IMG/VR virus record: IMGVR_UViG_3300032050_000068
Location: 22,415 to 86,414 of that record
Length of the DNA: 64,000 nt
Origin: a virus
Strand: one strand, 5' to 3'
Under the pieces are notes generated by a model. That model saw nothing but the letters and a program-made list of their open reading frames with translations. It was not told the DNA's origin and did not search any database. Of this stretch, positions 1-64,000 are shown piece by piece. Made by a program: the position numbers and the translations under genes. Numbering within the stretch: the first letter of the stretch is position 1; each line of letters opens with the position of its first letter.

Positions 1-2
1 AA

Positions 3-50
3 GAAATAGAAGATTACATCAGAAAAGGTTATACAGTAATTGAAGAATAA
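3..50 (+). CDS. C-terminal end of a phage protein (partial)
   Basis: The reading frame starting at base 3 stays open to a TAA at 48-50 and encodes the last 15 residues of a protein, EIEDYIRKGYTVIEE. The rest lies left of the window. It runs in the same direction as the giant late genes that follow, so it is probably the last gene of the preceding late or tail block. Nothing can be said about its function. A weak inverted repeat (AATAAAC at 46-52, GTTTATT at 60-66) overlaps its stop, but it has no following T-run, so I do not call it a terminator. Confidence 0.5.
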   Translation, partial: EIEDYIRKGYTVIEE

Positions 51-110
51 ACTTAATAGGTTTATTCATTAAACTAAAAATTAGTATATTAAATATATAG
101 AACCGGTTAT

Positions 111-3100
111 ATGAACAAAAGAAAAGTAAGAATATATAAAGATCCAGGAGGAAATGGACAATATATTAATAAGACAGCCCAGTTTTTACAAAAGGCTCAG
201 GCCGGTATGCAAGTTAATGATTTAGCTTTAGAACAAGATATACTAGATCAATTAACAATGACTACAGATGTAGAGATGATTGCTGATACCTTAAAAGATA
301 AATATGGTCTTGGTTATTTTGATGCTCTAGATAGAGTAGAAAAAGTAGTTGAATTTTTGTATAGACAAGATGTTAATGATACAAAGAATGAAATGCTTTC
401 TCAAGATGCAGAAGTTGAAGATATTGTTCCTATTAAAAAACCACTCTATGATACTGATTTACCATGGATATCTGATGATGATACAGGCTGGGATGACTTT
501 GGTGAAGAAAGTGAAGATGATCTAGCTGCAGAAGATGAACAAGCATTATCAGTAGAAAGAAAAGGAGGAACTATTGGTAAGAAAAAGTTTGTCAAAAATA
601 TAGTAAGAGGATTAAAAAAAGCTGCAGAAGGAATGCAGCAAGATGAATCTAGTAATTCTACAATATTAGATTCTCCAAATGGAAGACAAGCACACATTAA
701 TAATTTTAGAAGAGGTATAAAAGATCTTGGTAATGAGTATTATGCAAAAGAAATTTATGATAAAACTAAACAGTTACAACAAGAAACAAGTGCCTTACCT
801 CCAATGAATAACCAAATGATGCCTATGGCACAAGAGGGAATGCAGATGGAACAGCAAGATATAGAAAATCCAATGCATCATCTTCAAGCTTATTCAGGAT
901 CAGTATCAAATATTTTTAAACAACCTATGAATCAAGTACATGGTGCAGGTTATGAAAACTTGCCAGAAGCAAGAAGAGGACGTGAACAAAGACAAGCTGA
1001 TAGACAAACTCGTAGAGTAGCAAGAGATTGGCAAAACATGTTTGGGGATATGGCAGCTGGATATGCTGGAGTACCGGGATTACCAAACTATCTTCAAGTG
1101 GTATCTCCTCAAATAGTTAATCCTCAAATGACTGCTGGAGCTATGTCAGGTCAAACAGGACCACTTATTGATTTAGAGTATAAAAAAGGACCATGGTGGA
1201 AAGGCACAAGAGAATGGTCTGCTAAAGGTATACCTGCAGCTATGTTAGCTGGTATGAATCCTGGTTATGGATATATGCCAATGGGTATGGGTTATGGTTC
1301 TTCTTGGAATACAACTAGAACATTTCCTGGTGAAGTTATAAGAACAAAATCTCAAGTACTAAATGCTGCAGCAGATCCTGCTAAAAATGATGAAGCAACA
1401 ATTCTTAAAAATAGTGGTATTAAACCCTATGCAGGTTATATGGAATTAAATCCTGCTCCTGAAGGAACTGAAATGGTATATGATGAACAAGGAAATGAAG
1501 TTGAAGCAATTTCAGCAGAAGAAGCAGCAAGAAGAAGAGCTGCTGCTGCTCAAGCTCCATGGATGTTCGGAGCAGGAAATAAAAATTTCATGCCAACTCA
1601 AACAAATCCTTCTGGAACACAGCTAATTGATTTTATTCCTACTGAGACAGCACCAGTAGTTGGAACTGAATCTGTAGGTACTGGTCCTATGCCAGAAACT
1701 ATTACTGAAACAGCACCTATTACAGGAACAGAAATAATACCTGCTGCTACTGAAACTGTAGGAGCTAATACTGAAACTATACCATTTAACTTAAGTGAAG
1801 AAGTTCAGAAAACACTTAGGGGAGAGTATGGTAGTGGTGCTGCAAGAAAAGCAGCATTAGGTGAAAACTATGCACAAGTACAAGCTGAGATAAATAAAAT
1901 GTTTGCAGCAAGCACACCTAAAGCTAAAACTACAACTACAACTACACCTAAAAGTTTTGCCAGTGCTCCTGCTACTGGAGTTGCATCGCCAACTTATTCT
2001 GAAGCTGACTATCAAGCTGAAATGAATAGAATAAAACAAAAATATAATAGTTCAGATACAGCTGGAAAAGAAGCAATAATATCTAATCTGAATAAGCTAT
2101 ATGAAGAAACATATGGTACACCAGAAAACAAATATGTTAAAGCTCTTAAAGATGAACTTGAATATGATTTTTATTCTTATGATAATTATTTTGGTGACAA
2201 TTACCTACAAGAACAAAACTCAAAAAATTCTTCAGATGCAAATAAGTCTTTTGAGGTTAATCCTGAACTTGAACAATTAATATATGACAAAAATCTAGAG
2301 TTTTTAACAGCGGATGAGGAACAACAGTTTGACATGTTGAATAAATTGGGTAGTGTCCCAGATTTAATGAAAAACCCTATTCTTAGTACGACGTACACCC
2401 AATGGTGGGAAGAAATAAAGAAGAAATATGGATATGATAGAGCAAAAATACTTGGTGCACAGTATGCTGGAAAACGAGCTGCACAAGATGTAGCCAATAA
2501 TGTTTCCGATTTTACATTGGGTATGACATTTCCTGCATATGGACTTGCAACTCAAATAGCTCCTAAAGTAGCTGACTATTTAGGTTATCAACAAGGTGGA
2601 ATGGTAAATACATCTCAAATGGATCCTAATACATTAACTAAATTTGTATATGGTGGAGATGAGTTACCAATTTCTCCAATAGTAGCATATGATAATAATG
2701 ATATACAGTCTAAAAATGTAGATGATCCTTTTATGTATAGAATGGGTGGTCTATATAAATATGATGGTATTAATAATAGTCAAGTAACTACAAATGATTA
2801 TGATGCATGGCTTAAACAAAAAGCTGAACAAGAAGCTCTTGCTGAGTATAATGACTACATGAATAGGACTAAGACAGATGCATCTACATTTATGAAGTAT
2901 GAAGCTAATCCTAATGATGCAGTATATCAACAAATTCTTCAAAGAAAATTAGGTACTACATCACAACCTGCATCAACAGAAACTACCACAACTCGAAATT
3001 ATAATTATGGTTATGGAGCAGGTTATCCAATGACTGGTGGTTATAGTTATCCTACTGCACCAACAATTGGTCAACAGATAAGAAATATGTTTTCACCATT

Positions 3101-4736
3101 TAAATATAATCCTGCTACTGGAGGTAATTATGATTTTACTTGGATGTCACAACAAGGTCCTGCAAGAACAGCAAGTGGTGCTATATTCCAACCACAAGGT
3201 CAATTACAAGGTATGGTTCCTGTAGCTGGTACAAATGCTGATGGTACAGCAACACAGCCACAAGCTGGTTATATGTATGATTATAAGTTTGAGAAAGGTC
3301 CTTGGTGGTCAGGTAAAAAAACAATGACACTTACAGGTAGATGGGTTGATCCAAATAATCCTAATGCAGGTACAACAGCTGGTGGTGCTTCTGCTAATAC
3401 AACTGCAGATAATATTGCAGAAGGATATAATCCTGAAGCAGTTGGACCTGGTTATTCTGGATATAACGCTGATACTGATGGTAATGGTTTACCTGATTAT
3501 TTACAAACTCCAAATCCTCGTGAAACTCAAACTGGTACTTCAACATCAACTAATACAGTTGAAGAAGAAATGAGTCCAAGAGAACGTAGACAACAAAAAA
3601 GAATACAAAGAAGATCTAGTAAAGAAACAGTAACTGAACCTGAACAATCAACTACTTCAACACCAGCAACTGGAACTACAACTCAACCTGCAGCCACTGA
3701 TACTCAAGTAAATAATACAGGTACTACACAAACTACTAATACAGGCACAACAGGGGCTACTAATACAGGCACAACTCAGACTACTAATACAACTAATCAA
3801 ACTGGTAATCCAGACTGGAATGAAGAATGGAATAGAGAAACTACATCAGGAGCTCAACGTAAAGAACAAGCACAAAAAAATCAAGGTGTAATATTCAATA
3901 CTACTGGTGCTTCTGGTTATCAGTTTGCAGACGGGACACCGGTAGACTACAATGATAAGACAGGTACTTGGGAAGCAGATAAACAAGAGGCTAATGCAAG
4001 AAAAGCTTTTACTGAACAAGGTATTATTAATGATGGAATGAATAATAATACATTCCCTGATGGTACACCTGCTAAATATAGTTATATATTAAAAAAATGG
4101 GTTCCTAAAAGAATTTACGGAGGAGCTTCAAACTATATGGAATTTGGAGGATATGTTCCTGAGTTTAATCCTGGTGGACAGTTTAGTGGAACAGGTCCTT
4201 TTAATCCTAATAGTAGTAATTTAGAAACAAATCCTAATCAAGCTATCACAGGACCATGTACAGAATTTGAAGTACAAAATCCAAATAGTCCTTGTTATGA
4301 TCCTAACTATAAACCTTCTGCATTACAAAATACAACACCAGAAGATTTCTCAGTTACTTATGATATAAATAAGGCACGTACACTAGATACAAATAAGATA
4401 GCAAATGCTGGACAGTTCTTAGGTGCGGGTATCAGAGGAATTTCTGCTGGTCTAAATGATAGTTACAATACAAATTATTTAGCATCAAGAAGTCCTTCTG
4501 ATAGTAGAGAACCAGTTAATCAACTAGATTATAGAGGTGGTTATAGTGGTTTAAGTCAAAGAAATATGTCAAAAGGACAAGGAGCAGGATCTACAGGATT
4601 TAACTATGTAGTAGGTGAAGCTGCCTTTGTAAAGAAAGGTGGGGAACTTAAATTCCGTCAAGGTGGTGTATATGATTTAACTCAAGAAGAGATAGGTCAG
4701 ATTCTTGCTGCAGGTGGTCAAATAAAATTTATATAA
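111..4736 (+). CDS. Large Gln/Gly/Thr-rich virion-associated protein (crAss-like cargo type), 1541 aa
   Basis: No enzyme domain is recognisable. The N-terminal 160 residues look folded and acidic. The rest is low-complexity, rich in Q, G, T, N, P, M and Y. A module centred on KGPWW occurs twice, at about residues 359-363 and 1062-1066, which points to an internal duplication. A Thr/Asn repeat based on TNTGTT lies near residues 1200-1225, and a short DTDGNG calcium-loop-like stretch near 1121. Gly-Gly motifs (YGGDE, RMGG, EFGGY, RQGG) are scattered through the C-terminal half, and similar ones appear in the next two products. Position at the head of the giant late block suggests a virion-packaged protein, as with the large cargo proteins of crAss-like phages. 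That role is inferred from context. ATG start; no Shine-Dalgarno sequence upstream. Confidence 0.75.
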   Translation: MNKRKVRIYKDPGGNGQYINKTAQFLQKAQAGMQVNDLALEQDILDQLTMTTDVEMIADTLKDKYGLGYFDALDRVEKVVEFLYRQDVNDTKNEMLSQDAEVEDIVPIKKPLYDTDLPWISDDDTGWDDFGEESEDDLAAEDEQALSVERKGGTIGKKKFVKNIVRGLKKAAEGMQQDESSNSTILDSPNGRQAHINNFRRGIKDLGNEYYAKEIYDKTKQLQQETSALPPMNNQMMPMAQEGMQMEQQDIENPMHHLQAYSGSVSNIFKQPMNQVHGAGYENLPEARRGREQRQADRQTRRVARDWQNMFGDMAAGYAGVPGLPNYLQVVSPQIVNPQMTAGAMSGQTGPLIDLEYKKGPWWKGTREWSAKGIPAAMLAGMNPGYGYMPMGMGYGSSWNTTRTFPGEVIRTKSQVLNAAADPAKNDEATILKNSGIKPYAGYMELNPAPEGTEMVYDEQGNEVEAISAEEAARRRAAAAQAPWMFGAGNKNFMPTQTNPSGTQLIDFIPTETAPVVGTESVGTGPMPETITETAPITGTEIIPAATETVGANTETIPFNLSEEVQKTLRGEYGSGAARKAALGENYAQVQAEINKMFAASTPKAKTTTTTTPKSFASAPATGVASPTYSEADYQAEMNRIKQKYNSSDTAGKEAIISNLNKLYEETYGTPENKYVKALKDELEYDFYSYDNYFGDNYLQEQNSKNSSDANKSFEVNPELEQLIYDKNLEFLTADEEQQFDMLNKLGSVPDLMKNPILSTTYTQWWEEIKKKYGYDRAKILGAQYAGKRAAQDVANNVSDFTLGMTFPAYGLATQIAPKVADYLGYQQGGMVNTSQMDPNTLTKFVYGGDELPISPIVAYDNNDIQSKNVDDPFMYRMGGLYKYDGINNSQVTTNDYDAWLKQKAEQEALAEYNDYMNRTKTDASTFMKYEANPNDAVYQQILQRKLGTTSQPASTETTTTRNYNYGYGAGYPMTGGYSYPTAPTIGQQIRNMFSPFKYNPATGGNYDFTWMSQQGPARTASGAIFQPQGQLQGMVPVAGTNADGTATQPQAGYMYDYKFEKGPWWSGKKTMTLTGRWVDPNNPNAGTTAGGASANTTADNIAEGYNPEAVGPGYSGYNADTDGNGLPDYLQTPNPRETQTGTSTSTNTVEEEMSPRERRQQKRIQRRSSKETVTEPEQSTTSTPATGTTTQPAATDTQVNNTGTTQTTNTGTTGATNTGTTQTTNTTNQTGNPDWNEEWNRETTSGAQRKEQAQKNQGVIFNTTGASGYQFADGTPVDYNDKTGTWEADKQEANARKAFTEQGIINDGMNNNTFPDGTPAKYSYILKKWVPKRIYGGASNYMEFGGYVPEFNPGGQFSGTGPFNPNSSNLETNPNQAITGPCTEFEVQNPNSPCYDPNYKPSALQNTTPEDFSVTYDINKARTLDTNKIANAGQFLGAGIRGISAGLNDSYNTNYLASRSPSDSREPVNQLDYRGGYSGLSQRNMSKGQGAGSTGFNYVVGEAAFVKKGGELKFRQGGVYDLTQEEIGQILAAGGQIKFI

Positions 4737-4743
4737 TAAAGAC

Positions 4744-7176
4744 ATGAGAGTTCAAATAACAAAAATGCCATTAGGTAAAGCTGCTTACGGTAAACAAGTA
4801 GATGGTTCATTATCATTACAACCAGGAGCATTTGGTGGAGGAGATTATAAAGCATCAGATAAAGCTAACTATAAGGGTGTTAAACAAACTGTAGATGAAG
4901 TTTCTAGAGAAGAAGCTAACCTAGAAGCAGAAGGAGGTGAAACTGCTTTTGGTCCAATCTCTGGTCAATCAATTCCAGATCATCTTAAGATAAGAGGTAA
5001 AAGACACCATGAAGGAGGTGTACCTTTAAATCTTCCAGATGACACATTTATCTTTAGTGATACAGCTTCATTAAGAATTAATGATCCTAGTGTATTAGCA
5101 ATGTTTAACAAGGTTCCTAAAAAAGGAGGTTATACTCCTGCAGAGATAGCTAAACCTTATAACATTAATAAATACAAAGCAATTCTTTTAGATCCTGAAA
5201 GTGGTAAACTTGAAAGGGATACTGCTACAATCATGATTAAAAATTATATCATGAAACTGGGAGCTCTAGCTCTTGTACAAGAATCTATGAAAGGATTTCC
5301 TCAAGGTGTTCCAGAAATGGCTAAACCATATATGGAAGCTAATGGAATCTCTGAAGAAGATTTAATGCCTGAATTAAAAGAACAAGCTGATGCTTTAGCT
5401 CAAGCTATGGGATCTGGAGAACAAACAGGAATGCCTCAAGAGCAAAATCCAATGATGGCTCAAGAGATGCAACAGATGGCTCCTGAACAAGCTATGCAAG
5501 CTCAGCAAGCAATGATGGCTCAAGGTCAACCACAACCATCTTATCCACAACAAATGCCTAGTGGAGCTCCTGTAGCTTCACCAGATATGATGGCTCAGAT
5601 GCAAGGTTCTATGCCTCCTCCAGATATGATGGCACAACAAGCAATGTCACCTCAACCAGGTATGATGGCTTATGGTGGAATGCCTTATGCTGCATATGGA
5701 ATGGAAATGGGTGGTTATGATTTTCCTTACTACCCAAATGAAATGGCTTATGGTGGTGTACCAAGATTTGATAATGGTGGAGATACAAGACCAGGTACAA
5801 CAAGAAAAGTATCTCCAGAAGAATATGCAAGCAGTACTTGGGAAACAAGACGAGATGATCAAGGTGAATATAAGTATAACAGAAGAACAGGTGAAGTAAT
5901 TGGTAAAGCTGATGTTCAAACTAAATCTCAAAGAGAAGCTTCAGGTAGAGGTGTCAGAGGTGGTGGTGGTTATACCAAAGAAGATGTATGTTCATGGATG
6001 AAAAAAGTTGGTGGTAATTATTATGGCTGGACAGCTGAAGAAATAATTGCTGCTGGTATAGCTGCACCAAGTGCATTAGGTTTTTTAAAAGGATGTGAAG
6101 TTAAAGGAGAAACTGTAGAAGAAGAAGCAATCTTTACTGAGGCAACTCCAACTGAAGACTGTCTATGTAAAAATCCTGATGGAACTGTATATAAAGATTC
6201 AAATGGTAATACTAAAATTGCTCCTAAAGATCCAGAGACTGGAGAATGCCTAGTTAATGATGCATCTTGTGGAACAATAACTGAAACTGAAAGTCTTCTA
6301 TGTAGATGTACTGACCCTGTAACCGGACAAGTAACAGAGTATGCAATTGAAAATGAAGCAGATTGTATATGTCAAGATGGTAGCCAAGGTCAGCTATCTC
6401 AAGGTATGGCAACTGCAGCTACACCACATTGGAGTAGAGCAGCTAGAACTAATGTGATGCGTAATGCATTAGTAGCAACTAAACCTGCACCATCTAATGT
6501 TGTTCTTCCAGGTAGATCACAAGTTAAAGGAGCTTATGAAGAATATCAAACTAAAGTTGACACAGCTCAAGCAGCAATTAATTCATTACAAAATGCAGTA
6601 ATGACAGGTATGGCTGGATCAAGTAGTTCTAAGCAAGCTCAAATGAAAGACCTTCTTGGTAAATCTCTAAGAGCTTCTATGGATGCTGTAGCTGATGTAC
6701 AATCTAGAAATGTTGATAGACAAAGAGAAACCAATGTTCAAACAGCTACTATTGATAATGCAAACATGTTAGCTAGAGCACAAGCAATGCAAGGAGCCTT
6801 AGATACACAAAAGCTTAACAGAGATCAAGAAACAGCTAATAAAAATCTAAGAAGATACAATACAATGGGTGCTATGATGGATGCAGATAAAGAAATGGCT
6901 GCTAGACAGAATATGAATATACTTACTCCACAATATGCATCTGAGTATGAGTATGGATTTATTGCTCCTACAGGAGTTGAGAAACCACTTACTGGTGCAA
7001 CAAGTGCTACACTTGAAGATAGAATACAATATTACTTAGGTAAAACTGGAGATTATCAACAAGCATTTGACATGGCTTATAAAGAATCTAGATTGAATAA
7101 GAGTATGTATGGAGGACAAAGAATGGCAAATGGAGGTTATGTTTTTGCTACTAATGCCTATCCATTTATAATCTGA
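4744..7176 (+). CDS. Conserved crAss-like virion protein with Met/Gln-rich centre and Cys cluster, 810 aa
   Basis: The N-terminal region carries a pattern I associate with crAss-like phage proteins: an acidic stretch, then HHEGGVPLNLPDDTFIFSDT at about residues 96-115. A low-complexity segment rich in M, Q, P and A follows (about 220-320), then YGG/GGY-rich sequence (about 325-350). Residues about 415-550 contain a Cys-rich segment with paired cysteines (CLC, CRC, CIC) that could bind metal or form disulfides. The C-terminal 240 residues are predicted helical. It begins 7 bases after the 1541-aa gene and is probably co-transcribed with it. Function is unknown; an internal or tail-associated virion component is the best guess from context. 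Confidence 0.75.
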   Translation: MRVQITKMPLGKAAYGKQVDGSLSLQPGAFGGGDYKASDKANYKGVKQTVDEVSREEANLEAEGGETAFGPISGQSIPDHLKIRGKRHHEGGVPLNLPDDTFIFSDTASLRINDPSVLAMFNKVPKKGGYTPAEIAKPYNINKYKAILLDPESGKLERDTATIMIKNYIMKLGALALVQESMKGFPQGVPEMAKPYMEANGISEEDLMPELKEQADALAQAMGSGEQTGMPQEQNPMMAQEMQQMAPEQAMQAQQAMMAQGQPQPSYPQQMPSGAPVASPDMMAQMQGSMPPPDMMAQQAMSPQPGMMAYGGMPYAAYGMEMGGYDFPYYPNEMAYGGVPRFDNGGDTRPGTTRKVSPEEYASSTWETRRDDQGEYKYNRRTGEVIGKADVQTKSQREASGRGVRGGGGYTKEDVCSWMKKVGGNYYGWTAEEIIAAGIAAPSALGFLKGCEVKGETVEEEAIFTEATPTEDCLCKNPDGTVYKDSNGNTKIAPKDPETGECLVNDASCGTITETESLLCRCTDPVTGQVTEYAIENEADCICQDGSQGQLSQGMATAATPHWSRAARTNVMRNALVATKPAPSNVVLPGRSQVKGAYEEYQTKVDTAQAAINSLQNAVMTGMAGSSSSKQAQMKDLLGKSLRASMDAVADVQSRNVDRQRETNVQTATIDNANMLARAQAMQGALDTQKLNRDQETANKNLRRYNTMGAMMDADKEMAARQNMNILTPQYASEYEYGFIAPTGVEKPLTGATSATLEDRIQYYLGKTGDYQQAFDMAYKESRLNKSMYGGQRMANGGYVFATNAYPFII

Positions 7177-7237
7177 TAAACTTTATAGATTTAATAAACT
7201 TAAAAAATTTTGATAGTTTTATAATATAAAAAATACT

Positions 7238-10200
7238 ATGGCAACATATCCATCAGGAGTCACAACATTTATCCCAGAATACCAGGCTTATCAACCTGAT
7301 TTTAATTTTACTGCAAATGTTTTACAACTAAAACAAACACAGTATGATCAAAACTGGAGTAGATTAAATAATATATATGGTCAGATATTAAATGCTCCGC
7401 TAACTCATGATGAAAGTATAAATAAAAGAGATAATACTTTCAAAAGAATTGACTTTGATTTAAAAAGAATTACTGGTTTAGATCTATCACTTGAGCAAAA
7501 TGTTCAACAAGCTACACAGTTATTCAGACCTTTTTATGAAGATGCCAGTTTAATGAAAGATATGGCCTTCACAAAAAATGTAGGTTTTGAAAGATCATTA
7601 GGTGAAGGTAAGAGATATAATACTGATGAAAAAATAAACTCTGAATATTGGGATGGTGGTTTAAGAGCAATTGATTACAAAGTACAAGAATTTAAAGCTT
7701 TGCCATATGAGCAACTACCATCTTTCGGTGATGTAAAATATACTCCATATGTTAATGTAGAGAAGAAAGCATTGGAGTTAGCTGCAGAAATGAAGATTGA
7801 TATTAAAAGAGTTACTCCACAAGGTGATTGGATTGTTACTGAAAAAAATGGACAGCAAGCCATTGCCCCTTTACAAAGTACATTTTATTCTGTCTTAGGT
7901 AAAGATCCTAAAGTAAAAGAAATGTATGTAACACAAGCTTATCTTGATAGAAAAGATACAGTAGCATCAAATAAAGATAGGCCTGAATATGGAGGTAATG
8001 CTGAGTTAGCTGAGAAAGATTATCTAAATAGAACACTAAAAGTAATGAGGAATCAAACCCTCATTACTAAGAATGATTTATTAAGCCGTAAGATGGCTAA
8101 TGATAAGATGATCACTAGAATGGAGAAGTCTATTGCAGATGGAACAGATATTGAAACTACACAAACTTCATTAGAACAATATAAAGAAGCTAATGCTCAA
8201 ATTTCTGAAATGCTTAAACAAGCTGAGAATGACTTAGTAATGTTAGATGGAGATCTTAACCGGACTATGACAACTCAAGGAGGTAGTGCTCTTAATATGG
8301 ATGACATGGATTTGTTAAGAATGAGAGTTGATGCAGTTACAGCTTCTAATTTACTATTAGCAGATCTCAATCAAGCAGCTATGAATTGGGCAGATCTTCA
8401 TGGAGAGGTATCATATGAAGCAAATCCATTCTCAGTACAAAGACAGAAATATGAGTATGACTCTTCACTTATTCAACAAAGAGCTGCTGCACAAAAAGAT
8501 GTTGCACTCTTTAAGCATCAGCTTGATATGGATAAAGCAACATATAAAGCAAAAGCTGAATCAGGACTTTATGATATTGATCCAGAAACTAATGAATTAA
8601 AAATAAAGCCAGAGTTAGCAAACATTGAAAGAGTTGCTGAAATGATGACTAAAACACCATCAAATGATCCAATGGCTTTGTCTAATACAATAGATGGTTT
8701 ATATACTGGTGATGCTGAAGCTGCTAAACAAACAATGGTAAGTGTACTTGCAGAAATGCAAGAAGAGGGAATAATTTCTAATGCAGAAATATTAGAAATT
8801 ATAGATAATAAAAACTTAAATAGTTTTAATATAGAACCTGTATTAAGGTGGATAAAAGAAAATGGAGATAAATTTAAAGAAGGTACAGGTGAAATTAATC
8901 CAAAAACAGGTAAAAGATATGTAACAACAAAAGATATACCAACTGATATATTAAATATAATGATTCAGGAAGGTACATATGTTACAGAGTTAGAAAGAGA
9001 AGCAGCAGCAGAAATGGGAGATGATCTTGTTGCACAAGGTGATGCTTCTAAATTAAAACTTGCAGGATTAGCAAAAGCAAGTCTAAAGACTGACTTTTCT
9101 CCAAACATGATTACAGACATGACTAAAAAAATGTTAAATGTAATTGATAGGAAGAAAGATGATTATTATATAAGAAACAGTAGTAAAGTAAAAAACTTAA
9201 TTACATTAAGTCACAGTTTAGATGATTATGCTGCATACAAACTAGCAGCAATCAAAAATAAAGAAGACATTGCAAATGAAACTGCTAATAAGCTTAGAGC
9301 TCAAGGTTTCATGTATGCCAATCAATTATTTGATGACCAACTTAATATGGTTGACAAAAAGACATTTATTGCAAATGTTCATAGAGATTTTCCAGAAGAT
9401 ATAATTCTAAATAATGGAATGTCAATGGCAGGTTTTATTAATGCTATGAATACAGGTGGTCTAGCTACATCAACAGCAGTAGCAGTAGCTGGACAACTTG
9501 GTCCACAAGTTGCTTTACCTGAAGAAGTAGTAACTGTACCTGCTGCATATCTTACAGGAGCTCTTGCAACAGGTGTAGGGTATCTTGGTGGTGGTGCATG
9601 GGATTGGATTTATAATAGTATATGGGGAACTGATGAAGAAGATGGAACTAGATTAGCACAAGGTAATTCTCATTGGACAGGACATAACTATTCTACATCA
9701 GAAGAATATGATGAGATGTTAGCAGCATATGATTTGTTAGCTGAAAATAGTATGTTAACAAGTGATATATTAGGATTAGATCAACCAGTATCACTTACTG
9801 AATTTGGTACTGGATTATATACTACTGGTGGAGCAGGTATTACTGTTGAACCTGGAGTACGTTCACCTACATATGATCATTATTTACAACTTAGAGGGGT
9901 AGTTAGAAATTTAGATTTACAAACAAGTGATGGATCAAACTATGTATCATTTGGTGGAGTAGCTGATAAATTTGAAAACATTGATGACCCAGCAAAAAAT
10001 AATGAAATATGGTCTGCAATATGGGCTGATTTTAATCCAAGAACTGGCTCAAAAGGAATGGATTTAAAAAGATTTCAAGTTGCTGTATCTCCATTTGGTG
10101 GAGAAGATGTAACTAAAGCAGCAATTAATTTTAAATTACCTGAAGACTATTTGAAGAAATTTAAACCAGACTCAGATGGTAATGGTATTATGAGTGAAGA

Positions 10201-10615
10201 CCAATATAATGACATACTTAAAAATGGTATAAGCATTATAACAGATGCTAAAAATTTGGCAAATGTTAGTATGTATAAAAATTCATTTAAGTCAGCAGAA
10301 CAAATTAGAATTGAAAAAGCAGGATCTAAAGGTGTTACATATACTGATCCTACATTACCTGGTATATCACTTAACTATAAAATAGATCCAGTAGATCCAT
10401 CTAAGATAGTTGTAACTACAAGCTATCAACAATATATGGGTCCTGGTCAAGATTCTAAAACAGTTACTCTTGTTGCCCCATTATCAAATCAAGGTGCTAA
10501 CTTAAGATATAATAGAGAAAGATTCTTTACAGGTGATGCAAGTTCAAGTGATCTTGATGGTCCAAAAATTCAACAATTAATGAATCAGCAAAGAAGAGAG
10601 TATGGAGGATACTAA
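7238..10615 (+). CDS. Conserved crAss-like internal virion protein candidate, 1125 aa
   Basis: The N-terminal third resembles a family I recognise from crAss-like phages (sequence around YDQNWSRLNNIYGQILNAPL, then a K-R-I-D-F-D-L-K-R stretch near residue 70). The middle is long and helical, with coiled-coil character around residues 270-340. Residues about 738-795 form a Gly/Ala/Val-rich hydrophobic stretch that could insert in a membrane. An EF-hand-like loop, DSDGNGIMSEDQ (978-989), has D, D and N ligands at positions 1, 3 and 5 but Gln rather than Glu at 12. The C-terminus is YGGY, echoing the YGG motifs of the two upstream products. A hydrophobic hairpin in a long helical protein would fit an ejected channel-forming protein, but that is inference. 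The 62-base gap upstream is AT-rich and may hold a promoter. Confidence 0.75.
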   Translation: MATYPSGVTTFIPEYQAYQPDFNFTANVLQLKQTQYDQNWSRLNNIYGQILNAPLTHDESINKRDNTFKRIDFDLKRITGLDLSLEQNVQQATQLFRPFYEDASLMKDMAFTKNVGFERSLGEGKRYNTDEKINSEYWDGGLRAIDYKVQEFKALPYEQLPSFGDVKYTPYVNVEKKALELAAEMKIDIKRVTPQGDWIVTEKNGQQAIAPLQSTFYSVLGKDPKVKEMYVTQAYLDRKDTVASNKDRPEYGGNAELAEKDYLNRTLKVMRNQTLITKNDLLSRKMANDKMITRMEKSIADGTDIETTQTSLEQYKEANAQISEMLKQAENDLVMLDGDLNRTMTTQGGSALNMDDMDLLRMRVDAVTASNLLLADLNQAAMNWADLHGEVSYEANPFSVQRQKYEYDSSLIQQRAAAQKDVALFKHQLDMDKATYKAKAESGLYDIDPETNELKIKPELANIERVAEMMTKTPSNDPMALSNTIDGLYTGDAEAAKQTMVSVLAEMQEEGIISNAEILEIIDNKNLNSFNIEPVLRWIKENGDKFKEGTGEINPKTGKRYVTTKDIPTDILNIMIQEGTYVTELEREAAAEMGDDLVAQGDASKLKLAGLAKASLKTDFSPNMITDMTKKMLNVIDRKKDDYYIRNSSKVKNLITLSHSLDDYAAYKLAAIKNKEDIANETANKLRAQGFMYANQLFDDQLNMVDKKTFIANVHRDFPEDIILNNGMSMAGFINAMNTGGLATSTAVAVAGQLGPQVALPEEVVTVPAAYLTGALATGVGYLGGGAWDWIYNSIWGTDEEDGTRLAQGNSHWTGHNYSTSEEYDEMLAAYDLLAENSMLTSDILGLDQPVSLTEFGTGLYTTGGAGITVEPGVRSPTYDHYLQLRGVVRNLDLQTSDGSNYVSFGGVADKFENIDDPAKNNEIWSAIWADFNPRTGSKGMDLKRFQVAVSPFGGEDVTKAAINFKLPEDYLKKFKPDSDGNGIMSEDQYNDILKNGISIITDAKNLANVSMYKNSFKSAEQIRIEKAGSKGVTYTDPTLPGISLNYKIDPVDPSKIVVTTSYQQYMGPGQDSKTVTLVAPLSNQGANLRYNRERFFTGDASSSDLDGPKIQQLMNQQRREYGGY

Positions 10616-13600
10616 TGTAAATAGCTTTCAGTCTGGAGTAAATGCAGAATATGCAGGTTCAGTTCCTATGCCACCTCAAACAGATATGGGTATGGCTGGT
10701 TCTTCACCTAATCCTATACAAGTAAAAGAGAGATTTATTGGAATCTCTCCTGGACCATTACCGTCTCAAGTTCCTAAAGGTAGTCCTAAAAATTTTGATC
10801 CAAAGGCTAACATTGCTGCTATGCAAGAATGGCATGATGCAACTGTTAGAGATCAAGAAGACAAAAATGAATGGGCAAAAATATATTCTTATAATTCAGG
10901 TCCTACTGGAACTTTTTATGATAGATACTCTGGGATTCAAGAAGCTGGTAAAATAGAGTTCCATCCATTAAGAGATAATGAAGCTATACTCAATAGAAAT
11001 ACTAATTTCTTTGGAGATATGTATAGAACATTATCTCAAACTTTTTTTCCTATGATTGGAACAGGAATAAAAAGTGTATATGCAAGTACAGGAAAGTTAA
11101 TTAATGAAGGAGATTTTTTTGGAGAAGATGCAAGAATAGCTCAAGAGCATGCTAAACTATCAGCTTTAACATACTCATCTAAAAATAACTTAGGTTCATT
11201 TGTTAATAATCTAACAAACAATCTTGGTTATACAATTGGTATTATGGCAACTGCTATGGGTGAAAACTTTGTAGGAGCAGCTGTTGGAGGATTAATTGGA
11301 GCTAGAGCTATTGCACCTAAAGCAGCTAACTTACTATGGAAAGAATACCAAGCTGGAAAATCATTTGATGGAATAGCTACCTATGCTCAAAAACTTGATG
11401 AATTAAAAGATATAAATAAAGTTAGAGAAGCTTGGAATAAAGCTAATGGTATAGGTAGAATACAAAGAGGTTTGCAGTCAGGTGTTGGTAGAGTTCTTAA
11501 TCCATTAAGTAACTTGACTGATAATTACTATTCTATATTAAATTCTACAGATGACTTTACTGGCTATATGAAATCTGCAGGTCTGTATTTAAAAACTGCA
11601 GGAGCTGCCTATAGAGATTTTAGAAATATAAACTTAGCATTAGCAGAAGCCAGACTTGAATCTGGTATGGTCTATAATAATTTAATTGGAGATATCTATA
11701 AAGATTACCAAATTAAATTTGGCAGAAATCCTAATAATGAAGAGATGCAAGATATTGTAGCTCAAGCAAAACAGGCTGCATATGAAACTTCTGCAATGAA
11801 TGCTGGTATTATTTACTTCTCAAATAAACTAGCATTTGATAATATACTTAATCCTAGAGTAGGTGCTCAAGGAGTATTAAGACAAAAAATGCTTGACTGG
11901 AAAACTGTTGGTGGTGGTAGATTTGGAGAGTTAGGTACTATAGGTTTTGATGTTGCTAAGAATGAATGGAAATTTGCTGAAAGAGGATTTAAAACTTGGT
12001 GGAATAAATGGAAAACAGAACCTTTACATAAATCAGTATGGGGTACAGTTGGTTATCTTAAAACAAATTTAACTGAGGGTATTCAAGAATCTTTGCAAGA
12101 AACAATTGCTTCAGCAAATGAAAAATATTATAAAGACACATTTTATAGTAACCCAGTTAGAAAAAATCTTATAAGTAAAGCTGTATTTGGAAAAGGTACA
12201 ACACCTCTTTCATATTATTCTCAAGAACTAGGAGCTGGTGGATTTTCAACATTTGCTTCTGGATTTGCTATGGGTGCATTAGCAGGTGGATTAAATAAAT
12301 CCATGACTTATTTGTATGAAAAAGCAAATCAAATATTTGACCCTAAAACATTTGAGGAATATAAAACAGAAAAGTCAAAAATAGTAGATGAGCTTGTTAA
12401 TCAAATGAATGGGTTTGGTGTTGAAGAAATGCTTAACAGCCGACTCTTTAATGGAGGTACTCAAGACATATTAGCAAAAGTTCAAAATTCAGGAAATAAA
12501 AAAGAAGTAATGGATGCTGAATCAGAATCTTTGATTCAACATTTTATGATGCTTAATGACTATGGAGTTTTAGATATGTACTTAGATGCTGTAGAAAGCT
12601 ATAAGGACATGACTAATGATGAATTTAAAGAAGCTTTTCCAAAATTAGCTGGAGAAGATATTAATAAATACAAAGCAAGAATTAGTGATTTAGTAACTCA
12701 AGCAAGAGATATACAAAAAAGAATGGACTTCTATAATAAAGTATATCCTAATCCAATTGATCTCAACAAAATACCTAAAGATAGTGAAGACTATGAACAA
12801 GCATATATAATGCATCATACTTGGAATTATGGTATTAAATCTGCTGTTTTCTATAATGAAGTTTTTGATGATGTAAGAAAAAGAATGGTTGGAATCATGA
12901 ACAAGTTTTATGAGAAAAGACCATTACAATCTATGACTAAAAGACAATCTGATATTATTCTTCGCCCAGAAGAAATGAGAAATGAGATTGGACTATTAAA
13001 AAATGAAGCTAATAATCTTATTGCTGTGGGTGATCCTGAGTCAAAACAAATGGCTAAGGACAAATTAAAAGAAGCAGAAGCTCTAGAAAAATATTCTGAA
13101 GCATACCAAGAGTTTAGTGAGTACTATCATAGAGATAGATATTTTAATAGAGCTAAATCAATCTTACAACAAGATAAAGAAGAAGGAGAAGAAGTTACAG
13201 ATCAAGAAGTAGAACAATACTTAGAAGATAGATTTGGACCAAAAAATGAAGAGATAGAAACTAAAATACTTGAAAATCTAGAAGACCAGTATAAGAATTT
13301 ATTAAAAACAATTTCTGGAAAACCAGATGATTATCTCTTTACAGAAAATATAGATGACTCATTTGAGTTAGTTCTAGACTTTTATAAACTTAATGATGAG
13401 TCTAGAGAAATGGTAGATATAATTAATCTAATGAATGACCCAAAAGGTTTCTTAGATGTTTACTACCGTAATGAAAAATGGATGACAGATCTCTGGCTTA
13501 AAAAAGGAGATTACTATAGAGAGATAGCTACACAAGAGTTATCACAAATTGAAGATAATGGTTTGTTAAATTTTTTAGCAAACCGAGGAATATTTATGGA

Positions 13601-16600
13601 GGGAAATGACTTCCTTCTATGGAGAGATCAAGGTATTCCACCAAAAGAATTCTATGATGAAAGAAAAGGTTTAGTAGTTCCTGAAGGTAGTTTGGCATAT
13701 GACAGATATATGGAAACACTGGAGAGATACCAAACACTAAAAGAAATAGAAGGAGTTGTAACTGAGACTGCAAAAAATGCAGAGCTACAACTTAGAATTT
13801 CACAACTACAAGAAAGAAAAGATAGACAACTTGAAAAACTTGAAGTACAGTTTGAAGAAAACTTATTAGCAACAACAGGTGAAAATAAAGAAGCCTGGAT
13901 GCAAAAAGAAATACCACCTGCACCTAGAAGTAAAAAAGAAATTGAAGATGGTATTAAAGATCTTAATTCTGTTTTAAAATTAGTTGAAGATGCAAATGAT
14001 GTATCATCATTATTTGACTTATATGAAACAATGGCACAACAAAATATTGTGCCTGAGAATTTTACAGAATTAGCTGAGCTTGCAATACAAAATAATCCAG
14101 AAGAAAGTAGTAAATTCTTTAAATCAACTAAAAAATCTGGTGCATCTGTAGAAGATAGACAAAGAGCAACCTTAGTTAAGTTTGGTTTGCAACAAATATT
14201 ATTAGATAAAATTGCACAAGCTAAAATAGAACAGGAAACTGAAGACTTACAACAAGAAGCTGTTCCACCTATTGAAACAACTGATGCATGGAAAGATTAT
14301 CAAGAGCAAGTAAAAAAGACAAATGAAAGATATAATGCTTTCATTAATAAATTAAAAGGTCAATTAACAGAAGCTCCGGCACAAACAAAACCTGTTACAA
14401 CACAAGCTCCTAAAAAAGAATCTAGACAAGAGGTTGACTTAAATGCAACTTGGAATGATTTACCAGATGATTTAAGAAATGAACTTGAAGTTGCATTTGA
14501 TGCTTATCTTGTAGCTCCTGCTCCAGAAGGTTTAGGAAAACCTGCAGACTTCAGAAGAATTGACCCAACTAGATATGAATTAATAAGAAACAACTGGCTT
14601 GAAAGACCAGAACAAAAAGATATTATTAAGGCATACAATGAAAGACCAATTGATGAAGAATCAGCTTTACCTAAAATAAAGTATCTACCACTTACTAAAT
14701 CAATTACAGAATATGGGCTTACTCAATTAAGAGTTATGAGAGATAAGCTGCAGAGCATGTATGATAGAAACAAGTATGATAATGGTGATACTCTTACTAA
14801 TAATGATAGAAATGCTATTAAAAATGATATTTCTGAATTACAAAAATATTTAACTTATCTAAGATCAATATATAAACCAAAAGATAATACAAACCGTGTC
14901 TTCAGAATTTTTGAAGAGATGGTAAAAAATAAACAAAACGGTGTCTCAAGAATTCTAGATGCTGAAGGCAATACAGTTGGTTATGAGTTTCCAGGTGTAG
15001 ATGGTAAACCTATGAGGGTTACTAAACTTACTGAAGAGATAGAAAATAAAATGACCAATAAAGATCCTTATTTGTATGAAGCAATTAAGGAACCTTATAT
15101 GGAAGGCAAAGTCCAAAAAGGTGGTCAATTGCTAATACCATTTAGAGATCTTGTAAATGATACTGACATAGAATCAGATGCTGAAAGACTTAATAGATTC
15201 ATGTCATTTCTTGAATATACTGTAAAAGATGGTAAACTTGCTCAGTTAAAAAGTCAAAGAAAGCTTGACATTATTAGAAATGCTTTAACTAATAATTTTA
15301 CTGAAGCTACATTAATTGCAGTTGTAAAAGATGTTGCTAATGATGAATCAACTATTGCTGGAAACACAATAGACAACATGACTAGAGTTGCATTTAGAAC
15401 TGATAAAGATGGAGGATTTATAAAACCAGAAAAGCCAGCTAAGATGTCACAACAAGCTTATGACAATTTGTTTGGGGAGTATGGTATTATAACTGAATTA
15501 CAAGACTCAGTAATAGATGGTAAATATAAAATCTTATCTGATGATGTAATAATATATGATCCTACTTTACTTGACTCAGGTTTAGTAGGTGCAATGGACT
15601 TAGTAGCATTTGATACTGAGACGGGAGATCTTAAAATTATTGATATTAAAACTGGTAAACCAGAAAACTGGACCAACTTTAATGATGACAGTAAGTTCAA
15701 TAAAAAACTTACATATAGAATACAACAGTCTATCTATAGAGCTCTCTTATATAATATGACAGGTGAGTTAGCAAAAAGTATTTCTATTCTTCCTATATCA
15801 ATTACTACAGATATGGATGGTAATATTCTTTCTGCAGAGTCAGCAGCTAAAGTTGTTAATGGTCCAGTTATTAGAGATTTAAAAAATACTATACTATCAA
15901 TAGAAAAATCAAGCAAGCCAGATGCTAATAAAATAAAAGAATTAGAAAATAAAGTAGAAGAATTAGAACGTGCAAAAACAGTTCCTTTAGAACCAATTGA
16001 TGATGCAAAACTAGCTGAGTATGGTGTGGTAATGAAGCTTCCTAATCTTCCTGACAATCTTAAACCAGAAAATGTTGGACAAGAAACAAAGGAGCCACAA
16101 CTTACAGAAGAACAAAAGTCAACTGAAGTTAAAAAACTAAAAAAGAAAATAGCTGAAGTAAATAAAAAGTTAGCTGATATTCCTAATGGAGGTATGATCT
16201 CTGTTGGTGATATGGTAGCTACTTCTCCTCAATATGAACAACTACTTGCTAAGAAAAAACAGTTAGAAACTGAGTTGGCAAAACTTGAAAAAGCACCTAA
16301 AGATATAAAAGCTGAGGAAGCTGATATAGAAAAAAGAAGACTAAAAGAATTAGAAAAAAGATTTAAAACAATATTTGATACTACACCATTTTCAATAGAA
16401 GAAATAAAAAATGAAATTAAAGAAGGATTTGATAAAATTGAAGAATTAGAAAAAGAGTATAATAATAGGTTTAAACAAATTGCAGATTCTGAAAGAAATA
16501 GTAGGTTATATCAAAGTCCAGAATTAACAGAAAATTTTGAAAAAGGAAAAACAGAAAGTGATGATTGGTTTTTTAATAAAGCTAAAAGTAGGGTATATGA

Positions 16601-17459
16601 TAAATTAGATTTTTTAGGAGCTGTCCCTGTTCGAGATATCAAACCTTTTAAGGATTTAGAAAAACTTGAGTTAAAAATAAAAGATTTAAAAAATGTATAC
16701 AGAAAATCTAAAGATGATTTTGATAAAATCAATGCTGAATTTGATAGACAACTAGCTGCTTTAAAAAAGGCATCAACACCAACAAAAGATCCAATTGAAG
16801 ATGAACTTGATGCATTAAAAAGAAACTTTGTAGATAATGTATTCCCAGAACTTGTATCATTAACTTCTGAAGAATTCAAAAATATACTTGACAGAATCAA
16901 ATCTGCTGAGAAACTTGAAGATTTAGAAACAGCTTATACTGATGCCATAGTTGCTATTACAGCAGAAACAGATATACAGTTTGCAGACCTTGTAGAAAAT
17001 GTATACCAGATTAGAAAGAATTCATTAAAGCTAAGCACATCTGAGGAAAACATTGCTGAAGGTGACTATCTTATTAGCAAAAAACCTATCTTTGGAATTA
17101 CAGAAAATGAGGTAGTTGTTGTTAAATCTAAAGGTGACGGTAAGATTGTAATCAATCAGGTTGAAAATGTAAAAAATGGAAAACCTAAGAAAAAAACATT
17201 TACTGAAACTCAGATAAAAGCAGGGTTTACTAAAACTACTGAAGAAGCATTAAAAGTAGAAGAAGAAATTATGGAACCTACACCAGAAGAAAAAGAAAAC
17301 TCTGAAATTTCAAAAAGCAGTCTTAAAGATTTTGCTGACAATCCTGAACTAATTGAAAAGGCAAAACAAAATGCAGCCAGCATGTCTAAAAAAGATAGAC
17401 TTGCCGCATTGAAGAATAAGAGTAAAGATGATAATATTAATAATTGTAAACCAAAATAG
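10602..17459 (+). CDS. Giant virion-associated protein with PD-(D/E)XK nuclease domain, 2285 aa
   Basis: The start overlaps the previous gene by 14 bases. Two Gly/Ala-rich hydrophobic segments (about residues 207-245 and 545-565) could be membrane-active. The middle is largely helical and charged. At about residues 1600-1730 there is a RecB/Cas4-type nuclease signature: GAMDLVAF with D1666, then the strand and motif IIDIKTGK with D1681 and K1683, then QQSIYR (Q1708/Q1709, Y1712). This is the usual D...DxK...QxxxY order of active PD-(D/E)XK enzymes. The last 500 residues contain coiled coils. Crassvirales genomes are known to encode giant proteins next to the RNA polymerase with nuclease and protease domains. 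The protein is probably packaged and injected; substrate unknown. The nuclease call is fairly secure, the delivery role is inference. Confidence 0.8.
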   Translation: MEDTNVNSFQSGVNAEYAGSVPMPPQTDMGMAGSSPNPIQVKERFIGISPGPLPSQVPKGSPKNFDPKANIAAMQEWHDATVRDQEDKNEWAKIYSYNSGPTGTFYDRYSGIQEAGKIEFHPLRDNEAILNRNTNFFGDMYRTLSQTFFPMIGTGIKSVYASTGKLINEGDFFGEDARIAQEHAKLSALTYSSKNNLGSFVNNLTNNLGYTIGIMATAMGENFVGAAVGGLIGARAIAPKAANLLWKEYQAGKSFDGIATYAQKLDELKDINKVREAWNKANGIGRIQRGLQSGVGRVLNPLSNLTDNYYSILNSTDDFTGYMKSAGLYLKTAGAAYRDFRNINLALAEARLESGMVYNNLIGDIYKDYQIKFGRNPNNEEMQDIVAQAKQAAYETSAMNAGIIYFSNKLAFDNILNPRVGAQGVLRQKMLDWKTVGGGRFGELGTIGFDVAKNEWKFAERGFKTWWNKWKTEPLHKSVWGTVGYLKTNLTEGIQESLQETIASANEKYYKDTFYSNPVRKNLISKAVFGKGTTPLSYYSQELGAGGFSTFASGFAMGALAGGLNKSMTYLYEKANQIFDPKTFEEYKTEKSKIVDELVNQMNGFGVEEMLNSRLFNGGTQDILAKVQNSGNKKEVMDAESESLIQHFMMLNDYGVLDMYLDAVESYKDMTNDEFKEAFPKLAGEDINKYKARISDLVTQARDIQKRMDFYNKVYPNPIDLNKIPKDSEDYEQAYIMHHTWNYGIKSAVFYNEVFDDVRKRMVGIMNKFYEKRPLQSMTKRQSDIILRPEEMRNEIGLLKNEANNLIAVGDPESKQMAKDKLKEAEALEKYSEAYQEFSEYYHRDRYFNRAKSILQQDKEEGEEVTDQEVEQYLEDRFGPKNEEIETKILENLEDQYKNLLKTISGKPDDYLFTENIDDSFELVLDFYKLNDESREMVDIINLMNDPKGFLDVYYRNEKWMTDLWLKKGDYYREIATQELSQIEDNGLLNFLANRGIFMEGNDFLLWRDQGIPPKEFYDERKGLVVPEGSLAYDRYMETLERYQTLKEIEGVVTETAKNAELQLRISQLQERKDRQLEKLEVQFEENLLATTGENKEAWMQKEIPPAPRSKKEIEDGIKDLNSVLKLVEDANDVSSLFDLYETMAQQNIVPENFTELAELAIQNNPEESSKFFKSTKKSGASVEDRQRATLVKFGLQQILLDKIAQAKIEQETEDLQQEAVPPIETTDAWKDYQEQVKKTNERYNAFINKLKGQLTEAPAQTKPVTTQAPKKESRQEVDLNATWNDLPDDLRNELEVAFDAYLVAPAPEGLGKPADFRRIDPTRYELIRNNWLERPEQKDIIKAYNERPIDEESALPKIKYLPLTKSITEYGLTQLRVMRDKLQSMYDRNKYDNGDTLTNNDRNAIKNDISELQKYLTYLRSIYKPKDNTNRVFRIFEEMVKNKQNGVSRILDAEGNTVGYEFPGVDGKPMRVTKLTEEIENKMTNKDPYLYEAIKEPYMEGKVQKGGQLLIPFRDLVNDTDIESDAERLNRFMSFLEYTVKDGKLAQLKSQRKLDIIRNALTNNFTEATLIAVVKDVANDESTIAGNTIDNMTRVAFRTDKDGGFIKPEKPAKMSQQAYDNLFGEYGIITELQDSVIDGKYKILSDDVIIYDPTLLDSGLVGAMDLVAFDTETGDLKIIDIKTGKPENWTNFNDDSKFNKKLTYRIQQSIYRALLYNMTGELAKSISILPISITTDMDGNILSAESAAKVVNGPVIRDLKNTILSIEKSSKPDANKIKELENKVEELERAKTVPLEPIDDAKLAEYGVVMKLPNLPDNLKPENVGQETKEPQLTEEQKSTEVKKLKKKIAEVNKKLADIPNGGMISVGDMVATSPQYEQLLAKKKQLETELAKLEKAPKDIKAEEADIEKRRLKELEKRFKTIFDTTPFSIEEIKNEIKEGFDKIEELEKEYNNRFKQIADSERNSRLYQSPELTENFEKGKTESDDWFFNKAKSRVYDKLDFLGAVPVRDIKPFKDLEKLELKIKDLKNVYRKSKDDFDKINAEFDRQLAALKKASTPTKDPIEDELDALKRNFVDNVFPELVSLTSEEFKNILDRIKSAEKLEDLETAYTDAIVAITAETDIQFADLVENVYQIRKNSLKLSTSEENIAEGDYLISKKPIFGITENEVVVVKSKGDGKIVINQVENVKNGKPKKKTFTETQIKAGFTKTTEEALKVEEEIMEPTPEEKENSEISKSSLKDFADNPELIEKAKQNAASMSKKDRLAALKNKSKDDNINNCKPK

Positions 17460-17461
17460 AA

Positions 17462-20400
17462 ATGGCTTGTCAACTCTATACTGAAAATGATATAAGTGCT
17501 TTATATACAATAGTCCGTGGAGAAATACTTGATAGGATGAATGATCCTAAACTAGGTAAATTTGATAATAAAGCATTAGATAAATTCATTAGAGAGATCT
17601 ATGAAGAATTTAAAGATGAACCAAATGGTCTTCTTTATGCACAAGCTGTTCCTGATATATTAGATTTAGTTAAGAATGATCTTGAAATTAAAAAGTATTT
17701 AAGACAAGATGCTGGTTTAAGTTTTGACTATTTACAAGACTTATCATTGGAATTTGAAGATCCTAAAAATGTATTAAAGTTTGTTACTCCAAAAACTACT
17801 ACAAAAACAAAGAAAGACGTTGATAAAAAAATTAAAGAGAGCAATAAGACTTCTAAGAATGTAGTACAAAATAATGATAATAATGCACAACCAAATTGGT
17901 CAGCTGTGCAGGAAAAAGCAAAAGTAGATTATCCAGATAAAACATCTGATAATGTTGCTATTGCAAAAAATCCTGATAAGATGACGGAGGAGGAAAGAAA
18001 TCAAGAAGACCAGGATAAAAAATTATTTTTTGAAGTAGTTAAAACTGCAGTAGTACAAGCTAAGAAAAAGGATATAAATGATAATGTAATGTTAGGGGAC
18101 AAAGCAATCATGCTTAGAGCTCAGAACATTAGAGATTTGAATCCTGATGATTTAACTAACTATGATAAGACTTTCTTAAGTAAGAATAGAACTTATGATA
18201 TTAATATTGCCATCATCTCTGATGCAAAAGGTAATCCAATTAGATTTGATGAGAATAGTAATATTGTAGAAACAGGTGGTAGAATTGTATACCAGTACAT
18301 TAGACCAGTTGTTAATCAAGGTGGCAAATTATATTTAGGAAATAGATCTGGTTTCTTATATACATTAATACCTGCTGAGACATTAGCTGCAAGAGAAATT
18401 AAAGAAGGTATTGCAGAAGGTAACTTGTATGGTGAACAAGAGAGACAAGATATCCTAAATAAAATAAAGAATACACAAAAACAAAAAATGAATGATCTAC
18501 TAAGGCTAAATGATAGACTTAGTACAAGTACTGAACCTGTCTTATTACCTATTACAGGTGGAAGCTTTGGTATTGTAGAACGTAAATCTGAATTAATATC
18601 TAATACAAATTTTGCTGATGATTTGTCTATGATCTATACTTATGACTCTGGTGTAAAAGAGGGTTATAGTTTTTTCATGGTAAACAAATTCAGTGCTGGT
18701 GTTGCTGTTAATAGTCAAATTTATTTGCAAAAAATGGACATGCCAGAATCTCTTGCAGACAACCTAGGTAAAATACTAGCAACTAAAGGATTATTAAATG
18801 GAGAACCATTAAGTCCACAAGCAAAGCTGGAATACTACAATACTTTTTTATCTAATAGAGTTGAGACAAATAATATTAATGTTGAAATAAATGAAGTATT
18901 AGGTGTTAATCAACTTTCTGTAACTATAAAAGATCCATTAACTGGAGAATCAACTGTTGTTGATTTAGAAAAAGATGATGCGGCAAGTATAATTAGCAAT
19001 CATCTTAAAAAAGTAAAAGTTATAACTAAAAATGATGGAACTCAAATTAGTTATCCTGCTAGTATGAGTTACATGAAATCATTTGCAGAGGATGGTGCAA
19101 TACAAAAAGGTGTAAGATTTACTGACTATGAAATCAATCAAAATAAAGATGGCATAGAAATAATAAAAGAAGTACAAAAAGATTATTTTGGTTTTATTAA
19201 GCCTCTTGCTAAAGTAGATTATACAATAGGTGATGTTGGTTATTTTGCTGGAGTCAATGCTTATTTAGAATTTGCTGTCCCTATAGATTTAGAAACTCCA
19301 ATGGATGAACAGATTGATATAGGTATACCAAAAGAAAGTAATTTAACTTCTGATGATGTAGATAATGGTACTCAAGATGAAGTTAAAAAAGAAGAAGTTG
19401 AAGAAGAGGAAGAAGAAGGAGTAAAGTTTACAATAGAAACTAAACAATCTACTCTTCCAAATGATAAAACTCTTGTAGCAAATATAAATGAAGCAGATGT
19501 AGTATTTGGATTAGGAACAAAGTTTACTACTCCTGATGAAAAATTAGTACAACAAAGAGCTGGTGCAGTAAACAAATGGTATGGATTAAAAATTGGTTCT
19601 AAAAGTGAAGCTCCAAAAAATTTAATTCCTCCACAAAATGCTATTGATTTAATGGTAAGTAACCTTTCTAAAATGAAAGGTAATGTTGTAAATATTGTTG
19701 GTAATGATATTGCACAGCTTGCTAAAGATGGTTACACTCAAGCAGAAATAGATAAGTATATTTATAATATCTTAAAAGAGGTTGTAAAGGATTATCCAAT
19801 ATCTAAGATCATTAGTAATGGTCAAACCGGTATTGCTGAAGCTTCAATCAAAGCAGCAAAAAAATTAGGTATACCAGTTAAGATTAGAGCATTTACAGGT
19901 TATGCATTAAGAACTCAAGCTCCATATTTAGCTTCAGGTTCAAAATCAACTAAGAATACTAAAGCAGATTTTCTATCTAGATTTCTTAGCAAGTCAACTA
20001 AAACTTATAAGAAAGCTGCAAATAAAGTTACTCAACCAGTGGATACATCAACTGTTGTCCCTGCTAAACCAACTATACCAGCTAAAACAGTAGAGCAACA
20101 AAAAGTTCAAGATAGAAAAATTAATAAAATTTCTATAGATGATTTACTAAATGGTACTGATTTAATACCTGATCTTCCAGGTATGGATAGAAATAAAAGA
20201 GCTGCTTCTGTTATGAATCAACTCTATGGAAGTGCTAGAGCTTGGGAAGATGTAAATGCATGGTTTGATAAGTCCCCTTTAAAAGGTGTTGTAGATGTTG
20301 AAAGACTGGCTCTTGTATTTAACTCTTCAGCATATGGTACATTTCTTTCTGCAGGATCTCTTTTATCTGATGCAGCAAATAAACTTAGAGAAGAAGGATT

Positions 20401-23400
20401 TGCAGCAAGAATAGAACTATATGGAGATGCCCAACCAATTACTTTATATCACGAAGCATGGCATGCATTCTCTCAGTTGGTTCTAACAATAGAAGAAAAG
20501 ACAGCATTATATAACCATATTAGAACATTTGATAAATGGGCCAATAAAGAATTTATAGAAATTGAAGAAGATTTAGCTGAAGACTTTATTGACTATGCTG
20601 TAAATGGTAAAAAACAATCTGGTATTATTCAGACCATATTTAATAAAATCAAAAAGATTATTGATTTCTTCTTTGGTAAAACAACTAAGAGAGATGTAAC
20701 AAGATTGTATGATATACCAATGGTAAAAGAATATTATAATAATCTTTATACCGGAAACTTTACAGTTGATACTGAAAATGCTGAGCATAACTTAATGCCT
20801 GGTTTTCAAAGATTGAATAGTGCAAAGAAAACAATACAACCAATCACAAGTACTGGCAAAGACTTTACTGAAATTACTGATGTTCAGTCTAATAAGATTG
20901 TGGATCTTATGGATTCATTAATGGCTAGAACCTTCTATAAATATAATACTACATACGGTACAACAAGTGGAGCAGTAAGACTTTTAAGTGATATAACTAA
21001 TAGACAAAAACTTTATAGTAATATAGAAAAACAGTTAAATGTTTTACTTGATAATCAAATAGAAGTTGCACAAAGTATTGCTATTGCAAATGCAGACCCC
21101 ACAAATAAAAATCCTGATTTTGTAGCTGAACAAAAAGAGATGGCAAAGCTTGATCTTTTGATGAAAGCAGTGGAAAATTATGGTGTTGTTGATGAGGCAT
21201 TAAGTAAAAAAACAGATAAAGGTGTAGTTGCATTTCACATGCAAAGATCAAGATTTAATATTTTGAAAGATGCCTATAATGATGATACAGAAGATGCTAC
21301 AGTAGCTTTATTTAAAACAGAAGAAGGTAATTCTATTTCTGCTAAACAGTTAGCAACTGATGATACAATGATGATGCTTTCTGGAATCTACCAACTTAAT
21401 AGAGATGAGAATGGGGATTATTTAATTGAAGAAAATGAAAATGGAGTTAAAACCTACTCTGTAAAAACAGATGACTTTGGTCTTCCAATGCTAGAACCAG
21501 TAGATGTAATGTGGGCTAGATTAGCAAGAACTTTACAGGGCTCTATGGATTTTCTTGATATGTATGATAGAATGAAAAACTCAATTGAAAATTATCCTGA
21601 GTTTATTCAAGTTCTTGAAATATTACCAAACCCATATCAATTTGGACCTTTAGCTTATAATAATAACACAGAGTTTAAATCAGAAACTAATTTCTGGCAA
21701 GATCTTAAGAAGCCGGTTATTCCATTTATTCAATTAAATATAAATAAAACTGTTATAGAGAAAGCTAAACAAATTGATGGTAAAAGAATACCAGAGAAAT
21801 CAATCTATGAAGCTAGACTTGCTGCAGCTAACTTTGATATTTATAGAATCATTAATGATTGGACAACAAACTTTAATGTTGCTGATTCTGTTACCAACAG
21901 ATTTATTGAAAAGGATGGTGGAAACAATTACTTAAATGTTAATGAGGTTATTAAAGAATTTACATTAGACAAAAAGCTTAATCCTAACAAAGCAGGTGAG
22001 TTTCTTGCAGCTCTTGGTATCCAATTAGATATGACAAGTGCTGATATTAGAAATGTTGTTAGAAATAAAGAAAAACCATTTGCTTCTAGATACAATATTG
22101 ATTTTATATATGATAATGTAAGATTAGTATACTTAGCTAGTAAGTCCAATGATATTGGACTAATGGCTGCAGCAGAGGATTTTAAAAGACAGCCTCTATA
22201 TTATTTGATGAATGAAATGCCAAAAGCAATAGTTGATGCTGCTGGAGGAAAAGCAAGAGATGTTAGATCTAAAATTACAACACTTGCACAATTACAAAAT
22301 AGATTTTCAGATGGATACTCAAACTACAGTGTATTAACTCCTGAAAAGAATAGAGTATGGGAACAGTTCTTAGATAATACAGTAACAAGAATTGTAACTT
22401 CAATAAATAAAGCTTCTTCTTGGCAACAGCTTACTATGAAAGAAGCTGATCCAAATGGTAGATTCCAACACATGAGATGGTTGTCTGAAGAGAATAATCC
22501 TTCTTCAGCATTTTCTGTAGTATTAAATTCTATTTTTGATTTAAATCCAATGTCACCAAACTATGGTGAAAAGTTTCCAGGTGCTGAATTGTTATTAGAA
22601 AATATTGGAGGTACTCAAATTATTGATAGAGAGAATAATGAAACTACTGGAACATCAACTGCAAATACAGATGTAACAAGTAAGTTCTTACAGGAAATGC
22701 ATACAATGCTACAATCAGGTGTTGTGGAGTTCATGAGACATGCTTCTAAGCAAACAGCAATGAACTTAAGAGCTAAGAAAGTAAATACTTATTCAAGCAA
22801 AAAACTCACCAATCTTTATGTAGATATCATGGCATTTAGTCCAAGTAATACTACAGCAAATAATAATCTAGGAGAGTCAGAAGCATTTAATGTGTTACTT
22901 GGTTACATTGCAGCAGAAGCTGGTAGGATTTACAGATTCAAATCAAATAAAGAATACTTTGGAAAATTTTCAGCCTATAATAGAAATGTAGTAAGAAAAG
23001 ATAATGGTCAAACTGTAAAAGCCGGTGAAGCATTTACAGCATTTGATGATGTCTTATCTGCTGAAGTACAAGGTGATCTATATGCATTGATAGATAAAAC
23101 TATGGAAGATGCATTAGAGACTGGTTATTTTAATCCTGAAGATTTTAATCTTAAAGATATTGTTAATGAGAATCCTGAATTAAGAAGAAAAATTAAAAAT
23201 GATGTCATTCAATATTTTAATGCTCAAACACAACAAAACTACAGTAGATTAGAAGATGCTAGATATATAGACCAAAGTTTATATGATATGGTATCTTCTG
23301 AAGAACTTAGTAAAGATCAAGTAGATAAAATGCTAGTTAAAGCATACACCTATAACTATTGGATACATAACTTTGAAACAACCATTTTGGCATATGGAGA

Positions 23401-26400
23401 TACAGTACAGTATAACCATGACAAAGAAGAGTTCCATAAGAGAAATGCTGGTTTAGGTTCTGGTGGTAGAGGATTCCGTGCAGATTATAGAGCAAGGATG
23501 TATATCAACAGCCCTATGTATGAAAGACTTTATGCTGAAAAATATAATTATGAATTTAGACCATATGATGGTACACTTAACACAGCTATTATAAAAGAAG
23601 AAGAGATAGGGGAATCTAAATATAAGTCAGAATACTATGATGCTCACGTTAAAGATTATACACAAAGGTATTTAAAAGCTGGTAAATCTAAAGCTGAAGC
23701 AGAAAGACTTGCAAAAGAACTTGCAACAATAGTTCTTAAAGACTACAGTGATATGAAAATTGCTGATGGTCAAGGTTGGATAGGATTTGAAGCATATAAG
23801 ATGTTAAAAAATCTAGAAGGTAACTGGACTACTCAACAGGAAAACTTATATAAAAGAATTGTAAATAATGAAACAATTACAGCTTCTGAAATTAGAGAAT
23901 ACTTTCCACCATATAAATTACAGTACTATGGTAACATTAAAGTTTCTGGATTACCATTAACATCTTTTCATAAATTTTCATTAGCTCCATTGATTCCTAC
24001 AGTGCATACTGCCAATACTAGATTGGGTCAGATTCATGACATGATGATGAAACAAGGTATTGATTATGTATTAATGGAATCTGGTGAAAAGGTAGGACAT
24101 TTTGGTTCAGGTGATAACATTGTGGACAAAAATGGAAATATAGATACCTCAGTTACATTAACCAAGAATGTAATTTTTGCAGAATACCTTAAAAATCAAA
24201 CTGAAGTAAACTCAAAGTATAAACAAAAATCAATATTCTCAACTCAGTTAAGAAAGTTAGTATTAGAAGGAATGTATGAAAATGGTCAAATAACCATAAA
24301 AAAACATACTAAGCTAATTGAAAACTATGTAAACAGGGTATCTGAGTATACTGAGTTACTTAAAAATGAATTAGTTGATGAACTAGGGTTTGAAGAAACT
24401 GAAAGTGGAGAATTTATTCCAGTAAATAAAGACAGTATTGCAAAGCTTGCAAAAATGATTCGGGATACTCTTACAAGAGATGATGTATATAGTGACAATC
24501 TAATAGACATCATTGATGTAACTGATGAGGGAGATTTAAGATTTGACTTATCTCTACACCCAGAGGCTGTGAAGATTGAAAAACTTTTATTGTCATTGAT
24601 CAATAAAAGAATAATTAAACAAAAAGTTAAGGGAGAACCATTAGTACAGAAATCATCTGCTTTCTATGATGGTTTATTTGAGTTGCCAATTGATTTAGAT
24701 AAGATGAGTCCTGCTGCACGGGAAACTGCAGTTAAAAAATATATGGGCTCTAACTTTTTACCTACATATCATAGAGGAGCTGATGGTAAAACTACAGCAA
24801 TGAAAGTTGCCATATCTCTTCAAGGTGATTATGAGAGTTTATTAAATCTAGAATACAAAGGTGAACCAATAGGAACTATTGATAGACTTAATGAAGCTAT
24901 CAAAGATGATGAATGGTTAGATGCAAATGATAAAAATAACAGAAAAGCAATAACTATGGTTGGAGTTAGGATTCCAGTACAGGGTTTGAACTCTATGGAA
25001 TTTATGGAAGTATATCACTTCCTTCCAGCAGAAGCTGGTAATATTATCATTCCTCCAGCAGAAATAGTTGCTAAATCAGGAGCTGACTTTGATATTGATA
25101 AGTTATCTATATTCATGAATAACATTGATTCTGATGGCAATGTTAAACAGACAATGTTTGAAAATGCAGAGGAATTCTATAATGCACTCAAAGATCCAGC
25201 AAAATATGATATGACTAAGCAGCAGATGTATGCTATGCAAAAGGCTGGTCTTGAGAATGCACTGATCAATGACATAAGAAGTATTCTTGAATTACCAGAA
25301 AATTTTGTATCTCTTACAACTCCTAACGGAACTTATCTTGTTAAACCTATAGCAGATAGATTAGCACAATCAGTAATGGATTATAGTCCATTACAAAATA
25401 TGATGACTAAAGATAAAGATGGAAACCTTGTACCAAATCTTTCAGCTCCAGATAAAAGTGGTAAGCAAAAAGAAGTTATTAGTCCAACAAGAATCTTTGA
25501 AGTAGGTTATAACTTATACAAACATGAATCAAATGTTGTTGGTAAGAAGACATTAGGACTTGGTGCTATTGAAAATACATTCAATGTTATATTTAATTCA
25601 TTAGGAGCAACAATGCCTCCTGTGTATAAACACAGTGATGAAGAAATGAATAGAATATCATTCTTAGGTTTAAGACATCACACAACAAAAAAGAATGGAC
25701 AAGATGTTATATCATTGTCTAATCAGTATGATGTTGATGGTGTAAATAAAATAGCTGATGTTATATCCCAATTAATAAACGGTTGGGTGGATGTTGAAAA
25801 AGATGCTTGGATATTCTTTGTGCAGGGTAACTATGAAGTTGCACCTATACTACTTTACTTACTTAAGACAGGAGTACCAGTAGAAGAAGCAGTTTACTTT
25901 GTATCACAACCACTTGTTAGGGACTATGTAAAAGAAAAGAGACTTGCACAAAGTACATTTGCAGAACCATTAAGAAGAGACCCAGGATATTTAGGAGTAT
26001 CTTTCAAAGCAGCCAGCAATGTTATATCTAAAAACTTTAAGAACTTTCTTGCAGATGACCAAGTAAGATATACTGTTGGTAAGAATATGATGGATGAATA
26101 TTTTAAAAACAGAAGTGAAGATAACAAACATTTCACTAAAGAAGAAATGCTTAATCTAATCACAGAAAGTAAAAATAATCCTGAAAAAGCTAGTAGTGAC
26201 TTATCAAGAACAATGTTCTTGCATTATCTTACTATAGAAAAACAAATTGAAGGAATCACAGCATTAAAGATGGCTTCTAATCCTGATACAGCTCTTAACA
26301 CTGATGTAGGACAAGCTATTCAAGCTGAATCTAATATTGAGGCTTTAGCACTAAATACTAAAATAGATCAAGATCTAAGGTTAGGAATGATTAATGATTC

Positions 26401-28279
26401 AATTATTAGTTCTTTCTTTAATTCAAAACTTGTTAAAGGTTTAGCAAAACCATTATTCAAGTTTAGATATGATGAAGACATACAAGATTATATACAATCT
26501 TATGTTTCTGATTTTAAAAATGCAGAAATTTTAAAAGCTGCATTTGGATATAACTATCGTGATATATTCCCAGTTGTATTTAGAAATGATATTTTAAGTT
26601 ATTTGTTCCAAAATACACTAAGAAAATATAGTCTTGGAAAAGAATATAGCTCTTATGCCCTAAGTGACAATATTAAAATTACACCTGCTGCAGGACTTAA
26701 GTTTGGTGCACGGGTTGTAGATACAGCTGGTGGGCCAACTATGGTGGTTGATAGAGTTCAAATTGAAAAAGAATTCTTTGACAAGTCTTATCTAAGAGGA
26801 AGTGAAGCTAAAAATAGTTATGAGGATAGAGGATTATATGCTCTTGAGCCAGGTCATTTTGGAAGTAATGTAGCTTCTAACAAAGAAGAATATATCAGAT
26901 TTGTTGTAGAAAGAGAGTATCTAAGACATGTTATGCCTTTTGATGAAGTTGTAAAAACACAAGAGTTTAAAAAAGAACTTGAAAATGTAAAAAAGACTAG
27001 TGTAAGAGGTGTGGAAACAGAAAATAGAAGATACACTTATGAAAAAATTATAGCAAGTAGAGCTTTAGATAACACATTGAATCCATATCATTTATTTAAT
27101 GATAAAGAAAATGCATATGCTGTTAGATTAGAAAGGCTTAAGACTCAATACAGAACTGAGCTTTTTGATAATTATCCTGTACTATCTAGAATAGTAATAG
27201 ATACTAATCAATCTAAGACAATGTTTAATCTTTATATAGATGATAAAGACATGACATCATTTAAGTCTAATTTATATTCAAGAAATTTTGAAGAGCTTTC
27301 AAATAGGGCTGTAAAAAAGGTTGAAGATAAAGATGAGAATGATAGAATTAGTGACTTCTTTGCAAAGATTACATACATTGCAATGCTGCAATCAGGTACT
27401 AATAAAAGTAAATACAACTTCCTAAGCTTAACTGACTTTGATAAGTTTATTGATGTAATGAATGATGAGACTGCTAAGTTCTTAGAATCTCCTGTAAAAC
27501 TTAAAATGCTTGTTGATTTTAAAAATAAGTTTGAACAAGTTAACAGTAAAACAAATAGAGACAAGTATAGATTTAAAAATTATTTGACAGGACTAGATGT
27601 TCAGAAATCTATAGATACACAGTATGTACTTTCAAAAATTCCAGATTCAGAAACAATAACAGCTGAAGACATAGAAAATGCAGAAAGGCTGGTAGAAAGA
27701 AAAAATCTTATACCAACTATTAGTGCTAATGTATTTGTATACAATGATCTTTCTGGAAGTGAAAAAGCATACCAGTATATAGTTGATAATAATCAAGACA
27801 TTACATTTATCTATCAATTAAGCTTAGCACAAAAAGAAGCATATGAAAAAATGACACCTGAAGAGTTTAATAAAAGAAAGCTTAAAGGGCAAGTGCTACT
27901 TAAAAAAATAGCTAATAGTTCTTCTGTAGGTATAGTAACTGGTTTAGATAAGGTATCCGATGCTTTCTCTACTCTAGATAAAAAGTACTATGATAATAGG
28001 ATAGCTGATATAGAACTTGCTATTGCAGAAATCAATCAAGTAATAGAAAAAGGAGGTAAAGTTGCATTTTCTATTAATGGATATGGAGATCCTGCTTTGA
28101 TGCCAAAAGAATTATTTGTATATTTAAGTAGAAGACTTTTTGAAGAATTCCAATATCTTAACCCAGGATCGGAGTTTGCAAAAGAAGTAAGTTCAGAGGT
28201 AGCCAAATATCAACCTGTAACAGATGCAGAAATATTAGCTAAATTTGAAGGAGAGAATAACCCATTAAATTGTATGTAA
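17462..28279 (+). CDS. Virion DNA-dependent RNA polymerase (phi14:2 gp66-like) with SLOG and zincin domains, 3605 aa
   Basis: Residues about 2495-2555 carry the catalytic signature: RIPVQG (R2503, P2505, Q2507) followed about 35 residues later by ADFDIDKLSIF (D2542, D2544, D2546). This corresponds to the RxPxxHR...NADFDGDQM arrangement of multisubunit RNAP beta-prime, and to the DFDID loop of the single-chain RNAP packaged in phi14:2 virions. That enzyme is related to eukaryotic RNA-interference polymerases and transcribes early genes after injection. Two further domains lie upstream. One is a Rossmann-like YspA/SLOG-type domain at about 680-830, with NGQTG at 786-790. The other is a HExxH zincin (H997, E998, H1001), with E1035/E1036 as possible third ligand. 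An acidic linker rich in E lies near residue 650. The start is 3 bases after the previous stop. RNAP assignment is strong; the roles of the extra domains are unknown. Confidence 0.9.
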   Translation: MACQLYTENDISALYTIVRGEILDRMNDPKLGKFDNKALDKFIREIYEEFKDEPNGLLYAQAVPDILDLVKNDLEIKKYLRQDAGLSFDYLQDLSLEFEDPKNVLKFVTPKTTTKTKKDVDKKIKESNKTSKNVVQNNDNNAQPNWSAVQEKAKVDYPDKTSDNVAIAKNPDKMTEEERNQEDQDKKLFFEVVKTAVVQAKKKDINDNVMLGDKAIMLRAQNIRDLNPDDLTNYDKTFLSKNRTYDINIAIISDAKGNPIRFDENSNIVETGGRIVYQYIRPVVNQGGKLYLGNRSGFLYTLIPAETLAAREIKEGIAEGNLYGEQERQDILNKIKNTQKQKMNDLLRLNDRLSTSTEPVLLPITGGSFGIVERKSELISNTNFADDLSMIYTYDSGVKEGYSFFMVNKFSAGVAVNSQIYLQKMDMPESLADNLGKILATKGLLNGEPLSPQAKLEYYNTFLSNRVETNNINVEINEVLGVNQLSVTIKDPLTGESTVVDLEKDDAASIISNHLKKVKVITKNDGTQISYPASMSYMKSFAEDGAIQKGVRFTDYEINQNKDGIEIIKEVQKDYFGFIKPLAKVDYTIGDVGYFAGVNAYLEFAVPIDLETPMDEQIDIGIPKESNLTSDDVDNGTQDEVKKEEVEEEEEEGVKFTIETKQSTLPNDKTLVANINEADVVFGLGTKFTTPDEKLVQQRAGAVNKWYGLKIGSKSEAPKNLIPPQNAIDLMVSNLSKMKGNVVNIVGNDIAQLAKDGYTQAEIDKYIYNILKEVVKDYPISKIISNGQTGIAEASIKAAKKLGIPVKIRAFTGYALRTQAPYLASGSKSTKNTKADFLSRFLSKSTKTYKKAANKVTQPVDTSTVVPAKPTIPAKTVEQQKVQDRKINKISIDDLLNGTDLIPDLPGMDRNKRAASVMNQLYGSARAWEDVNAWFDKSPLKGVVDVERLALVFNSSAYGTFLSAGSLLSDAANKLREEGFAARIELYGDAQPITLYHEAWHAFSQLVLTIEEKTALYNHIRTFDKWANKEFIEIEEDLAEDFIDYAVNGKKQSGIIQTIFNKIKKIIDFFFGKTTKRDVTRLYDIPMVKEYYNNLYTGNFTVDTENAEHNLMPGFQRLNSAKKTIQPITSTGKDFTEITDVQSNKIVDLMDSLMARTFYKYNTTYGTTSGAVRLLSDITNRQKLYSNIEKQLNVLLDNQIEVAQSIAIANADPTNKNPDFVAEQKEMAKLDLLMKAVENYGVVDEALSKKTDKGVVAFHMQRSRFNILKDAYNDDTEDATVALFKTEEGNSISAKQLATDDTMMMLSGIYQLNRDENGDYLIEENENGVKTYSVKTDDFGLPMLEPVDVMWARLARTLQGSMDFLDMYDRMKNSIENYPEFIQVLEILPNPYQFGPLAYNNNTEFKSETNFWQDLKKPVIPFIQLNINKTVIEKAKQIDGKRIPEKSIYEARLAAANFDIYRIINDWTTNFNVADSVTNRFIEKDGGNNYLNVNEVIKEFTLDKKLNPNKAGEFLAALGIQLDMTSADIRNVVRNKEKPFASRYNIDFIYDNVRLVYLASKSNDIGLMAAAEDFKRQPLYYLMNEMPKAIVDAAGGKARDVRSKITTLAQLQNRFSDGYSNYSVLTPEKNRVWEQFLDNTVTRIVTSINKASSWQQLTMKEADPNGRFQHMRWLSEENNPSSAFSVVLNSIFDLNPMSPNYGEKFPGAELLLENIGGTQIIDRENNETTGTSTANTDVTSKFLQEMHTMLQSGVVEFMRHASKQTAMNLRAKKVNTYSSKKLTNLYVDIMAFSPSNTTANNNLGESEAFNVLLGYIAAEAGRIYRFKSNKEYFGKFSAYNRNVVRKDNGQTVKAGEAFTAFDDVLSAEVQGDLYALIDKTMEDALETGYFNPEDFNLKDIVNENPELRRKIKNDVIQYFNAQTQQNYSRLEDARYIDQSLYDMVSSEELSKDQVDKMLVKAYTYNYWIHNFETTILAYGDTVQYNHDKEEFHKRNAGLGSGGRGFRADYRARMYINSPMYERLYAEKYNYEFRPYDGTLNTAIIKEEEIGESKYKSEYYDAHVKDYTQRYLKAGKSKAEAERLAKELATIVLKDYSDMKIADGQGWIGFEAYKMLKNLEGNWTTQQENLYKRIVNNETITASEIREYFPPYKLQYYGNIKVSGLPLTSFHKFSLAPLIPTVHTANTRLGQIHDMMMKQGIDYVLMESGEKVGHFGSGDNIVDKNGNIDTSVTLTKNVIFAEYLKNQTEVNSKYKQKSIFSTQLRKLVLEGMYENGQITIKKHTKLIENYVNRVSEYTELLKNELVDELGFEETESGEFIPVNKDSIAKLAKMIRDTLTRDDVYSDNLIDIIDVTDEGDLRFDLSLHPEAVKIEKLLLSLINKRIIKQKVKGEPLVQKSSAFYDGLFELPIDLDKMSPAARETAVKKYMGSNFLPTYHRGADGKTTAMKVAISLQGDYESLLNLEYKGEPIGTIDRLNEAIKDDEWLDANDKNNRKAITMVGVRIPVQGLNSMEFMEVYHFLPAEAGNIIIPPAEIVAKSGADFDIDKLSIFMNNIDSDGNVKQTMFENAEEFYNALKDPAKYDMTKQQMYAMQKAGLENALINDIRSILELPENFVSLTTPNGTYLVKPIADRLAQSVMDYSPLQNMMTKDKDGNLVPNLSAPDKSGKQKEVISPTRIFEVGYNLYKHESNVVGKKTLGLGAIENTFNVIFNSLGATMPPVYKHSDEEMNRISFLGLRHHTTKKNGQDVISLSNQYDVDGVNKIADVISQLINGWVDVEKDAWIFFVQGNYEVAPILLYLLKTGVPVEEAVYFVSQPLVRDYVKEKRLAQSTFAEPLRRDPGYLGVSFKAASNVISKNFKNFLADDQVRYTVGKNMMDEYFKNRSEDNKHFTKEEMLNLITESKNNPEKASSDLSRTMFLHYLTIEKQIEGITALKMASNPDTALNTDVGQAIQAESNIEALALNTKIDQDLRLGMINDSIISSFFNSKLVKGLAKPLFKFRYDEDIQDYIQSYVSDFKNAEILKAAFGYNYRDIFPVVFRNDILSYLFQNTLRKYSLGKEYSSYALSDNIKITPAAGLKFGARVVDTAGGPTMVVDRVQIEKEFFDKSYLRGSEAKNSYEDRGLYALEPGHFGSNVASNKEEYIRFVVEREYLRHVMPFDEVVKTQEFKKELENVKKTSVRGVETENRRYTYEKIIASRALDNTLNPYHLFNDKENAYAVRLERLKTQYRTELFDNYPVLSRIVIDTNQSKTMFNLYIDDKDMTSFKSNLYSRNFEELSNRAVKKVEDKDENDRISDFFAKITYIAMLQSGTNKSKYNFLSLTDFDKFIDVMNDETAKFLESPVKLKMLVDFKNKFEQVNSKTNRDKYRFKNYLTGLDVQKSIDTQYVLSKIPDSETITAEDIENAERLVERKNLIPTISANVFVYNDLSGSEKAYQYIVDNNQDITFIYQLSLAQKEAYEKMTPEEFNKRKLKGQVLLKKIANSSSVGIVTGLDKVSDAFSTLDKKYYDNRIADIELAIAEINQVIEKGGKVAFSINGYGDPALMPKELFVYLSRRLFEEFQYLNPGSEFAKEVSSEVAKYQPVTDAEILAKFEGENNPLNCM

Positions 28280-31200
28280 TGTTTTGTGAATCTAGGTCAA
28301 CAGTTTTAGAAGATTTAAAAAAGAGAGGTATACTTGGTGAATTCAATGATATATTGGATCCAATTGAATTTAATAAATTTAATGAAGAATTTACCAGATT
28401 TATACAGCTCAAGTATCCAAATCTAAAACTTGAAGAAAATGATTCTTTCTTCAATGAACCATATGAGGTTCAAACAAGATATCCATATTCATCTAGATTC
28501 TATAGGGATGACATAAATGTTACACTTTATGCTCAACCAAATGATGAGTTATTCCAAATACTTGATGATGTTAGAATCCAACAAGAAATAAAAGAAGAGA
28601 CTAAAGACTTTGATATTCTAAAAGAACCTGTATCAAACTTTGAGGATGATGAAAGTTTAAACCCTATGTTTATGAGGGATAACTTTAATAATTCATCTTT
28701 AAATAGGGAGTTTAGTAATAGACTAAGAACTAGTCTTATTTCTTTCATGGAAGGATTAAACATTAAAATTGATCAGGATCTTGATGAAATAATAAGTTCA
28801 GATAGAAGAACTTGGATTGATGAGAATGGTGTAAGAAGAACAAAAGAGGATCCTTTAGCTGCATTTGATATACTTCAAAAGTATATGGCACTTAAAAGAA
28901 ATGTATCAGACAAGACATTAGCTATGCAGTCTGCAAATGTTATATTTCAATTTCTTGGTAAAAAATCTAAACTTGGTTTAGAGCTTTGGAAAGGTATAAA
29001 TAGCTGGAGCAGATATGATGAATTGTACAATAAATACAATACAAGAAGGCTTGAAGTAGAAGATGAACAAACTGCGGAAGAAGTTACACCATATGGTGAG
29101 AGAGATATGGCTGCAGAAACAGTTAGAGAAATCTACAAATATGACCCAGCTAGATTTAACCCATATGCACACAGGCAAGTAATTATTGAGTTTATTGCCG
29201 GTATGTTAGTTGTTGGTGTTGAAAATGGATATGATGGTAGTAAAAGAAAAAATCCTGATATAAGCAAAGAATACTTTGAAAGTTTAGGCTACAAAGATAA
29301 ATATGCTGAAAATTGGATTATTAGAATGTTCAATAAACTATGGAACTGGTGGCAAGCAAATATTAAGGACAATAAAGCTATAACTATATACAAGGAAGCT
29401 GAACTAAGAGACACTGTCTTAGATATTGTTGATGATGTTTATAAAAAGAACTATGAGAAGTTTATTAGAAGTTACTATGAGGATTCAAATGGTAAGTTCT
29501 TTTCAAGCAAGGGAGAAGAGTTTGAGCAAAAGTATTATAATCAAAGTTTAAATAGAGACCCATTTGCTAAAGGGATTGTAGAAAAATTATTTAATTCTCC
29601 ATTTGAATACTTTCTTAGTGGCTCATTAGTATTAAGAAAGTATGGTAGAGTTGTAAGAGCTATATCTGAAGATCTGCATGATATTGATGGTGTTATTAGT
29701 CTTGAGCAATTTAACAGTGAGAAAAATGCAGCTCAGTTCCTTAAATGGATTGAAGAAAGAGGCTTACCATTAAGTAAAGCTAGGAGCAGAAAAAATTCTG
29801 AAACTTTTAAAAAAGAAGTTTTACCATATCTTGAAGCACAATCTTGGTATAAAAATTTAAAAGAACAATTTCCTAGTTGGAATTTTGATACTGCCTTTAT
29901 TGGTAAAGATCATAAGAAGGGAGAGTCAATTACAATTACGGGTTATGTTGAACATCCTACTGAAACAGAAACTGTACAAGATGGATTAGCAAGTTATGGG
30001 GGAAAAATTGTTCCCAATATGGTTACTAGACCTAAGAGATATGTACTTGATTTCTTTTTAAGAACCCAAGAAGGAAATTATCCAGAAATATTTGATCAGT
30101 ACTATAAAGACTGGAAACAAATCTTTGAAGCAAAAATAAACATGGGTAGAGGTAAAGACTTAACAGATCTTATATACTTCCAACCTTTCTTTGAAGACAA
30201 ATATAAATTTACTAATAGAGGTTTTAGATATTTTACTTTTGCAGATGATCATTTTACAAATATGCCTGACAAAAGTGATTTAACAGTTGATGAAGGAAAA
30301 ATAAATAATGAGAGAGCAAAAGAAGCTGCAGATGCATTAGGACAAAAAATTGCTGAATCATTAGGTGTTCAGTATATGTATGTAACTGAGCAAGAAGCTA
30401 GACAAATTCTTGAATCAAGAAAGAAAAAATATAATGGAGAACCAGCATTCTTTTTTGGAGGAGCTGTATACATAGTAGGAGACAATGTAAATTTTGATAC
30501 AGTACTCCATGAATTATCCCACCCACTATTGAGAGCAATCTATAGAGAAAACAAAACTCTATTTACCAATCTCTATAATAGTTTGATGGCAACTACTGAA
30601 GGTCAGATAATAAGAGATCATGTTATAAAAAACTATCCAGAATTACCTGAGTATACTATAGATGCAAATGGGGAAAGGCAACTTAATCCCCTCTTTATGG
30701 AGGAAACTTTAGCATATGCTTTACAAAGAAAAGCAGCTAATCAGGTAACTAATCAAATTGAATCAGAAGGATTTGAGTCATTTATAGGTAAATTATTAAG
30801 TGTATTAAAAGACTTACTTAAAAAGATTTTTGGCTCTAAAGTAAAGGTAGCTGACATTAATGTAAATACAAAGATAGATAAGTTAGCAGAAATGTTATTG
30901 ACAGATACTTTTGAGTATAATGTTGAAGCCATAAAAAATGAAGACATAGTAGCTTTTGCTAGGGAAATTAAAGACATGGCTAACAGACTTGTAAAAGATG
31001 TTAAGGCTGATAAAATTCAAGAATCTATAAATGACTTGTTTGCTACTAATCAATTAATTTATGAAAAGGCAATAAACTTTAAAACTAGATCACCTTTGTA
31101 TCAGAAAATGCTTAAAGAAGCATTATTTGTAAAAGGTACTAAAGAACTATTGCCAAGAATAAAAAGAAGTTTAGCTGGCTTTCAAACAATAACTAACTAT

Positions 31201-34200
31201 GAAGACCTATCTGTTGATGAGATAATCAAAAATACAGTTGAAGCTGAAAGAGCAAGAACTCAAGATCTTACTAACAGAGCTAGAAGTTTTATTAATAGTG
31301 TTGCTGTAGTCAATAATATTTCTCAGAATATATTTAGTGATCTAAATAGAATGCAGAAAACAAAAGAGTTTAACTCTAGGGATGCTGTAGCTCTTCTCTT
31401 TTTATATAGAAGCTCAATTAGATCATGGAATGATATGTTTAACACATTTGATGAATTCTTAATTGAGCAAGATGATTTTGATGTTACTCAACCAAATGAA
31501 CTAACAGATCTCATTAATGAGACAAAGAATAATTTACTCAGAGCAGACAAAAAAATTAGAGATATCTATCAAGAAAACAGTGTCAACTTTTATGTAGAAG
31601 TCACTGGGTATATGAATGATTTCCTAATGCAAGAACTTGGAAATAATTTAAAAAATGCATTAACTAATAAACTATCTGTTTCGGAGATTGAAGAATTATA
31701 CAATGGTGTTATCAAACAATCATTTACAGATCAAGATTTAGATGAGTTGTATGCAAAGTATGAAAAGAAAGGAATTGAATCTAAATACATTAAGAAATTT
31801 ATTGATGACTATAAAGAGTTTTTGCTAAATCAAGATACAATTACTGATGGTCTGTCAGGTAAATTAAAAGATGTAAGTTGGTTTAACAGATTCTTTGAGA
31901 GCTATACTTCTAGTAATGACCCTATAGTAGGTGGATTAGCTATTTTTATTAATGATCAGATAACTGAAGCTAATAACAGGGCCCTGGAAAAGTCATATCA
32001 ATTTAGAAAAAAGCTTCAACCACTTTTAGAAAAAATAGGTTATAGTACTTTAAAAACAAGGCAATTAGTAGACTTATTAATGTTTAAGGATAAAATACTT
32101 TATGTAGATCCTAAAACAAAAAAGCCAGTTGAAAAAGAAATATTAACTTTTTTGAATGAGTTTGGAAATGGTTGGAGATATGTTCAGGATTTACTTGAAT
32201 ATAAAATTGATGAGGCATGGTCATCTGAAGATCAAGAAAAAATTAGAACTGCTGTTGATGAATATAGAGCTTTTAAAAGAGACTATATGCATGATGAGTA
32301 CATTCAAGAAGTCTATCAAAAAGATAGTGTGTTTGATAAGTATGGTGATATAGGAAAGATGGCATGGCTTGCAAGAAAAATGGCTCTTGATGCATATAAC
32401 AATGAATCAAATGAGTTAACAGATGAGCTAGAAAGATTTCAAAAATATTCTACACTTCAGTCACTTTGGCAAGATTACAAAAATTTGTATTCATTAAAGT
32501 ATGCTGATGGTAGTGATAAAGTAGATGATCCAATCAATGGTATTTATGACTTAACTATTACTAGAATACTTCTTGAACATAGAGAAAGTACCGGTGACTA
32601 TTATGAGTTTATCCCAAGAGCTGGCTCTTTACAAACTGCATTTAATGAATTTTTAAGTTTAAAGGATCAAGAAGGAGCTACTCCTGAAGAAATAGAAGAA
32701 GCTAAAAAAGAATGGGTAAAGCAAAATTTAAGAGTTGCTTATACTGAAGACTTTTATAATTCTAGAAAAGACTTGATTACTAAACTTAAAGCTTTACAAT
32801 CAAAAGTTAATACTGTAATAGAAGAAGATTTTGATATCAGCAATGCCTATAGTGAAATCTATAACTTAATGTATGCTTATAAAGATGAGCAGGGTCAACC
32901 TATTCCAGAAGAGTTAGGTGTAGATAAGTTAAAAACAATTAAAGAGCTTAATCAAAAAATTATTGATTACAAAGCTAAATTTGATACTAAAACTGGACTT
33001 TCTAGAGATGAGTCTGAAGAACTTGATTTATATATTGCTATAAGTAAAAAAGATCCAGCAAAACTAACACCAGAACAAAAGTTAAGATATAGAACATTGT
33101 TGGAAAAACAAGCTAAGACTGGTTTATCTGTAGGTGAAGTGGCTCTTATGCAAAGTATTTATGCTGACTTATCTTCATTAACTCAAAAGATACCTACTGA
33201 ATATTATGTTGATGCATTAAATGAGCATTTGCAGAGATTAAATGTTGCACCAATTAATGTTGAAGATGCAACTAATTTCATCAACAGTGATGAAATGAAA
33301 GCCCTATTAGAAAAAGATGGGAAACTAGTAGATTGGTTTAGAGTTAATCACGTTTCTAGAAAGGTTAAAAATAGAAAGACTAGAAAAATTGAAGTCAAGT
33401 ATGAAAGAACTATGGCCAATTCTTTGTCTGTTCCAAAGAATCCAGAGTACTATGAAAAAACTGTATTGCTTAATGAGCTAACAGGAGAAGAAGAAACCTT
33501 TAATGGTTTACCTAATGCTAGACACTCTATTTATAGAATAAAAGATAAATATAGAACAGGTTACAATCCTCAGACAGGTGAAGTAGAATTACAAGTTGGT
33601 GTACACATTGACAATAAAGGTCAATATCTTCCAAGATTATTTACTAATGTAAATGATCCTAATTCTGCTAAAGATGATAGATACATTAACAAGGATTACA
33701 TGAGGCTTAAGGATCAACCAAATAGTGTAAGATTCCAACTCCTTGAGGTAATGAAAGAAGCTCATCTTTCATTTCAAGAAGATAAGTCTAATAAGTCTAA
33801 GTTATATCTAGATATGCCACGCTATGTATTAAGAGATAACCTATCTAGATTACAAGCTGGTAAATTAGGTGAAAGATATTCTCAGATTAAAAAAGGTATT
33901 GGTCAGTCAATAAGAGATGCTTGGGGTAAGTCTGTAGATGAAGTTGAATTAGAACACAACTATGAAAGAGATAATAATCTTCAAGAGTATAGACTTGTAA
34001 ATACTGATTTAAATTCTGAAGAAGTTTCATATATTCCGGTAACTGGATTATATAATCTAGATATAGATAATACTGATCCAGATGTTGTTAGAGGAATGTT
34101 TAAGTATTTACTATCTCTTGAACAACAGTCACAATTATTACAAACTCTTCCTCTTGTTAATTCTATACTAGATACATTAGAGGATCCAGCTAATGCACCA

Positions 34201-35901
34201 AAGACTCCTAACACTTATAGTAAAACTATAAATAGGATAAAAGGTAAACTTACTCATACTGTAAAACCGGGTGCTACTAATAATAGAGCCGGCCAAGTAA
34301 GATCTCTTATTGAAAGAGAATACTATGGTAAACAATATAGCGGTGAGGGAAGCTCTGTCTACTTAGATAAATTTATTGGCAAACTACAAAAGCTATCATC
34401 AAGAGCTTCACTAGCAGTAAACTTACCTTCAGATTTAAAAAACAGATATGGTCAGATAGTACAAAATATTATTGAATCAGCTGGTGGTGGATTTATTACT
34501 GTAAAAGATTTAGGAAAAGGTAAACTATGGGCTACTCCAGCTATGTTAGAGTGGGTAGCTAAGAGTGTATATACAAAAGGTGTTCCTGCATTATCATCTC
34601 AGATAATTGAAATGTTTGATGCAGCCTTTAAATTTGAAGATGACTTTGGAAGATCTGTCTCTAGAAACATGTCAAAGGATCTTATGAATGGAGAGTGGAT
34701 GTACAACATTAGAAAAAATGCTGAAATGGAAGCAGCTTTACAACTTTTTGGTGCATTTTTAAATGCTGAAAAAGTAGAGCAAAGACTTTCTAATGGTAAG
34801 ACTATCACTATTAACTATAAAGATGCATGGCAACTTAATAAAGATACTGGTATAGCTGAATTAAAACCAGGTGTTGATCCAGCATGGTATAATAGAACAG
34901 TATATCATGAGTATGTTAAAGGTCAAACACTTGAAGAAATTGCTCAAATGTATGGTGTTACTGTTGAAGAACTTCAGCAAAGAAATAAAGTTGTTAGTGC
35001 TATAGAATTTGAAGAAGGTAAAGAAATTATAATTGCTAAATCTGAGAAATTTAAACAGTTTAGAAATAAATTTCAGGGTGTATCTCACAGATTGTATGGT
35101 TCATATGATAAGTTTGCTCAAGCTGAAGGTAATATGTATTTACCATATAGAATGTTTACATTCATGAGAAAGTGGTTTATACCAATGCTTACAAACAGAT
35201 GGGGAGCTGCAGTAGAAATAGAAGATGGTAAGTTCTGGAAACCAAAAATGAAAAAAAGATATGATTGGATGACCGGTAAAACTACTATGGGCTTTTATGT
35301 AAATGCATATCTTGGAATGAAAGAACTTATTAAAAGTAAAGGTAAGTATTGGGCTTATATGCCACTTGATCAAAAAAGAGATTTGATGAGAACTCTTTCT
35401 GAAGGATTATTTATAATAACTGCCGCTCTTCTTGCATCAATGCTTTGGGGTTATGATCCAGATGATAAGAAAAGATTTGATAAACTTAGAGCAAGATCAG
35501 GAGCTTTATTTACTGATGACTTTAAAACATGGGGATTTATTCAAAATCATATGCTTTTATTATTATTAGGTGTACAAGCTGAAACTTCAGCATTTGTTCC
35601 ACTACCAACAATTGCTGGTGTAAACCTTGGAGCAGATGATTATATTAAAATGGTTACTACAACTACATCTGCATTTGGAAATACCATTAGTTTATATGCT
35701 AAAATATTTGAAGATGTATTCCAACTAATTACATTTAATGATAAAGCATACTATAGTAGAAAAGAGGGTGAATACTTCTGGCAACAAGAGGGGTCACCAA
35801 AAGTTATAGGTCACTTACTTAAGAGTGTTGGTATTAATGGTAACACAGGTCAAGTAGATAAGGCATTAGAAGGATTTGAAAGTGCAGGTAAATTAAAATA
35901 A
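28279..35901 (+). CDS. Giant virion protein with AbiEii-like nucleotidyltransferase, zincin and LysM domains, 2540 aa
   Basis: I chose the ATG at 28279, whose A is the last base of the RNAP stop (TAATG), over a TTG nine bases upstream. Residues about 440-640 show a nucleotidyltransferase fold. G448-S449 opens the motif, HDID (D468, D470) supplies the paired aspartates and LDFF (D591) the third. GRGKDLTDLIYF (623-634) matches the C-terminal helix typical of AbiEii-type enzymes. A second zincin follows with HELSH (H744, E745, H748) and E808/E809 about 60 residues on. A LysM-like domain lies at about 2207-2254 (TLEEIAQMYGVTVEELQQRN), and a hydrophobic segment at 2377-2392. LysM domains bind peptidoglycan, which suits a protein crossing the envelope. 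It is the last giant gene before the small basic protein. Targets of the enzyme domains are unknown. Confidence 0.85.
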   Translation: MFCESRSTVLEDLKKRGILGEFNDILDPIEFNKFNEEFTRFIQLKYPNLKLEENDSFFNEPYEVQTRYPYSSRFYRDDINVTLYAQPNDELFQILDDVRIQQEIKEETKDFDILKEPVSNFEDDESLNPMFMRDNFNNSSLNREFSNRLRTSLISFMEGLNIKIDQDLDEIISSDRRTWIDENGVRRTKEDPLAAFDILQKYMALKRNVSDKTLAMQSANVIFQFLGKKSKLGLELWKGINSWSRYDELYNKYNTRRLEVEDEQTAEEVTPYGERDMAAETVREIYKYDPARFNPYAHRQVIIEFIAGMLVVGVENGYDGSKRKNPDISKEYFESLGYKDKYAENWIIRMFNKLWNWWQANIKDNKAITIYKEAELRDTVLDIVDDVYKKNYEKFIRSYYEDSNGKFFSSKGEEFEQKYYNQSLNRDPFAKGIVEKLFNSPFEYFLSGSLVLRKYGRVVRAISEDLHDIDGVISLEQFNSEKNAAQFLKWIEERGLPLSKARSRKNSETFKKEVLPYLEAQSWYKNLKEQFPSWNFDTAFIGKDHKKGESITITGYVEHPTETETVQDGLASYGGKIVPNMVTRPKRYVLDFFLRTQEGNYPEIFDQYYKDWKQIFEAKINMGRGKDLTDLIYFQPFFEDKYKFTNRGFRYFTFADDHFTNMPDKSDLTVDEGKINNERAKEAADALGQKIAESLGVQYMYVTEQEARQILESRKKKYNGEPAFFFGGAVYIVGDNVNFDTVLHELSHPLLRAIYRENKTLFTNLYNSLMATTEGQIIRDHVIKNYPELPEYTIDANGERQLNPLFMEETLAYALQRKAANQVTNQIESEGFESFIGKLLSVLKDLLKKIFGSKVKVADINVNTKIDKLAEMLLTDTFEYNVEAIKNEDIVAFAREIKDMANRLVKDVKADKIQESINDLFATNQLIYEKAINFKTRSPLYQKMLKEALFVKGTKELLPRIKRSLAGFQTITNYEDLSVDEIIKNTVEAERARTQDLTNRARSFINSVAVVNNISQNIFSDLNRMQKTKEFNSRDAVALLFLYRSSIRSWNDMFNTFDEFLIEQDDFDVTQPNELTDLINETKNNLLRADKKIRDIYQENSVNFYVEVTGYMNDFLMQELGNNLKNALTNKLSVSEIEELYNGVIKQSFTDQDLDELYAKYEKKGIESKYIKKFIDDYKEFLLNQDTITDGLSGKLKDVSWFNRFFESYTSSNDPIVGGLAIFINDQITEANNRALEKSYQFRKKLQPLLEKIGYSTLKTRQLVDLLMFKDKILYVDPKTKKPVEKEILTFLNEFGNGWRYVQDLLEYKIDEAWSSEDQEKIRTAVDEYRAFKRDYMHDEYIQEVYQKDSVFDKYGDIGKMAWLARKMALDAYNNESNELTDELERFQKYSTLQSLWQDYKNLYSLKYADGSDKVDDPINGIYDLTITRILLEHRESTGDYYEFIPRAGSLQTAFNEFLSLKDQEGATPEEIEEAKKEWVKQNLRVAYTEDFYNSRKDLITKLKALQSKVNTVIEEDFDISNAYSEIYNLMYAYKDEQGQPIPEELGVDKLKTIKELNQKIIDYKAKFDTKTGLSRDESEELDLYIAISKKDPAKLTPEQKLRYRTLLEKQAKTGLSVGEVALMQSIYADLSSLTQKIPTEYYVDALNEHLQRLNVAPINVEDATNFINSDEMKALLEKDGKLVDWFRVNHVSRKVKNRKTRKIEVKYERTMANSLSVPKNPEYYEKTVLLNELTGEEETFNGLPNARHSIYRIKDKYRTGYNPQTGEVELQVGVHIDNKGQYLPRLFTNVNDPNSAKDDRYINKDYMRLKDQPNSVRFQLLEVMKEAHLSFQEDKSNKSKLYLDMPRYVLRDNLSRLQAGKLGERYSQIKKGIGQSIRDAWGKSVDEVELEHNYERDNNLQEYRLVNTDLNSEEVSYIPVTGLYNLDIDNTDPDVVRGMFKYLLSLEQQSQLLQTLPLVNSILDTLEDPANAPKTPNTYSKTINRIKGKLTHTVKPGATNNRAGQVRSLIEREYYGKQYSGEGSSVYLDKFIGKLQKLSSRASLAVNLPSDLKNRYGQIVQNIIESAGGGFITVKDLGKGKLWATPAMLEWVAKSVYTKGVPALSSQIIEMFDAAFKFEDDFGRSVSRNMSKDLMNGEWMYNIRKNAEMEAALQLFGAFLNAEKVEQRLSNGKTITINYKDAWQLNKDTGIAELKPGVDPAWYNRTVYHEYVKGQTLEEIAQMYGVTVEELQQRNKVVSAIEFEEGKEIIIAKSEKFKQFRNKFQGVSHRLYGSYDKFAQAEGNMYLPYRMFTFMRKWFIPMLTNRWGAAVEIEDGKFWKPKMKKRYDWMTGKTTMGFYVNAYLGMKELIKSKGKYWAYMPLDQKRDLMRTLSEGLFIITAALLASMLWGYDPDDKKRFDKLRARSGALFTDDFKTWGFIQNHMLLLLLGVQAETSAFVPLPTIAGVNLGADDYIKMVTTTTSAFGNTISLYAKIFEDVFQLITFNDKAYYSRKEGEYFWQQEGSPKVIGHLLKSVGINGNTGQVDKALEGFESAGKLK

Positions 35902-35907
35902 TAAATA

Positions 35908-36048
35908 ATGGCAAAGGCAACAACAGGAACAGTAAGGACTTATAGAAAAGTAAAAGTAACCCGTCCAGGTGTACATGCTAAAACTAAAACTTCTAAGTCT
36001 AAAAGATCAAAAAACTACAAAAAAGCTTATAGAGCACAAGGTAGATGA
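35908..36048 (+). CDS. Small highly basic protein, 46 aa
   Basis: An ATG six bases after the previous stop opens a 46-residue frame ending in TGA. The product has about 18 Lys/Arg and no Asp or Glu: MAKATTGTVRTYRKVKV at the N-terminus, then SKSKRSKNYKKAYRAQGR. Such composition suits nucleic-acid or polyanion binding, for example DNA packing in the head, or simply a late structural peptide. It is the last gene of the plus-strand arm and is immediately followed by a bidirectional terminator. Codon use (AGA, AAA, ACT) matches the neighbours. No family assignment is possible from so short a sequence. Confidence 0.7.
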   Translation: MAKATTGTVRTYRKVKVTRPGVHAKTKTSKSKRSKNYKKAYRAQGR

Positions 36049-36049
36049 G

Positions 36050-36083
36050 AAAAAAAAGGGGAACCCGAAGGCTCCCCTTATTT
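36050..36083. terminator. Bidirectional intrinsic terminator between the two arms
   Basis: The stem GGGGA...TCCCC with inner CC/GG pairs and a CGAA loop (36058-36077) has an A-run on its left (36050-36057) and a TTATTT stretch on its right. Read rightwards it can end the late operon; read leftwards it is followed by seven or more T residues and can end the 57-aa gene. It sits exactly where the two transcription directions meet. Confidence 0.85.
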
Positions 36084-36255
36084 ATTCATCTTCTTCACAA
36101 CAGTCACAATCTTCTGACTCTTGTTCCCCATATTCATTATCAAACCATTCTCTGGCACTTGCCTTAGTTTGCATTTCATAACAACCACAATACATACTAC
36201 TTGCTCCTGCAAGGTATGCTTCAATTAATGCTTTTTTAAATGCTACTGGATGCAT
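36082..36255 (-). CDS. Small acidic Cys-rich protein, 57 aa
   Basis: A 57-codon frame read leftwards starts MHPVAFKKALIEAYLAGASS and has an aromatic W-F-D-N-E segment. It ends in a strongly acidic tail with cysteines (residues 45-57, including DCDCC). A second cysteine pair (CGC) lies near residue 23, so a metal-binding fold is possible. Small phage proteins with a helical A-x-x-A-x-x-A-G start and a W-F-E/D-x-x segment are common in Bacteroidota phages, but I know no function for them. It lies downstream of the terminator that closes the DUF932-like gene, so it needs read-through or its own promoter, and it ends at the inter-arm terminator. Confidence 0.65.
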   Translation of the reverse strand: MHPVAFKKALIEAYLAGASSMYCGCYEMQTKASAREWFDNEYGEQESEDCDCCEEDE

Positions 36256-36284
36256 GTCTTTTATTTTTGTAAAACTAAGTTAAT

Positions 36285-36316
36285 AAAAAAAAAGGGGATA
36301 GCCGAAGCTACCCCCT
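36285..36316 (-). terminator. Intrinsic terminator after the DUF932-like gene
   Basis: Read leftwards: a GC-rich stem (GGGG and TAGC at 36294-36302 paired with GCTA and CCCC at 36307-36314, CGAA loop) followed by nine T residues (36285-36293 on the plus strand are A). It is 40 bases past the stop at 36357, the expected place for the end of the DNA polymerase/DUF932-like unit. Confidence 0.85.
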
Positions 36317-36356
36317 AGATGATAAATCAATAAATCCTTATATGCTAACAAGGATG

Positions 36357-37562
36357 TCAAAAGAAATCTGGAACATCCTCTGTTCCAGTTTCTGTTTCAT
36401 TAAAATCTAGATCAAAATCTAGATCTGTATCTTCACTATTTTCAACTACTACAACAGAAGCTTTAGTAGTTTCATTAAGATCAATTGTATCTATAACAAC
36501 TGGTGCCTCAAATACATTACCTACAGGATCTGTATATTGAACAATTTTATCTTGGGGAAAAATGTCCTCAGATTTTTCTTCCTCAATTTCCCTTTCAATT
36601 GGAACTAGTAATTGATCTAACACAGCATCATCATCCTCATCTATATCAAATGGAAGTATCTCAGGTTCATTTGTGTCTTCAATGATTTCTTCTGATCGGT
36701 GCAGATCATCTGCACAGATAGTCTCATCTTGCACCACTTCTGATTCAACTTCTGCAATTTGATCAAGAATATTTGTTTGTGCTGGATCTACATATAAAGG
36801 ATCTTCTACTGGTGCACTAACAGCTTGAACTGGTTGACTAACTGGTGCACTAAAGTCACAGATTGTTCCTATGAAATAATGCAAGATTCTTTGGTCTTCC
36901 ATCCAAGTCTTAGGATGTGATGACTGTAATGCATTGGTTACATAGTTATAGAATGCCCATAAACTATCTGTATTAGCAAATACATGATAAGGCTTCTTCA
37001 TTTGATCTCTTACAACACTAGCTTGTTCTGTAGTAAGTATTTCATACTCGGCAAATAGTACCCCTAACAGCTGTGATTGTCTCCTTCTATTTAAAGAGAT
37101 AGTTTCCATTACAGCTTTATCAGAGCATAACTGAGTATAATACATATATGCATTAGTAATGTAATCATCAATAGTAGCTTTGACTTCTGTATCTGCAGTA
37201 CCTGTATGTTTTCTAACCCAGCTTCCAACTTCTCCAGAGATCATGACAGAACCACTATTATTTATATATGCACCAACTACACATTTAAACTTTACTTGTT
37301 TATTATAACTGTTTGTCCAAGCAAACATCATTGACAACTCAGGATCATTATTAAAGTTTAGTTTGTAAACTCCCTGAGCAATTTGTCCATCAGCAGTACA
37401 TCTGTACTCTTCATCTACAATCCCAAACCCTGCATTAGCAAGGGCTTGATAAGCATAATCAATAACAAATTGATGACTAATTACAGTATAACTAGCACCA
37501 TGATTTGGTAGAGGCACACTTACTAAATGTGCCTTTGTTGTGTTTTGAATTTTCTTTGGCAT
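36357..37562 (-). CDS. DUF932-like phage protein with long acidic tail, 401 aa
   Basis: The first 250 residues resemble DUF932 (phage/plasmid-like) proteins: VPLPNHGASYTVISHQFVID near the start, then a beta-rich core with SGEVGSWVRKHTG near residue 110. The last 140 residues are disordered and very acidic, with many D/E runs. The gene follows DNA polymerase with a two-base gap and is the last in that unit, before a strong terminator. DUF932 members occur in many phages and plasmids, but I know no established activity. Position suggests a replication or DNA-mimic role; that is inference. The FDID and DLDFD stretches in the acidic tail are compositional, not catalytic motifs. Confidence 0.65.
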   Translation of the reverse strand: MPKKIQNTTKAHLVSVPLPNHGASYTVISHQFVIDYAYQALANAGFGIVDEEYRCTADGQIAQGVYKLNFNNDPELSMMFAWTNSYNKQVKFKCVVGAYINNSGSVMISGEVGSWVRKHTGTADTEVKATIDDYITNAYMYYTQLCSDKAVMETISLNRRRQSQLLGVLFAEYEILTTEQASVVRDQMKKPYHVFANTDSLWAFYNYVTNALQSSHPKTWMEDQRILHYFIGTICDFSAPVSQPVQAVSAPVEDPLYVDPAQTNILDQIAEVESEVVQDETICADDLHRSEEIIEDTNEPEILPFDIDEDDDAVLDQLLVPIEREIEEEKSEDIFPQDKIVQYTDPVGNVFEAPVVIDTIDLNETTKASVVVVENSEDTDLDFDLDFNETETGTEDVPDFF

Positions 37563-37564
37563 AA

Positions 37565-39463
37565 TTAAAATAAACTTAATTGATTTGTATTTGGCTCTAG
37601 AGATTCTATTTCTTTTCTAATCTTCTCTAGATAATAATCATAATTTAAATCATATTCAGAAAATGGATTATCATGATGGTTGGTATATAGAGTTTGTAAC
37701 CATCTTCCAGCTTCTACTTGTATTTCCCGGCCATCAGTGTTATGTTTCTTGATAATCTTACTACCTGATTTAGAGATGAAATACCTAATAGTATCCTGAA
37801 GTTTTGTTTCTGTATATTCTCCAAATTCTATTTTATGTTCAGTAAATCTCCAATCACCTTTTATCTTGACTCCTCCACAGAAATCAAAAATGTTTAAATT
37901 TTCTTTTATAAATATTTCAGGTTTAATACCATTTACAAAATATGCATGTAAGGCTTTTGGAATAATTAAAAAACTTTTGTTCTTATGTAAAGCTAGATTA
38001 TCATACTCAAATCTACCCTTACATTTAGACTTACCATCTTCAGTTACAGCAATATAATTATTTACATCACCTAGAACTATCTTACTATATGTGCCGTGCT
38101 CAAGTTCAAGATTAGTTATCTGCTCCCATCTTTTGCAAATCTCCATATATTTATCTTGATACTCTCTTGGAATCATAGTTTCAAGACCATCTGTATTCTG
38201 CATTAATGGAACTGCATTTGGAATCTCTTCACAAATCATTTCATACAACATAGTAAGACTCAACTGACCATTGATGGTAATTCTCATAGTAAACTCTGGG
38301 TCATACAAGAAACTATTCTCATCATTGCTAAGACCATAAGTAGAATTTAGAATGATCTTATATACATAGTTCTTAGGATCAGACTTTGGTATCTTCTTTC
38401 TTTCCTCAAAGAACCACTCATATAGATTACAAAATTCTTGCTGCGGCAAATGAGCTGGAGCCCATTTATTTCTTATAGCAAGATTAGGATAGAAACTTAC
38501 AACATCAGATGTCATAATAACCATATCAGAGTTTGATTTATACACTTTACTTTCTCTAGCACCGTGCACACCACCAAGACCAAAGTCAGTTTTTACACCT
38601 TTATACTGTACAGAATACTTAAAACCTCCTTTAGTTTCATTTGGGAATATAACTACTTCATTAAATTTATTAAGCAATCTTTGAAAAGTAGCTGTTTCAA
38701 ACTTTATATAAGGCAGAATAATATCGGCAACAGTAATTTTAGGTCTGTAAGTTCTCATGTTTCTTAAGTCCCATTTCTTTATTCCTGTTTGGTTACTTAG
38801 AAAATGAAGAAATAATTCTTTAGAAATTCTAGGTTCAGATGCTGAAAATAAATCAATATTATATTCTTGTGTTAAAGATCTACGTAAATCAATCTGCCCT
38901 TTACTAAGTTGCATAATTTGTTTAGTAGACTTGACATCATTAATACAATACCTAATAATTGGTTCTATTTGCTGAGCAACAATATGACTAGTATGATGAA
39001 TTGGCATGTCTACAATGTTGTGCCAGTCCATAGTATACTGAATCCATTTTAATGAACTTCTCTTAGCTGGATTATCCCAATGATTAAGTTTAAATACATC
39101 AATCTGTCTTATCTGGAGATCTTTTTGACTAAATTCTAAAAACTCACCAGAGTTTTGTTTATTAATAATTTGTTGTGCTTTTGAATATAAATAAGCTGCA
39201 ACATCCTGTGCAGACATACTGCACAGATCATTCTGTTTTCTTAATATATATTCAGTGATTTGACTATCAAAGCCAAGACCATTAAAGCTGACATGCCATT
39301 CATTAAAGGTTTTGTTCCTATTTAGAAAGTTTACTAGTTCTTCAGTGTCATTTCTAGACTCATGAACTACAAAAATTTCCCGGTCATCAGATTTAATATC
39401 TTCAAATACTGCTATGAAACAATTACTAAGAGTTTCATAGTCCATTACCCAATGTGTTTTCAT
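37565..39463 (-). CDS. Family B DNA polymerase with proofreading exonuclease, 632 aa
   Basis: All three exonuclease motifs are present: DYE at 8-10 (Exo I), N61-G-L-G-F-D66 (Exo II) and Y172-C-I-N-D176 (Exo III). Polymerase motif A is DVVSFYPNLA (D320), motif B is KIILNSTYG (369-377), and motif C is QNTDGLE (N423, D425) instead of the usual DTDS. The second aspartate, which binds metal, is kept; the first is replaced by Asn. At 632 residues it is compact for the family. Crassvirales carry either family A or family B replicative polymerases; this one has B. It sits in a unit with the DUF932-like gene, behind a terminator and a short leader with a six-G run. Assignment is very secure. Confidence 0.95.
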   Translation of the reverse strand: MKTHWVMDYETLSNCFIAVFEDIKSDDREIFVVHESRNDTEELVNFLNRNKTFNEWHVSFNGLGFDSQITEYILRKQNDLCSMSAQDVAAYLYSKAQQIINKQNSGEFLEFSQKDLQIRQIDVFKLNHWDNPAKRSSLKWIQYTMDWHNIVDMPIHHTSHIVAQQIEPIIRYCINDVKSTKQIMQLSKGQIDLRRSLTQEYNIDLFSASEPRISKELFLHFLSNQTGIKKWDLRNMRTYRPKITVADIILPYIKFETATFQRLLNKFNEVVIFPNETKGGFKYSVQYKGVKTDFGLGGVHGARESKVYKSNSDMVIMTSDVVSFYPNLAIRNKWAPAHLPQQEFCNLYEWFFEERKKIPKSDPKNYVYKIILNSTYGLSNDENSFLYDPEFTMRITINGQLSLTMLYEMICEEIPNAVPLMQNTDGLETMIPREYQDKYMEICKRWEQITNLELEHGTYSKIVLGDVNNYIAVTEDGKSKCKGRFEYDNLALHKNKSFLIIPKALHAYFVNGIKPEIFIKENLNIFDFCGGVKIKGDWRFTEHKIEFGEYTETKLQDTIRYFISKSGSKIIKKHNTDGREIQVEAGRWLQTLYTNHHDNPFSEYDLNYDYYLEKIRKEIESLEPNTNQLSLF

Positions 39464-39475
39464 AAGATTTGTTCA

Positions 39476-39497
39476 GTTAAGCTGTCCCCCCGTTAAG
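39476..39497 (-). promoter_or_regulatory. DNA polymerase leader with direct repeat flanking a G6 run
   Basis: Between a terminator and the polymerase start codon, GTTAAG occurs twice (39476-39481 and 39492-39497) on either side of six C residues (39486-39491; six G on the transcribed strand). A G6 run stands out in such AT-rich DNA. Placement suggests an operator or promoter element for the polymerase gene; no consensus was matched. Confidence 0.3.
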
Positions 39498-39532
39498 TTA
39501 AAATAAAAGGGAGTGCCTGTAAACACTCCCTT
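39497..39532 (-). terminator. Intrinsic terminator upstream of DNA polymerase
   Basis: Read leftwards: AAGGGAGTG (39524-39532) pairs perfectly with CACTCCCTT (39507-39515) around an eight-base loop and is followed by TTATTTTAA. It lies 24 bases past the stop at 39556 and should end the transcript of the 114-aa gene. Confidence 0.9.
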
Positions 39533-39555
39533 CTGGTAGAATTAAACTATTTATG

Positions 39556-39900
39556 TTAGTTATTCATAAATGTTTTATAATCAAACTCAGCATTAACTGC
39601 AAAAGTTTTAATTAATTCTTCAATAGCATTTAGGTCTTCTATATAGAATTCTTGAAACACTTCTATCTTGTGTCTTTCTTGTTTAGTTCCACGGTTGCCT
39701 GATATGGCAATACCGTACTCATCAAGTTTGGGCAACATATGTAAAGAAGTTTTTCTAATCTTTGATACAATAACAAAAACTTTGCTATCTGGATCAAAAA
39801 TACATTCTACATAAGGACATGATTCTGCAATTGGAATCAATCTAAAAGTTTGTTTGTCTTGCCAAGTTGACTGGACAATCATCATTGTTTTTTCACTCAT
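39556..39900 (-). CDS. Conserved phage protein of unknown function, 114 aa
   Basis: A compact mixed alpha/beta protein, MSEKTMMIVQSTWQDKQTFR at the start, with no signal peptide or membrane segment. I recognise no domain. It is the last gene of the unit that starts with the 433-aa gene and ends at the terminator at 39497-39532, and it follows an exonuclease and a 188-aa protein. Co-expression with recombination genes is the only functional hint. Confidence 0.65.
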   Translation of the reverse strand: MSEKTMMIVQSTWQDKQTFRLIPIAESCPYVECIFDPDSKVFVIVSKIRKTSLHMLPKLDEYGIAISGNRGTKQERHKIEVFQEFYIEDLNAIEELIKTFAVNAEFDYKTFMNN

Positions 39901-39919
39901 TTTGTTGGTTTTAACAAAG

Positions 39920-40486
39920 TTATTGAATTATTTTAATGTTTTCCAAATCTGCTACTTCAATAAGTAAATTTTCTTTTTCAAAATCTGGCTTATTGCATAG
40001 CTCACCAACAGATTTGAGTATTTCAACATCTACACCTAGTATTTTAGCATATGTTTCAAAATGATTTTCAGGAAACAGGTAGCTTTCTACATAAGCATAG
40101 TTACCACTTCTCTTATCAAAGAAGTCTAGAATTTTGCGCTTTGTATTTGTATTCATTTTACTGTACTTTCCATCTAGAAAGTATGACCAATCATCACTTA
40201 AATCAGAAAAATTAAAAATTGCAACTAGTTTATCTTCATCTACCTTAGTAAAATCAACAAGTCTATTATGTTTGAGTAAAATATTTTTCTCAAACTGTAA
40301 ATATTCCATGTCAGTTCTTGTATGGTATACACAAACTAGTTTCATATCCTCAGAGTTTACTTTGTTTTCCCAAGAGAGATAAGTCTCACCTGGAACAACA
40401 CTTGTACCTCTTTTAATGCCCAAGAGCGGATATAAAAATATCTTGGACTTCTGGAAGTATTTCCTATAAAGCGCATCAATTACCAT
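39920..40486 (-). CDS. Conserved phage protein of unknown function, 188 aa
   Basis: The product starts MVIDALYRKYFQKSKIFLYP and contains a strand-helix pattern with several aromatic residues (NFSDLSDDWSYFLDGKYS near residue 95). I have a weak impression that similar proteins occur in other crAss-like genomes but can name no domain. It starts a few bases after the exonuclease stop, so translation is probably coupled. No signal peptide or transmembrane segment. Confidence 0.65.
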   Translation of the reverse strand: MVIDALYRKYFQKSKIFLYPLLGIKRGTSVVPGETYLSWENKVNSEDMKLVCVYHTRTDMEYLQFEKNILLKHNRLVDFTKVDEDKLVAIFNFSDLSDDWSYFLDGKYSKMNTNTKRKILDFFDKRSGNYAYVESYLFPENHFETYAKILGVDVEILKSVGELCNKPDFEKENLLIEVADLENIKIIQ

Positions 40487-40490
40487 AATT

Positions 40491-41507
40491 TTACAATTTT
40501 ACATTACCTACTGCTAAGTCATATGGCAAGTCATATTTCTTCTCTGTATAGTGCCATACAGCCACTTCTAACACAGACTTAAAATCCTTTTGCCACTTAG
40601 ACATTGTTTCTCTTGACACTTGATATGGATAAACTAAATTGTATTTGTCAATTACAATAAAGGTTACTTGTACTTGCCAAGATGTTATATCTGGTTTGCC
40701 TTTCAAAAATTTATGTGTTGCCAGTATATAATAGATAACAGCTTGAATCCAATACTTATAATACTCAACAGCATCAGGAAAATCTTGAATAGACTTGCCA
40801 GTAGTTTTTAAGTCATTAATAAATATAACTTTTGCTTGGTTGTCTATAACTACATTATCAAGGAATCCATTAAATCCAAAGGGCAACTGATCATGATCTA
40901 TTTTGATATGCAACTCATTATATATCTCAATATGATCATCTTCCTCAGCTTTGTCTAATGCTAATAAAGCTCTAACATCATTATTAGTTTTTAGTATCTC
41001 TACCTGTGCTTTGCAGCCATCCAAAGTTGGTTGATCTACTACTGCTTTATCTTGACTTTGTTTGAGGAATTCAAAATACTCTTTGTTCTCATCTGTTAGA
41101 ATTTTTTCTAATCTTTGAGCATCTGTTTTGAGTGATTGATAAAGATTTGCTGTAAGAAGCTGTGTGAGTATATCTGTTGAGTAGTCTTCCAAAAGTAAAG
41201 AATTATTTCCTACTGAGCAATGTATTCTAAAAATATTATCAATAATTTTTCTTTGACTATCTGTTGGAAGTTTACCCGGTAATGATACAAATTGCTCATC
41301 ATACTTCTCAGGCTCAAATAAAAGACAGTGCAGAACCCGCCCTCCTACAAGGTGCGGGTCTGTACTATCCTCTCTCTGGTTGAGCACATAATGATTATAA
41401 AATAGTGCAGGAGAATATAGTAGTTTATTTAAGCCACTATAGCTAAAATAAAACTTCTCCTTATAAAATCTCTCTAGTTCATCAGAACCATTCAAAACCA
41501 TTGTCAT
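40491..41507 (-). CDS. RecE/Cas4-type PD-(D/E)XK exonuclease, 338 aa
   Basis: The N-terminal part reads FSYSGLNKLLYSPALFYNHY, then GGRVLHCLLFEPEKYDEQFV with H60, the typical opening of the exonuclease VIII / DUF3799 group. The catalytic core follows: GFLDNVV (D217), then INDLKTTGKS (D232, K234), then an A-V-x-Y-Y-K-Y-W-I-Q-A-x-x-Y helix. These are the H, D, DxK and QxxxY elements of RecB-like nucleases. It probably resects DNA ends for recombination together with the Sak4-like ATPase and the ssDNA-binding protein encoded upstream. It starts inside the last codons of the 433-aa gene (26-base overlap). A second ATG six bases in is also possible. Confidence 0.85.
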   Translation of the reverse strand: MTMVLNGSDELERFYKEKFYFSYSGLNKLLYSPALFYNHYVLNQREDSTDPHLVGGRVLHCLLFEPEKYDEQFVSLPGKLPTDSQRKIIDNIFRIHCSVGNNSLLLEDYSTDILTQLLTANLYQSLKTDAQRLEKILTDENKEYFEFLKQSQDKAVVDQPTLDGCKAQVEILKTNNDVRALLALDKAEEDDHIEIYNELHIKIDHDQLPFGFNGFLDNVVIDNQAKVIFINDLKTTGKSIQDFPDAVEYYKYWIQAVIYYILATHKFLKGKPDITSWQVQVTFIVIDKYNLVYPYQVSRETMSKWQKDFKSVLEVAVWHYTEKKYDLPYDLAVGNVKL

Positions 41508-42783
41508 CTTTCTCTTCTATTTGATTGTTATTTGATTCTTCATCCAGGGACCCCTGTGGTGCACTTAACTCTTCTTCAATAGCTATTAGCTCTGACTTAA
41601 GTTGATTTCTCTCAATTCTAGATAATGCAGTTTCTATGTCTTCACCTAGAAGTTCTTCATGCTCTGCCTCATTAACTGGATACACTGTTGGTTCTTGGAT
41701 TTCTACTTGTTCTACACCTTCAGGAATAAAATCTGGTATTATCTCATGAACATAGTTAGTATTGAGTAACTTTGCTGCTTCTTCACTAAGAGTTACACTT
41801 TTTACTTCAAAGTATTGAGTACCACCTTTTTCAGCTATCTCTTTACCATAATATTTCATTATAAGATTAACCTTATCTAAATCAAATACTTCTTTATTGA
41901 TAAGAGATGTTGTCATCTCATCAATACTAGTGCTCATGTAATTCTTATTTTTACCTAGAAAACTAAGTAAAGATTTGAAATTAACATGGTTCTTGGTATG
42001 ACATTCACTCATCTTATATGCATATCTTTCAAAAAGCATCTCAATAAATAGTAGACTTTCCATATAATTACAATTGGCCATAATTTCCATTGCAAGAATA
42101 TGGTTGTCTCTATCTGAGCTTTCAAACATATCAGAAATCTGTAAGAACATAGATTCATCTATAGTAGCAGCATCATTACCATTAATGTACTTTAGCAATT
42201 TACTTTCATCATAAAGTTCTAGACTCAATATATCTGGAAATAAATCTTTGTGATCATCATCTATTGTATAATATGTATTAGATGAACCTAACATACTAGC
42301 TTGTATATGTCTTCTTAGTACAGGTACATTATTATTTCTTAATACACTAGCATCAGCATAATTTACAATAACTATGTCTTCAGTATAGTGTTCTAGTGCT
42401 TCTCTTAAGTTTTCTTTGTAATAATCATCCATATTACATTCAGAGTCCTCAATGATTGCCCTTAATGCAGATGTAGGTATTTTATAATACCAATGTGATG
42501 ATACAATTTTATCTCTAGTATTTTTACCACGGAAAACATGTGTAGCATCTTCTATATTTCTAACTGTTTTAATACCATATTCCAAAGACAAATCTTTTAG
42601 TTTTACTCTAGGAATATTTACACCAGGAAGGAAATAAAGTTTGTCTCCTTTATTAGGGATATATTCTTTATCAACTACTGGTAAAAATTCATCACCACCC
42701 CAAGCACAATATAATGGTTGTACTTTTATAATTATTTCATTTCCATCTGTTGCCGCATCATAAATAAACAAATATTTTTTCAT
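41482..42783 (-). CDS. Unknown protein sharing a domain with the 138-aa gene at 45220, 433 aa
   Basis: The first 180 residues are a folded mixed domain with no recognised family. Residues about 215-340 contain SSDRDNHILAMEIMANCNYM, which matches SQDADNHVIAFETLKNVDFD in the product at 45220-45636; sequence after it is also similar in pattern (Y-x-x-x-L, then a K-S-L-L / K-x-x-T-x-I helix). The last 100 residues are acidic and probably disordered, ending DDNGFEWF, a tail of the kind used by ssDNA-binding and docking proteins. It lies directly downstream of the MoxR-like ATPase, behind two hairpins, and upstream of the exonuclease. It may be a partner of the MoxR/VWA system or of recombination; this is inference. 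Confidence 0.65.
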   Translation of the reverse strand: MKKYLFIYDAATDGNEIIIKVQPLYCAWGGDEFLPVVDKEYIPNKGDKLYFLPGVNIPRVKLKDLSLEYGIKTVRNIEDATHVFRGKNTRDKIVSSHWYYKIPTSALRAIIEDSECNMDDYYKENLREALEHYTEDIVIVNYADASVLRNNNVPVLRRHIQASMLGSSNTYYTIDDDHKDLFPDILSLELYDESKLLKYINGNDAATIDESMFLQISDMFESSDRDNHILAMEIMANCNYMESLLFIEMLFERYAYKMSECHTKNHVNFKSLLSFLGKNKNYMSTSIDEMTTSLINKEVFDLDKVNLIMKYYGKEIAEKGGTQYFEVKSVTLSEEAAKLLNTNYVHEIIPDFIPEGVEQVEIQEPTVYPVNEAEHEELLGEDIETALSRIERNQLKSELIAIEEELSAPQGSLDEESNNNQIEEKDDNGFEWF

Positions 42784-42794
42784 AGAATTTTATT

Positions 42795-42870
42795 TAAAAA
42801 GGGGAGTATTACCTCCCCTTATGTTTGTTTTTAATTATAGTAATGTATTTTTAAAGGGGGAAAACCCTTT
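42795..42870 (-). terminator. Two tandem hairpins after the MoxR-like ATPase gene
   Basis: Read leftwards from the stop at 42880, the first hairpin is AAAGGG/CCCTTT (42853-42858 with 42865-42870). The second is AAGGGGAG/CTCCCCTT (42799-42806 with 42813-42820), followed by TTTAAATAAAA. The second has the form of an intrinsic terminator. The 433-aa gene starts only 12 bases further on, so a promoter for it may overlap. Confidence 0.8.
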
Positions 42871-42879
42871 ATGTTTCAA

Positions 42880-44049
42880 TTACTTAACAGCCATCTTCAC
42901 CACCTCTTGATTCATCATCAATTGACTAAACTTAACTTTATTACCGTTGACAATTTCTTTAACCATATAGTATCTAAGGTCATTAGTAAATGCTTCACAA
43001 TCTGTAGTAAGCTTAGCTATCCTATCTATAATTGGTTTACCAACTGCTCCTTTGTCAGCAATAGTAAGGGAATAGTTAATCAATCTGGTTGCAATTACAC
43101 TAGATATATCAGCACGGAACTCATCATCTTTACCAACAGCATTGGTCAAACTATTCATAACATACTGCTCATCTTTAGTCAGGATGTCTTCAGGAGAAAT
43201 AATTCTATCAAGTTTATTATTAATGAACATAGTAAACATTGAACTAAAATCAGCTCCCACAGAACCTTCACCAATCATTTGAATCAATGGCAAGTTGTCC
43301 TCAAACTTAGGAATAGAACTAATAGCATTAAAGAAAGTAGTAATTGCTCTTGGATTTATTCTTTGAGTAACCAACTCTGGGTGCATCAACATAAAGTTGA
43401 TACATCTACCATCTATGTTTGCTTTCTCTGCCCACTTAGCCCATACATCAGAATCATATTTCAACTCAACAGAAATAAATCTGGTCTTCTGAGCTACATC
43501 AAGAGAAGTAACATTATAGTCACCATTATCTGGATTAGTAGTCAAGATAACATGCCAGTTCTTAGGTAGTTTCCAAGAAACATATTCTTGTCTATCCAAG
43601 ATCTCCATAGTAGCCTGCATAAATCTTGCATCAGCACGAGTATAGTCATCAAGAATTAAGAAACCACCTTCTCCTTTACCTTGAATCCACTCAGGAGCAG
43701 CATGTGACATTCTCTTTCCTACAACTTTATACCCTTTACTAGTAGCTGCAGATATCTGAGATTCATTTATCCAGGTAGTTTTACCTTCAGCATTTTGTAT
43801 TTGAAATTCTTTTACAGGAAACCCAACCAAGTCACCTAACTCTTCTAGCTGAGATAAATTCAGCTTTACAACCTCCATAGATAGTTCTTTACCCAACTGC
43901 ATGATTGCAGAAGTTTTACCCAAACCAGCATCACCCTCAATATTAATAGCCACAGGTACTTTACCTTCAGACTGAATATGTTGGTTATTCTTAACCATAT
44001 GCTTAATAAAGTTTTTCAACTCATCTACGTTCAACTGTACTTGATTCAT
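42880..44049 (-). CDS. MoxR-like AAA+ ATPase, 389 aa
   Basis: Walker A is GDAGLGKT (39-46). Walker B is FLILDDY (D134, D135). A sensor-1-like TTNPD follows, then an arginine-bearing KTRFISVEL. The order and spacing match MoxR/RavA-type AAA+ ATPases, although the Walker B second acid is Asp rather than Glu. Next upstream, 11 bases away, is a metallopeptidase-fold/VWA protein, the classic partner of MoxR ATPases. Such pairs act as chaperones that remodel or insert metal into target proteins. In a phage the target could be host or virion protein; I cannot tell which. Product ends before two hairpins that probably end the transcript. Confidence 0.85.
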   Translation of the reverse strand: MNQVQLNVDELKNFIKHMVKNNQHIQSEGKVPVAINIEGDAGLGKTSAIMQLGKELSMEVVKLNLSQLEELGDLVGFPVKEFQIQNAEGKTTWINESQISAATSKGYKVVGKRMSHAAPEWIQGKGEGGFLILDDYTRADARFMQATMEILDRQEYVSWKLPKNWHVILTTNPDNGDYNVTSLDVAQKTRFISVELKYDSDVWAKWAEKANIDGRCINFMLMHPELVTQRINPRAITTFFNAISSIPKFEDNLPLIQMIGEGSVGADFSSMFTMFINNKLDRIISPEDILTKDEQYVMNSLTNAVGKDDEFRADISSVIATRLINYSLTIADKGAVGKPIIDRIAKLTTDCEAFTNDLRYYMVKEIVNGNKVKFSQLMMNQEVVKMAVK

Positions 44050-44060
44050 AATCTTTCTTT

Positions 44061-45245
44061 TTATAGTTCTAATTTAATTACTTTACCTGGTAAATCTTCA
44101 TTCATATAAGATCTTTCTGACAAAACCCACAGAGTATTACCTCTAGGTTTTACAGAATAACTACATTCCCCGTCTGTAAAATACACCAGGCTTGTGTATT
44201 TCTTCAGGTTGGCATTAAAATATTCTAGGACAGGATCAAATTCAGTCCCACCTCTGCCTTGTACAGCCATTTCAAATTTACCTTTGTAAGGCTCAACAGA
44301 TCTAATCATTGTATCACACTGTACAACTGTAATATCTACACCACATTTATAGATGTGATAGATTTCACTCATAAATTCTTGAAGTTCCGCATCACTTACA
44401 GATCCTGAAGTATCAATGGCCAACAACATATGTTGTCTCATTTTTACTTTAAGACCAGGATTAGCCTCAAATCTACGGTTCTCTTTTCTTCTAATTTTCT
44501 TAGTAAATACTTTAGTACTTACACCAGTAAATCTTCTAATATATCCCCGCCAATTAAATTTAGGCTTGACAACTTCTTCAATAATAATTACTCCTTCAAT
44601 TTCTCCAGGAACTGTACCTCTTTTCTTAAGAGTTTGTTCTTTAGCATCACTAAGAACTTTCTGTAATTGTTTCTCAATTAACTTTTGCTCAGCTTCACTA
44701 AGATCTTCAAACTCTTCCCATGTACTATGATCAGGAATATTACCAGACTCAATATTGTCTAGTAACTGATCCATAGCATCACTACCAGATGTACCATTCT
44801 TATTTTTCTCATCCTGTAGTTGTTTCAGCTTGTCATAATAATATCTACAACCAGCTTTTCTATCAAGATTGTGCTCTTGATAGTTATCTATATCAATACC
44901 ACCTTCTGGCAACCAAGACTTATCAATATATTGATTAATCTCCATATCCATTGCCACATTTGCAAGTCTCTTATCACTAAACTTAAAGAATGTAGTTAAG
45001 TGACCAAATGCAATATGAAGTAGCTCATGTTTCAATAATCCAAGTCTGTGAGAATCACTAAGACTTTCCCAAAATTCAGGATTAATAGCAAGCTGGTAAT
45101 TAATACCATTCTTGCTTACACCTGCTGTAGGAACTCTTTTACTATCCCATAACTTATTAAGCATAATAAGAAAGAACCCATAATAGGGCTCTTTCAACAT
45201 TAGCTCTTTACCAATTTTACTAAGACTCTGTTGTTTGTCCATCAT
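44061..45245 (-). CDS. DUF2201-type metallopeptidase/VWA protein, 394 aa
   Basis: Residues 70-82 read LLKHELLHIAFGH (H73, E74, H77), followed by AMDMEINQYI, as in the putative metallopeptidase N-terminal domain of DUF2201 proteins. A charged helical linker follows. The C-terminal VWA-like domain begins LLAIDTSGSVSD, with a DxSxS MIDAS motif (D278, S280, S282), then GGTEFDP and YFTDGE, which supply the other metal-site residues. Proteins of this layout are encoded beside MoxR-type AAA+ ATPases, as here. The VWA domain probably bridges the ATPase to a client. Whether the HExxH site cleaves protein is unproven for the family. It overlaps the 138-aa gene by 26 bases; an ATG-ATG start allows either codon. 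Confidence 0.85.
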   Translation of the reverse strand: MMDKQQSLSKIGKELMLKEPYYGFFLIMLNKLWDSKRVPTAGVSKNGINYQLAINPEFWESLSDSHRLGLLKHELLHIAFGHLTTFFKFSDKRLANVAMDMEINQYIDKSWLPEGGIDIDNYQEHNLDRKAGCRYYYDKLKQLQDEKNKNGTSGSDAMDQLLDNIESGNIPDHSTWEEFEDLSEAEQKLIEKQLQKVLSDAKEQTLKKRGTVPGEIEGVIIIEEVVKPKFNWRGYIRRFTGVSTKVFTKKIRRKENRRFEANPGLKVKMRQHMLLAIDTSGSVSDAELQEFMSEIYHIYKCGVDITVVQCDTMIRSVEPYKGKFEMAVQGRGGTEFDPVLEYFNANLKKYTSLVYFTDGECSYSVKPRGNTLWVLSERSYMNEDLPGKVIKLEL

Positions 45246-45636
45246 CTTTAAATTTAATGTCTATCTCAAACTTATCCGTAGGATATCCAATAGAACCTAA
45301 CATTCTAGTCATATCCTTAATAAAGAATTCCATAAATAGCTCAACCGAAGCTTTAGAACCTTTGTGTTTTGTAATCAGACTTAATGTATTAGGACTACTA
45401 AGTGGAGTTTCTGGTTTAATAGCTAATATTTTTGTTGCTATCTTTTTACAGTTAATCATCCAGTTCTCCATAGTATGTCCACCAAACTTATAGAGAACTA
45501 ATAGTTCTCCTATGTATTTATCAAAATCAACATTCTTTAGAGTTTCAAAAGCTATAACATGATTGTCTGCATCTTGTGATTGCAACATCATCATTAAGTT
45601 TCTTGTCTCTTCTTTATCAAAAATCATCTTTACCAT
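45220..45636 (-). CDS. Small protein sharing the DNH domain with the 433-aa product, 138 aa
   Basis: The helical product contains SQDADNHVIAFETLKNVDFD near residue 19, clearly similar to a segment of the 433-aa protein at 41482. The two therefore appear to be paralogues or to share an interaction domain. The two genes bracket the MoxR ATPase and VWA genes. Start is ATG overlapping the previous stop (TGATG), and the end overlaps the VWA gene by 26 bases, so translation is tightly coupled. Function is unknown; a client or adaptor of the MoxR/VWA pair is a reasonable guess. Confidence 0.7.
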   Translation of the reverse strand: MVKMIFDKEETRNLMMMLQSQDADNHVIAFETLKNVDFDKYIGELLVLYKFGGHTMENWMINCKKIATKILAIKPETPLSSPNTLSLITKHKGSKASVELFMEFFIKDMTRMLGSIGYPTDKFEIDIKFKDDGQTTES

Positions 45637-45983
45637 CAGTCTTCAATTTTTAAAGTTTTTATTGCCCATTCTTTGGGTTTGCCACTTTCAATCATATCTA
45701 CCCATTCTTTAGCAGTAGGAATGTAGTTGTTACAATCCTCTTTTACATGTTGTTCACCAATATATCTGGTATAAACTTTCTTTCCGTCAGAATTAATTAT
45801 ATATCCACCAAATATTTGTTCACACTGAAAGATACCTTCACTATGGTGTCTAAACATTCTATGTTTAGAGTGACCTATCCAAGCCTTGGTTTCATCAAAC
45901 CATGCATGAATCTCAAGATAATCTTCTGGCTTACCTCCCCATTTTCTAACAGAGGATTTAGCATGTTCTTCAGGATGTGCCAT
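45636..45983 (-). CDS. DUF6915-like His-rich protein, 115 aa
   Basis: The sequence has the pattern I associate with DUF6915: KWGGKPEDYLEIHAWFDETK, then RMFRHHSEGIF, a G-G-Y-I-I-N-S-D-G-K-K-V segment, GEQHVKEDCNNYIPTAKEW and a helical end. Conserved His (IHAWF, RHHS, EQHV) and Asp residues look like a metal site. No activity is known to me. It overlaps both neighbours by one base (TAATG and TGATG junctions), so it belongs to the same operon as the MoxR/VWA genes. Confidence 0.65.
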   Translation of the reverse strand: MAHPEEHAKSSVRKWGGKPEDYLEIHAWFDETKAWIGHSKHRMFRHHSEGIFQCEQIFGGYIINSDGKKVYTRYIGEQHVKEDCNNYIPTAKEWVDMIESGKPKEWAIKTLKIED

Positions 45984-46387
45984 TACTCATCTACTTTATC
46001 TAGAAGACTACCATCATGAAAATAATCTTCAGTTTCAGTAACTCTTACATGGTTATTGATAATGTACTTTCCTGAAGGAACACAAATACACAACTCTCCA
46101 AAACCACCTTCATTATTCCACCAGTCTTCTATATCATCAAGAAGTTTAGATTGTGCAAACTCTTCAATTGCATTATGTGCATCTGCAGAAATTTTTGCTA
46201 ATACCCAATCATTTTCCCAATCCTCTATATAATCACATACATCTTCTGGAGTTTCACAAGGATGATTTGTATAACCAACCCATTCTATGGCACCTGAATC
46301 TCCAGCACCATCATATTTTACCTTAATACCGGTCACACCATGATCAGCCAACTGAAACAGGAGGCTTGTTAATTCTAATTCTGTCAT
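45983..46387 (-). CDS. DUF6878-like protein, 134 aa
   Basis: The opening GVTGIKVKYDGAGDSGAIEW and the later WWNNEGGFGELCICVPSGKY resemble the D-G-x-G-D-S-G and W-x-N-N-E-G-G-x-G patterns I associate with DUF6878, a family of unknown activity found in phages and mobile elements. The protein is acidic, single-domain and probably cytoplasmic. It lies between the GIY-YIG gene (two-base gap) and the DUF6915-like gene (one-base overlap). The family name is from memory and not verified. Confidence 0.6.
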   Translation of the reverse strand: MTELELTSLLFQLADHGVTGIKVKYDGAGDSGAIEWVGYTNHPCETPEDVCDYIEDWENDWVLAKISADAHNAIEEFAQSKLLDDIEDWWNNEGGFGELCICVPSGKYIINNHVRVTETEDYFHDGSLLDKVDE

Positions 46388-46389
46388 AA

Positions 46390-46815
46390 TTATTTGATTT
46401 TATAAAACCTACCTAAGATATTCCCATTTAGGAATTCTTCTTTTTCAAGTACTTCATACAAGAACTGATGTTTAGTTTCCTGATATGTAAGTTCCATTTG
46501 AGAATTACATATTCTAAGTATCTCTCTCTTGATAACTACTCCTGCTTTGTGAGCATCTTTAAGAATCTTATTACTACTGTAATATCTCATAAAGTCAGGT
46601 TTCAGTTCCCGCTTGTACTTTTTTAACCTTTTATCAGTAGACATGGCCAGTGCTTTTTTACCAAGAGGTCTCTTAATATTAGCAAAGAAGTTTTTCTTTC
46701 CTATGTAAGCAACTGATTTACCATCTATGATAGCAGTCATAATATAAATGAACCCTACGGCTCCTGCAGGAATATCTAATTCCTCAAATTCTTTTCCTTG
46801 ATAAATCCAACTCAT
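46390..46815 (-). CDS. GIY-YIG endonuclease (SegE-like), 141 aa
   Basis: GFIYIM near residue 21 and VAYIGKKNFF near residue 35 form the GIY and YIG elements; a conserved Glu (QETKHQF) and Asn (LNGNILGRFYK) follow in the expected order. The length and ending fit the stand-alone SegE-like group of phage GIY-YIG nucleases. Such enzymes nick or cut DNA; they may act as homing enzymes or in host-genome degradation. It overlaps the primase gene by four bases (ATGA) and so appears built into the replication operon rather than freshly inserted. Confidence 0.75.
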   Translation of the reverse strand: MSWIYQGKEFEELDIPAGAVGFIYIMTAIIDGKSVAYIGKKNFFANIKRPLGKKALAMSTDKRLKKYKRELKPDFMRYYSSNKILKDAHKAGVVIKREILRICNSQMELTYQETKHQFLYEVLEKEEFLNGNILGRFYKIK

Positions 46816-47792
46816 AATGCTTGTTTTAATAATGGTAATAATGTGTTTCTTACACTATCAATGCCATGTAATTTAACTGAATCAGATAGATCTTTCTCCA
46901 TAGGGAGATTGATTGTAGTTACTCCAAACATCTTTTGATATTTTTGAGCTGCTTTCTGACCAGGTTCATCATTATCAAATAATACAAATACACTTTTGTA
47001 GTGTTTAATTGCATTAACCATAAAAGTTGTAGGTATCATGGAATTTTCACTGTCTGGAGCAATACATTCTGCATCAGTAATTTTTAATTTATTAAATGCC
47101 ATAAGGTCTTTAAGTGAAGAAGTAATTATAAGAAACTTCTTATCTCCCCTAAGTTGCTCACTACCTTGAATATAATCCCGGACTTTTATAAATTTACCAT
47201 CCTTTACTTTAGGTTGATAAATCTTATACAAAGTACCATCATCTTTAAAATAACCATAGATATAATTTGCAGATATTCTCATGCTACTTTGCATACCTAG
47301 ATTATCTTCTTTTGTCATGACATAGAAATCTAATGGAGCTACATTGTAATGTTCTAACATCTTAGAACCAATACTAAAACCCATCCAGTAATTTTGATCT
47401 AAGTTATTCCAGTGTCTTATTTCATAATCAGAAACTCTAAACTTACTGTGAGCTTTTAATTCAATTACAGGTGCTGGATCATTAGTTTTTAAATATTCAT
47501 TGTAATCATCAATAATTTTAAATGATGCTCTGCCTCTAGTTCCAAAATTAAATAGTGTTTGAACTAGATTTAATGCATCACCACCATAACCTGAAGAAAA
47601 ATCTTTGTACTTATATGTGTTTTTATCATCCATATAAATATACATTGAAGCTGTCTTCTCTCTACTATTAAAAATTGATTTAATCTTTACACTTTGACCA
47701 GTAAGTTTTTCAGTTAGTTTTAAATAATATTCAAATACCCATTCTTTAGGTACATCTTCTAACTGTGATACAAGGTTCTTTGTAGAAATCAT
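46812..47792 (-). CDS. DnaG-like primase (TOPRIM), 326 aa
   Basis: The N-terminal part carries NSREKTASMYIYMDDKNTYK then KYKDFSSGYGGDALNLVQ, the substrate-contacting pattern of the DnaG catalytic core, though no zinc-finger is present. The TOPRIM domain follows: FLIITSSLKDLMAF (where most primases have EG...D), then SVFVLFDNDEPGQKAAQKY with the DxD-like acidic pair, then KDLSD. The first Glu of TOPRIM is not in its usual place (see findings). It makes RNA primers for the phage helicase and polymerase. It starts 58 bases after the putative SSB gene with a terminator between, and overlaps the GIY-YIG gene by four bases. Confidence 0.85.
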   Translation of the reverse strand: MISTKNLVSQLEDVPKEWVFEYYLKLTEKLTGQSVKIKSIFNSREKTASMYIYMDDKNTYKYKDFSSGYGGDALNLVQTLFNFGTRGRASFKIIDDYNEYLKTNDPAPVIELKAHSKFRVSDYEIRHWNNLDQNYWMGFSIGSKMLEHYNVAPLDFYVMTKEDNLGMQSSMRISANYIYGYFKDDGTLYKIYQPKVKDGKFIKVRDYIQGSEQLRGDKKFLIITSSLKDLMAFNKLKITDAECIAPDSENSMIPTTFMVNAIKHYKSVFVLFDNDEPGQKAAQKYQKMFGVTTINLPMEKDLSDSVKLHGIDSVRNTLLPLLKQAL

Positions 47793-47800
47793 AAGTTTAG

Positions 47801-47833
47801 AAAATAAAATAGGGGGAAGCTGACTCCCCCCTA
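47801..47833 (-). terminator. Intrinsic terminator after the putative SSB gene
   Basis: Read leftwards: TAGGGGG (47827-47833) pairs with CCCCCTA (47810-47816), followed by TTTTATTTTC. It lies 16 bases past the stop at 47850 and nine bases before the primase start, so the SSB-like gene can be expressed at a higher level than the genes after it. Confidence 0.85.
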
Positions 47834-47849
47834 TACTATTATAAATTAT

Positions 47850-48536
47850 TTAGTCTAGGCTGAAATCAGTAGATAACCCCGGTGATGTTCCAAAATCATC
47901 ATCACCAAAATTGTTTACATCTTTTACTTCTAACTTTTTAAGATGCTTAGCTTCATCATATATTATGACTTTACCAGCTTCAACTTCAGCATATGCATAC
48001 TTTTTATTTTCTGCTTTTGGAAGCCAAAGATCATAACTTGTATAAGAGTTTTTATTCAAATACTCTTTACCAGCAATACAAAATTCTAGATACTTATCTT
48101 TGATAGGTGCAGTTTTATTAAATGCTTCTACAAAATCATCAATTGTTTCATGTTGACCATCTTGTTCAGTAAACCAATCATTTATACCATAAGCTTTAGA
48201 TAAACCTTGTAAGAAGATCAATATTGATCTATCTCTTTGAATTTTAATACCAGATTTAGTTTCACCATCAGCAAATGCATACTGACTAGCTTTTACTTTA
48301 CCAATCTGACCTGCAAAATGACCTTTTTCTGGATTGTCCTTGTCTAGTGCAAAACCTTCAAAACCATCAATAGGTTCAGTTTCTACATGTAATATAAGAT
48401 GTTTAGCTCCTTCAATGAATCTAAAATCTTCCAATTCAATGTTGTTAATCTTTAATACATGATTGCCTGGAGCAATTGTTTTTGCCATTGATGAGCCACC
48501 AGAACCTGTGCCCAAATCAGTTGTACTTAATCCCAT
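47850..48536 (-). CDS. Probable single-stranded DNA-binding protein, 228 aa
   Basis: After a Gly/Ser-rich start (TDLGTGSGGSS), the core begins PGNHVLKINNIELEDF, with alternating strands as in an OB fold: HLILHVETEPI, GHFAGQIGKVKASQYAF. The last 25 residues are acidic and end DDDFGTSPGLSTDFSLD, like the acidic tails by which SSB and T4 gp32 contact partners. The gene lies between a RecA-like Sak4 ATPase and the primase and has its own strong terminator, fitting a highly expressed protein. Sak4-type recombinases typically work with an SSB. The call is from context plus fold pattern; no diagnostic motif exists. Confidence 0.5.
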   Translation of the reverse strand: MGLSTTDLGTGSGGSSMAKTIAPGNHVLKINNIELEDFRFIEGAKHLILHVETEPIDGFEGFALDKDNPEKGHFAGQIGKVKASQYAFADGETKSGIKIQRDRSILIFLQGLSKAYGINDWFTEQDGQHETIDDFVEAFNKTAPIKDKYLEFCIAGKEYLNKNSYTSYDLWLPKAENKKYAYAEVEAGKVIIYDEAKHLKKLEVKDVNNFGDDDFGTSPGLSTDFSLD

Positions 48537-48555
48537 TTTGTTTTTGTTTTAATTA

Positions 48556-49278
48556 TTAAATAAATACTTTTTCCCAGTGAAACTCAAGTTCACCATTTTC
48601 ATTCATCTCGGTAACTACTATTTCTTCATTACGTAAATGCTCAGGTCTTGCACCACAAGTAACTTCCTCATTGGTTTTAAATGAGAGAATAGTTTTGTTA
48701 CCCTTTCGGTACATGTACCCAATAGCATCTGCATTTGCACAAATTAAAGATTTAATTTTACCTGTTAAATCAATGTTAGCTGACATTACAAGTTCACCTT
48801 TATCATCTACCTGTTTGTCTTTAATATGACCAGATAAAATAATATGGGGTGCTAATGTATCAATAAAATCTAAAACTTGAAAGAATGCTTGACGGATATA
48901 TAAATATCCTGCACCATTTGGCAATGTAATTACAGTATCCCCATCAAAGTTTTTACCCATTGGAGTTTGTTTATATAACTTTATTGCTAACGGCATGATC
49001 ATATCTTCCAATGCAGTTACAGTATCTACAGTAATAAACTTATAAGGTTTACCTGCTTCTTTAATTGCTTTTCCAGTATCTAATAGTTCTTGTAAACTAT
49101 TAATGTTTACTTTTAAAGCATCTACATAATCAGCACCATTTTCTAAATCAAGAATTAAATTATTATCAAGACCAGCATAAGCTGTTGTTTTACCAGTCTT
49201 TGGCTTAGAATAAATCACAATTCTTTTAGGATTCTGTCTTTCAGCCTTTACTTTTTTTGTTGGCAATACTATACTCAT
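48556..49278 (-). CDS. Sak4/RecA-like recombination ATPase, 240 aa
   Basis: Walker A is SKPKTGKT (24-31). NLILDLENGADYV and FITVDTVTALEDM give the RecA-like strands, and HIILSGHIKDKQ follows. The layout and 240-residue length fit the Sak4 / phage nucleotide-binding (AAA_24-like) group of single-strand annealing or RecA-like recombinases. It lies directly before the putative SSB gene and in the same arm as the RecE/Cas4-type exonuclease, completing a likely phage recombination set. It overlaps the 221-aa gene upstream by four bases (ATGA). Confidence 0.8.
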   Translation of the reverse strand: MSIVLPTKKVKAERQNPKRIVIYSKPKTGKTTAYAGLDNNLILDLENGADYVDALKVNINSLQELLDTGKAIKEAGKPYKFITVDTVTALEDMIMPLAIKLYKQTPMGKNFDGDTVITLPNGAGYLYIRQAFFQVLDFIDTLAPHIILSGHIKDKQVDDKGELVMSANIDLTGKIKSLICANADAIGYMYRKGNKTILSFKTNEEVTCGARPEHLRNEEIVVTEMNENGELEFHWEKVFI

Positions 49279-49940
49279 ATGTCTTTTTTTGCTGTTGTTA
49301 TTAAATCATTTAACCATTGTTTATCACTTACAGGTTTTACTAACATTATAGCAGCAAAATCTCTAAGAGATATGTTTGCTAATGTGCTTGTGTCTGTAAC
49401 TTTATCAATGTCAAAATCAGAACCTGCAGTTTGTACTGCTTCTTCTCTTTTAGTAAACTCTTCTTCAAAATCAGGAAATACTGAAAGTGTTTTCTGTAGT
49501 TTTGGAAGACTGTCTTCTTTTTTCTTAAGTTCTTCTCTTCTTTTTTCATAAAGAGAATAAGAAATTTCAGTACCATCTTCTTGTACCATCATTAGTTCAC
49601 TAGCAGAGATTACATATGCAGAATATCCACCAGCTCTTTCTCTAAGCTCATACTCCTCTGTATAAAAAGGATTTGCTTTGAATTTAAACAGTGGTCTGTC
49701 TTCATACATAGGAGTATAATCTTGTTCAGCTCCTCTTTCATCTCTTATTACATCTATAAATTCCATATAGATATCTTCATTCTTCTTTAGTTCACTTTCA
49801 TAAAGTTGAATGTTTCTTCCAAAACGGCCTTTCTCATAGAAAGCCATTTTTAGAGTAAATAATGGACTTGCAAGCTTTAGTTTTTTAAAAATTTCAGCAT
49901 GTTTTCCAAAATACTCTCTTTCTTTTTGTTTTCTATCCAT
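49275..49940 (-). CDS. Conserved replication-operon protein of unknown function, 221 aa
   Basis: The protein is charged and mostly helical, with a segment ELKKKEDSLPKLQKTLSVFP likely to form a coiled coil, and an aromatic middle (YSAYVISASELMMV). It contains SDFDIDKVTD in a linker, which looks like the RNA polymerase loop by chance only. It sits between the DnaB-like helicase and the Sak4 gene, with an ATGA overlap to the latter. A helicase loader or recombination mediator would fit the position, but no sequence feature proves it. Confidence 0.65.
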   Translation of the reverse strand: MDRKQKEREYFGKHAEIFKKLKLASPLFTLKMAFYEKGRFGRNIQLYESELKKNEDIYMEFIDVIRDERGAEQDYTPMYEDRPLFKFKANPFYTEEYELRERAGGYSAYVISASELMMVQEDGTEISYSLYEKRREELKKKEDSLPKLQKTLSVFPDFEEEFTKREEAVQTAGSDFDIDKVTDTSTLANISLRDFAAIMLVKPVSDKQWLNDLITTAKKDI

Positions 49941-49950
49941 AATTTAACTT

Positions 49951-50979
49951 TTACTTTTTTGTACTCAGAGTATTTGTTGCCTGAGCCGGAGGATCAATTT
50001 CAATGATTCTCATTGCTGCTCTATCTAGTTTAAAGAAACTCATCTTTGTTAGACCATTTCTTGACTTTAAGAAGTGGAAAACTAATATATCATCATCATC
50101 TATGATGAACTTTTCCGGACCATATTGTCTAATCTTTCTTATAGAAGGTTTATTTATACCTAGAACAACATCAGCATGCTGCAACAAAGCATCTGCACCA
50201 AATAAATCAGAATCTAATACATAATTACCATATTCCCCATCTCTAGCTCTGTCAGGATTGTCAATATTTCTATTGAGCTGACTTAATACTACAAAGGCTA
50301 CAGGATAGTGTTTCTTCATATAAGTTAGTGCTTCTCCAAGAGAGTATAACATTTCAAACTTATCCTTTTCTGTTTTAGCCACTTTGAATAGTGCTGAGTG
50401 GTCAATGGTGACAAGCATGTTAGTATATTTTTTAATCATGTTGCCATCTTTATCTTTTACCATTTTTGCATGATTTTCCATATGATTATGGATTGTAGCA
50501 CACATTACATCAACTGTACATGGATCATAAATAACATCAATAATATCTCTGTCTTTTGATTTTTGATAAAGTTCAACACATTTATTAAATACACCATCAT
50601 CTAAAGGCTCTGCCTTACTCATCAATGCATTGTAATCATAACCAGTATTTAGACTTAACTTCCGTATTCCATTAGTCTCATCTAACATTTCAAACTGAAA
50701 CTTAAGTATTCTAAATTCTTGTTCTTGGTTAGCTTTGATGATATCATCAATTAACTGTTCCATGAATAAAGTTTTACCAGTTCCAGGTCTAGCACCTACT
50801 ACGGTGATAGTTCTCCATTCTAATCCATCACAAAAAGCATCATTAAATTTTGGCCATGCACTCTTCAGTGACTTCAGTCTTCCTTTTCTTCTTGCTTCTA
50901 TTTTATAGATAGCTTTCTTGAGAGCATCTCTCTCACTTACCGGTATTAAAGGTGCCGCACCATTAAATAATTGAGCCAT
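49951..50979 (-). CDS. DnaB-like replicative helicase, RecA-fold core, 342 aa
   Basis: Walker A is GARPGTGKT (62-70). A Walker B-like MLVTIDHSAL follows near residue 200, then VVLSQLNRNID (the DnaB Q-x-x-R-N element), and a C-terminal FHFLKSRNGLTKMSFF with the basic residues that act as arginine finger or DNA contacts in SF4 helicases. At 342 residues it lacks the N-terminal primase-interacting domain of bacterial DnaB (usually about 450-470 residues in total), as in several phage helicases. It begins one base before the small membrane-protein gene ends and leads the recombination/primase cluster. Confidence 0.88.
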   Translation of the reverse strand: MAQLFNGAAPLIPVSERDALKKAIYKIEARRKGRLKSLKSAWPKFNDAFCDGLEWRTITVVGARPGTGKTLFMEQLIDDIIKANQEQEFRILKFQFEMLDETNGIRKLSLNTGYDYNALMSKAEPLDDGVFNKCVELYQKSKDRDIIDVIYDPCTVDVMCATIHNHMENHAKMVKDKDGNMIKKYTNMLVTIDHSALFKVAKTEKDKFEMLYSLGEALTYMKKHYPVAFVVLSQLNRNIDNPDRARDGEYGNYVLDSDLFGADALLQHADVVLGINKPSIRKIRQYGPEKFIIDDDDILVFHFLKSRNGLTKMSFFKLDRAAMRIIEIDPPAQATNTLSTKK

Positions 50980-50980
50980 A

Positions 50981-51160
50981 TTATGATTTTTTAATTATAT
51001 CTGCTTTTGCTAAATTGTATATTTCATGCATTATTGTAATAATCAGTTCAATAAGTAAAAACTGTCCAATTCCTATTGTAATAATAAAATTATCTGTAAT
51101 CACCCAAGCCAATAAAGTTCCAATAATAGCAAATAGAAATAACTGTGTTTTATTTCCCAT
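50981..51160 (-). CDS. Small membrane protein, 59 aa
   Basis: The frame starts at an ATG that shares its A with the stop of the gene upstream (TAATG) and ends one base before the helicase start, so it is embedded in the operon. The 59-residue product has two hydrophobic stretches (about 7-21 LFLFAIIGTLLAWV and 26-44 IITIGIGQFLLIELIITI) and a charged C-terminal tail. It is probably an inner-membrane hairpin. Function unknown; perhaps anchoring of replication or an envelope-modifying peptide. Confidence 0.65.
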   Translation of the reverse strand: MGNKTQLFLFAIIGTLLAWVITDNFIITIGIGQFLLIELIITIMHEIYNLAKADIIKKS

Positions 51161-51747
51161 TAATCTACTCTTTCTTTAAAATAATCTATTACATAATCTT
51201 CTCCACTTAATATTAATTCACAATATGTTGCTAAATCAGAATCCCAAGTTTTATCAGTATTTTGTTTTCTAATGAAATACTGAGAAGTTCTCATATATTC
51301 ATATCTACGGATACTGTATTCATCAACATATTTTCTAGTAGCTTTGAAGATAGTATCCCAAGTAAAGTCATAAGTTTCAAAAAACCATCTAAAACTATTT
51401 TCAAGAGTTTTAGGATTTACTCTTGCATACTTGCCACTTGATAGCTTTTTATTAGGAAATATTTCATTATAATCCTTAATGTTATCAAGGAAATTATTAC
51501 CCAATAAATCTATAGTAGTTTTCTTCTTTGACTTTCTAAAGTACCCATCAATTTCAGTAATAAAGATATGACTTTTAGAGGTCAATTGCAAGTTTTCATC
51601 AAGCCATGCTTCACTTTGCAGCCTTTTGCATTCTATTGCTTTATTAACAAAATTTGCTACTGCAATTTTTTCTTTAATGCAGTATAATACATAAAAGGTA
51701 TTAGGAGTTAATCCCTCTTTAATACACCTAAGAAATATTTCTGTCAT
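51160..51747 (-). CDS. Winged-helix replisome-organiser candidate, 195 aa
   Basis: The N-terminal 70 residues match a winged-helix pattern: LTPNTFYVLYCIKEKI (helix), RLQSEAWLDENLQLTSKSHIFI (recognition helix and wing). The C-terminal half, FRWFFETYDFTWDTIFKATRKYVDEY, is helical and aromatic. Phage replication initiators and replisome organisers often combine an N-terminal wHTH with a helical C-terminal part and lie next to the DnaB-type helicase gene, as here. I have a weak memory of similar crAss-like proteins but no name. One base separates it from the uracil-DNA glycosylase gene. Confidence 0.6.
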   Translation of the reverse strand: MTEIFLRCIKEGLTPNTFYVLYCIKEKIAVANFVNKAIECKRLQSEAWLDENLQLTSKSHIFITEIDGYFRKSKKKTTIDLLGNNFLDNIKDYNEIFPNKKLSSGKYARVNPKTLENSFRWFFETYDFTWDTIFKATRKYVDEYSIRRYEYMRTSQYFIRKQNTDKTWDSDLATYCELILSGEDYVIDYFKERVD

Positions 51748-51748
51748 A

Positions 51749-52447
51749 TTACCATATTATAGTTTCACCATTAGATTCTTCTACAAGTCTAGATATCTTA
51801 TTAAATATATCATCACTATCCCATTTAGAGCCATTATAAGCAGCAGAAGCAGGATGTTTAACAGTAAACTTATAGTTATTATCATTAGTAAGGTCAGACC
51901 ATTCTTCAGCTTTTTTCCCCATGTAGACATATATCAATCCCGGATTATAATTATTTAACCAATCTAATAAATAAGCAGTAAAAGATCTCCATATATCATA
52001 ATGACTACCAATTTTACCTACTTCAACTGTAAGAGCTGTATTTAGCATAAGTATGCCTTGTTTTGACCATCTTGATAAGTCTAAATTTTCACTAATCACA
52101 TGGTTATTATATACAGTTCTATCTACTTCTTGTAGAATAAATTTAAGACTAGGTTGTAGTTTGTTTGTATTGCTACAACTAAATGATATTCCATCAGCTA
52201 CTCCAAGTTGTGGATATGGATCTTGACCAACAATAACAACTCTTAGTTTATTATATGGACATTCTTCAAATGCCCTAAATACTTGTTTAAGAGGTGGAGT
52301 AAATCTTTTGTCTTCTTTACTTAAATTCCAAAGTTTAATGAGTATGTCATCAAACTCAGAACTAAATATAAAAGATTTAAAAACTCTTCCCCATCCGCTT
52401 GGTTCAAGTTTATCAAACATTTTTTGTTTAATTTCTTCTAAATTCAT
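51749..52447 (-). CDS. ung: Uracil-DNA glycosylase, family 1, 232 aa
   Basis: Motif A is VVIVGQDPYPQ with the water-activating D76. GISFSCSN provides the uracil-stacking Phe segment, GILMLNTALTV follows, and motif B is KHPASAAY (H198), a variant of the usual HPSPLSA. Length 232 is normal for Ung. It removes uracil from DNA; in phages it protects against deamination or dUTP misincorporation. I take the start at MNLEEIKQKMF (52447); an open frame continues upstream but encodes a hydrophobic stretch overlapping the divergent gene. The 31-base gap to the plus-strand gene must hold both start regions; on this strand it contains TATAAT. Confidence 0.95.
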   Translation of the reverse strand: MNLEEIKQKMFDKLEPSGWGRVFKSFIFSSEFDDILIKLWNLSKEDKRFTPPLKQVFRAFEECPYNKLRVVIVGQDPYPQLGVADGISFSCSNTNKLQPSLKFILQEVDRTVYNNHVISENLDLSRWSKQGILMLNTALTVEVGKIGSHYDIWRSFTAYLLDWLNNYNPGLIYVYMGKKAEEWSDLTNDNNYKFTVKHPASAAYNGSKWDSDDIFNKISRLVEESNGETIIW

Positions 52448-52456
52448 TTTTTTGCT

Positions 52457-52464
52457 ATTTTTGA
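52457..52464 (+). promoter_or_regulatory. Possible Bacteroidota-type promoter (TAnnTTTG) for the divergent gene
   Basis: TATTTTTG at 52457-52464 fits the TAnnTTTG -7 element of Bacteroidota promoters. It lies 15 bases before the ATG at 52479, so the leader would be very short. The upstream TTTG -33 element is not at the expected spacing. The location, in the only divergent gap of the replication arm, makes a promoter likely, though this exact site is uncertain. Confidence 0.4.
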
Positions 52465-52478
52465 TAAAATTATACAAT

Positions 52479-52802
52479 ATGAGTACTATAAAAGTTAAAG
52501 AAATAAAAGATGATGCTATCATCAATGTTCCGGTAAATAAAGCTTATTATGTAATGGTAAAAGCAGTTCTTTATGATCTGTTTACTATTCTTCAAGAAAA
52601 AGGTACTACTGAAGAATCACTACAAAATATCTTAAAAAAGTCTTATGCTGAGCTTACTCCGCATGAAAAATCTTTTTATACTATAACTTTATTATTAGCA
52701 GAAATTGAAAAACAAGCTACTGAAAATAATTTAATTGATGAGAAAGAAATTGAAACTAAAAACTTTGTTAAAGAGGATGATGAATCTAAAGATTCAAATT
52801 AA
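52479..52802 (+). CDS. Conserved small phage protein on the opposite strand, 107 aa
   Basis: I start at MSTIKVKEIKDDAIINVPVN; the frame is open further left but that part is antisense to ung. The product has a helical core (AYYVMVKAVLYDLFTILQEK, then LTPHEKSFYTITLLLAEIEKQA) and an acidic, disordered end. Proteins of this shape are familiar in Bacteroidota phages, often near structural genes, but I know no function. It is the only rightward gene between 36.1 and 64 kb. Its end overlaps the convergent 116-aa gene by 17 bases, so the two transcripts are antisense at their 3' ends. Confidence 0.75.
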   Translation: MSTIKVKEIKDDAIINVPVNKAYYVMVKAVLYDLFTILQEKGTTEESLQNILKKSYAELTPHEKSFYTITLLLAEIEKQATENNLIDEKEIETKNFVKEDDESKDSN

Positions 52803-53136
52803 ATTGATCTTTTCCTATTTGTACACAAGTTTCAATTGCTAACATTAGTTCATCTCTACTACAGTCTGCAAAAGACTTAGCTTTAAGACCAGAAGTTTCT
52901 TTTATAATAACTTTCATATCATCAAAAGTATATCCAGATTCTTTAGCTAACTCTCTAATACAAGCATGTACTTTAGCAAGTTGTGCTTTACTATGATTTG
53001 TATCAGCCAAATCAATATACATTTCAACTAATTGTCCTTCAGGAATTTTTGACATGAATATCTCATATCCTAGTTTATCTTGAGGTCCGTTATAAACTAG
53101 CTTCCCATTCTTCTTAATAAACTTACCAGAAAACAT
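52786..53136 (-). CDS. Unknown protein, possibly NinB-like, 116 aa
   Basis: The segment TNHSKAQLAKVHACIRELAKESGYTFDDMK resembles the Q-N-x-x-x-H-A-x-I-x-x-I-A-x-E pattern of phage NinB/recombination-mediator proteins and of some DUF families in replication operons, but the match is loose. C-terminal cysteines (FADCSRDELMLAIETCVQIG) lie in a helix. The gene stop overlaps the convergent 107-aa gene by 17 bases. It leads away from the run of small genes at 53-54 kb. Confidence 0.6.
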   Translation of the reverse strand: MFSGKFIKKNGKLVYNGPQDKLGYEIFMSKIPEGQLVEMYIDLADTNHSKAQLAKVHACIRELAKESGYTFDDMKVIIKETSGLKAKSFADCSRDELMLAIETCVQIGKDQFNLNL

Positions 53137-53137
53137 A

Positions 53138-53392
53138 CTATCTAATTATATTTCTTAGTGTGTCTAGAAATTGTTGATAATGATCTACACTTTCTATTTT
53201 TATAGCTGGTAAATCCCAGCAACTAATAATCCACCGGTCATCTTTAGTATCAATACTATCTGATGTATACAGAACTACATTGTTGTATAGCTCTTTTTGG
53301 TAGAAGTAATAATCATACCCGTTACCACTATCTACATCAGATATAACAACCTGATCAAATCCAAAATCTTTTAATTCATTCTCCGTCATCAT
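53138..53392 (-). CDS. Small protein of unknown function, 84 aa
   Basis: I place the start at MMTENELKDFGFDQ (53392), where the ATG overlaps the end of the 38-aa gene upstream. A longer frame beginning with TTG would duplicate sequence that is better explained by that small gene. The product is acidic with many aromatic residues (YDYYFYQKELYNNVVLYTSD) and a W-I-I-S-C-W-D core. It looks like a single small alpha/beta domain. No family is recognised. Confidence 0.6.
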   Translation of the reverse strand: MMTENELKDFGFDQVVISDVDSGNGYDYYFYQKELYNNVVLYTSDSIDTKDDRWIISCWDLPAIKIESVDHYQQFLDTLRNIIR

Positions 53393-53492
53393 TATACTTT
53401 TTTCTAAGATACCTTGCCCAAGCATCCTTTTTTCTACCATTAATAAAGAACCAACCCCAGTTGAGTTCAAACCATTTTCTAATTCTTCTCAT
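53376..53492 (-). CDS. Tiny Trp/Arg-rich phage protein, 38 aa
   Basis: An ATG overlapping the stop region of the zinc-ribbon gene upstream opens 38 codons ending GGAGAATGA. The product, MRRIRKWFELNWGWFFINGR then KKDAWARYLRKKYNDDGE, has five Trp and a W-G-W-F-F-x-N-G-R-x-x-D-A-W-A pattern that I recognise as recurring in tiny proteins of Bacteroidota phages. It overlaps both neighbours, as other genes in this operon do. The composition suggests membrane-surface or protein binding; function unknown. Confidence 0.65.
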   Translation of the reverse strand: MRRIRKWFELNWGWFFINGRKKDAWARYLRKKYNDDGE

Positions 53493-53664
53493 CTTTTTTA
53501 CCGTATTTCTTTTCAAACTTTTCCCAGCCTCTAGAATCAAAGTTGGCTACCATAAGATCAAGAGTAATCTCATCTTGATGATCAGAGCACATACCTATAC
53601 CTTCTAGATCTAGATCAGGTTTATATACTCTATAAGCTTTCTTACCACATTTTATACAATTCAT
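53479..53664 (-). CDS. Small zinc-ribbon protein, 61 aa
   Basis: MNCIKCGKKAYR gives a CxxC knuckle at residues 3-6 and GMCSDHQDE a C-x-x-H pair near residue 26, together a likely four-ligand zinc site. The C-terminal half is a charged helix (RGWEKFEKKYGKKDEKN). It belongs to the run of small genes with overlapping ends. A nucleic-acid or protein-binding zinc adaptor is plausible; nothing more specific can be said. Confidence 0.6.
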   Translation of the reverse strand: MNCIKCGKKAYRVYKPDLDLEGIGMCSDHQDEITLDLMVANFDSRGWEKFEKKYGKKDEKN

Positions 53665-53671
53665 CTTATTC

Positions 53672-53872
53672 TTATTTAATAGTTAAATGTGCACTCTTTA
53701 ACCAATCAATATTAGTAGGATCATAACCTTCAATAATGAATGCACCATGACCATCTTCATGAGCTATTGAATACCCATATATTTTACAGATATTTTCTAT
53801 TTCATTAAAGAAATTAATAACTTCTTTTGGAGTCTTGATAAACTCAGATTTACTTTTATCCCAGCTTTCCAT
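53672..53872 (-). CDS. Conserved small phage protein with HEDGHGAF motif, 66 aa
   Basis: I start at MESWDKSKSEF (53872), one base after the upstream 54-aa gene ends; an upstream ATG (53911) would overlap that gene. The product has a helix (EVINFFNEIENICKIYGYS) followed by IAHEDGHGAFIIEGYDPTN, a motif I recognise in short hypothetical proteins of Bacteroidota phages. The paired His and acidic residues could bind metal. Function unknown. Confidence 0.65.
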   Translation of the reverse strand: MESWDKSKSEFIKTPKEVINFFNEIENICKIYGYSIAHEDGHGAFIIEGYDPTNIDWLKSAHLTIK

Positions 53873-53873
53873 C

Positions 53874-54038
53874 TTATTCTGATTTATTTTTCCATTCTTT
53901 CCATGTATCAAAGTCTTTAAGTTTTTCTAAATATTCCTTTTCTTTTTCTTTAGCTTGGTCTATTACAGATTTTAAAAACTCATTCATATGTTTTCTACCA
54001 ATAGTTTCTTCTATCCATTGTACAGCTGTTTTTTCCAT
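53874..54038 (-). CDS. Small helical phage protein, 54 aa
   Basis: A 55-codon frame starts MEKTAVQWIEETIGRKHMNE and continues as an almost wholly helical Lys/Glu-rich sequence ending DTWKEWKNKSE. It fills a gap between the 133-aa gene (five bases upstream) and the 66-aa gene (one base downstream), so it is clearly part of the operon. The pattern resembles short coiled-coil peptides common in Bacteroidota phages. No function can be inferred. Confidence 0.6.
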   Translation of the reverse strand: MEKTAVQWIEETIGRKHMNEFLKSVIDQAKEKEKEYLEKLKDFDTWKEWKNKSE

Positions 54039-54043
54039 AATAT

Positions 54044-54445
54044 CTATTTATTCCAAAATAATTCAGGATTAATTATATCCTTTGTATAGTTGACATCTTT
54101 ATAATTTACATTATTATCTGTCCATAATCCTAATTCTTCTAGTCTTTTACTTCTAAGTGTAAGTATAGAATATGCAGTAAGATTTGCATTATCATCATCT
54201 TCACTTAATAACATCCTGAGCATGTTTTGCTTCTCTTCTTCAGTAGCATACCCTTTTTTAACAAGTAAATTTAACTCAGATAGAAAAATAAATGGTTTAA
54301 ACTCTCCTTGTTTATTACCAGAGGCATACATATACCATAAGTAACCCATGTTACTATCTTCAGGTTTACAAACATCCCAGTGCTCATTACATATATCTTT
54401 GATTAAGTTCTTAATCTTTGTATCACTAAAATTATATTTTTTCAT
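54044..54445 (-). CDS. Protein of unknown function, 133 aa
   Basis: The product starts MKKYNFSDTKIKNLIKDICN and is mostly helical, with an acidic loop SEDDDNANLTAYS in the middle and aromatic residues (GYLWYMYASGNKQGEFKPF). No signal peptide, membrane segment or known motif is visible. It overlaps the 92-aa gene by four bases (ATGA) and so is translationally coupled to it. Confidence 0.6.
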   Translation of the reverse strand: MKKYNFSDTKIKNLIKDICNEHWDVCKPEDSNMGYLWYMYASGNKQGEFKPFIFLSELNLLVKKGYATEEEKQNMLRMLLSEDDDNANLTAYSILTLRSKRLEELGLWTDNNVNYKDVNYTKDIINPELFWNK

Positions 54446-54720
54446 CCTCTTAAAAATTTAAACATTGCTTGTAATTTTTTATGTTCTTCTACTAACCACT
54501 CTGGAGTAAATACAGCTTGATGACCAGTAAATGTTATTGTAGTGTGCATGTCAATTCCATGAGTAAAATTTGCAGACCATATATTACTTTGTAATACAAA
54601 TGTAACTGATAATCCACCTGCAATATTATGATATCTATAATGTTGATGATCAAGATTAGATCTGTAGAATCCGTGCTTTACAAGCTTCTTACCTATTTTT
54701 TCAGTATCTAAAAGTGTCAT
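54442..54720 (-). CDS. His/Thr-rich small protein of unknown function, 92 aa
   Basis: Beta-rich product with many His residues (LDHQHYRYHN, THGIDMHTTITFTGHQ), which may form a metal site. The C-terminal helix PEWLVEEHKKLQAMFKFLRG closes the protein. It lies two bases after the radical SAM gene. I recognise no family; a link to the radical SAM enzyme is possible only by proximity. Confidence 0.6.
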   Translation of the reverse strand: MTLLDTEKIGKKLVKHGFYRSNLDHQHYRYHNIAGGLSVTFVLQSNIWSANFTHGIDMHTTITFTGHQAVFTPEWLVEEHKKLQAMFKFLRG

Positions 54721-54722
54721 AG

Positions 54723-55589
54723 CTAAAATATGTATCTAATTGTATTCCAAGGAATATATTTATCATGTAACTCAACAAACTGTTTGATATAATCAGCTTT
54801 TCTGTTATGTTCATACCTTATATTCTTACCACCATACTGAGAAATTTTAGCTTCTTGTATTTTAGGTACCCAAAGTAAATCTTCTCCCGGAAGATTATGC
54901 TGTAGATTATACTTATGCTTGTCCTCATTATGAGTAAGAAATATTACTTCAGCTTTTACTAGGTCAAAATTCCAAAGATTATACTGAGCATGTTTCTTAA
55001 TTATATCAAACAAAAACTCATACTCAGTCAGCCAATTGTCATGAACAATAACTGGACTAAAGTTTAAGTGTACATCATAACCCGCATATATAAATTTTGG
55101 AATAGCTTGAAGTCTCTGATCAAGTGGACTAGTATTAGGTTCTAATTGTTTTCTCCACTTCTCAGGCATTATACTAAATCTTATTCTAATCTTACCTTCT
55201 GGATTAAAACTTAGTAAGTTTTTATTTACATACTTAGTAGCAAATGAACCCATAGCAAGTGGATGATCTCTAAAGAACTTAAAAATTGTCTTCCAGTCAT
55301 GATATTTAGCATGAAGAGCAAAGTCTTCATTACAAGAGATATCATAAGTTACATACTCCCCTGTTTGATTAGGTTTCTCTACATCAGTAAAATAAGCATG
55401 TGAATTAATTTCTGTCAGGATATCCATAGTATTTGTAGCTACAGATAATCCTTCCGGTTTATGTCTCTTCATATAACAGTAACTACAGTTATACAAACAG
55501 CCATGACCAAAGGAGGGACTGATGAAATCAGTACTCCTCCCACTTGGTCTTATGGTCATAGATTTTCTAGTAACTTTTGTGACTATCAT
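54723..55589 (-). CDS. Radical SAM protein of the spore photoproduct lyase type, 288 aa
   Basis: FGHGCLYNCSYCYMKRH carries the CxxxCxxC cluster (C31, C35, C38) that binds the 4Fe-4S centre of radical SAM enzymes. The following pattern (YDISCNEDFALHA, then SFATKYVNKNLL, then IRIRFSIMP and AIPKFIYAGYDVHLNFSPV) matches the TIM-barrel strands of the SplB-like family. SplB repairs spore photoproduct, a UV thymine dimer; phage members of the broader family may act on other DNA lesions or modified bases. At 288 residues it is somewhat shorter than Bacillus SplB (about 340). It overlaps the macro-domain gene by four bases, suggesting coupled expression. Substrate is not determinable from sequence. 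Confidence 0.85.
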   Translation of the reverse strand: MIVTKVTRKSMTIRPSGRSTDFISPSFGHGCLYNCSYCYMKRHKPEGLSVATNTMDILTEINSHAYFTDVEKPNQTGEYVTYDISCNEDFALHAKYHDWKTIFKFFRDHPLAMGSFATKYVNKNLLSFNPEGKIRIRFSIMPEKWRKQLEPNTSPLDQRLQAIPKFIYAGYDVHLNFSPVIVHDNWLTEYEFLFDIIKKHAQYNLWNFDLVKAEVIFLTHNEDKHKYNLQHNLPGEDLLWVPKIQEAKISQYGGKNIRYEHNRKADYIKQFVELHDKYIPWNTIRYIF

Positions 55590-56053
55590 CTAACTGGTCT
55601 ATATTTTACTACAGTTACTTTACAATCAGTAAATCCTTCTTGTATCATTTCTTTAATGACATTCCATTTACCTCCAGCTAATCCAGCTCCAATTTTAGGT
55701 AAACCAATATGCATACCTTTAAAAACTTTATTCATTTCAGATACAATCTTTTCAAAAGCATCATAATCAAATGGTTGTCCTCCAAATCCATATTGTGTAT
55801 ATGCATTAACAACAGTAAGATGTTTATTATTAACAAGCATTGTTTCATAATCTATCTTACCAAGCTTATTTTTATCTCCTGAATATTTTTGATTTTCAAG
55901 TGGAAATTCATCACATCCAAAGGCATTAGCCATTTGAGGTGCTATTCCTGCACCCATAGTACAAAAGCAATTGCAGCCATGAGCTACAACATCAAATTCA
56001 CCCTTTTTAGCAAGATCAATAAGATCTCCACTAACTTCATTATAATTTGTCAT
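55586..56053 (-). CDS. Macro-domain protein (ADP-ribose binding or hydrolysing), 155 aa
   Basis: GDLIDLAKKGEFDVVAHGCN near the start, CTMGAGIA (the loop that contacts ADP-ribose), VVNAYTQYGFGG, and GLPKIGAGLAGGKWNVI near the end are the strands and loops of a macro domain of the Poa1p/YmdB-like type. Such proteins remove ADP-ribose from proteins or nucleic acids, or process ADP-ribose-1-phosphate. In a phage this could reverse a host ADP-ribosylation defence or serve NAD/tRNA-splicing by-product recycling. Four-base overlap with the radical SAM gene downstream. Confidence 0.88.
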   Translation of the reverse strand: MTNYNEVSGDLIDLAKKGEFDVVAHGCNCFCTMGAGIAPQMANAFGCDEFPLENQKYSGDKNKLGKIDYETMLVNNKHLTVVNAYTQYGFGGQPFDYDAFEKIVSEMNKVFKGMHIGLPKIGAGLAGGKWNVIKEMIQEGFTDCKVTVVKYRPVR

Positions 56054-56059
56054 TTCTGA

Positions 56060-56143
56060 TTATTTTTCAAAGTAATGTATGATTAACATTACTGCAATAA
56101 AAGAAACTATTATAGTTCCTGTAATTAATAATATTCCTAACAT
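56060..56143 (-). CDS. Tiny single-span membrane protein, 27 aa
   Basis: A 28-codon frame, starting one base after the 66-aa membrane-protein gene ends, encodes MLGILLITGTIIVSFIAVML followed by IIHYFEK: one hydrophobic span with a short polar end. It fills the gap before the macro-domain gene. Tight packing and composition support it as real, but at this size chance cannot be excluded. Confidence 0.45.
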   Translation of the reverse strand: MLGILLITGTIIVSFIAVMLIIHYFEK

Positions 56144-56144
56144 T

Positions 56145-56345
56145 TTATTTACTGTTTCTTTGTTTGTCTTCTTTATAGCTAATCCAAAAACCAATAGCTA
56201 CAATTATATTCATACCAAAGGAAGCAATAAATTCATAAATATCCTCATAGATGTTAGTCATTAAATGAAAATGTCCTAACATCCAGAAAGGTATGGACAA
56301 GTTTTGGCTTATCCATACCACTAGATATTTAATAAAATGTATCAT
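56145..56345 (-). CDS. Small two-span membrane protein, 66 aa
   Basis: MIHFIKYLVVWISQNLSIPF and FIASFGMNIIVAIGFWISY are hydrophobic segments, and the tail KEDKQRNSK is basic, so the C-terminus is probably cytoplasmic. Its ATG overlaps the stop of the exported 138-aa protein (ATGA), so both are made together. Alongside that exported protein it may modify the host envelope; inference from context only. Confidence 0.65.
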   Translation of the reverse strand: MIHFIKYLVVWISQNLSIPFWMLGHFHLMTNIYEDIYEFIASFGMNIIVAIGFWISYKEDKQRNSK

Positions 56346-56758
56346 TGTAAAGCTTCAAGATACTTATCAGCATACTTAATACTCCACCAGCTAAATGCAT
56401 CTCCTACATATAACTTAAGATTATTTTTAAAGTATACTAAAGACACTGTTTGATCATTAAATGTAACTGTCTTATCTTCTTTAGTTTCAATAACTGTTTT
56501 TATTAAATTAAAAAAGTCTATTGCATCTTGTTTAGATAGAAAAGTTACTGTTTCATATACATTAATTTGTTGGTATTGTCCATCTTTAAATGTTAATGAG
56601 TAGTTTTCTAAAGTGTCACCTTGTACTGTTCTGAATATAGCATGTAATCCTAATGGATTCTGATACAACTTTTCTGATTGTGGTGCATCTTCTACTTTAA
56701 TTTGTGCAGATACATTAATCCCTAATGTTAATCCTGCTAATAATAAAATTTTCTTCAT
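56342..56758 (-). CDS. Exported protein with signal peptide, 138 aa
   Basis: The N-terminus MKKILLLAGLTLGINVSAQ is a clear type I signal peptide with likely cleavage after SAQ, a form very common in Bacteroidota periplasmic proteins. No lipobox cysteine follows. The mature part (about 119 residues) is alpha/beta, with LYQNPLGLHAIFRTVQGDTL and a C-terminal GDAFSWWSIKYADKYLEALQ; I recognise no family. A phage protein sent to the periplasm during the early or middle phase is a candidate for superinfection exclusion or envelope protection. It is coupled to a small membrane protein by an ATGA overlap. Confidence 0.75.
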   Translation of the reverse strand: MKKILLLAGLTLGINVSAQIKVEDAPQSEKLYQNPLGLHAIFRTVQGDTLENYSLTFKDGQYQQINVYETVTFLSKQDAIDFFNLIKTVIETKEDKTVTFNDQTVSLVYFKNNLKLYVGDAFSWWSIKYADKYLEALQ

Positions 56759-56774
56759 AGTTTAATCTCCTTCT

Positions 56775-57041
56775 TCATTGTTTATTCCTTTTACTTTTTC
56801 TTTTTTCAACCTTTTCTCGGTACTTTTCAAATTCTTGCTCAATTTGAGATACCTCTGTAGCCTTTCTTGAATCCCTTGATTCAAATTGTTGTAATCTTGC
56901 TCTTTCCTTTTCTCTTTCATAAGCATTCCATTCAAATATTTGTAATTCTTTCATTTTAATGATATCACCAATAGTCATTTGTTCTGGTATACCATCATTT
57001 GCTTGATAAACTTGCATATAAAGTTCTTTCATTTTTCCCAT
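56775..57041 (-). CDS. Coiled-coil protein, 88 aa
   Basis: After a short hydrophobic-polar start (MGKMKELYMQVYQANDGIPE), residues about 30-85 form a continuous, highly charged helix (EREKERARLQQF, then EQEFEKYREKVEKRKSKRNKQ) with heptad character and a basic end. It overlaps the DnaA-like gene by 13 bases. A structural or adaptor role for the upstream DNA-binding protein is possible; function unknown. Confidence 0.65.
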   Translation of the reverse strand: MGKMKELYMQVYQANDGIPEQMTIGDIIKMKELQIFEWNAYEREKERARLQQFESRDSRKATEVSQIEQEFEKYREKVEKRKSKRNKQ

Positions 57042-57466
57042 AACTTTAAACTGTTTTCAATAAATAATTTAATTGTATCCCTTGTATTCTCATGGCCTAA
57101 AATGGAGCCCACAGCTCTTAACTTAGTGTAAAGCTTTCTATCTAGATCTACTGTTATTTTAACTTTTTTAGGAGTTCTAGGTATCTTTTTAATTACACTA
57201 AAATCAAATGGAAAACATACTGAATGAACAAATACATTTTGCATATACTCTTTATCATCGTAATATTGCAATACAATTTTTTTGTTATGATTAACTGTAT
57301 GTCTATTATGTCCAGTTGCTGCTGCTATACCATGCTCAGTCATCATAAATCTAAAAGCAAGTAATCCAATAAGATAACTTCTTTGGTCAACTAAAGATCT
57401 TTTTCTTAACTTTTTAGGAATTTTTGAAAGAGCATTTATTACATCTTCTTTAGTGTAATCTTCCAT
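57029..57466 (-). CDS. DnaA domain IV-like DNA-binding protein with C-terminal RHH-like part, 145 aa
   Basis: Residues about 28-70, including HGIAAATGHNRHTVNHNKKI, follow the helix-turn-helix of DnaA domain IV (pattern I-G-x-x-x-G-x-R-x-H-x-T-V-x-H-x-x-x-K-I), which reads DnaA boxes. The C-terminal 45 residues, VKITVDLDRKLYTKLRAVGS onward, look like a ribbon-helix-helix or related dimerisation fold. No AAA+ domain is present. It could mark the phage origin, repress an operon, or compete with host DnaA. It is preceded by a one-base gap to the upstream gene. Confidence 0.65.
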   Translation of the reverse strand: MEDYTKEDVINALSKIPKKLRKRSLVDQRSYLIGLLAFRFMMTEHGIAAATGHNRHTVNHNKKIVLQYYDDKEYMQNVFVHSVCFPFDFSVIKKIPRTPKKVKITVDLDRKLYTKLRAVGSILGHENTRDTIKLFIENSLKLWEK

Positions 57467-57467
57467 A

Positions 57468-57731
57468 TTAAATTAAATCTAATTCTAATTCTTTTTCTTT
57501 TTGAGCTTCAAGTATTAGTCCTTCTATTGGTAGAAATCTACTAGCATCATAATACTCATAAGGAAATGATTTCTTAGTAAGGGTAACTTCTTTTAATCTT
57601 AAGCCCATTCTTCCGGGTTGTAAACCCATATTGGCAGTTTCAATAACAGTATATACTGCTCCTTCTTCTAGCCATTCATCAAATGATATTTTTTTTGGTT
57701 TATTGCTGGCATCAATGCATATAACTTTCAT
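57468..57731 (-). CDS. Conserved small phage protein, 87 aa
   Basis: I start at MKVICIDASNKPKKISFDEW (57731); a TTG nine bases upstream is less likely. The sequence, with EGAVYTVIETANMGLQPGRM and KSFPYEYYDASRFLPI, has a pattern I know from short proteins of Bacteroides and crAss-like phages, probably an SH3-like barrel. No function is known to me. It overlaps the ClpS-like gene by 20 bases. Confidence 0.7.
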   Translation of the reverse strand: MKVICIDASNKPKKISFDEWLEEGAVYTVIETANMGLQPGRMGLRLKEVTLTKKSFPYEYYDASRFLPIEGLILEAQKEKELELDLI

Positions 57732-57966
57732 AACTCTCAATCTCTGTAATTAATTCTAGTTCTTCAAAATTATTTTTTAATTCTAACATATCTAGATAAT
57801 TACCTGATTTTACAGAGCATTTCCCCTTATTATGAGTTATAATTGCACACTGTTCAGCTTGTTCAGGCTCATGCTCACAATATCTTATGAGGCATGCCAT
57901 AACATACAAAAAATCATTTGAGTCATCATTATACAATACTAACTTATGTGTTTTTGTATCTTCCAT
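57712..57966 (-). CDS. ClpS-like N-degron adaptor, 84 aa
   Basis: The product reads as a nearly complete ClpS core. HKLVLYNDDSNDFLYVMACL contains the N-D-D motif (N13, D14, D15). EPEQAEQCAIITHNKGKC contains the conserved His (H45) after the helix, and a LELITEI-type last strand ends the fold. In bacterial ClpS these Asn, Asp and His residues hold the free alpha-amino group of an N-degron and pass the substrate to ClpAP. The EQCA...H.KGKC.VK.G stretch is especially like Bacteroidota ClpS, suggesting capture from a host. The N-terminal extension that contacts ClpA is very short here (about 7 residues), so it may bind or block rather than deliver. It precedes the 87-aa gene (20-base overlap). 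Confidence 0.85.
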   Translation of the reverse strand: MEDTKTHKLVLYNDDSNDFLYVMACLIRYCEHEPEQAEQCAIITHNKGKCSVKSGNYLDMLELKNNFEELELITEIESYESYMH

Positions 57967-57981
57967 ATTATCTCAATATAC

Positions 57982-58013
57982 AAAAAATTTAGGGGTTAAT
58001 CAATGTTAACCCC
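57982..58013 (-). terminator. Terminator overlapping the 3' end of the SF2 helicase gene
   Basis: Read leftwards: GGGGTTAA (58006-58013) pairs perfectly with TTAACCCC (57992-57999) around a six-base loop, followed by TAAATTTTTTG. The helicase stop codon (57996-57998) lies inside the descending arm of the stem, so the last codons of the gene are part of the terminator. Confidence 0.9.
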
Positions 58014-59090
58014 AAAATCTTTCCATACAATCTTAGTCTGATCAAATCCTTCTAAAGCTTCTTTTACCCATTTTTCATCTACAGTATTCATGTAGCATAA
58101 TATATGTACAATAGCTTTATCATCTGGATTTAACCGGAGTAATCTACCAATTCTTTGACTTGCTTTCCTTTCATTACCATAAGCATGAAGAATAATACCC
58201 TGTTTAAGATTAGGTATGTTTACACCCTCATTTAACTGCAATACAGTTGAGAGCTTAGTAATTTTACCATCCTTAAACATCTGAAGGTTTTCTTCAGAAG
58301 TATTATTATTACTATGATAACTATGCGGGCAAAGCTTGTCAGCCTGTGCTTGTGTGTTTGCAAATAGAATACACTTACTATCTATAGAGTCAAATAAAAT
58401 CTTTGCATACTTTTCTTTAGTAGGATACTCCATCATAGCTTTCATTCTCATTACACGCAAAATATGCTGTGGTCCCGAGCCTGTGTCTATTCTTGTACCC
58501 CAATAAGAATAATTCTTTTCTTCAGAAGTTGGAAACTTCTTACCTTTTAATTCAACAAGATAATTATTCTTTTTGCTTAAATAAAGCTGATGTACAATGA
58601 TTTGATAATCATTTAGTATTTTATTTTCTATAGCATCATCTGCACCAAAATTAAATACTACTGGACAAAACTCAGCTACTAGACGGCCCTTTTCAGAATT
58701 CTTATATTTAGGAGGAGTACCTGTTAAACCAAGTACTCTACCCTTGTAATTTTCAAGAAAACTTCTGTGACTGTCTAGTAGACTGTGAGCTTCATCTAGA
58801 TAAACCAACTCATAATCATTAGGACTATGTTTGTTAAGACTTAAGTAAGTAGTAAATGTTATCCTCTGTAGAAGATGCCCCATGTTAAATTTCTCAGCAT
58901 CATCTTTCCATGACTGAAAAATAGATTTCTTTGGAGCAACAACAAGTATTCTCATTAATTCTGTAGAATTTTTATCTATATGTGTTAGGCCTACCAAAGT
59001 TTTACCAACTCCTGTACCTAATACTACACTACATTTTTGTTTGTTATTAGTTGCAGCTAATGCTTCTAATTGTATTTCATCTTTTGTCAT
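57996..59090 (-). CDS. SF2 DNA/RNA helicase, 364 aa
   Basis: Walker A is GTGVGKT (25-31), Walker B is LDEAH (98-102), motif III is GLTGTPP, and motif VI is SQRIGRLLRL; motifs Ia, IV and V (NEGVNIP) are also in place. The layout is that of a compact two-domain SF2 helicase of the UvsW/RecG-like or DEAD/H phage type. In phages these act in origin melting, fork regression or recombination. I start at MTKDEIQLEAL (59090); a TTG further upstream lies inside the end of the HNH gene. The gene ends inside its own terminator. Confidence 0.92.
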   Translation of the reverse strand: MTKDEIQLEALAATNNKQKCSVVLGTGVGKTLVGLTHIDKNSTELMRILVVAPKKSIFQSWKDDAEKFNMGHLLQRITFTTYLSLNKHSPNDYELVYLDEAHSLLDSHRSFLENYKGRVLGLTGTPPKYKNSEKGRLVAEFCPVVFNFGADDAIENKILNDYQIIVHQLYLSKKNNYLVELKGKKFPTSEEKNYSYWGTRIDTGSGPQHILRVMRMKAMMEYPTKEKYAKILFDSIDSKCILFANTQAQADKLCPHSYHSNNNTSEENLQMFKDGKITKLSTVLQLNEGVNIPNLKQGIILHAYGNERKASQRIGRLLRLNPDDKAIVHILCYMNTVDEKWVKEALEGFDQTKIVWKDFGVNID

Positions 59091-59095
59091 AAGTA

Positions 59096-59497
59096 TTATT
59101 TTAACCAATTCATTGTTCTTGCTTCAGCAGGATGTGCATGAATCCAATCATGGCAGTTCCTACATACTGCAAGCCAAGTACTTTGAACTAAATAGAAAGC
59201 ATCTCTATTAGCACCAGCATAGGTATGGTGAATATCAGTAGCATTATGACTACATCCATTCACCTTTACCATACACAGGGGATTATTATTAAGATGTTTT
59301 TCTCTTAGTTTAAGATACTCTTGATCTTTCTTCTTTCTTTTAGAAGAAACCTGAGAGATAGCAGATTTTGGTTTCTGTGCAGTATCTGTTGGTTTTTGGC
59401 AACTCCAGCAATATTTGCAGTATCTGTATCCCTCATGATTCTTCCATATGACAGTCAATTTCTTACAACCGTCACATTCTTTAAGCTTTGTTTGCAT
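59096..59497 (-). CDS. HNH endonuclease-like protein with zinc ribbon, 133 aa
   Basis: The N-terminal 40 residues hold CDGCKK and CKYCWSC, a zinc-ribbon arrangement. After a basic linker, NGCSHNATDIHHTYAGANRD and AVCRNCHDWIHAHP give an HNH-type core (D-I-H-H, Asn, C-R-N-C-H...H) with its structural zinc. NinG-like and other phage HNH proteins have this layout. It could resolve branched DNA, or nick host or phage DNA. The start overlaps the 168-aa gene by 17 bases, and the SF2 helicase starts six bases after its stop. Confidence 0.8.
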   Translation of the reverse strand: MQTKLKECDGCKKLTVIWKNHEGYRYCKYCWSCQKPTDTAQKPKSAISQVSSKRKKKDQEYLKLREKHLNNNPLCMVKVNGCSHNATDIHHTYAGANRDAFYLVQSTWLAVCRNCHDWIHAHPAEARTMNWLK

Positions 59498-59987
59498 TTT
59501 TCAATCTGGGTAGTGTGACTGGTTCTTCCTGTAAACTTAAAAAGTTTTTAGGCAAGATTCCTTCAGTAATAAAGATAGCAATAATAAAATCTTTATTCAT
59601 GTTTAAATCTTTAAAAGTTAAAGTGTTTTTAAACTTTTCATCAGTCTCAGAATTCTCCAAAAACATCTGTGTCATTGGACTTTTTGGAAACAATGCTTCA
59701 AATATTAAATTAGTATATTCTATTGTAATCTTTTGTTTTACAATATTCAATACTGATTGTGCTCTTTTGTAAACATTAATAATTCTTTGTTTCTTTTTAC
59801 TACAAATAGTAGCAAGTTCCTCTTTATTAAGAGCTTCTAAACCATATAGTGCTCTTTTATAAAGATAGTTTTGATAAGGTGAATACTTATCTTGTTCATA
59901 TTGCATGTAGGTTTTACCTGCATTCAATTGATAATTTTGATAATCTTGTTTTAACTTTTCCATTTTAATCATACATTTAAAATTCAT
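59481..59987 (-). CDS. Conserved crAss-like phage protein of unknown function, 168 aa
   Basis: Helical product with YLYKRALYGLEALNKEELAT, then a basic stretch CSKKKQRIINVYKRAQ and a conserved-looking ALFPKSPMTQMF, then TFKDLNMNKDFIIAIFITEG. I recall this pattern (YKRALYGL...KKxRI...FPxS) from crAss-like and other Bacteroides phage genomes, where it is annotated only as hypothetical. A basic helical region might touch nucleic acid. A later ATG (MEKLKQDYQNYQ, 59963) is an alternative start. It leads into the HNH gene with a 17-base overlap. Confidence 0.7.
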   Translation of the reverse strand: MNFKCMIKMEKLKQDYQNYQLNAGKTYMQYEQDKYSPYQNYLYKRALYGLEALNKEELATICSKKKQRIINVYKRAQSVLNIVKQKITIEYTNLIFEALFPKSPMTQMFLENSETDEKFKNTLTFKDLNMNKDFIIAIFITEGILPKNFLSLQEEPVTLPRLKNANKA

Positions 59988-59990
59988 AAA

Positions 59991-60018
59991 TAAAATAAAA
60001 GGGGGCTTTTACACCCCC
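59991..60018 (-). terminator. Intrinsic terminator after the 156-aa gene
   Basis: Read leftwards: GGGGG (60014-60018) pairs with CCCCC (60001-60005), followed by TTTTATTTTATTT. It lies 24 bases past the stop at 60042, directly before the start of the 168-aa gene. Confidence 0.88.
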
Positions 60019-60041
60019 TCCTATTGGCTGACTAACTACAA

Positions 60042-60512
60042 TTAACCTTCAATAGTAAAATCTTCATTAGGCTGCATTGCCGTTGCTGCTTGAGATGCAG
60101 CATATGCAGCACGTAGTTCTCCTACATTATCATGTTCAACAGTTGTATCTGTTGCTGCCTCATTAAAGGTAAATTTAGTTCTACGGTAGATTGGAAGACC
60201 ACCAAGAGTACATACAATACCTGTTTCACCAGCTACTTTAAGATCTCTTTCTGGATTCTTTTTGTTAAAAGGTTCCAAAGACTCTTCAATAATAATCTTA
60301 CCATCTAATCCTTGTCCAGCATAAAGATTCATTTCTTTTAGATCTTCTACTAAACCTGGCATTAAAGCAGAAATGCTTTTTCTTCTTACAAAGCCATTGT
60401 CATCAATCATGGTTCTAGTTTGTTGTACACGTACATAACCATAATCTGACTTTTCTGAAACATTAATAACTGCACCTGTTTCATCTGCTACTACAAAAAC
60501 TTTTGAGTTCAT
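60042..60512 (-). CDS. Conserved crAss-like phage protein, probably highly expressed, 156 aa
   Basis: The start MNSKVFVVADETGAVINVSE, then YGYVRVQQTRTMIDDNGFVR and LKVAGETGIVCTLGGLPIYR, follow a beta-rich pattern that I recall from a family present in many crAss-like phages. Beta strands and a short C-terminal helix would suit an OB-fold or similar ssDNA-binding protein, but I cannot show this. It is transcribed as its own unit: a 105-base leader with a (TAAA) repeat and hairpin in front, and a strong terminator behind. That layout suggests abundant product. ssDNA-binding protein is the main alternative name. Confidence 0.7.
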   Translation of the reverse strand: MNSKVFVVADETGAVINVSEKSDYGYVRVQQTRTMIDDNGFVRRKSISALMPGLVEDLKEMNLYAGQGLDGKIIIEESLEPFNKKNPERDLKVAGETGIVCTLGGLPIYRRTKFTFNEAATDTTVEHDNVGELRAAYAASQAATAMQPNEDFTIEG

Positions 60513-60534
60513 AACTTTAGTTTTAAAAAATTAA

Positions 60535-60596
60535 TAAATAAATAAATAAATAGATGTTTTGAGTAGATACTATTATGCCAGTTACTCACTCTGGCA
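60535..60596 (-). promoter_or_regulatory. Leader of the 156-aa gene: tetranucleotide repeat and hairpin with shared motif
   Basis: The 105 bases between two genes contain 4.5 copies of TAAA (60535-60552), and a perfect hairpin TGCCAG/CTGGCA (60576-60581, 60591-60596) with a nine-base loop. The hairpin is not followed by a T-run on either strand in the needed direction, so it is not a plain terminator. The string GCCAGTTACTCACTCT (60577-60592) recurs at 62936-62952 with one extra base. This region probably holds the promoter of the 156-aa gene. Confidence 0.45.
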
Positions 60597-60617
60597 AAAA
60601 GTGTATAGCCCTAAAGA

Positions 60618-60899
60618 CTATATATCCAAATTGTCTGATAAATCAATAATATCATCAAAAGGGATGTCATCCGATATGATATTATTTATGTCTTCATCAT
60701 CCTGTGGAAGGAATTCAAAGTCATAATACTTTTCTTTGGTGTTGTTTTCAACAGCCGAACCACTAAATGGATCCCTAATGTGTTCACCATAGTCTATTGA
60801 CATGAGGTACTGTATATCTTCATCTGTAAGATCCAGATATTCCTCTATTGAGAGGTGAACTACTTTCCCATTAGGGAGTTGATATAACATTACCTGCAT
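60618..60899 (-). CDS. Conserved acidic small phage protein, 93 aa
   Basis: LPNGKVVHLSIEEYLDLTDE followed by DIQYLMSIDYGEHIRDPFSGS is a pattern that I recognise from a short protein family widespread in crAss-like and other Bacteroides phages. The C-terminal 30 residues are almost all D, E, I and N (DDEDINNIISDDIPFDDIID). A helix plus acidic tail might mimic DNA or dock to a polymerase; function unknown. The start used is MQVML; the ATG at MLYQ is an alternative. A direct repeat overlaps the start codon. Confidence 0.72.
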   Translation of the reverse strand: MQVMLYQLPNGKVVHLSIEEYLDLTDEDIQYLMSIDYGEHIRDPFSGSAVENNTKEKYYDFEFLPQDDEDINNIISDDIPFDDIIDLSDNLDI

Positions 60900-60923
60900 A
60901 AATATATGCAGATAAATATATGC
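60898..60923 (-). repeat. Two direct copies of ATAAATATATGC at the start codon
   Basis: ATAAATATATGC occurs at 60898-60909 and 60912-60923, a 14-base period with the AG between them. The left copy includes part of the ATG of the 93-aa gene on the minus strand. The remaining upstream gap to 60988 is AT-rich and shows nothing else I can name. It may be an operator or a promoter with the upstream TATA-like stretches. Confidence 0.5.
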
Positions 60924-60988
60924 TATTTAAAATGAAGTTAATAGTTTAAACTAATAATATTTAGCAATATATAGCTAAACAATGAATT

Positions 60989-61006
60989 GGGGATATTGCT
61001 ATCCCC
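60989..61006 (-). terminator. Strong hairpin after the 144-aa gene, probable terminator
   Basis: GGGGATA (60989-60995) pairs perfectly with TATCCCC (61000-61006) around TTGC. Read leftwards it is followed by AATTCATTG, so the T-run is weak, but the stem is the strongest in the local AT-rich sequence and lies 42 bases past the stop at 61049. Confidence 0.6.
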
Positions 61007-61048
61007 GTATCATTTGGTCTGGAAAAGCATATCTCAAGATACACTTCT

Positions 61049-61483
61049 TTAAAACTCTTCAATAACTTCTAAATCTTTTCCTTGAACATAGGTTGTATCT
61101 TTCTTTGTAGTACCATTGTCTAAGACATCTGTGTACTCAATATGATACTGACTATATTCATGATAACCTCTAAATTCTTTTATAGTTACCACAACCTTAC
61201 CATCTTCATCAGCAAATTTCTCTCTGATATCTTCTTTATTACTACCCCAACCAAGGTTATCTACAGGTATTTTGCATAAAGTACCATTAGGTATAATATC
61301 AGGTAGTTTATCACCCAACATTAGTTTGAAAAAATAATCAGTAGCTTGAGCATTACTGCACAACATAGGAGTAAGTAACTTAACAAACTCCTCAGCATTT
61401 GAATCTTTGATGATTTTACTAATAGCTCTTGCTATATCAGTATCATCATAACTAACACTAATCATCATGTTTTTACTAATCAT
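61049..61483 (-). CDS. Unknown protein, 144 aa
   Basis: The N-terminal half (MISKNMMISVSYDDTDIARA, then SNAQATDYFFKLMLGDKLPD) is helical. The C-terminal half (TLCKIPVDNLGWGSNKEDIR, then VVVTIKEFRGYHEYSQYHIE) looks like a small beta barrel. No family is recognised. The start overlaps the 71-aa gene by eight bases, and the gene ends before a strong hairpin. Confidence 0.6.
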   Translation of the reverse strand: MISKNMMISVSYDDTDIARAISKIIKDSNAEEFVKLLTPMLCSNAQATDYFFKLMLGDKLPDIIPNGTLCKIPVDNLGWGSNKEDIREKFADEDGKVVVTIKEFRGYHEYSQYHIEYTDVLDNGTTKKDTTYVQGKDLEVIEEF

Positions 61484-61691
61484 TTATTCTTCTATAATCT
61501 AATACTTTTGCTAACAAAGCTTCATTAAAGTTTGTAAAGAACTTCTTATCAATCATTTTTTGCTTGATATCTGGCTCTTCACAACTGTAACAGGTTGATC
61601 TCACTCCTGTTTTAATCAACTCTCCTTCCGGAGTTTTGATATCTGTCTTAAGATTAAATCCTAAAACAGATGTAATTAAATATCTATCCAT
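61476..61691 (-). CDS. Unknown protein with CxxC, 71 aa
   Basis: I start at MDRYLITSVLGFNLKTDIKT (61691), where ATGGATAG overlaps the upstream stop; a TTG six bases earlier is unlikely. The product contains RSTCYSCEEPD, a single CxxC, and ends in a helical segment FNEALLAKVLDYRRIND. Dimeric zinc binding is possible. It is in a coupled trio with the 109-aa and 144-aa genes. Confidence 0.58.
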   Translation of the reverse strand: MDRYLITSVLGFNLKTDIKTPEGELIKTGVRSTCYSCEEPDIKQKMIDKKFFTNFNEALLAKVLDYRRIND

Positions 61692-62013
61692 GACCAAACA
61701 TATTTTTTAATACATTCATTGTTCTTTCTTTAGCTTCATGATTTTCCATCACTCTTTGTGCAATCAGTGTTGCATATACAATTTCATTTGTATGCTTACA
61801 ATTAGAAACTATTTCTTCTAAATAGCTATGTAAATGATTTGTAGTTGCAAATGATTTCAGACATAATAGAGTAAGTTCCTCAGATCTTTCTTGAGTAATA
61901 CCTAGTATATTATGAAGATATTCATCTTCATCATTTATAATTAGAAGTTTATAAGTTCCATCTGGATTATATGTCTTCTGTTTTCTCTTAAATATTTTTC
62001 CTAACCAATTCAT
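61684..62013 (-). CDS. Helical protein of unknown function, 109 aa
   Basis: A basic N-terminus (MNWLGKIFKRKQKTYNPDGT) is followed by KLLIINDEDEYLHNILGITQ and a mostly helical body with Cys and His residues (CKHTNEIVYATLIAQRVMEN). I see no known motif. The N-D-E-D segment superficially recalls ClpS but the rest does not follow. It is the first gene downstream of tRNA-Arg on this strand and overlaps the 71-aa gene by eight bases. Confidence 0.58.
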   Translation of the reverse strand: MNWLGKIFKRKQKTYNPDGTYKLLIINDEDEYLHNILGITQERSEELTLLCLKSFATTNHLHSYLEEIVSNCKHTNEIVYATLIAQRVMENHEAKERTMNVLKNMFGHG

Positions 62014-62038
62014 AAATCATAATTTAAATTAATATTAG

Positions 62039-62112
62039 TGATCCCATCTGGAGTCGAACCAGAAACCTACACATTAGAAGTGTGTTGCTCTATCCAATTG
62101 AGCTATGGGACC
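62039..62112 (-). tRNA. tRNA-Arg (anticodon UCU)
   Basis: Read leftwards, GGTCCCA (62106-62112) pairs with TGGGATC (62040-62046), with one G-T pair, to form the acceptor stem; 62039 is the discriminator A. The D-stem GCTC...GAGC, the anticodon stem ACACA/TGTGT with loop CTTCTAA (anticodon TCT) and the T-stem TCTGG/CCAGA with loop TTCGACT are all complete. CCA is not encoded. The tRNA reads AGA, by far the main Arg codon in these genes. Confidence 0.97.
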
Positions 62113-62115
62113 AAG

Positions 62116-62146
62116 TAAGTAGACTATTACACCTTTCATCTACTTA
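62116..62146 (-). promoter_or_regulatory. Inverted repeat in the tRNA 5' leader
   Basis: TAAGTAGA (62116-62123) and TCTACTTA (62139-62146) form a perfect eight-base-pair stem with a 15-base loop, ending three bases from the tRNA's first base. In RNA it would be a leader hairpin next to the RNase P cut site, or it could be a binding site. Confidence 0.45.
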
Positions 62147-62174
62147 GTGCGGTCAAGGGTGCACACAAGGGAAA

Positions 62175-62531
62175 TTACATAATTACTTGTTTCTCTTCAT
62201 ACTTATTTTTAAGTATTCTAGAAATCAAGTTTAAATGATACATTACATCTTCAGGTTTAATTTCACCTGTTTCAGTTAATAGGGAGTTTAAAGCATTTGG
62301 AAACATAGCAATCCATCTGTCTAACTCAGCAAATATAAGATCTTTCTCAACTGCTGCTTCAGCACGAAGATATTGTTCATCATTTTGTGGTTCAACTACT
62401 TCCTGCTTTGGTTTCAAATGTTTTCTCCAATCATATGGAGTTTTAGGTTCTCTTTTTGCTCTAGGTTTTGCATCAGTTTTCTTTCTGTAAACTCTTTTTG
62501 GTTTGTTTGTTTCTGCTGGTTTCTTAGCCAT
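62175..62531 (-). CDS. Protein with basic disordered N-terminus, 118 aa
   Basis: The first 45 residues are Lys/Arg/Pro-rich (KPKRVYRKKTDAKPRAKREP) and probably disordered and nucleic-acid binding. The rest is a helical domain (YLRAEAAVEKDLIFAELDRW, then LNLISRILKNKYEEKQVIM). No family is recognised. The tRNA lies 63 bases downstream and a membrane-protein gene 12 bases upstream. Confidence 0.6.
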   Translation of the reverse strand: MAKKPAETNKPKRVYRKKTDAKPRAKREPKTPYDWRKHLKPKQEVVEPQNDEQYLRAEAAVEKDLIFAELDRWIAMFPNALNSLLTETGEIKPEDVMYHLNLISRILKNKYEEKQVIM

Positions 62532-62543
62532 TTTTATTAATTA

Positions 62544-62897
62544 TTAATTGTTACTAAATAGCATAGTCCATAATACAAGGACTATACCCACTGCAATAAA
62601 TCCATACAACATAATTGTGAATGGAATCATTCTATTTTCAAAATTTAATTGATCTTCTAATGAAGCAATTTTAAATTCTAAGTCAGATATGGCAATCATT
62701 GCCATGTCAACACTAATACCACTATGCTTATAGTAAAGTATATCATGTCTTTCAGCTTTTAAAGCTTCAATTTGTTTCTTTAATTTTCTTCTACTAATCA
62801 TTCTCAAATATATTAAAATCAATATTATAGTTACTAAGTAACAGAAATATATAGCTAAAGTCAAATGCAAATACAATGTCAAAGACCTTCTCTTCAT
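62544..62897 (-). CDS. Two-span membrane protein with cytoplasmic coiled coil, 117 aa
   Basis: One hydrophobic segment near residues 7-32 (LYLHLTLAIYFCYLVTIILI) and one near 91-112 (FTIMLYGFIAVGIVLVLWTM) flank a charged helical region (RRKLKKQIEALKAERHDILY, then DLEFKIASLEDQLNFENR) with heptad repeats. Positive residues after the first span suggest both termini are outside and the coiled coil is in the cytoplasm. This shape recurs in phage lysis-control, spanin-like and membrane-anchoring proteins, but nothing decides among them. Confidence 0.62.
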   Translation of the reverse strand: MKRRSLTLYLHLTLAIYFCYLVTIILILIYLRMISRRKLKKQIEALKAERHDILYYKHSGISVDMAMIAISDLEFKIASLEDQLNFENRMIPFTIMLYGFIAVGIVLVLWTMLFSNN

Positions 62898-63145
62898 TCA
62901 AAGGCAAATACAAATACTAAGTCTCATTGTTATCAGCCAGTTATCTCACTCTTGGAGTAACCTGTCTGATGATGAGTTCTATCTCAGTTTTTATAGTTGA
63001 AGAGAAGCGGTTTATAATGTATATCAAACATTTTTCTTAATGTGGATAACAACCACTTGCTATAGTTAAGAATTTCTGTTACTAAGTACAAAGAGTAAGA
63101 GAATCAGCTTGTGCTTATCTCTTACTCACCTATTTCAAATCATTC
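62898..63145 (-). promoter_or_regulatory. 248-base gap with two hairpins
   Basis: No gene of useful size is visible here. An imperfect hairpin lies at 62932-62970 (ATCAGCCAGTTA against TAACCTGTCTGAT) and includes GCCAGTTATCTCACTCT. A long, near-perfect hairpin lies at 63093-63127 (GAGTAAGAGA with TCTCTTACTC, plus inner AGC/GCT), 19 bases past the stop of the gene to the right, and read leftwards is followed by TTTGT. The second may be a terminator or a processing site. The stretch between probably contains the promoter for the membrane-protein, 118-aa and tRNA unit. Confidence 0.5.
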
Positions 63146-64000
63146 CTACTCAGCAGTAATGAACATGTCAATTACATGCTGAAATCTAGGATCAACATTG
63201 ATTCTCAATGCTGCAGCTTCTTTAATATTCAACTCACGTTGACTATTAAATTCCATAGTAAGAGTATATAACTCACTTTGATACATCTGCATTTCTGCTT
63301 GATAGTTATCAAAGAGAAGTTTCTCTTCTTTTGTATACTCAGCAGCTCTATCTGCATTTTCTTTCTGAATACGTGCATTCTCATCACTAACTAAGTTCTT
63401 AACCTTAGCTTTGTAATAATTTACACGTTGCTCATACTGTCTATGAGCATCTGCAATAGACTCATGCATACCCAATAAAGCAGAAGATACATGGTGTTTG
63501 GTAACTTTGACCGGAGTCTTTTTACCATCTTCCACTTGGAACCACTCAATACTAGGAGTATTAGGTAGGTCCTTTCTCAACTGAGACAGTTTACCATTCT
63601 TATGAATGAACTGACCCAAATGAGCTGCCATGGATTCTACTTGAAGATACTCAGAATACTCTGCATCACTAAGTTGTTTCCAACCCCATGATTCATCAAC
63701 AGTATCTGTTGGATCCCAATCAGCAGGATATAGTCTAACTGGTTCTACAAGATGTGAAAAATCAGGTCTTGTATCCCTTAATCTTTCTATCTCAGCTTCT
63801 TTAGACTTGATAGCTTCCATAAGGAATGCCTGACATGCATGTAGATCACCCTTGTTTTTTAACTTATCAAGGATATCTCCTGGTATTGGCATACCCTCTT
63901 GTAGTTCATATAATTGTCCACCAACATTAATGGATTTACTACAGTTGTTGTAAGAATCCAATTGTCTTTGGATTTCCATAGCATTTTGATTACACAAATT
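63146..64000 (-). CDS. Coiled-coil protein of unknown function (5' end outside window)
   Basis: The frame is open to the right edge, so the true start probably lies outside; a TTG or an in-frame ATG near 63977 are unlikely starts. The visible part of about 284 residues has helices with heptad character (MEAIKSKEAEIERLRDTRPD, and NARIQKENADRAAEYTKEEK), and a compact Trp-rich segment LYPADWDPTDTVDESWGWKQ. No signal or membrane segment is seen. I recognise no family. It ends 19 bases before the hairpin at 63093-63127. Confidence 0.6.
   Translation of the reverse strand, partial: NLCNQNAMEIQRQLDSYNNCSKSINVGGQLYELQEGMPIPGDILDKLKNKGDLHACQAFLMEAIKSKEAEIERLRDTRPDFSHLVEPVRLYPADWDPTDTVDESWGWKQLSDAEYSEYLQVESMAAHLGQFIHKNGKLSQLRKDLPNTPSIEWFQVEDGKKTPVKVTKHHVSSALLGMHESIADAHRQYEQRVNYYKAKVKNLVSDENARIQKENADRAAEYTKEEKLLFDNYQAEMQMYQSELYTLTMEFNSQRELNIKEAAALRINVDPRFQHVIDMFITAE

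Follow-up and report, generated by a model that had tools for sequence, protein, structure and literature searches.

Crassviruses are the most abundant group of viruses in the human gut. One of their virion proteins, gp65 of phi14:2 (Steigviridae), is listed in GenBank as an "RNA polymerase associated protein" and is marked there as found in virions by MS/MS. It follows the virion RNA polymerase (RNAP), contains an HExxH motif (HEIMH at about residue 245), and has a single cysteine, at residue 3. PhicrAss001 has a set of three cargo giants, gp47, gp50, and gp49, the last of which has been detected in virions, and no nucleotidyltransferase (NTase) is reported for this cargo (PMC10172136). Polyvalent proteins, known from phages and from conjugative elements, are single injected polypeptides that combine several enzyme domains, among them a zincin presumed to separate the others; pol-beta NTases were found only in those of conjugative elements, not in phage-type ones (PMC5512222). 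The motifs I to IV that characterize AbiEii (DUF1814) were defined by Dy et al. 2014 (PMC3985639).

A giant cargo protein related to phi14:2 gp65

Here, we analyze a window of 64,000 nucleotides of viral DNA (IMG/VR record IMGVR_UViG_3300032050_000068); all features given below lie on its + strand. A 2285-aa giant (10602..17459) takes the place in the gene order that g067 has in phi14:2. It lies upstream of a 3605-aa giant (17462..28279) that matches phi14:2 gp66, the virion RNAP, and other crassvirus RNAPs by tblastn. Directly downstream is P0001, a stop-free open reading frame of 2540 aa (28279..35901), so the preliminary description was right to place a giant protein beside the virion RNAP.

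P0001 is a homologue of phi14:2 gp65. Its family HMM matches both the N terminus (i-E 3e-4) and the C terminus (4.9e-8, six-protein set) of that protein, and its N-terminal tail (aa 1-144; 28279..28710), with the sole cysteine, Cys3 (28285..28287), is related to the start of gp65. Homology and position after the RNAP thus agree with gp65-type cargo, and PhicrAss001 gp49 is the position-equivalent of P0001. The two homologues differ in length (1421 aa in phi14:2) and in the NTase module, which phi14:2 gp65 does without; the NTase is therefore not essential to the gp65 type. Because gp65 is annotated from virion MS/MS, P0001 is likely to be injected into the host as well.

Behind the tail lie a conserved helical part of the NTase module, recognized from alignments and the model (aa 145-424; 28711..29550), and the NTase core, delimited by a 52-sequence alignment and the fold model (aa 425-655; 29551..30243). 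These are followed by a zincin-like metallopeptidase domain (about aa 690-860; 30346..30858), assigned from its motif and conservation, with HELSH at aa 744-748 (30508-30522) and a conserved E809; this domain has no Pfam match. A LysM repeat (aa 2214-2240; 34918..34998; PF01476, E=1.1e-4) occurs only in the nearest relatives. The combination of NTase, HELSH zincin-like domain, and LysM beside RNAP and structural genes is that of a phage polyvalent protein. Weak Pfam matches to PRP3, Pup, or SoxZ were inconsistent and below cut-offs, and these identities were rejected.

Active site and predicted fold of the NTase module

The residue order first proposed for an NTase at aa 440-640 is present in full: motif I, G448-S449 (29620..29625); motif II, D468-I-D470 (29680..29688), the putative metal ligands; a third carboxylate, D591 (30049..30051), in YVLDFFLR; and GRGKDLTDLIYF. 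We aligned 52 relatives that span 21-82% identity to the window, some of them close to one another and so not all independent. G448, S449, G456, R460, H467, D468, and D470 are invariant in 52/52, as are D591, F593, K619, R624, K626, D627, and D630 farther along the core. Because the catalytic-motif residues are invariant throughout, the motif set is not a product of chance. The core is also under purifying selection, with a dN/dS of about 0.13-0.18, a rough value as dS is near saturation. The pol-beta signature hG[G/S] followed by DhD is present, with a spacing of x18; spacings of 9-13 are usual in the pol-beta nucleotidyltransferase superfamily, shorter than that of P0001.

Searching Pfam, PHROGs, and PDB by sequence, the check named beforehand, returned no NTase match. 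Pfam scans of members of the family likewise listed no NTase family, and the family falls outside all Pfam models. This negative outcome is overridden by structure comparison, which does find NTases. A good AlphaFold model (pLDDT 82.8, pTM 0.79) was obtained for L205, a compact relative that heads a 49-sequence alignment and is 27% identical to the window core. Its elements follow the NTase order (helix, GS, helix, DxD strand, helices, three strands, two helices), and the last of the three strands bears D174, the equivalent of D591. In a Foldseek search with this model, the top 25 of 350,542 PDB chains were all pol-beta-type NTases (CCA-adding enzymes, SpoT, TUTases, OAS, and PolX), the best being the CCA-adding enzyme 4x4u (E=0.029, prob 0.84), with no match at E<=0.001. 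The first model of the window's own 516-aa module, built from 16 sequences, reached a pTM of 0.60 and matched nothing usable in either PDB or BFVD; it puts D468 and D470 on a single strand and D591 on a different one, so that D591 lies in a strand in both models. Structure prediction thus bears out the NTase fold, and we regard this fold as near certain for the module at aa 145-655. That the motifs match by coincidence, and that the region is no NTase at all, could be argued from the missing profile match and from Foldseek E-values that all exceed 0.001, but the top 25 chains belong to one superfamily and the full motif set is invariant; this reading is close to refuted.

The predicted fold is shared with CCA-adding enzymes (4x4u and 1r89; archaeal), TUT7, GLD-2, MEAT1, the SpoT synthetase, and OAS3, to which the module is at most 17% identical over the aligned part. 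Unlike pol-beta NTases of RNA 3' ends, P0001 has no recognizable RNA-binding domains. The fold might also be catalytically idle, a structural or packing element, as many injected proteins are mainly structural. Yet it is exactly the catalytic residues that are invariant while the remainder drifts to 21% identity, which makes an idle fold extremely improbable.

Comparison with AbiEii and MenT

The module had been called AbiEii-like, a designation that is only partly supported. All four motif types of AbiEii/MenT (DUF1814, PF08843) are present in P0001: GG/GS, R with DhD, K...R, and +DxxD. R460 (29656..29658) is the candidate counterpart of the motif II arginine, and the invariant K619-x4-R624-x-K626-D627-x2-D630 (30133..30168) resembles motifs III and IV as defined for AbiEii (PMC3985639). 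An hhalign comparison of the NTase family with AbiEii relatives gave 24.0, against 14.6 +/- 2.5 for 120 column shuffles (maximum 22.2). The match is weak but in register, pairing GS with GG and DID with DID, and the AbiEii comparators had been selected with a DNA pattern for motif II, so that they are biased toward a matching motif II.

The spacings differ. Motifs I and II are separated by x18 in P0001 and by x15 in AbiEii, and the arginine lies eight residues before D468 in P0001 but at -4 in the AbiEii relatives (n=34). The interval in motif III is shorter, K619-x4-R624 against K-x6-R (published as KLxAaxxR; PMC3985639). P0001 adds an invariant third aspartate, D591, in a strand, and its NTase is embedded in a virion cargo protein. 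The PF08843 profile had no match in the phage record, and the 50 structural neighbors listed for the L205 model include CCA-adding enzymes, TUTases, and SpoT but no AbiEii or MenT structure. Because the motif spacing differs, AbiEii identity itself is not established.

These results bear on whether the module is a true AbiEii/MenT toxin, one that would halt translation in the host through nucleotide addition to the acceptor stems of tRNAs. The invariant motif types and the in-register profile match are what such a toxin would be expected to show. The spacing, the silent PF08843 profile, the structural neighbors, and the bias in the comparator set all tell against it, and blocking all translation would harm the phage too. 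In addition, no antitoxin gene was seen among the neighboring open reading frames (the RNAP giant and the replication block), and a toxin-antitoxin locus was dropped for this reason. We consider a toxin of this kind very unlikely.

Distribution of the NTase and its place beside the RNA polymerase

Without exception, the NTase is encoded immediately downstream of the RNAP. In several lineages it is encoded on its own, as a product of 526-734 aa whose gene comes straight after that of the RNAP, with the split just before the HExxH peptidase domain, and in one relative (L060) it is fused with the RNAP in a single 5808-aa open reading frame. Cargo domains vary between relatives, and the domain neighboring the NTase in L206 is an exonuclease. 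tblastn with the NTase module (from the window, L081, L073, and L203) and with the whole of P0001 found nothing in 50,697 phage records, and an HMM of the module did not find the NTase in the giants of phi14:2 and cr108_1. Two scans of genome contigs found no relative and therefore provide no link to a host or prophage.

This gene order, the fusion, and the "RNA polymerase associated" annotation of gp65 could indicate that the NTase acts in transcription of the phage itself, beside the injected RNAP and with no host target, for example by tailing or repairing early phage RNAs or by modifying the RNAP. That the nearest folds include NTases of RNA 3' ends (CCA-adding enzymes and TUTases) is consistent with such a role. 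However, phi14:2, crAss001, and other crassviruses transcribe without this NTase, as judged from the HMM and tblastn searches, and gene order alone may reflect the order of ejection. We consider a role in phage transcription unlikely, though far from negligible.

Injected polyvalent proteins have been proposed as carriers of anti-defence enzymes (PMC5512222), and the NTase might block or repair a host immune act at entry, for example by restoring tRNA 3' ends after cleavage by defence nucleases or by modifying a defence protein or signal nucleotide. The variable cargo domains beside the NTase would be expected under conflict, and CCA-adding enzymes are its best structural neighbors. But no tRNA-binding body domain is recognized, and the NTase core is conserved broadly across the clade, with no patchy distribution. 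An anti-defence role is distinctly unlikely.

Terminal cysteines and a proposed function

The cargo giants are nearly free of cysteines except at their ends. At inner junctions, a C-terminal cysteine faces the N-terminal cysteine of the next protein, and the last cargo protein has a C-end cysteine in 0/46. In the window, the only cysteine of the 2285-aa giant is Cys2282 (17445-17447), and the only cysteines of the RNAP giant are Cys3 (17468-17470) and Cys3604 (28271-28273). The PhicrAss001 cargo has the same terminal pattern, with C2339 in gp47, C5 and C2404 in gp50, and C5 in gp49; these three proteins have masses of 262.5, 276.9, and 154.5 kDa, respectively, and the passages on disulfides in that work concern gp57 and tail proteins, not cargo (PMC10172136). 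The rule appears to be undescribed in the literature consulted.

The pattern suggests a disulfide-linked train of proteins, a joint reading that we advance tentatively, as falling a little short of even. That is, crassvirus cargo giants may be joined head to tail via single terminal cysteines, here as 2285 + 3605 + 2540 aa, may pass one after another through the tail, and may come apart once they reach the reducing cytoplasm of the host. P0001 would be the last car, bringing a new family of NTase effectors, and in other lineages the NTase would have become a separate car that bears a coupling cysteine at either end. Trans-splicing or a split intein was rejected as the meaning of these cysteines, with no intein sequence present and only 0-10 residues after the C-terminal cysteine. 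Loss of cysteines alone was rejected as the cause of the termini, the ejection proteins of N4 and T7 being nearly cysteine-free without paired terminal cysteines.

As a whole, the best explanation is an ejected pol-beta NTase that acts on an acceptor in the host, which we hold to be probable, if by no means secure. It draws on what was computed directly, namely the fold, the invariance of the active site, the place beside the RNAP, the homology to a virion protein, and gene fission and fusion; the cysteine chain linking P0001 to the RNAP also counts in its favor. The virion would eject three giants with its DNA, first the 2285-aa protein, then the RNAP, and then P0001, which would thus enter the cell. 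The module between the N-terminal tail and the zincin-type domain would be a nucleotidyltransferase of the pol-beta superfamily, with D468 and D470 binding metal, D591 as third carboxylate, and K619, R624, and K626-D627-x-x-D630 as a basic/acidic nucleotide-binding tail. It probably works as a separate enzyme after entry, and the adjacent zincin domain may cut it free; release at this boundary is proposed because several relatives encode the NTase as its own gene ending there. With an NTP as donor, the enzyme would add a nucleoside monophosphate to an acceptor that is available ahead of all phage gene expression. Our best guess for this acceptor is either the 3' end of a host RNA or a protein of the host, and its modification would favor the phage.

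The NTase family, which is named in no database, has sharply defined active-site residues. A covalent train, if true, would be a simple answer to the ordered ejection of several giant proteins through one tail. Crassviruses gain a candidate injected enzyme that may be able to act on the host before phage genes are read.

A predicted nucleotidyltransferase in a giant cargo protein

The 2540-aa protein P0001 (window 28279-35901, + strand) starts where the upstream 3605-aa ORF (17462-28279, +) ends. By tblastn, the latter matches, at ~25% identity, phi14:2 gp66, the catalytic virion RNA polymerase (RNAP) of that phage, as well as further crassvirus giants, in agreement with the preliminary description, which had placed a giant protein beside a virion RNAP. 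The left part of the record, of whose 86,414 bases the window covers a part, encodes CrAss_Ring_1 and CrAss_Ring_2 tail proteins. Together, the RNAP match and these tail proteins argue that the source is a divergent crAss-like phage, and that P0001 belongs to its transcription/cargo block. A single tRNA-Arg gene (TCT; 62038-62112) lies in the early region.

That description also assigned a nucleotidyltransferase (NTase) to P0001, and all four sequence features behind the assignment are found. The profile match to which it looked for support was not obtained: P0001, single relatives and profiles matched no NTase in Pfam, PHROGs or PDB sequences. We therefore enlarged the family stepwise in IMG/VR. 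Within the final alignment of 52 sequences, identity to the window core (aa 425-655) falls to 21%. G448, S449, G456, R460, H467, D468, D470, D591, F593, K619, R624, K626, D627, and D630 are invariant, in the order GS...R...HDhD...D...K...R-x-KDxxD, although alignment rows and loci are partly non-independent, with close relatives among the contigs. Because nearly all of these residues are polar or glycine and follow NTase order, we read them as a catalytic rather than a structural signature. The core is under purifying selection (dS near saturation). The NTase is very probably catalytically competent.

A first structural model, of the window's 516-aa module (16 sequences), was mediocre (pLDDT 71, pTM 0.60) and found no structural match in PDB or BFVD; it nonetheless puts D468/D470 and D591 in strands. 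A second model took 49 sequences and the compact relative L205 as its subject; it was good (pLDDT 82.8, pTM 0.79), with its elements ordered as in a minimal NTase. Among 350,542 PDB chains, none matched it at E<=0.001, and ranks 1-25 are without exception NTases of the pol-beta superfamily, comprising CCA-adding enzymes of archaea and plants, bacterial relatives of these, SpoT, TUT7, GLD-2, MEAT1, OAS3, and AsfvPolX. Since a wrong fold is not expected to gather a single superfamily in its top 25, the predicted NTase fold of the module is almost certainly correct, as had been proposed.

Likeness to AbiEii

AbiEii/DUF1814 enzymes are defined by hG[G/S]-x15-DhD, a motif II Arg, K...R as motif III, and a family-specific motif IV, +DxxD (Dy et al. 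2014, PMC3985639). The earlier label “AbiEii-like” holds for motif types: all of these elements occur in the crassvirus family, with K626-D627-L-T-D630 an exact match to motif IV. An hhalign comparison with 34 AbiEii relatives is in register and scores 24.0 (120 shuffles: mean 14.6, sd 2.5, maximum 22.2), with comparators chosen by motif II and hence biased toward such a match. The label does not extend to the spacings (x18, Arg at -8, K-x4-R) or to PF08843, a search with which was silent, and no MenT/AbiEii structure is among the 50 fold neighbours listed for the L205 model. That the enzyme works like AbiEii is plausible; the evidence falls short of placing it in that family.

A cassette-like module and its carriers

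Profiles of P0001 and its relatives match the N-terminus and residues 741-1316 of phi14:2 gp65, an RNAP-associated protein present in virions by MS/MS according to its record. Unlike P0001, gp65 lacks the NTase, and its tail is directly joined to the HEIMH motif; the module was therefore either gained by insertion or lost between the two lineages. An HExxH domain follows the module in most fused forms of the P0001 family (HELSH, aa 744-748, in P0001). In several lineages, the NTase has a stand-alone gene (~526-734 aa), located after the RNAP and before the following giant, and in L022/L058 and L026/L063 the module is kept while the carrier's last two-thirds are replaced by different proteins. 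Judged by these arrangements, the module behaves as an independent enzyme cassette. No isolated phage in the collections searched bears it. Iyer et al. 2017 (PMC5512222) report injected polyvalent proteins bearing zincins that may cleave them; in that survey, pol-beta NTases occurred only in polyvalent proteins of conjugative elements.

The carrier behind the NTase is swapped among relatives L058 (8644-15672), L063 (8542-15033), and L206 (921-7898), the variants being an ATPase-like segment (GGAGTGKT) plus a late HExxH, an unrelated protein, and an exonuclease domain (PHROG 298, E=1e-13). At L060 (1-17424), a single open reading frame of 5808 aa, truncated where the locus begins, unites the NTase with the carrier and with the upstream giant that occupies the place of the RNAP. 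A LysM repeat in the C-terminal part of P0001 (34918-34998), missing from more distant relatives, is a recent insertion and could bind peptidoglycan. One stretch of a 1714-aa protein of cr108_1 (L259, 20514-25658) aligns with both the zincin domain and the module's helical part (28711-29550), and the latter may therefore be a degenerate copy of the zincin.

Terminal cysteines and a proposed ordered ejection

P0001 has a single cysteine, at residue 3 (28285-28287). The window RNAP has two, at residues 3 and 3604 (17468-17470, 28271-28273), and the 2285-aa giant upstream (10602-17459, +) has one, at residue 2282 (17445-17447). The same pattern is seen in phi14:2 (g067, 1797 of 1797; g066, 3 and 2179; g065, 3). 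PhicrAss001 has cysteines at 2339 of 2341 in gp47, at 5, 1334, and 2404 of 2412 in gp50, and at 5 in gp49; gp47 follows the pattern despite its opposite-strand gene.

Across NTase-bearing loci, a cysteine is present at the RNAP C-end in 42/45 and at the N-end of the NTase ORF in 45/47, the misses being L063 (MPC at a later ATG) and the fragmentary L221. Stand-alone NTases have one at the C-end in 15/15, as does the N-end of the following giant (15/15), while the last giant has none at its C-end (0/46). Inner cysteines of these giants number 30 in 201,183 residues. In the window's replication-block ORFs, cysteine makes up 1.19% of residues and occurs within residues 2-6 in 1/31. Fused giants (cr50_1 gp59, cr52_1 gp34) lack the coupling cysteine at the N-end and retain one at the C-end. 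Thus, a facing pair of terminal cysteines marks every place where the chain has no peptide bond. Exceptions are crAss002 gp33, whose first cysteine is residue 35, and the cr108_1 RNAP ORF, where the cysteine instead lies near the end of the next, 798-aa ORF.

Ejection proteins of N4 and T7 are likewise nearly cysteine-free, but lack paired terminal cysteines: N4 vRNAP (3500 aa), gp51, and gp52, and T7 gp15 and gp16, contain none, and T7 gp14 carries a single cysteine, at residue 2 (L267, L268). Cysteine depletion seems to be general among ejected proteins. In the PhicrAss001 structure paper, disulfides are described in the tail, and the cargo is absent from the disulfide passages (PMC10172136). 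We found no description of the terminal-cysteine rule in the literature searched.

The simplest reading of this rule suggests that the cargo giants are coupled by disulfides into a chain for ordered ejection. By analogy with homologues, from which this phage's virion content is drawn, P0001 is probably injected, as the preliminary description held; evidence for NTase, cargo, and mechanism alike is entirely computational. Most likely, the three coupled giants would be ejected and refold in the cytoplasm. The NTase unit would then be freed, perhaps via the adjacent zincin, with the chances of separate action or release evenly balanced. Finally, the NTase would transfer NMP to an acceptor, for which a host molecule, either RNA or protein, is somewhat favoured over phage RNA.
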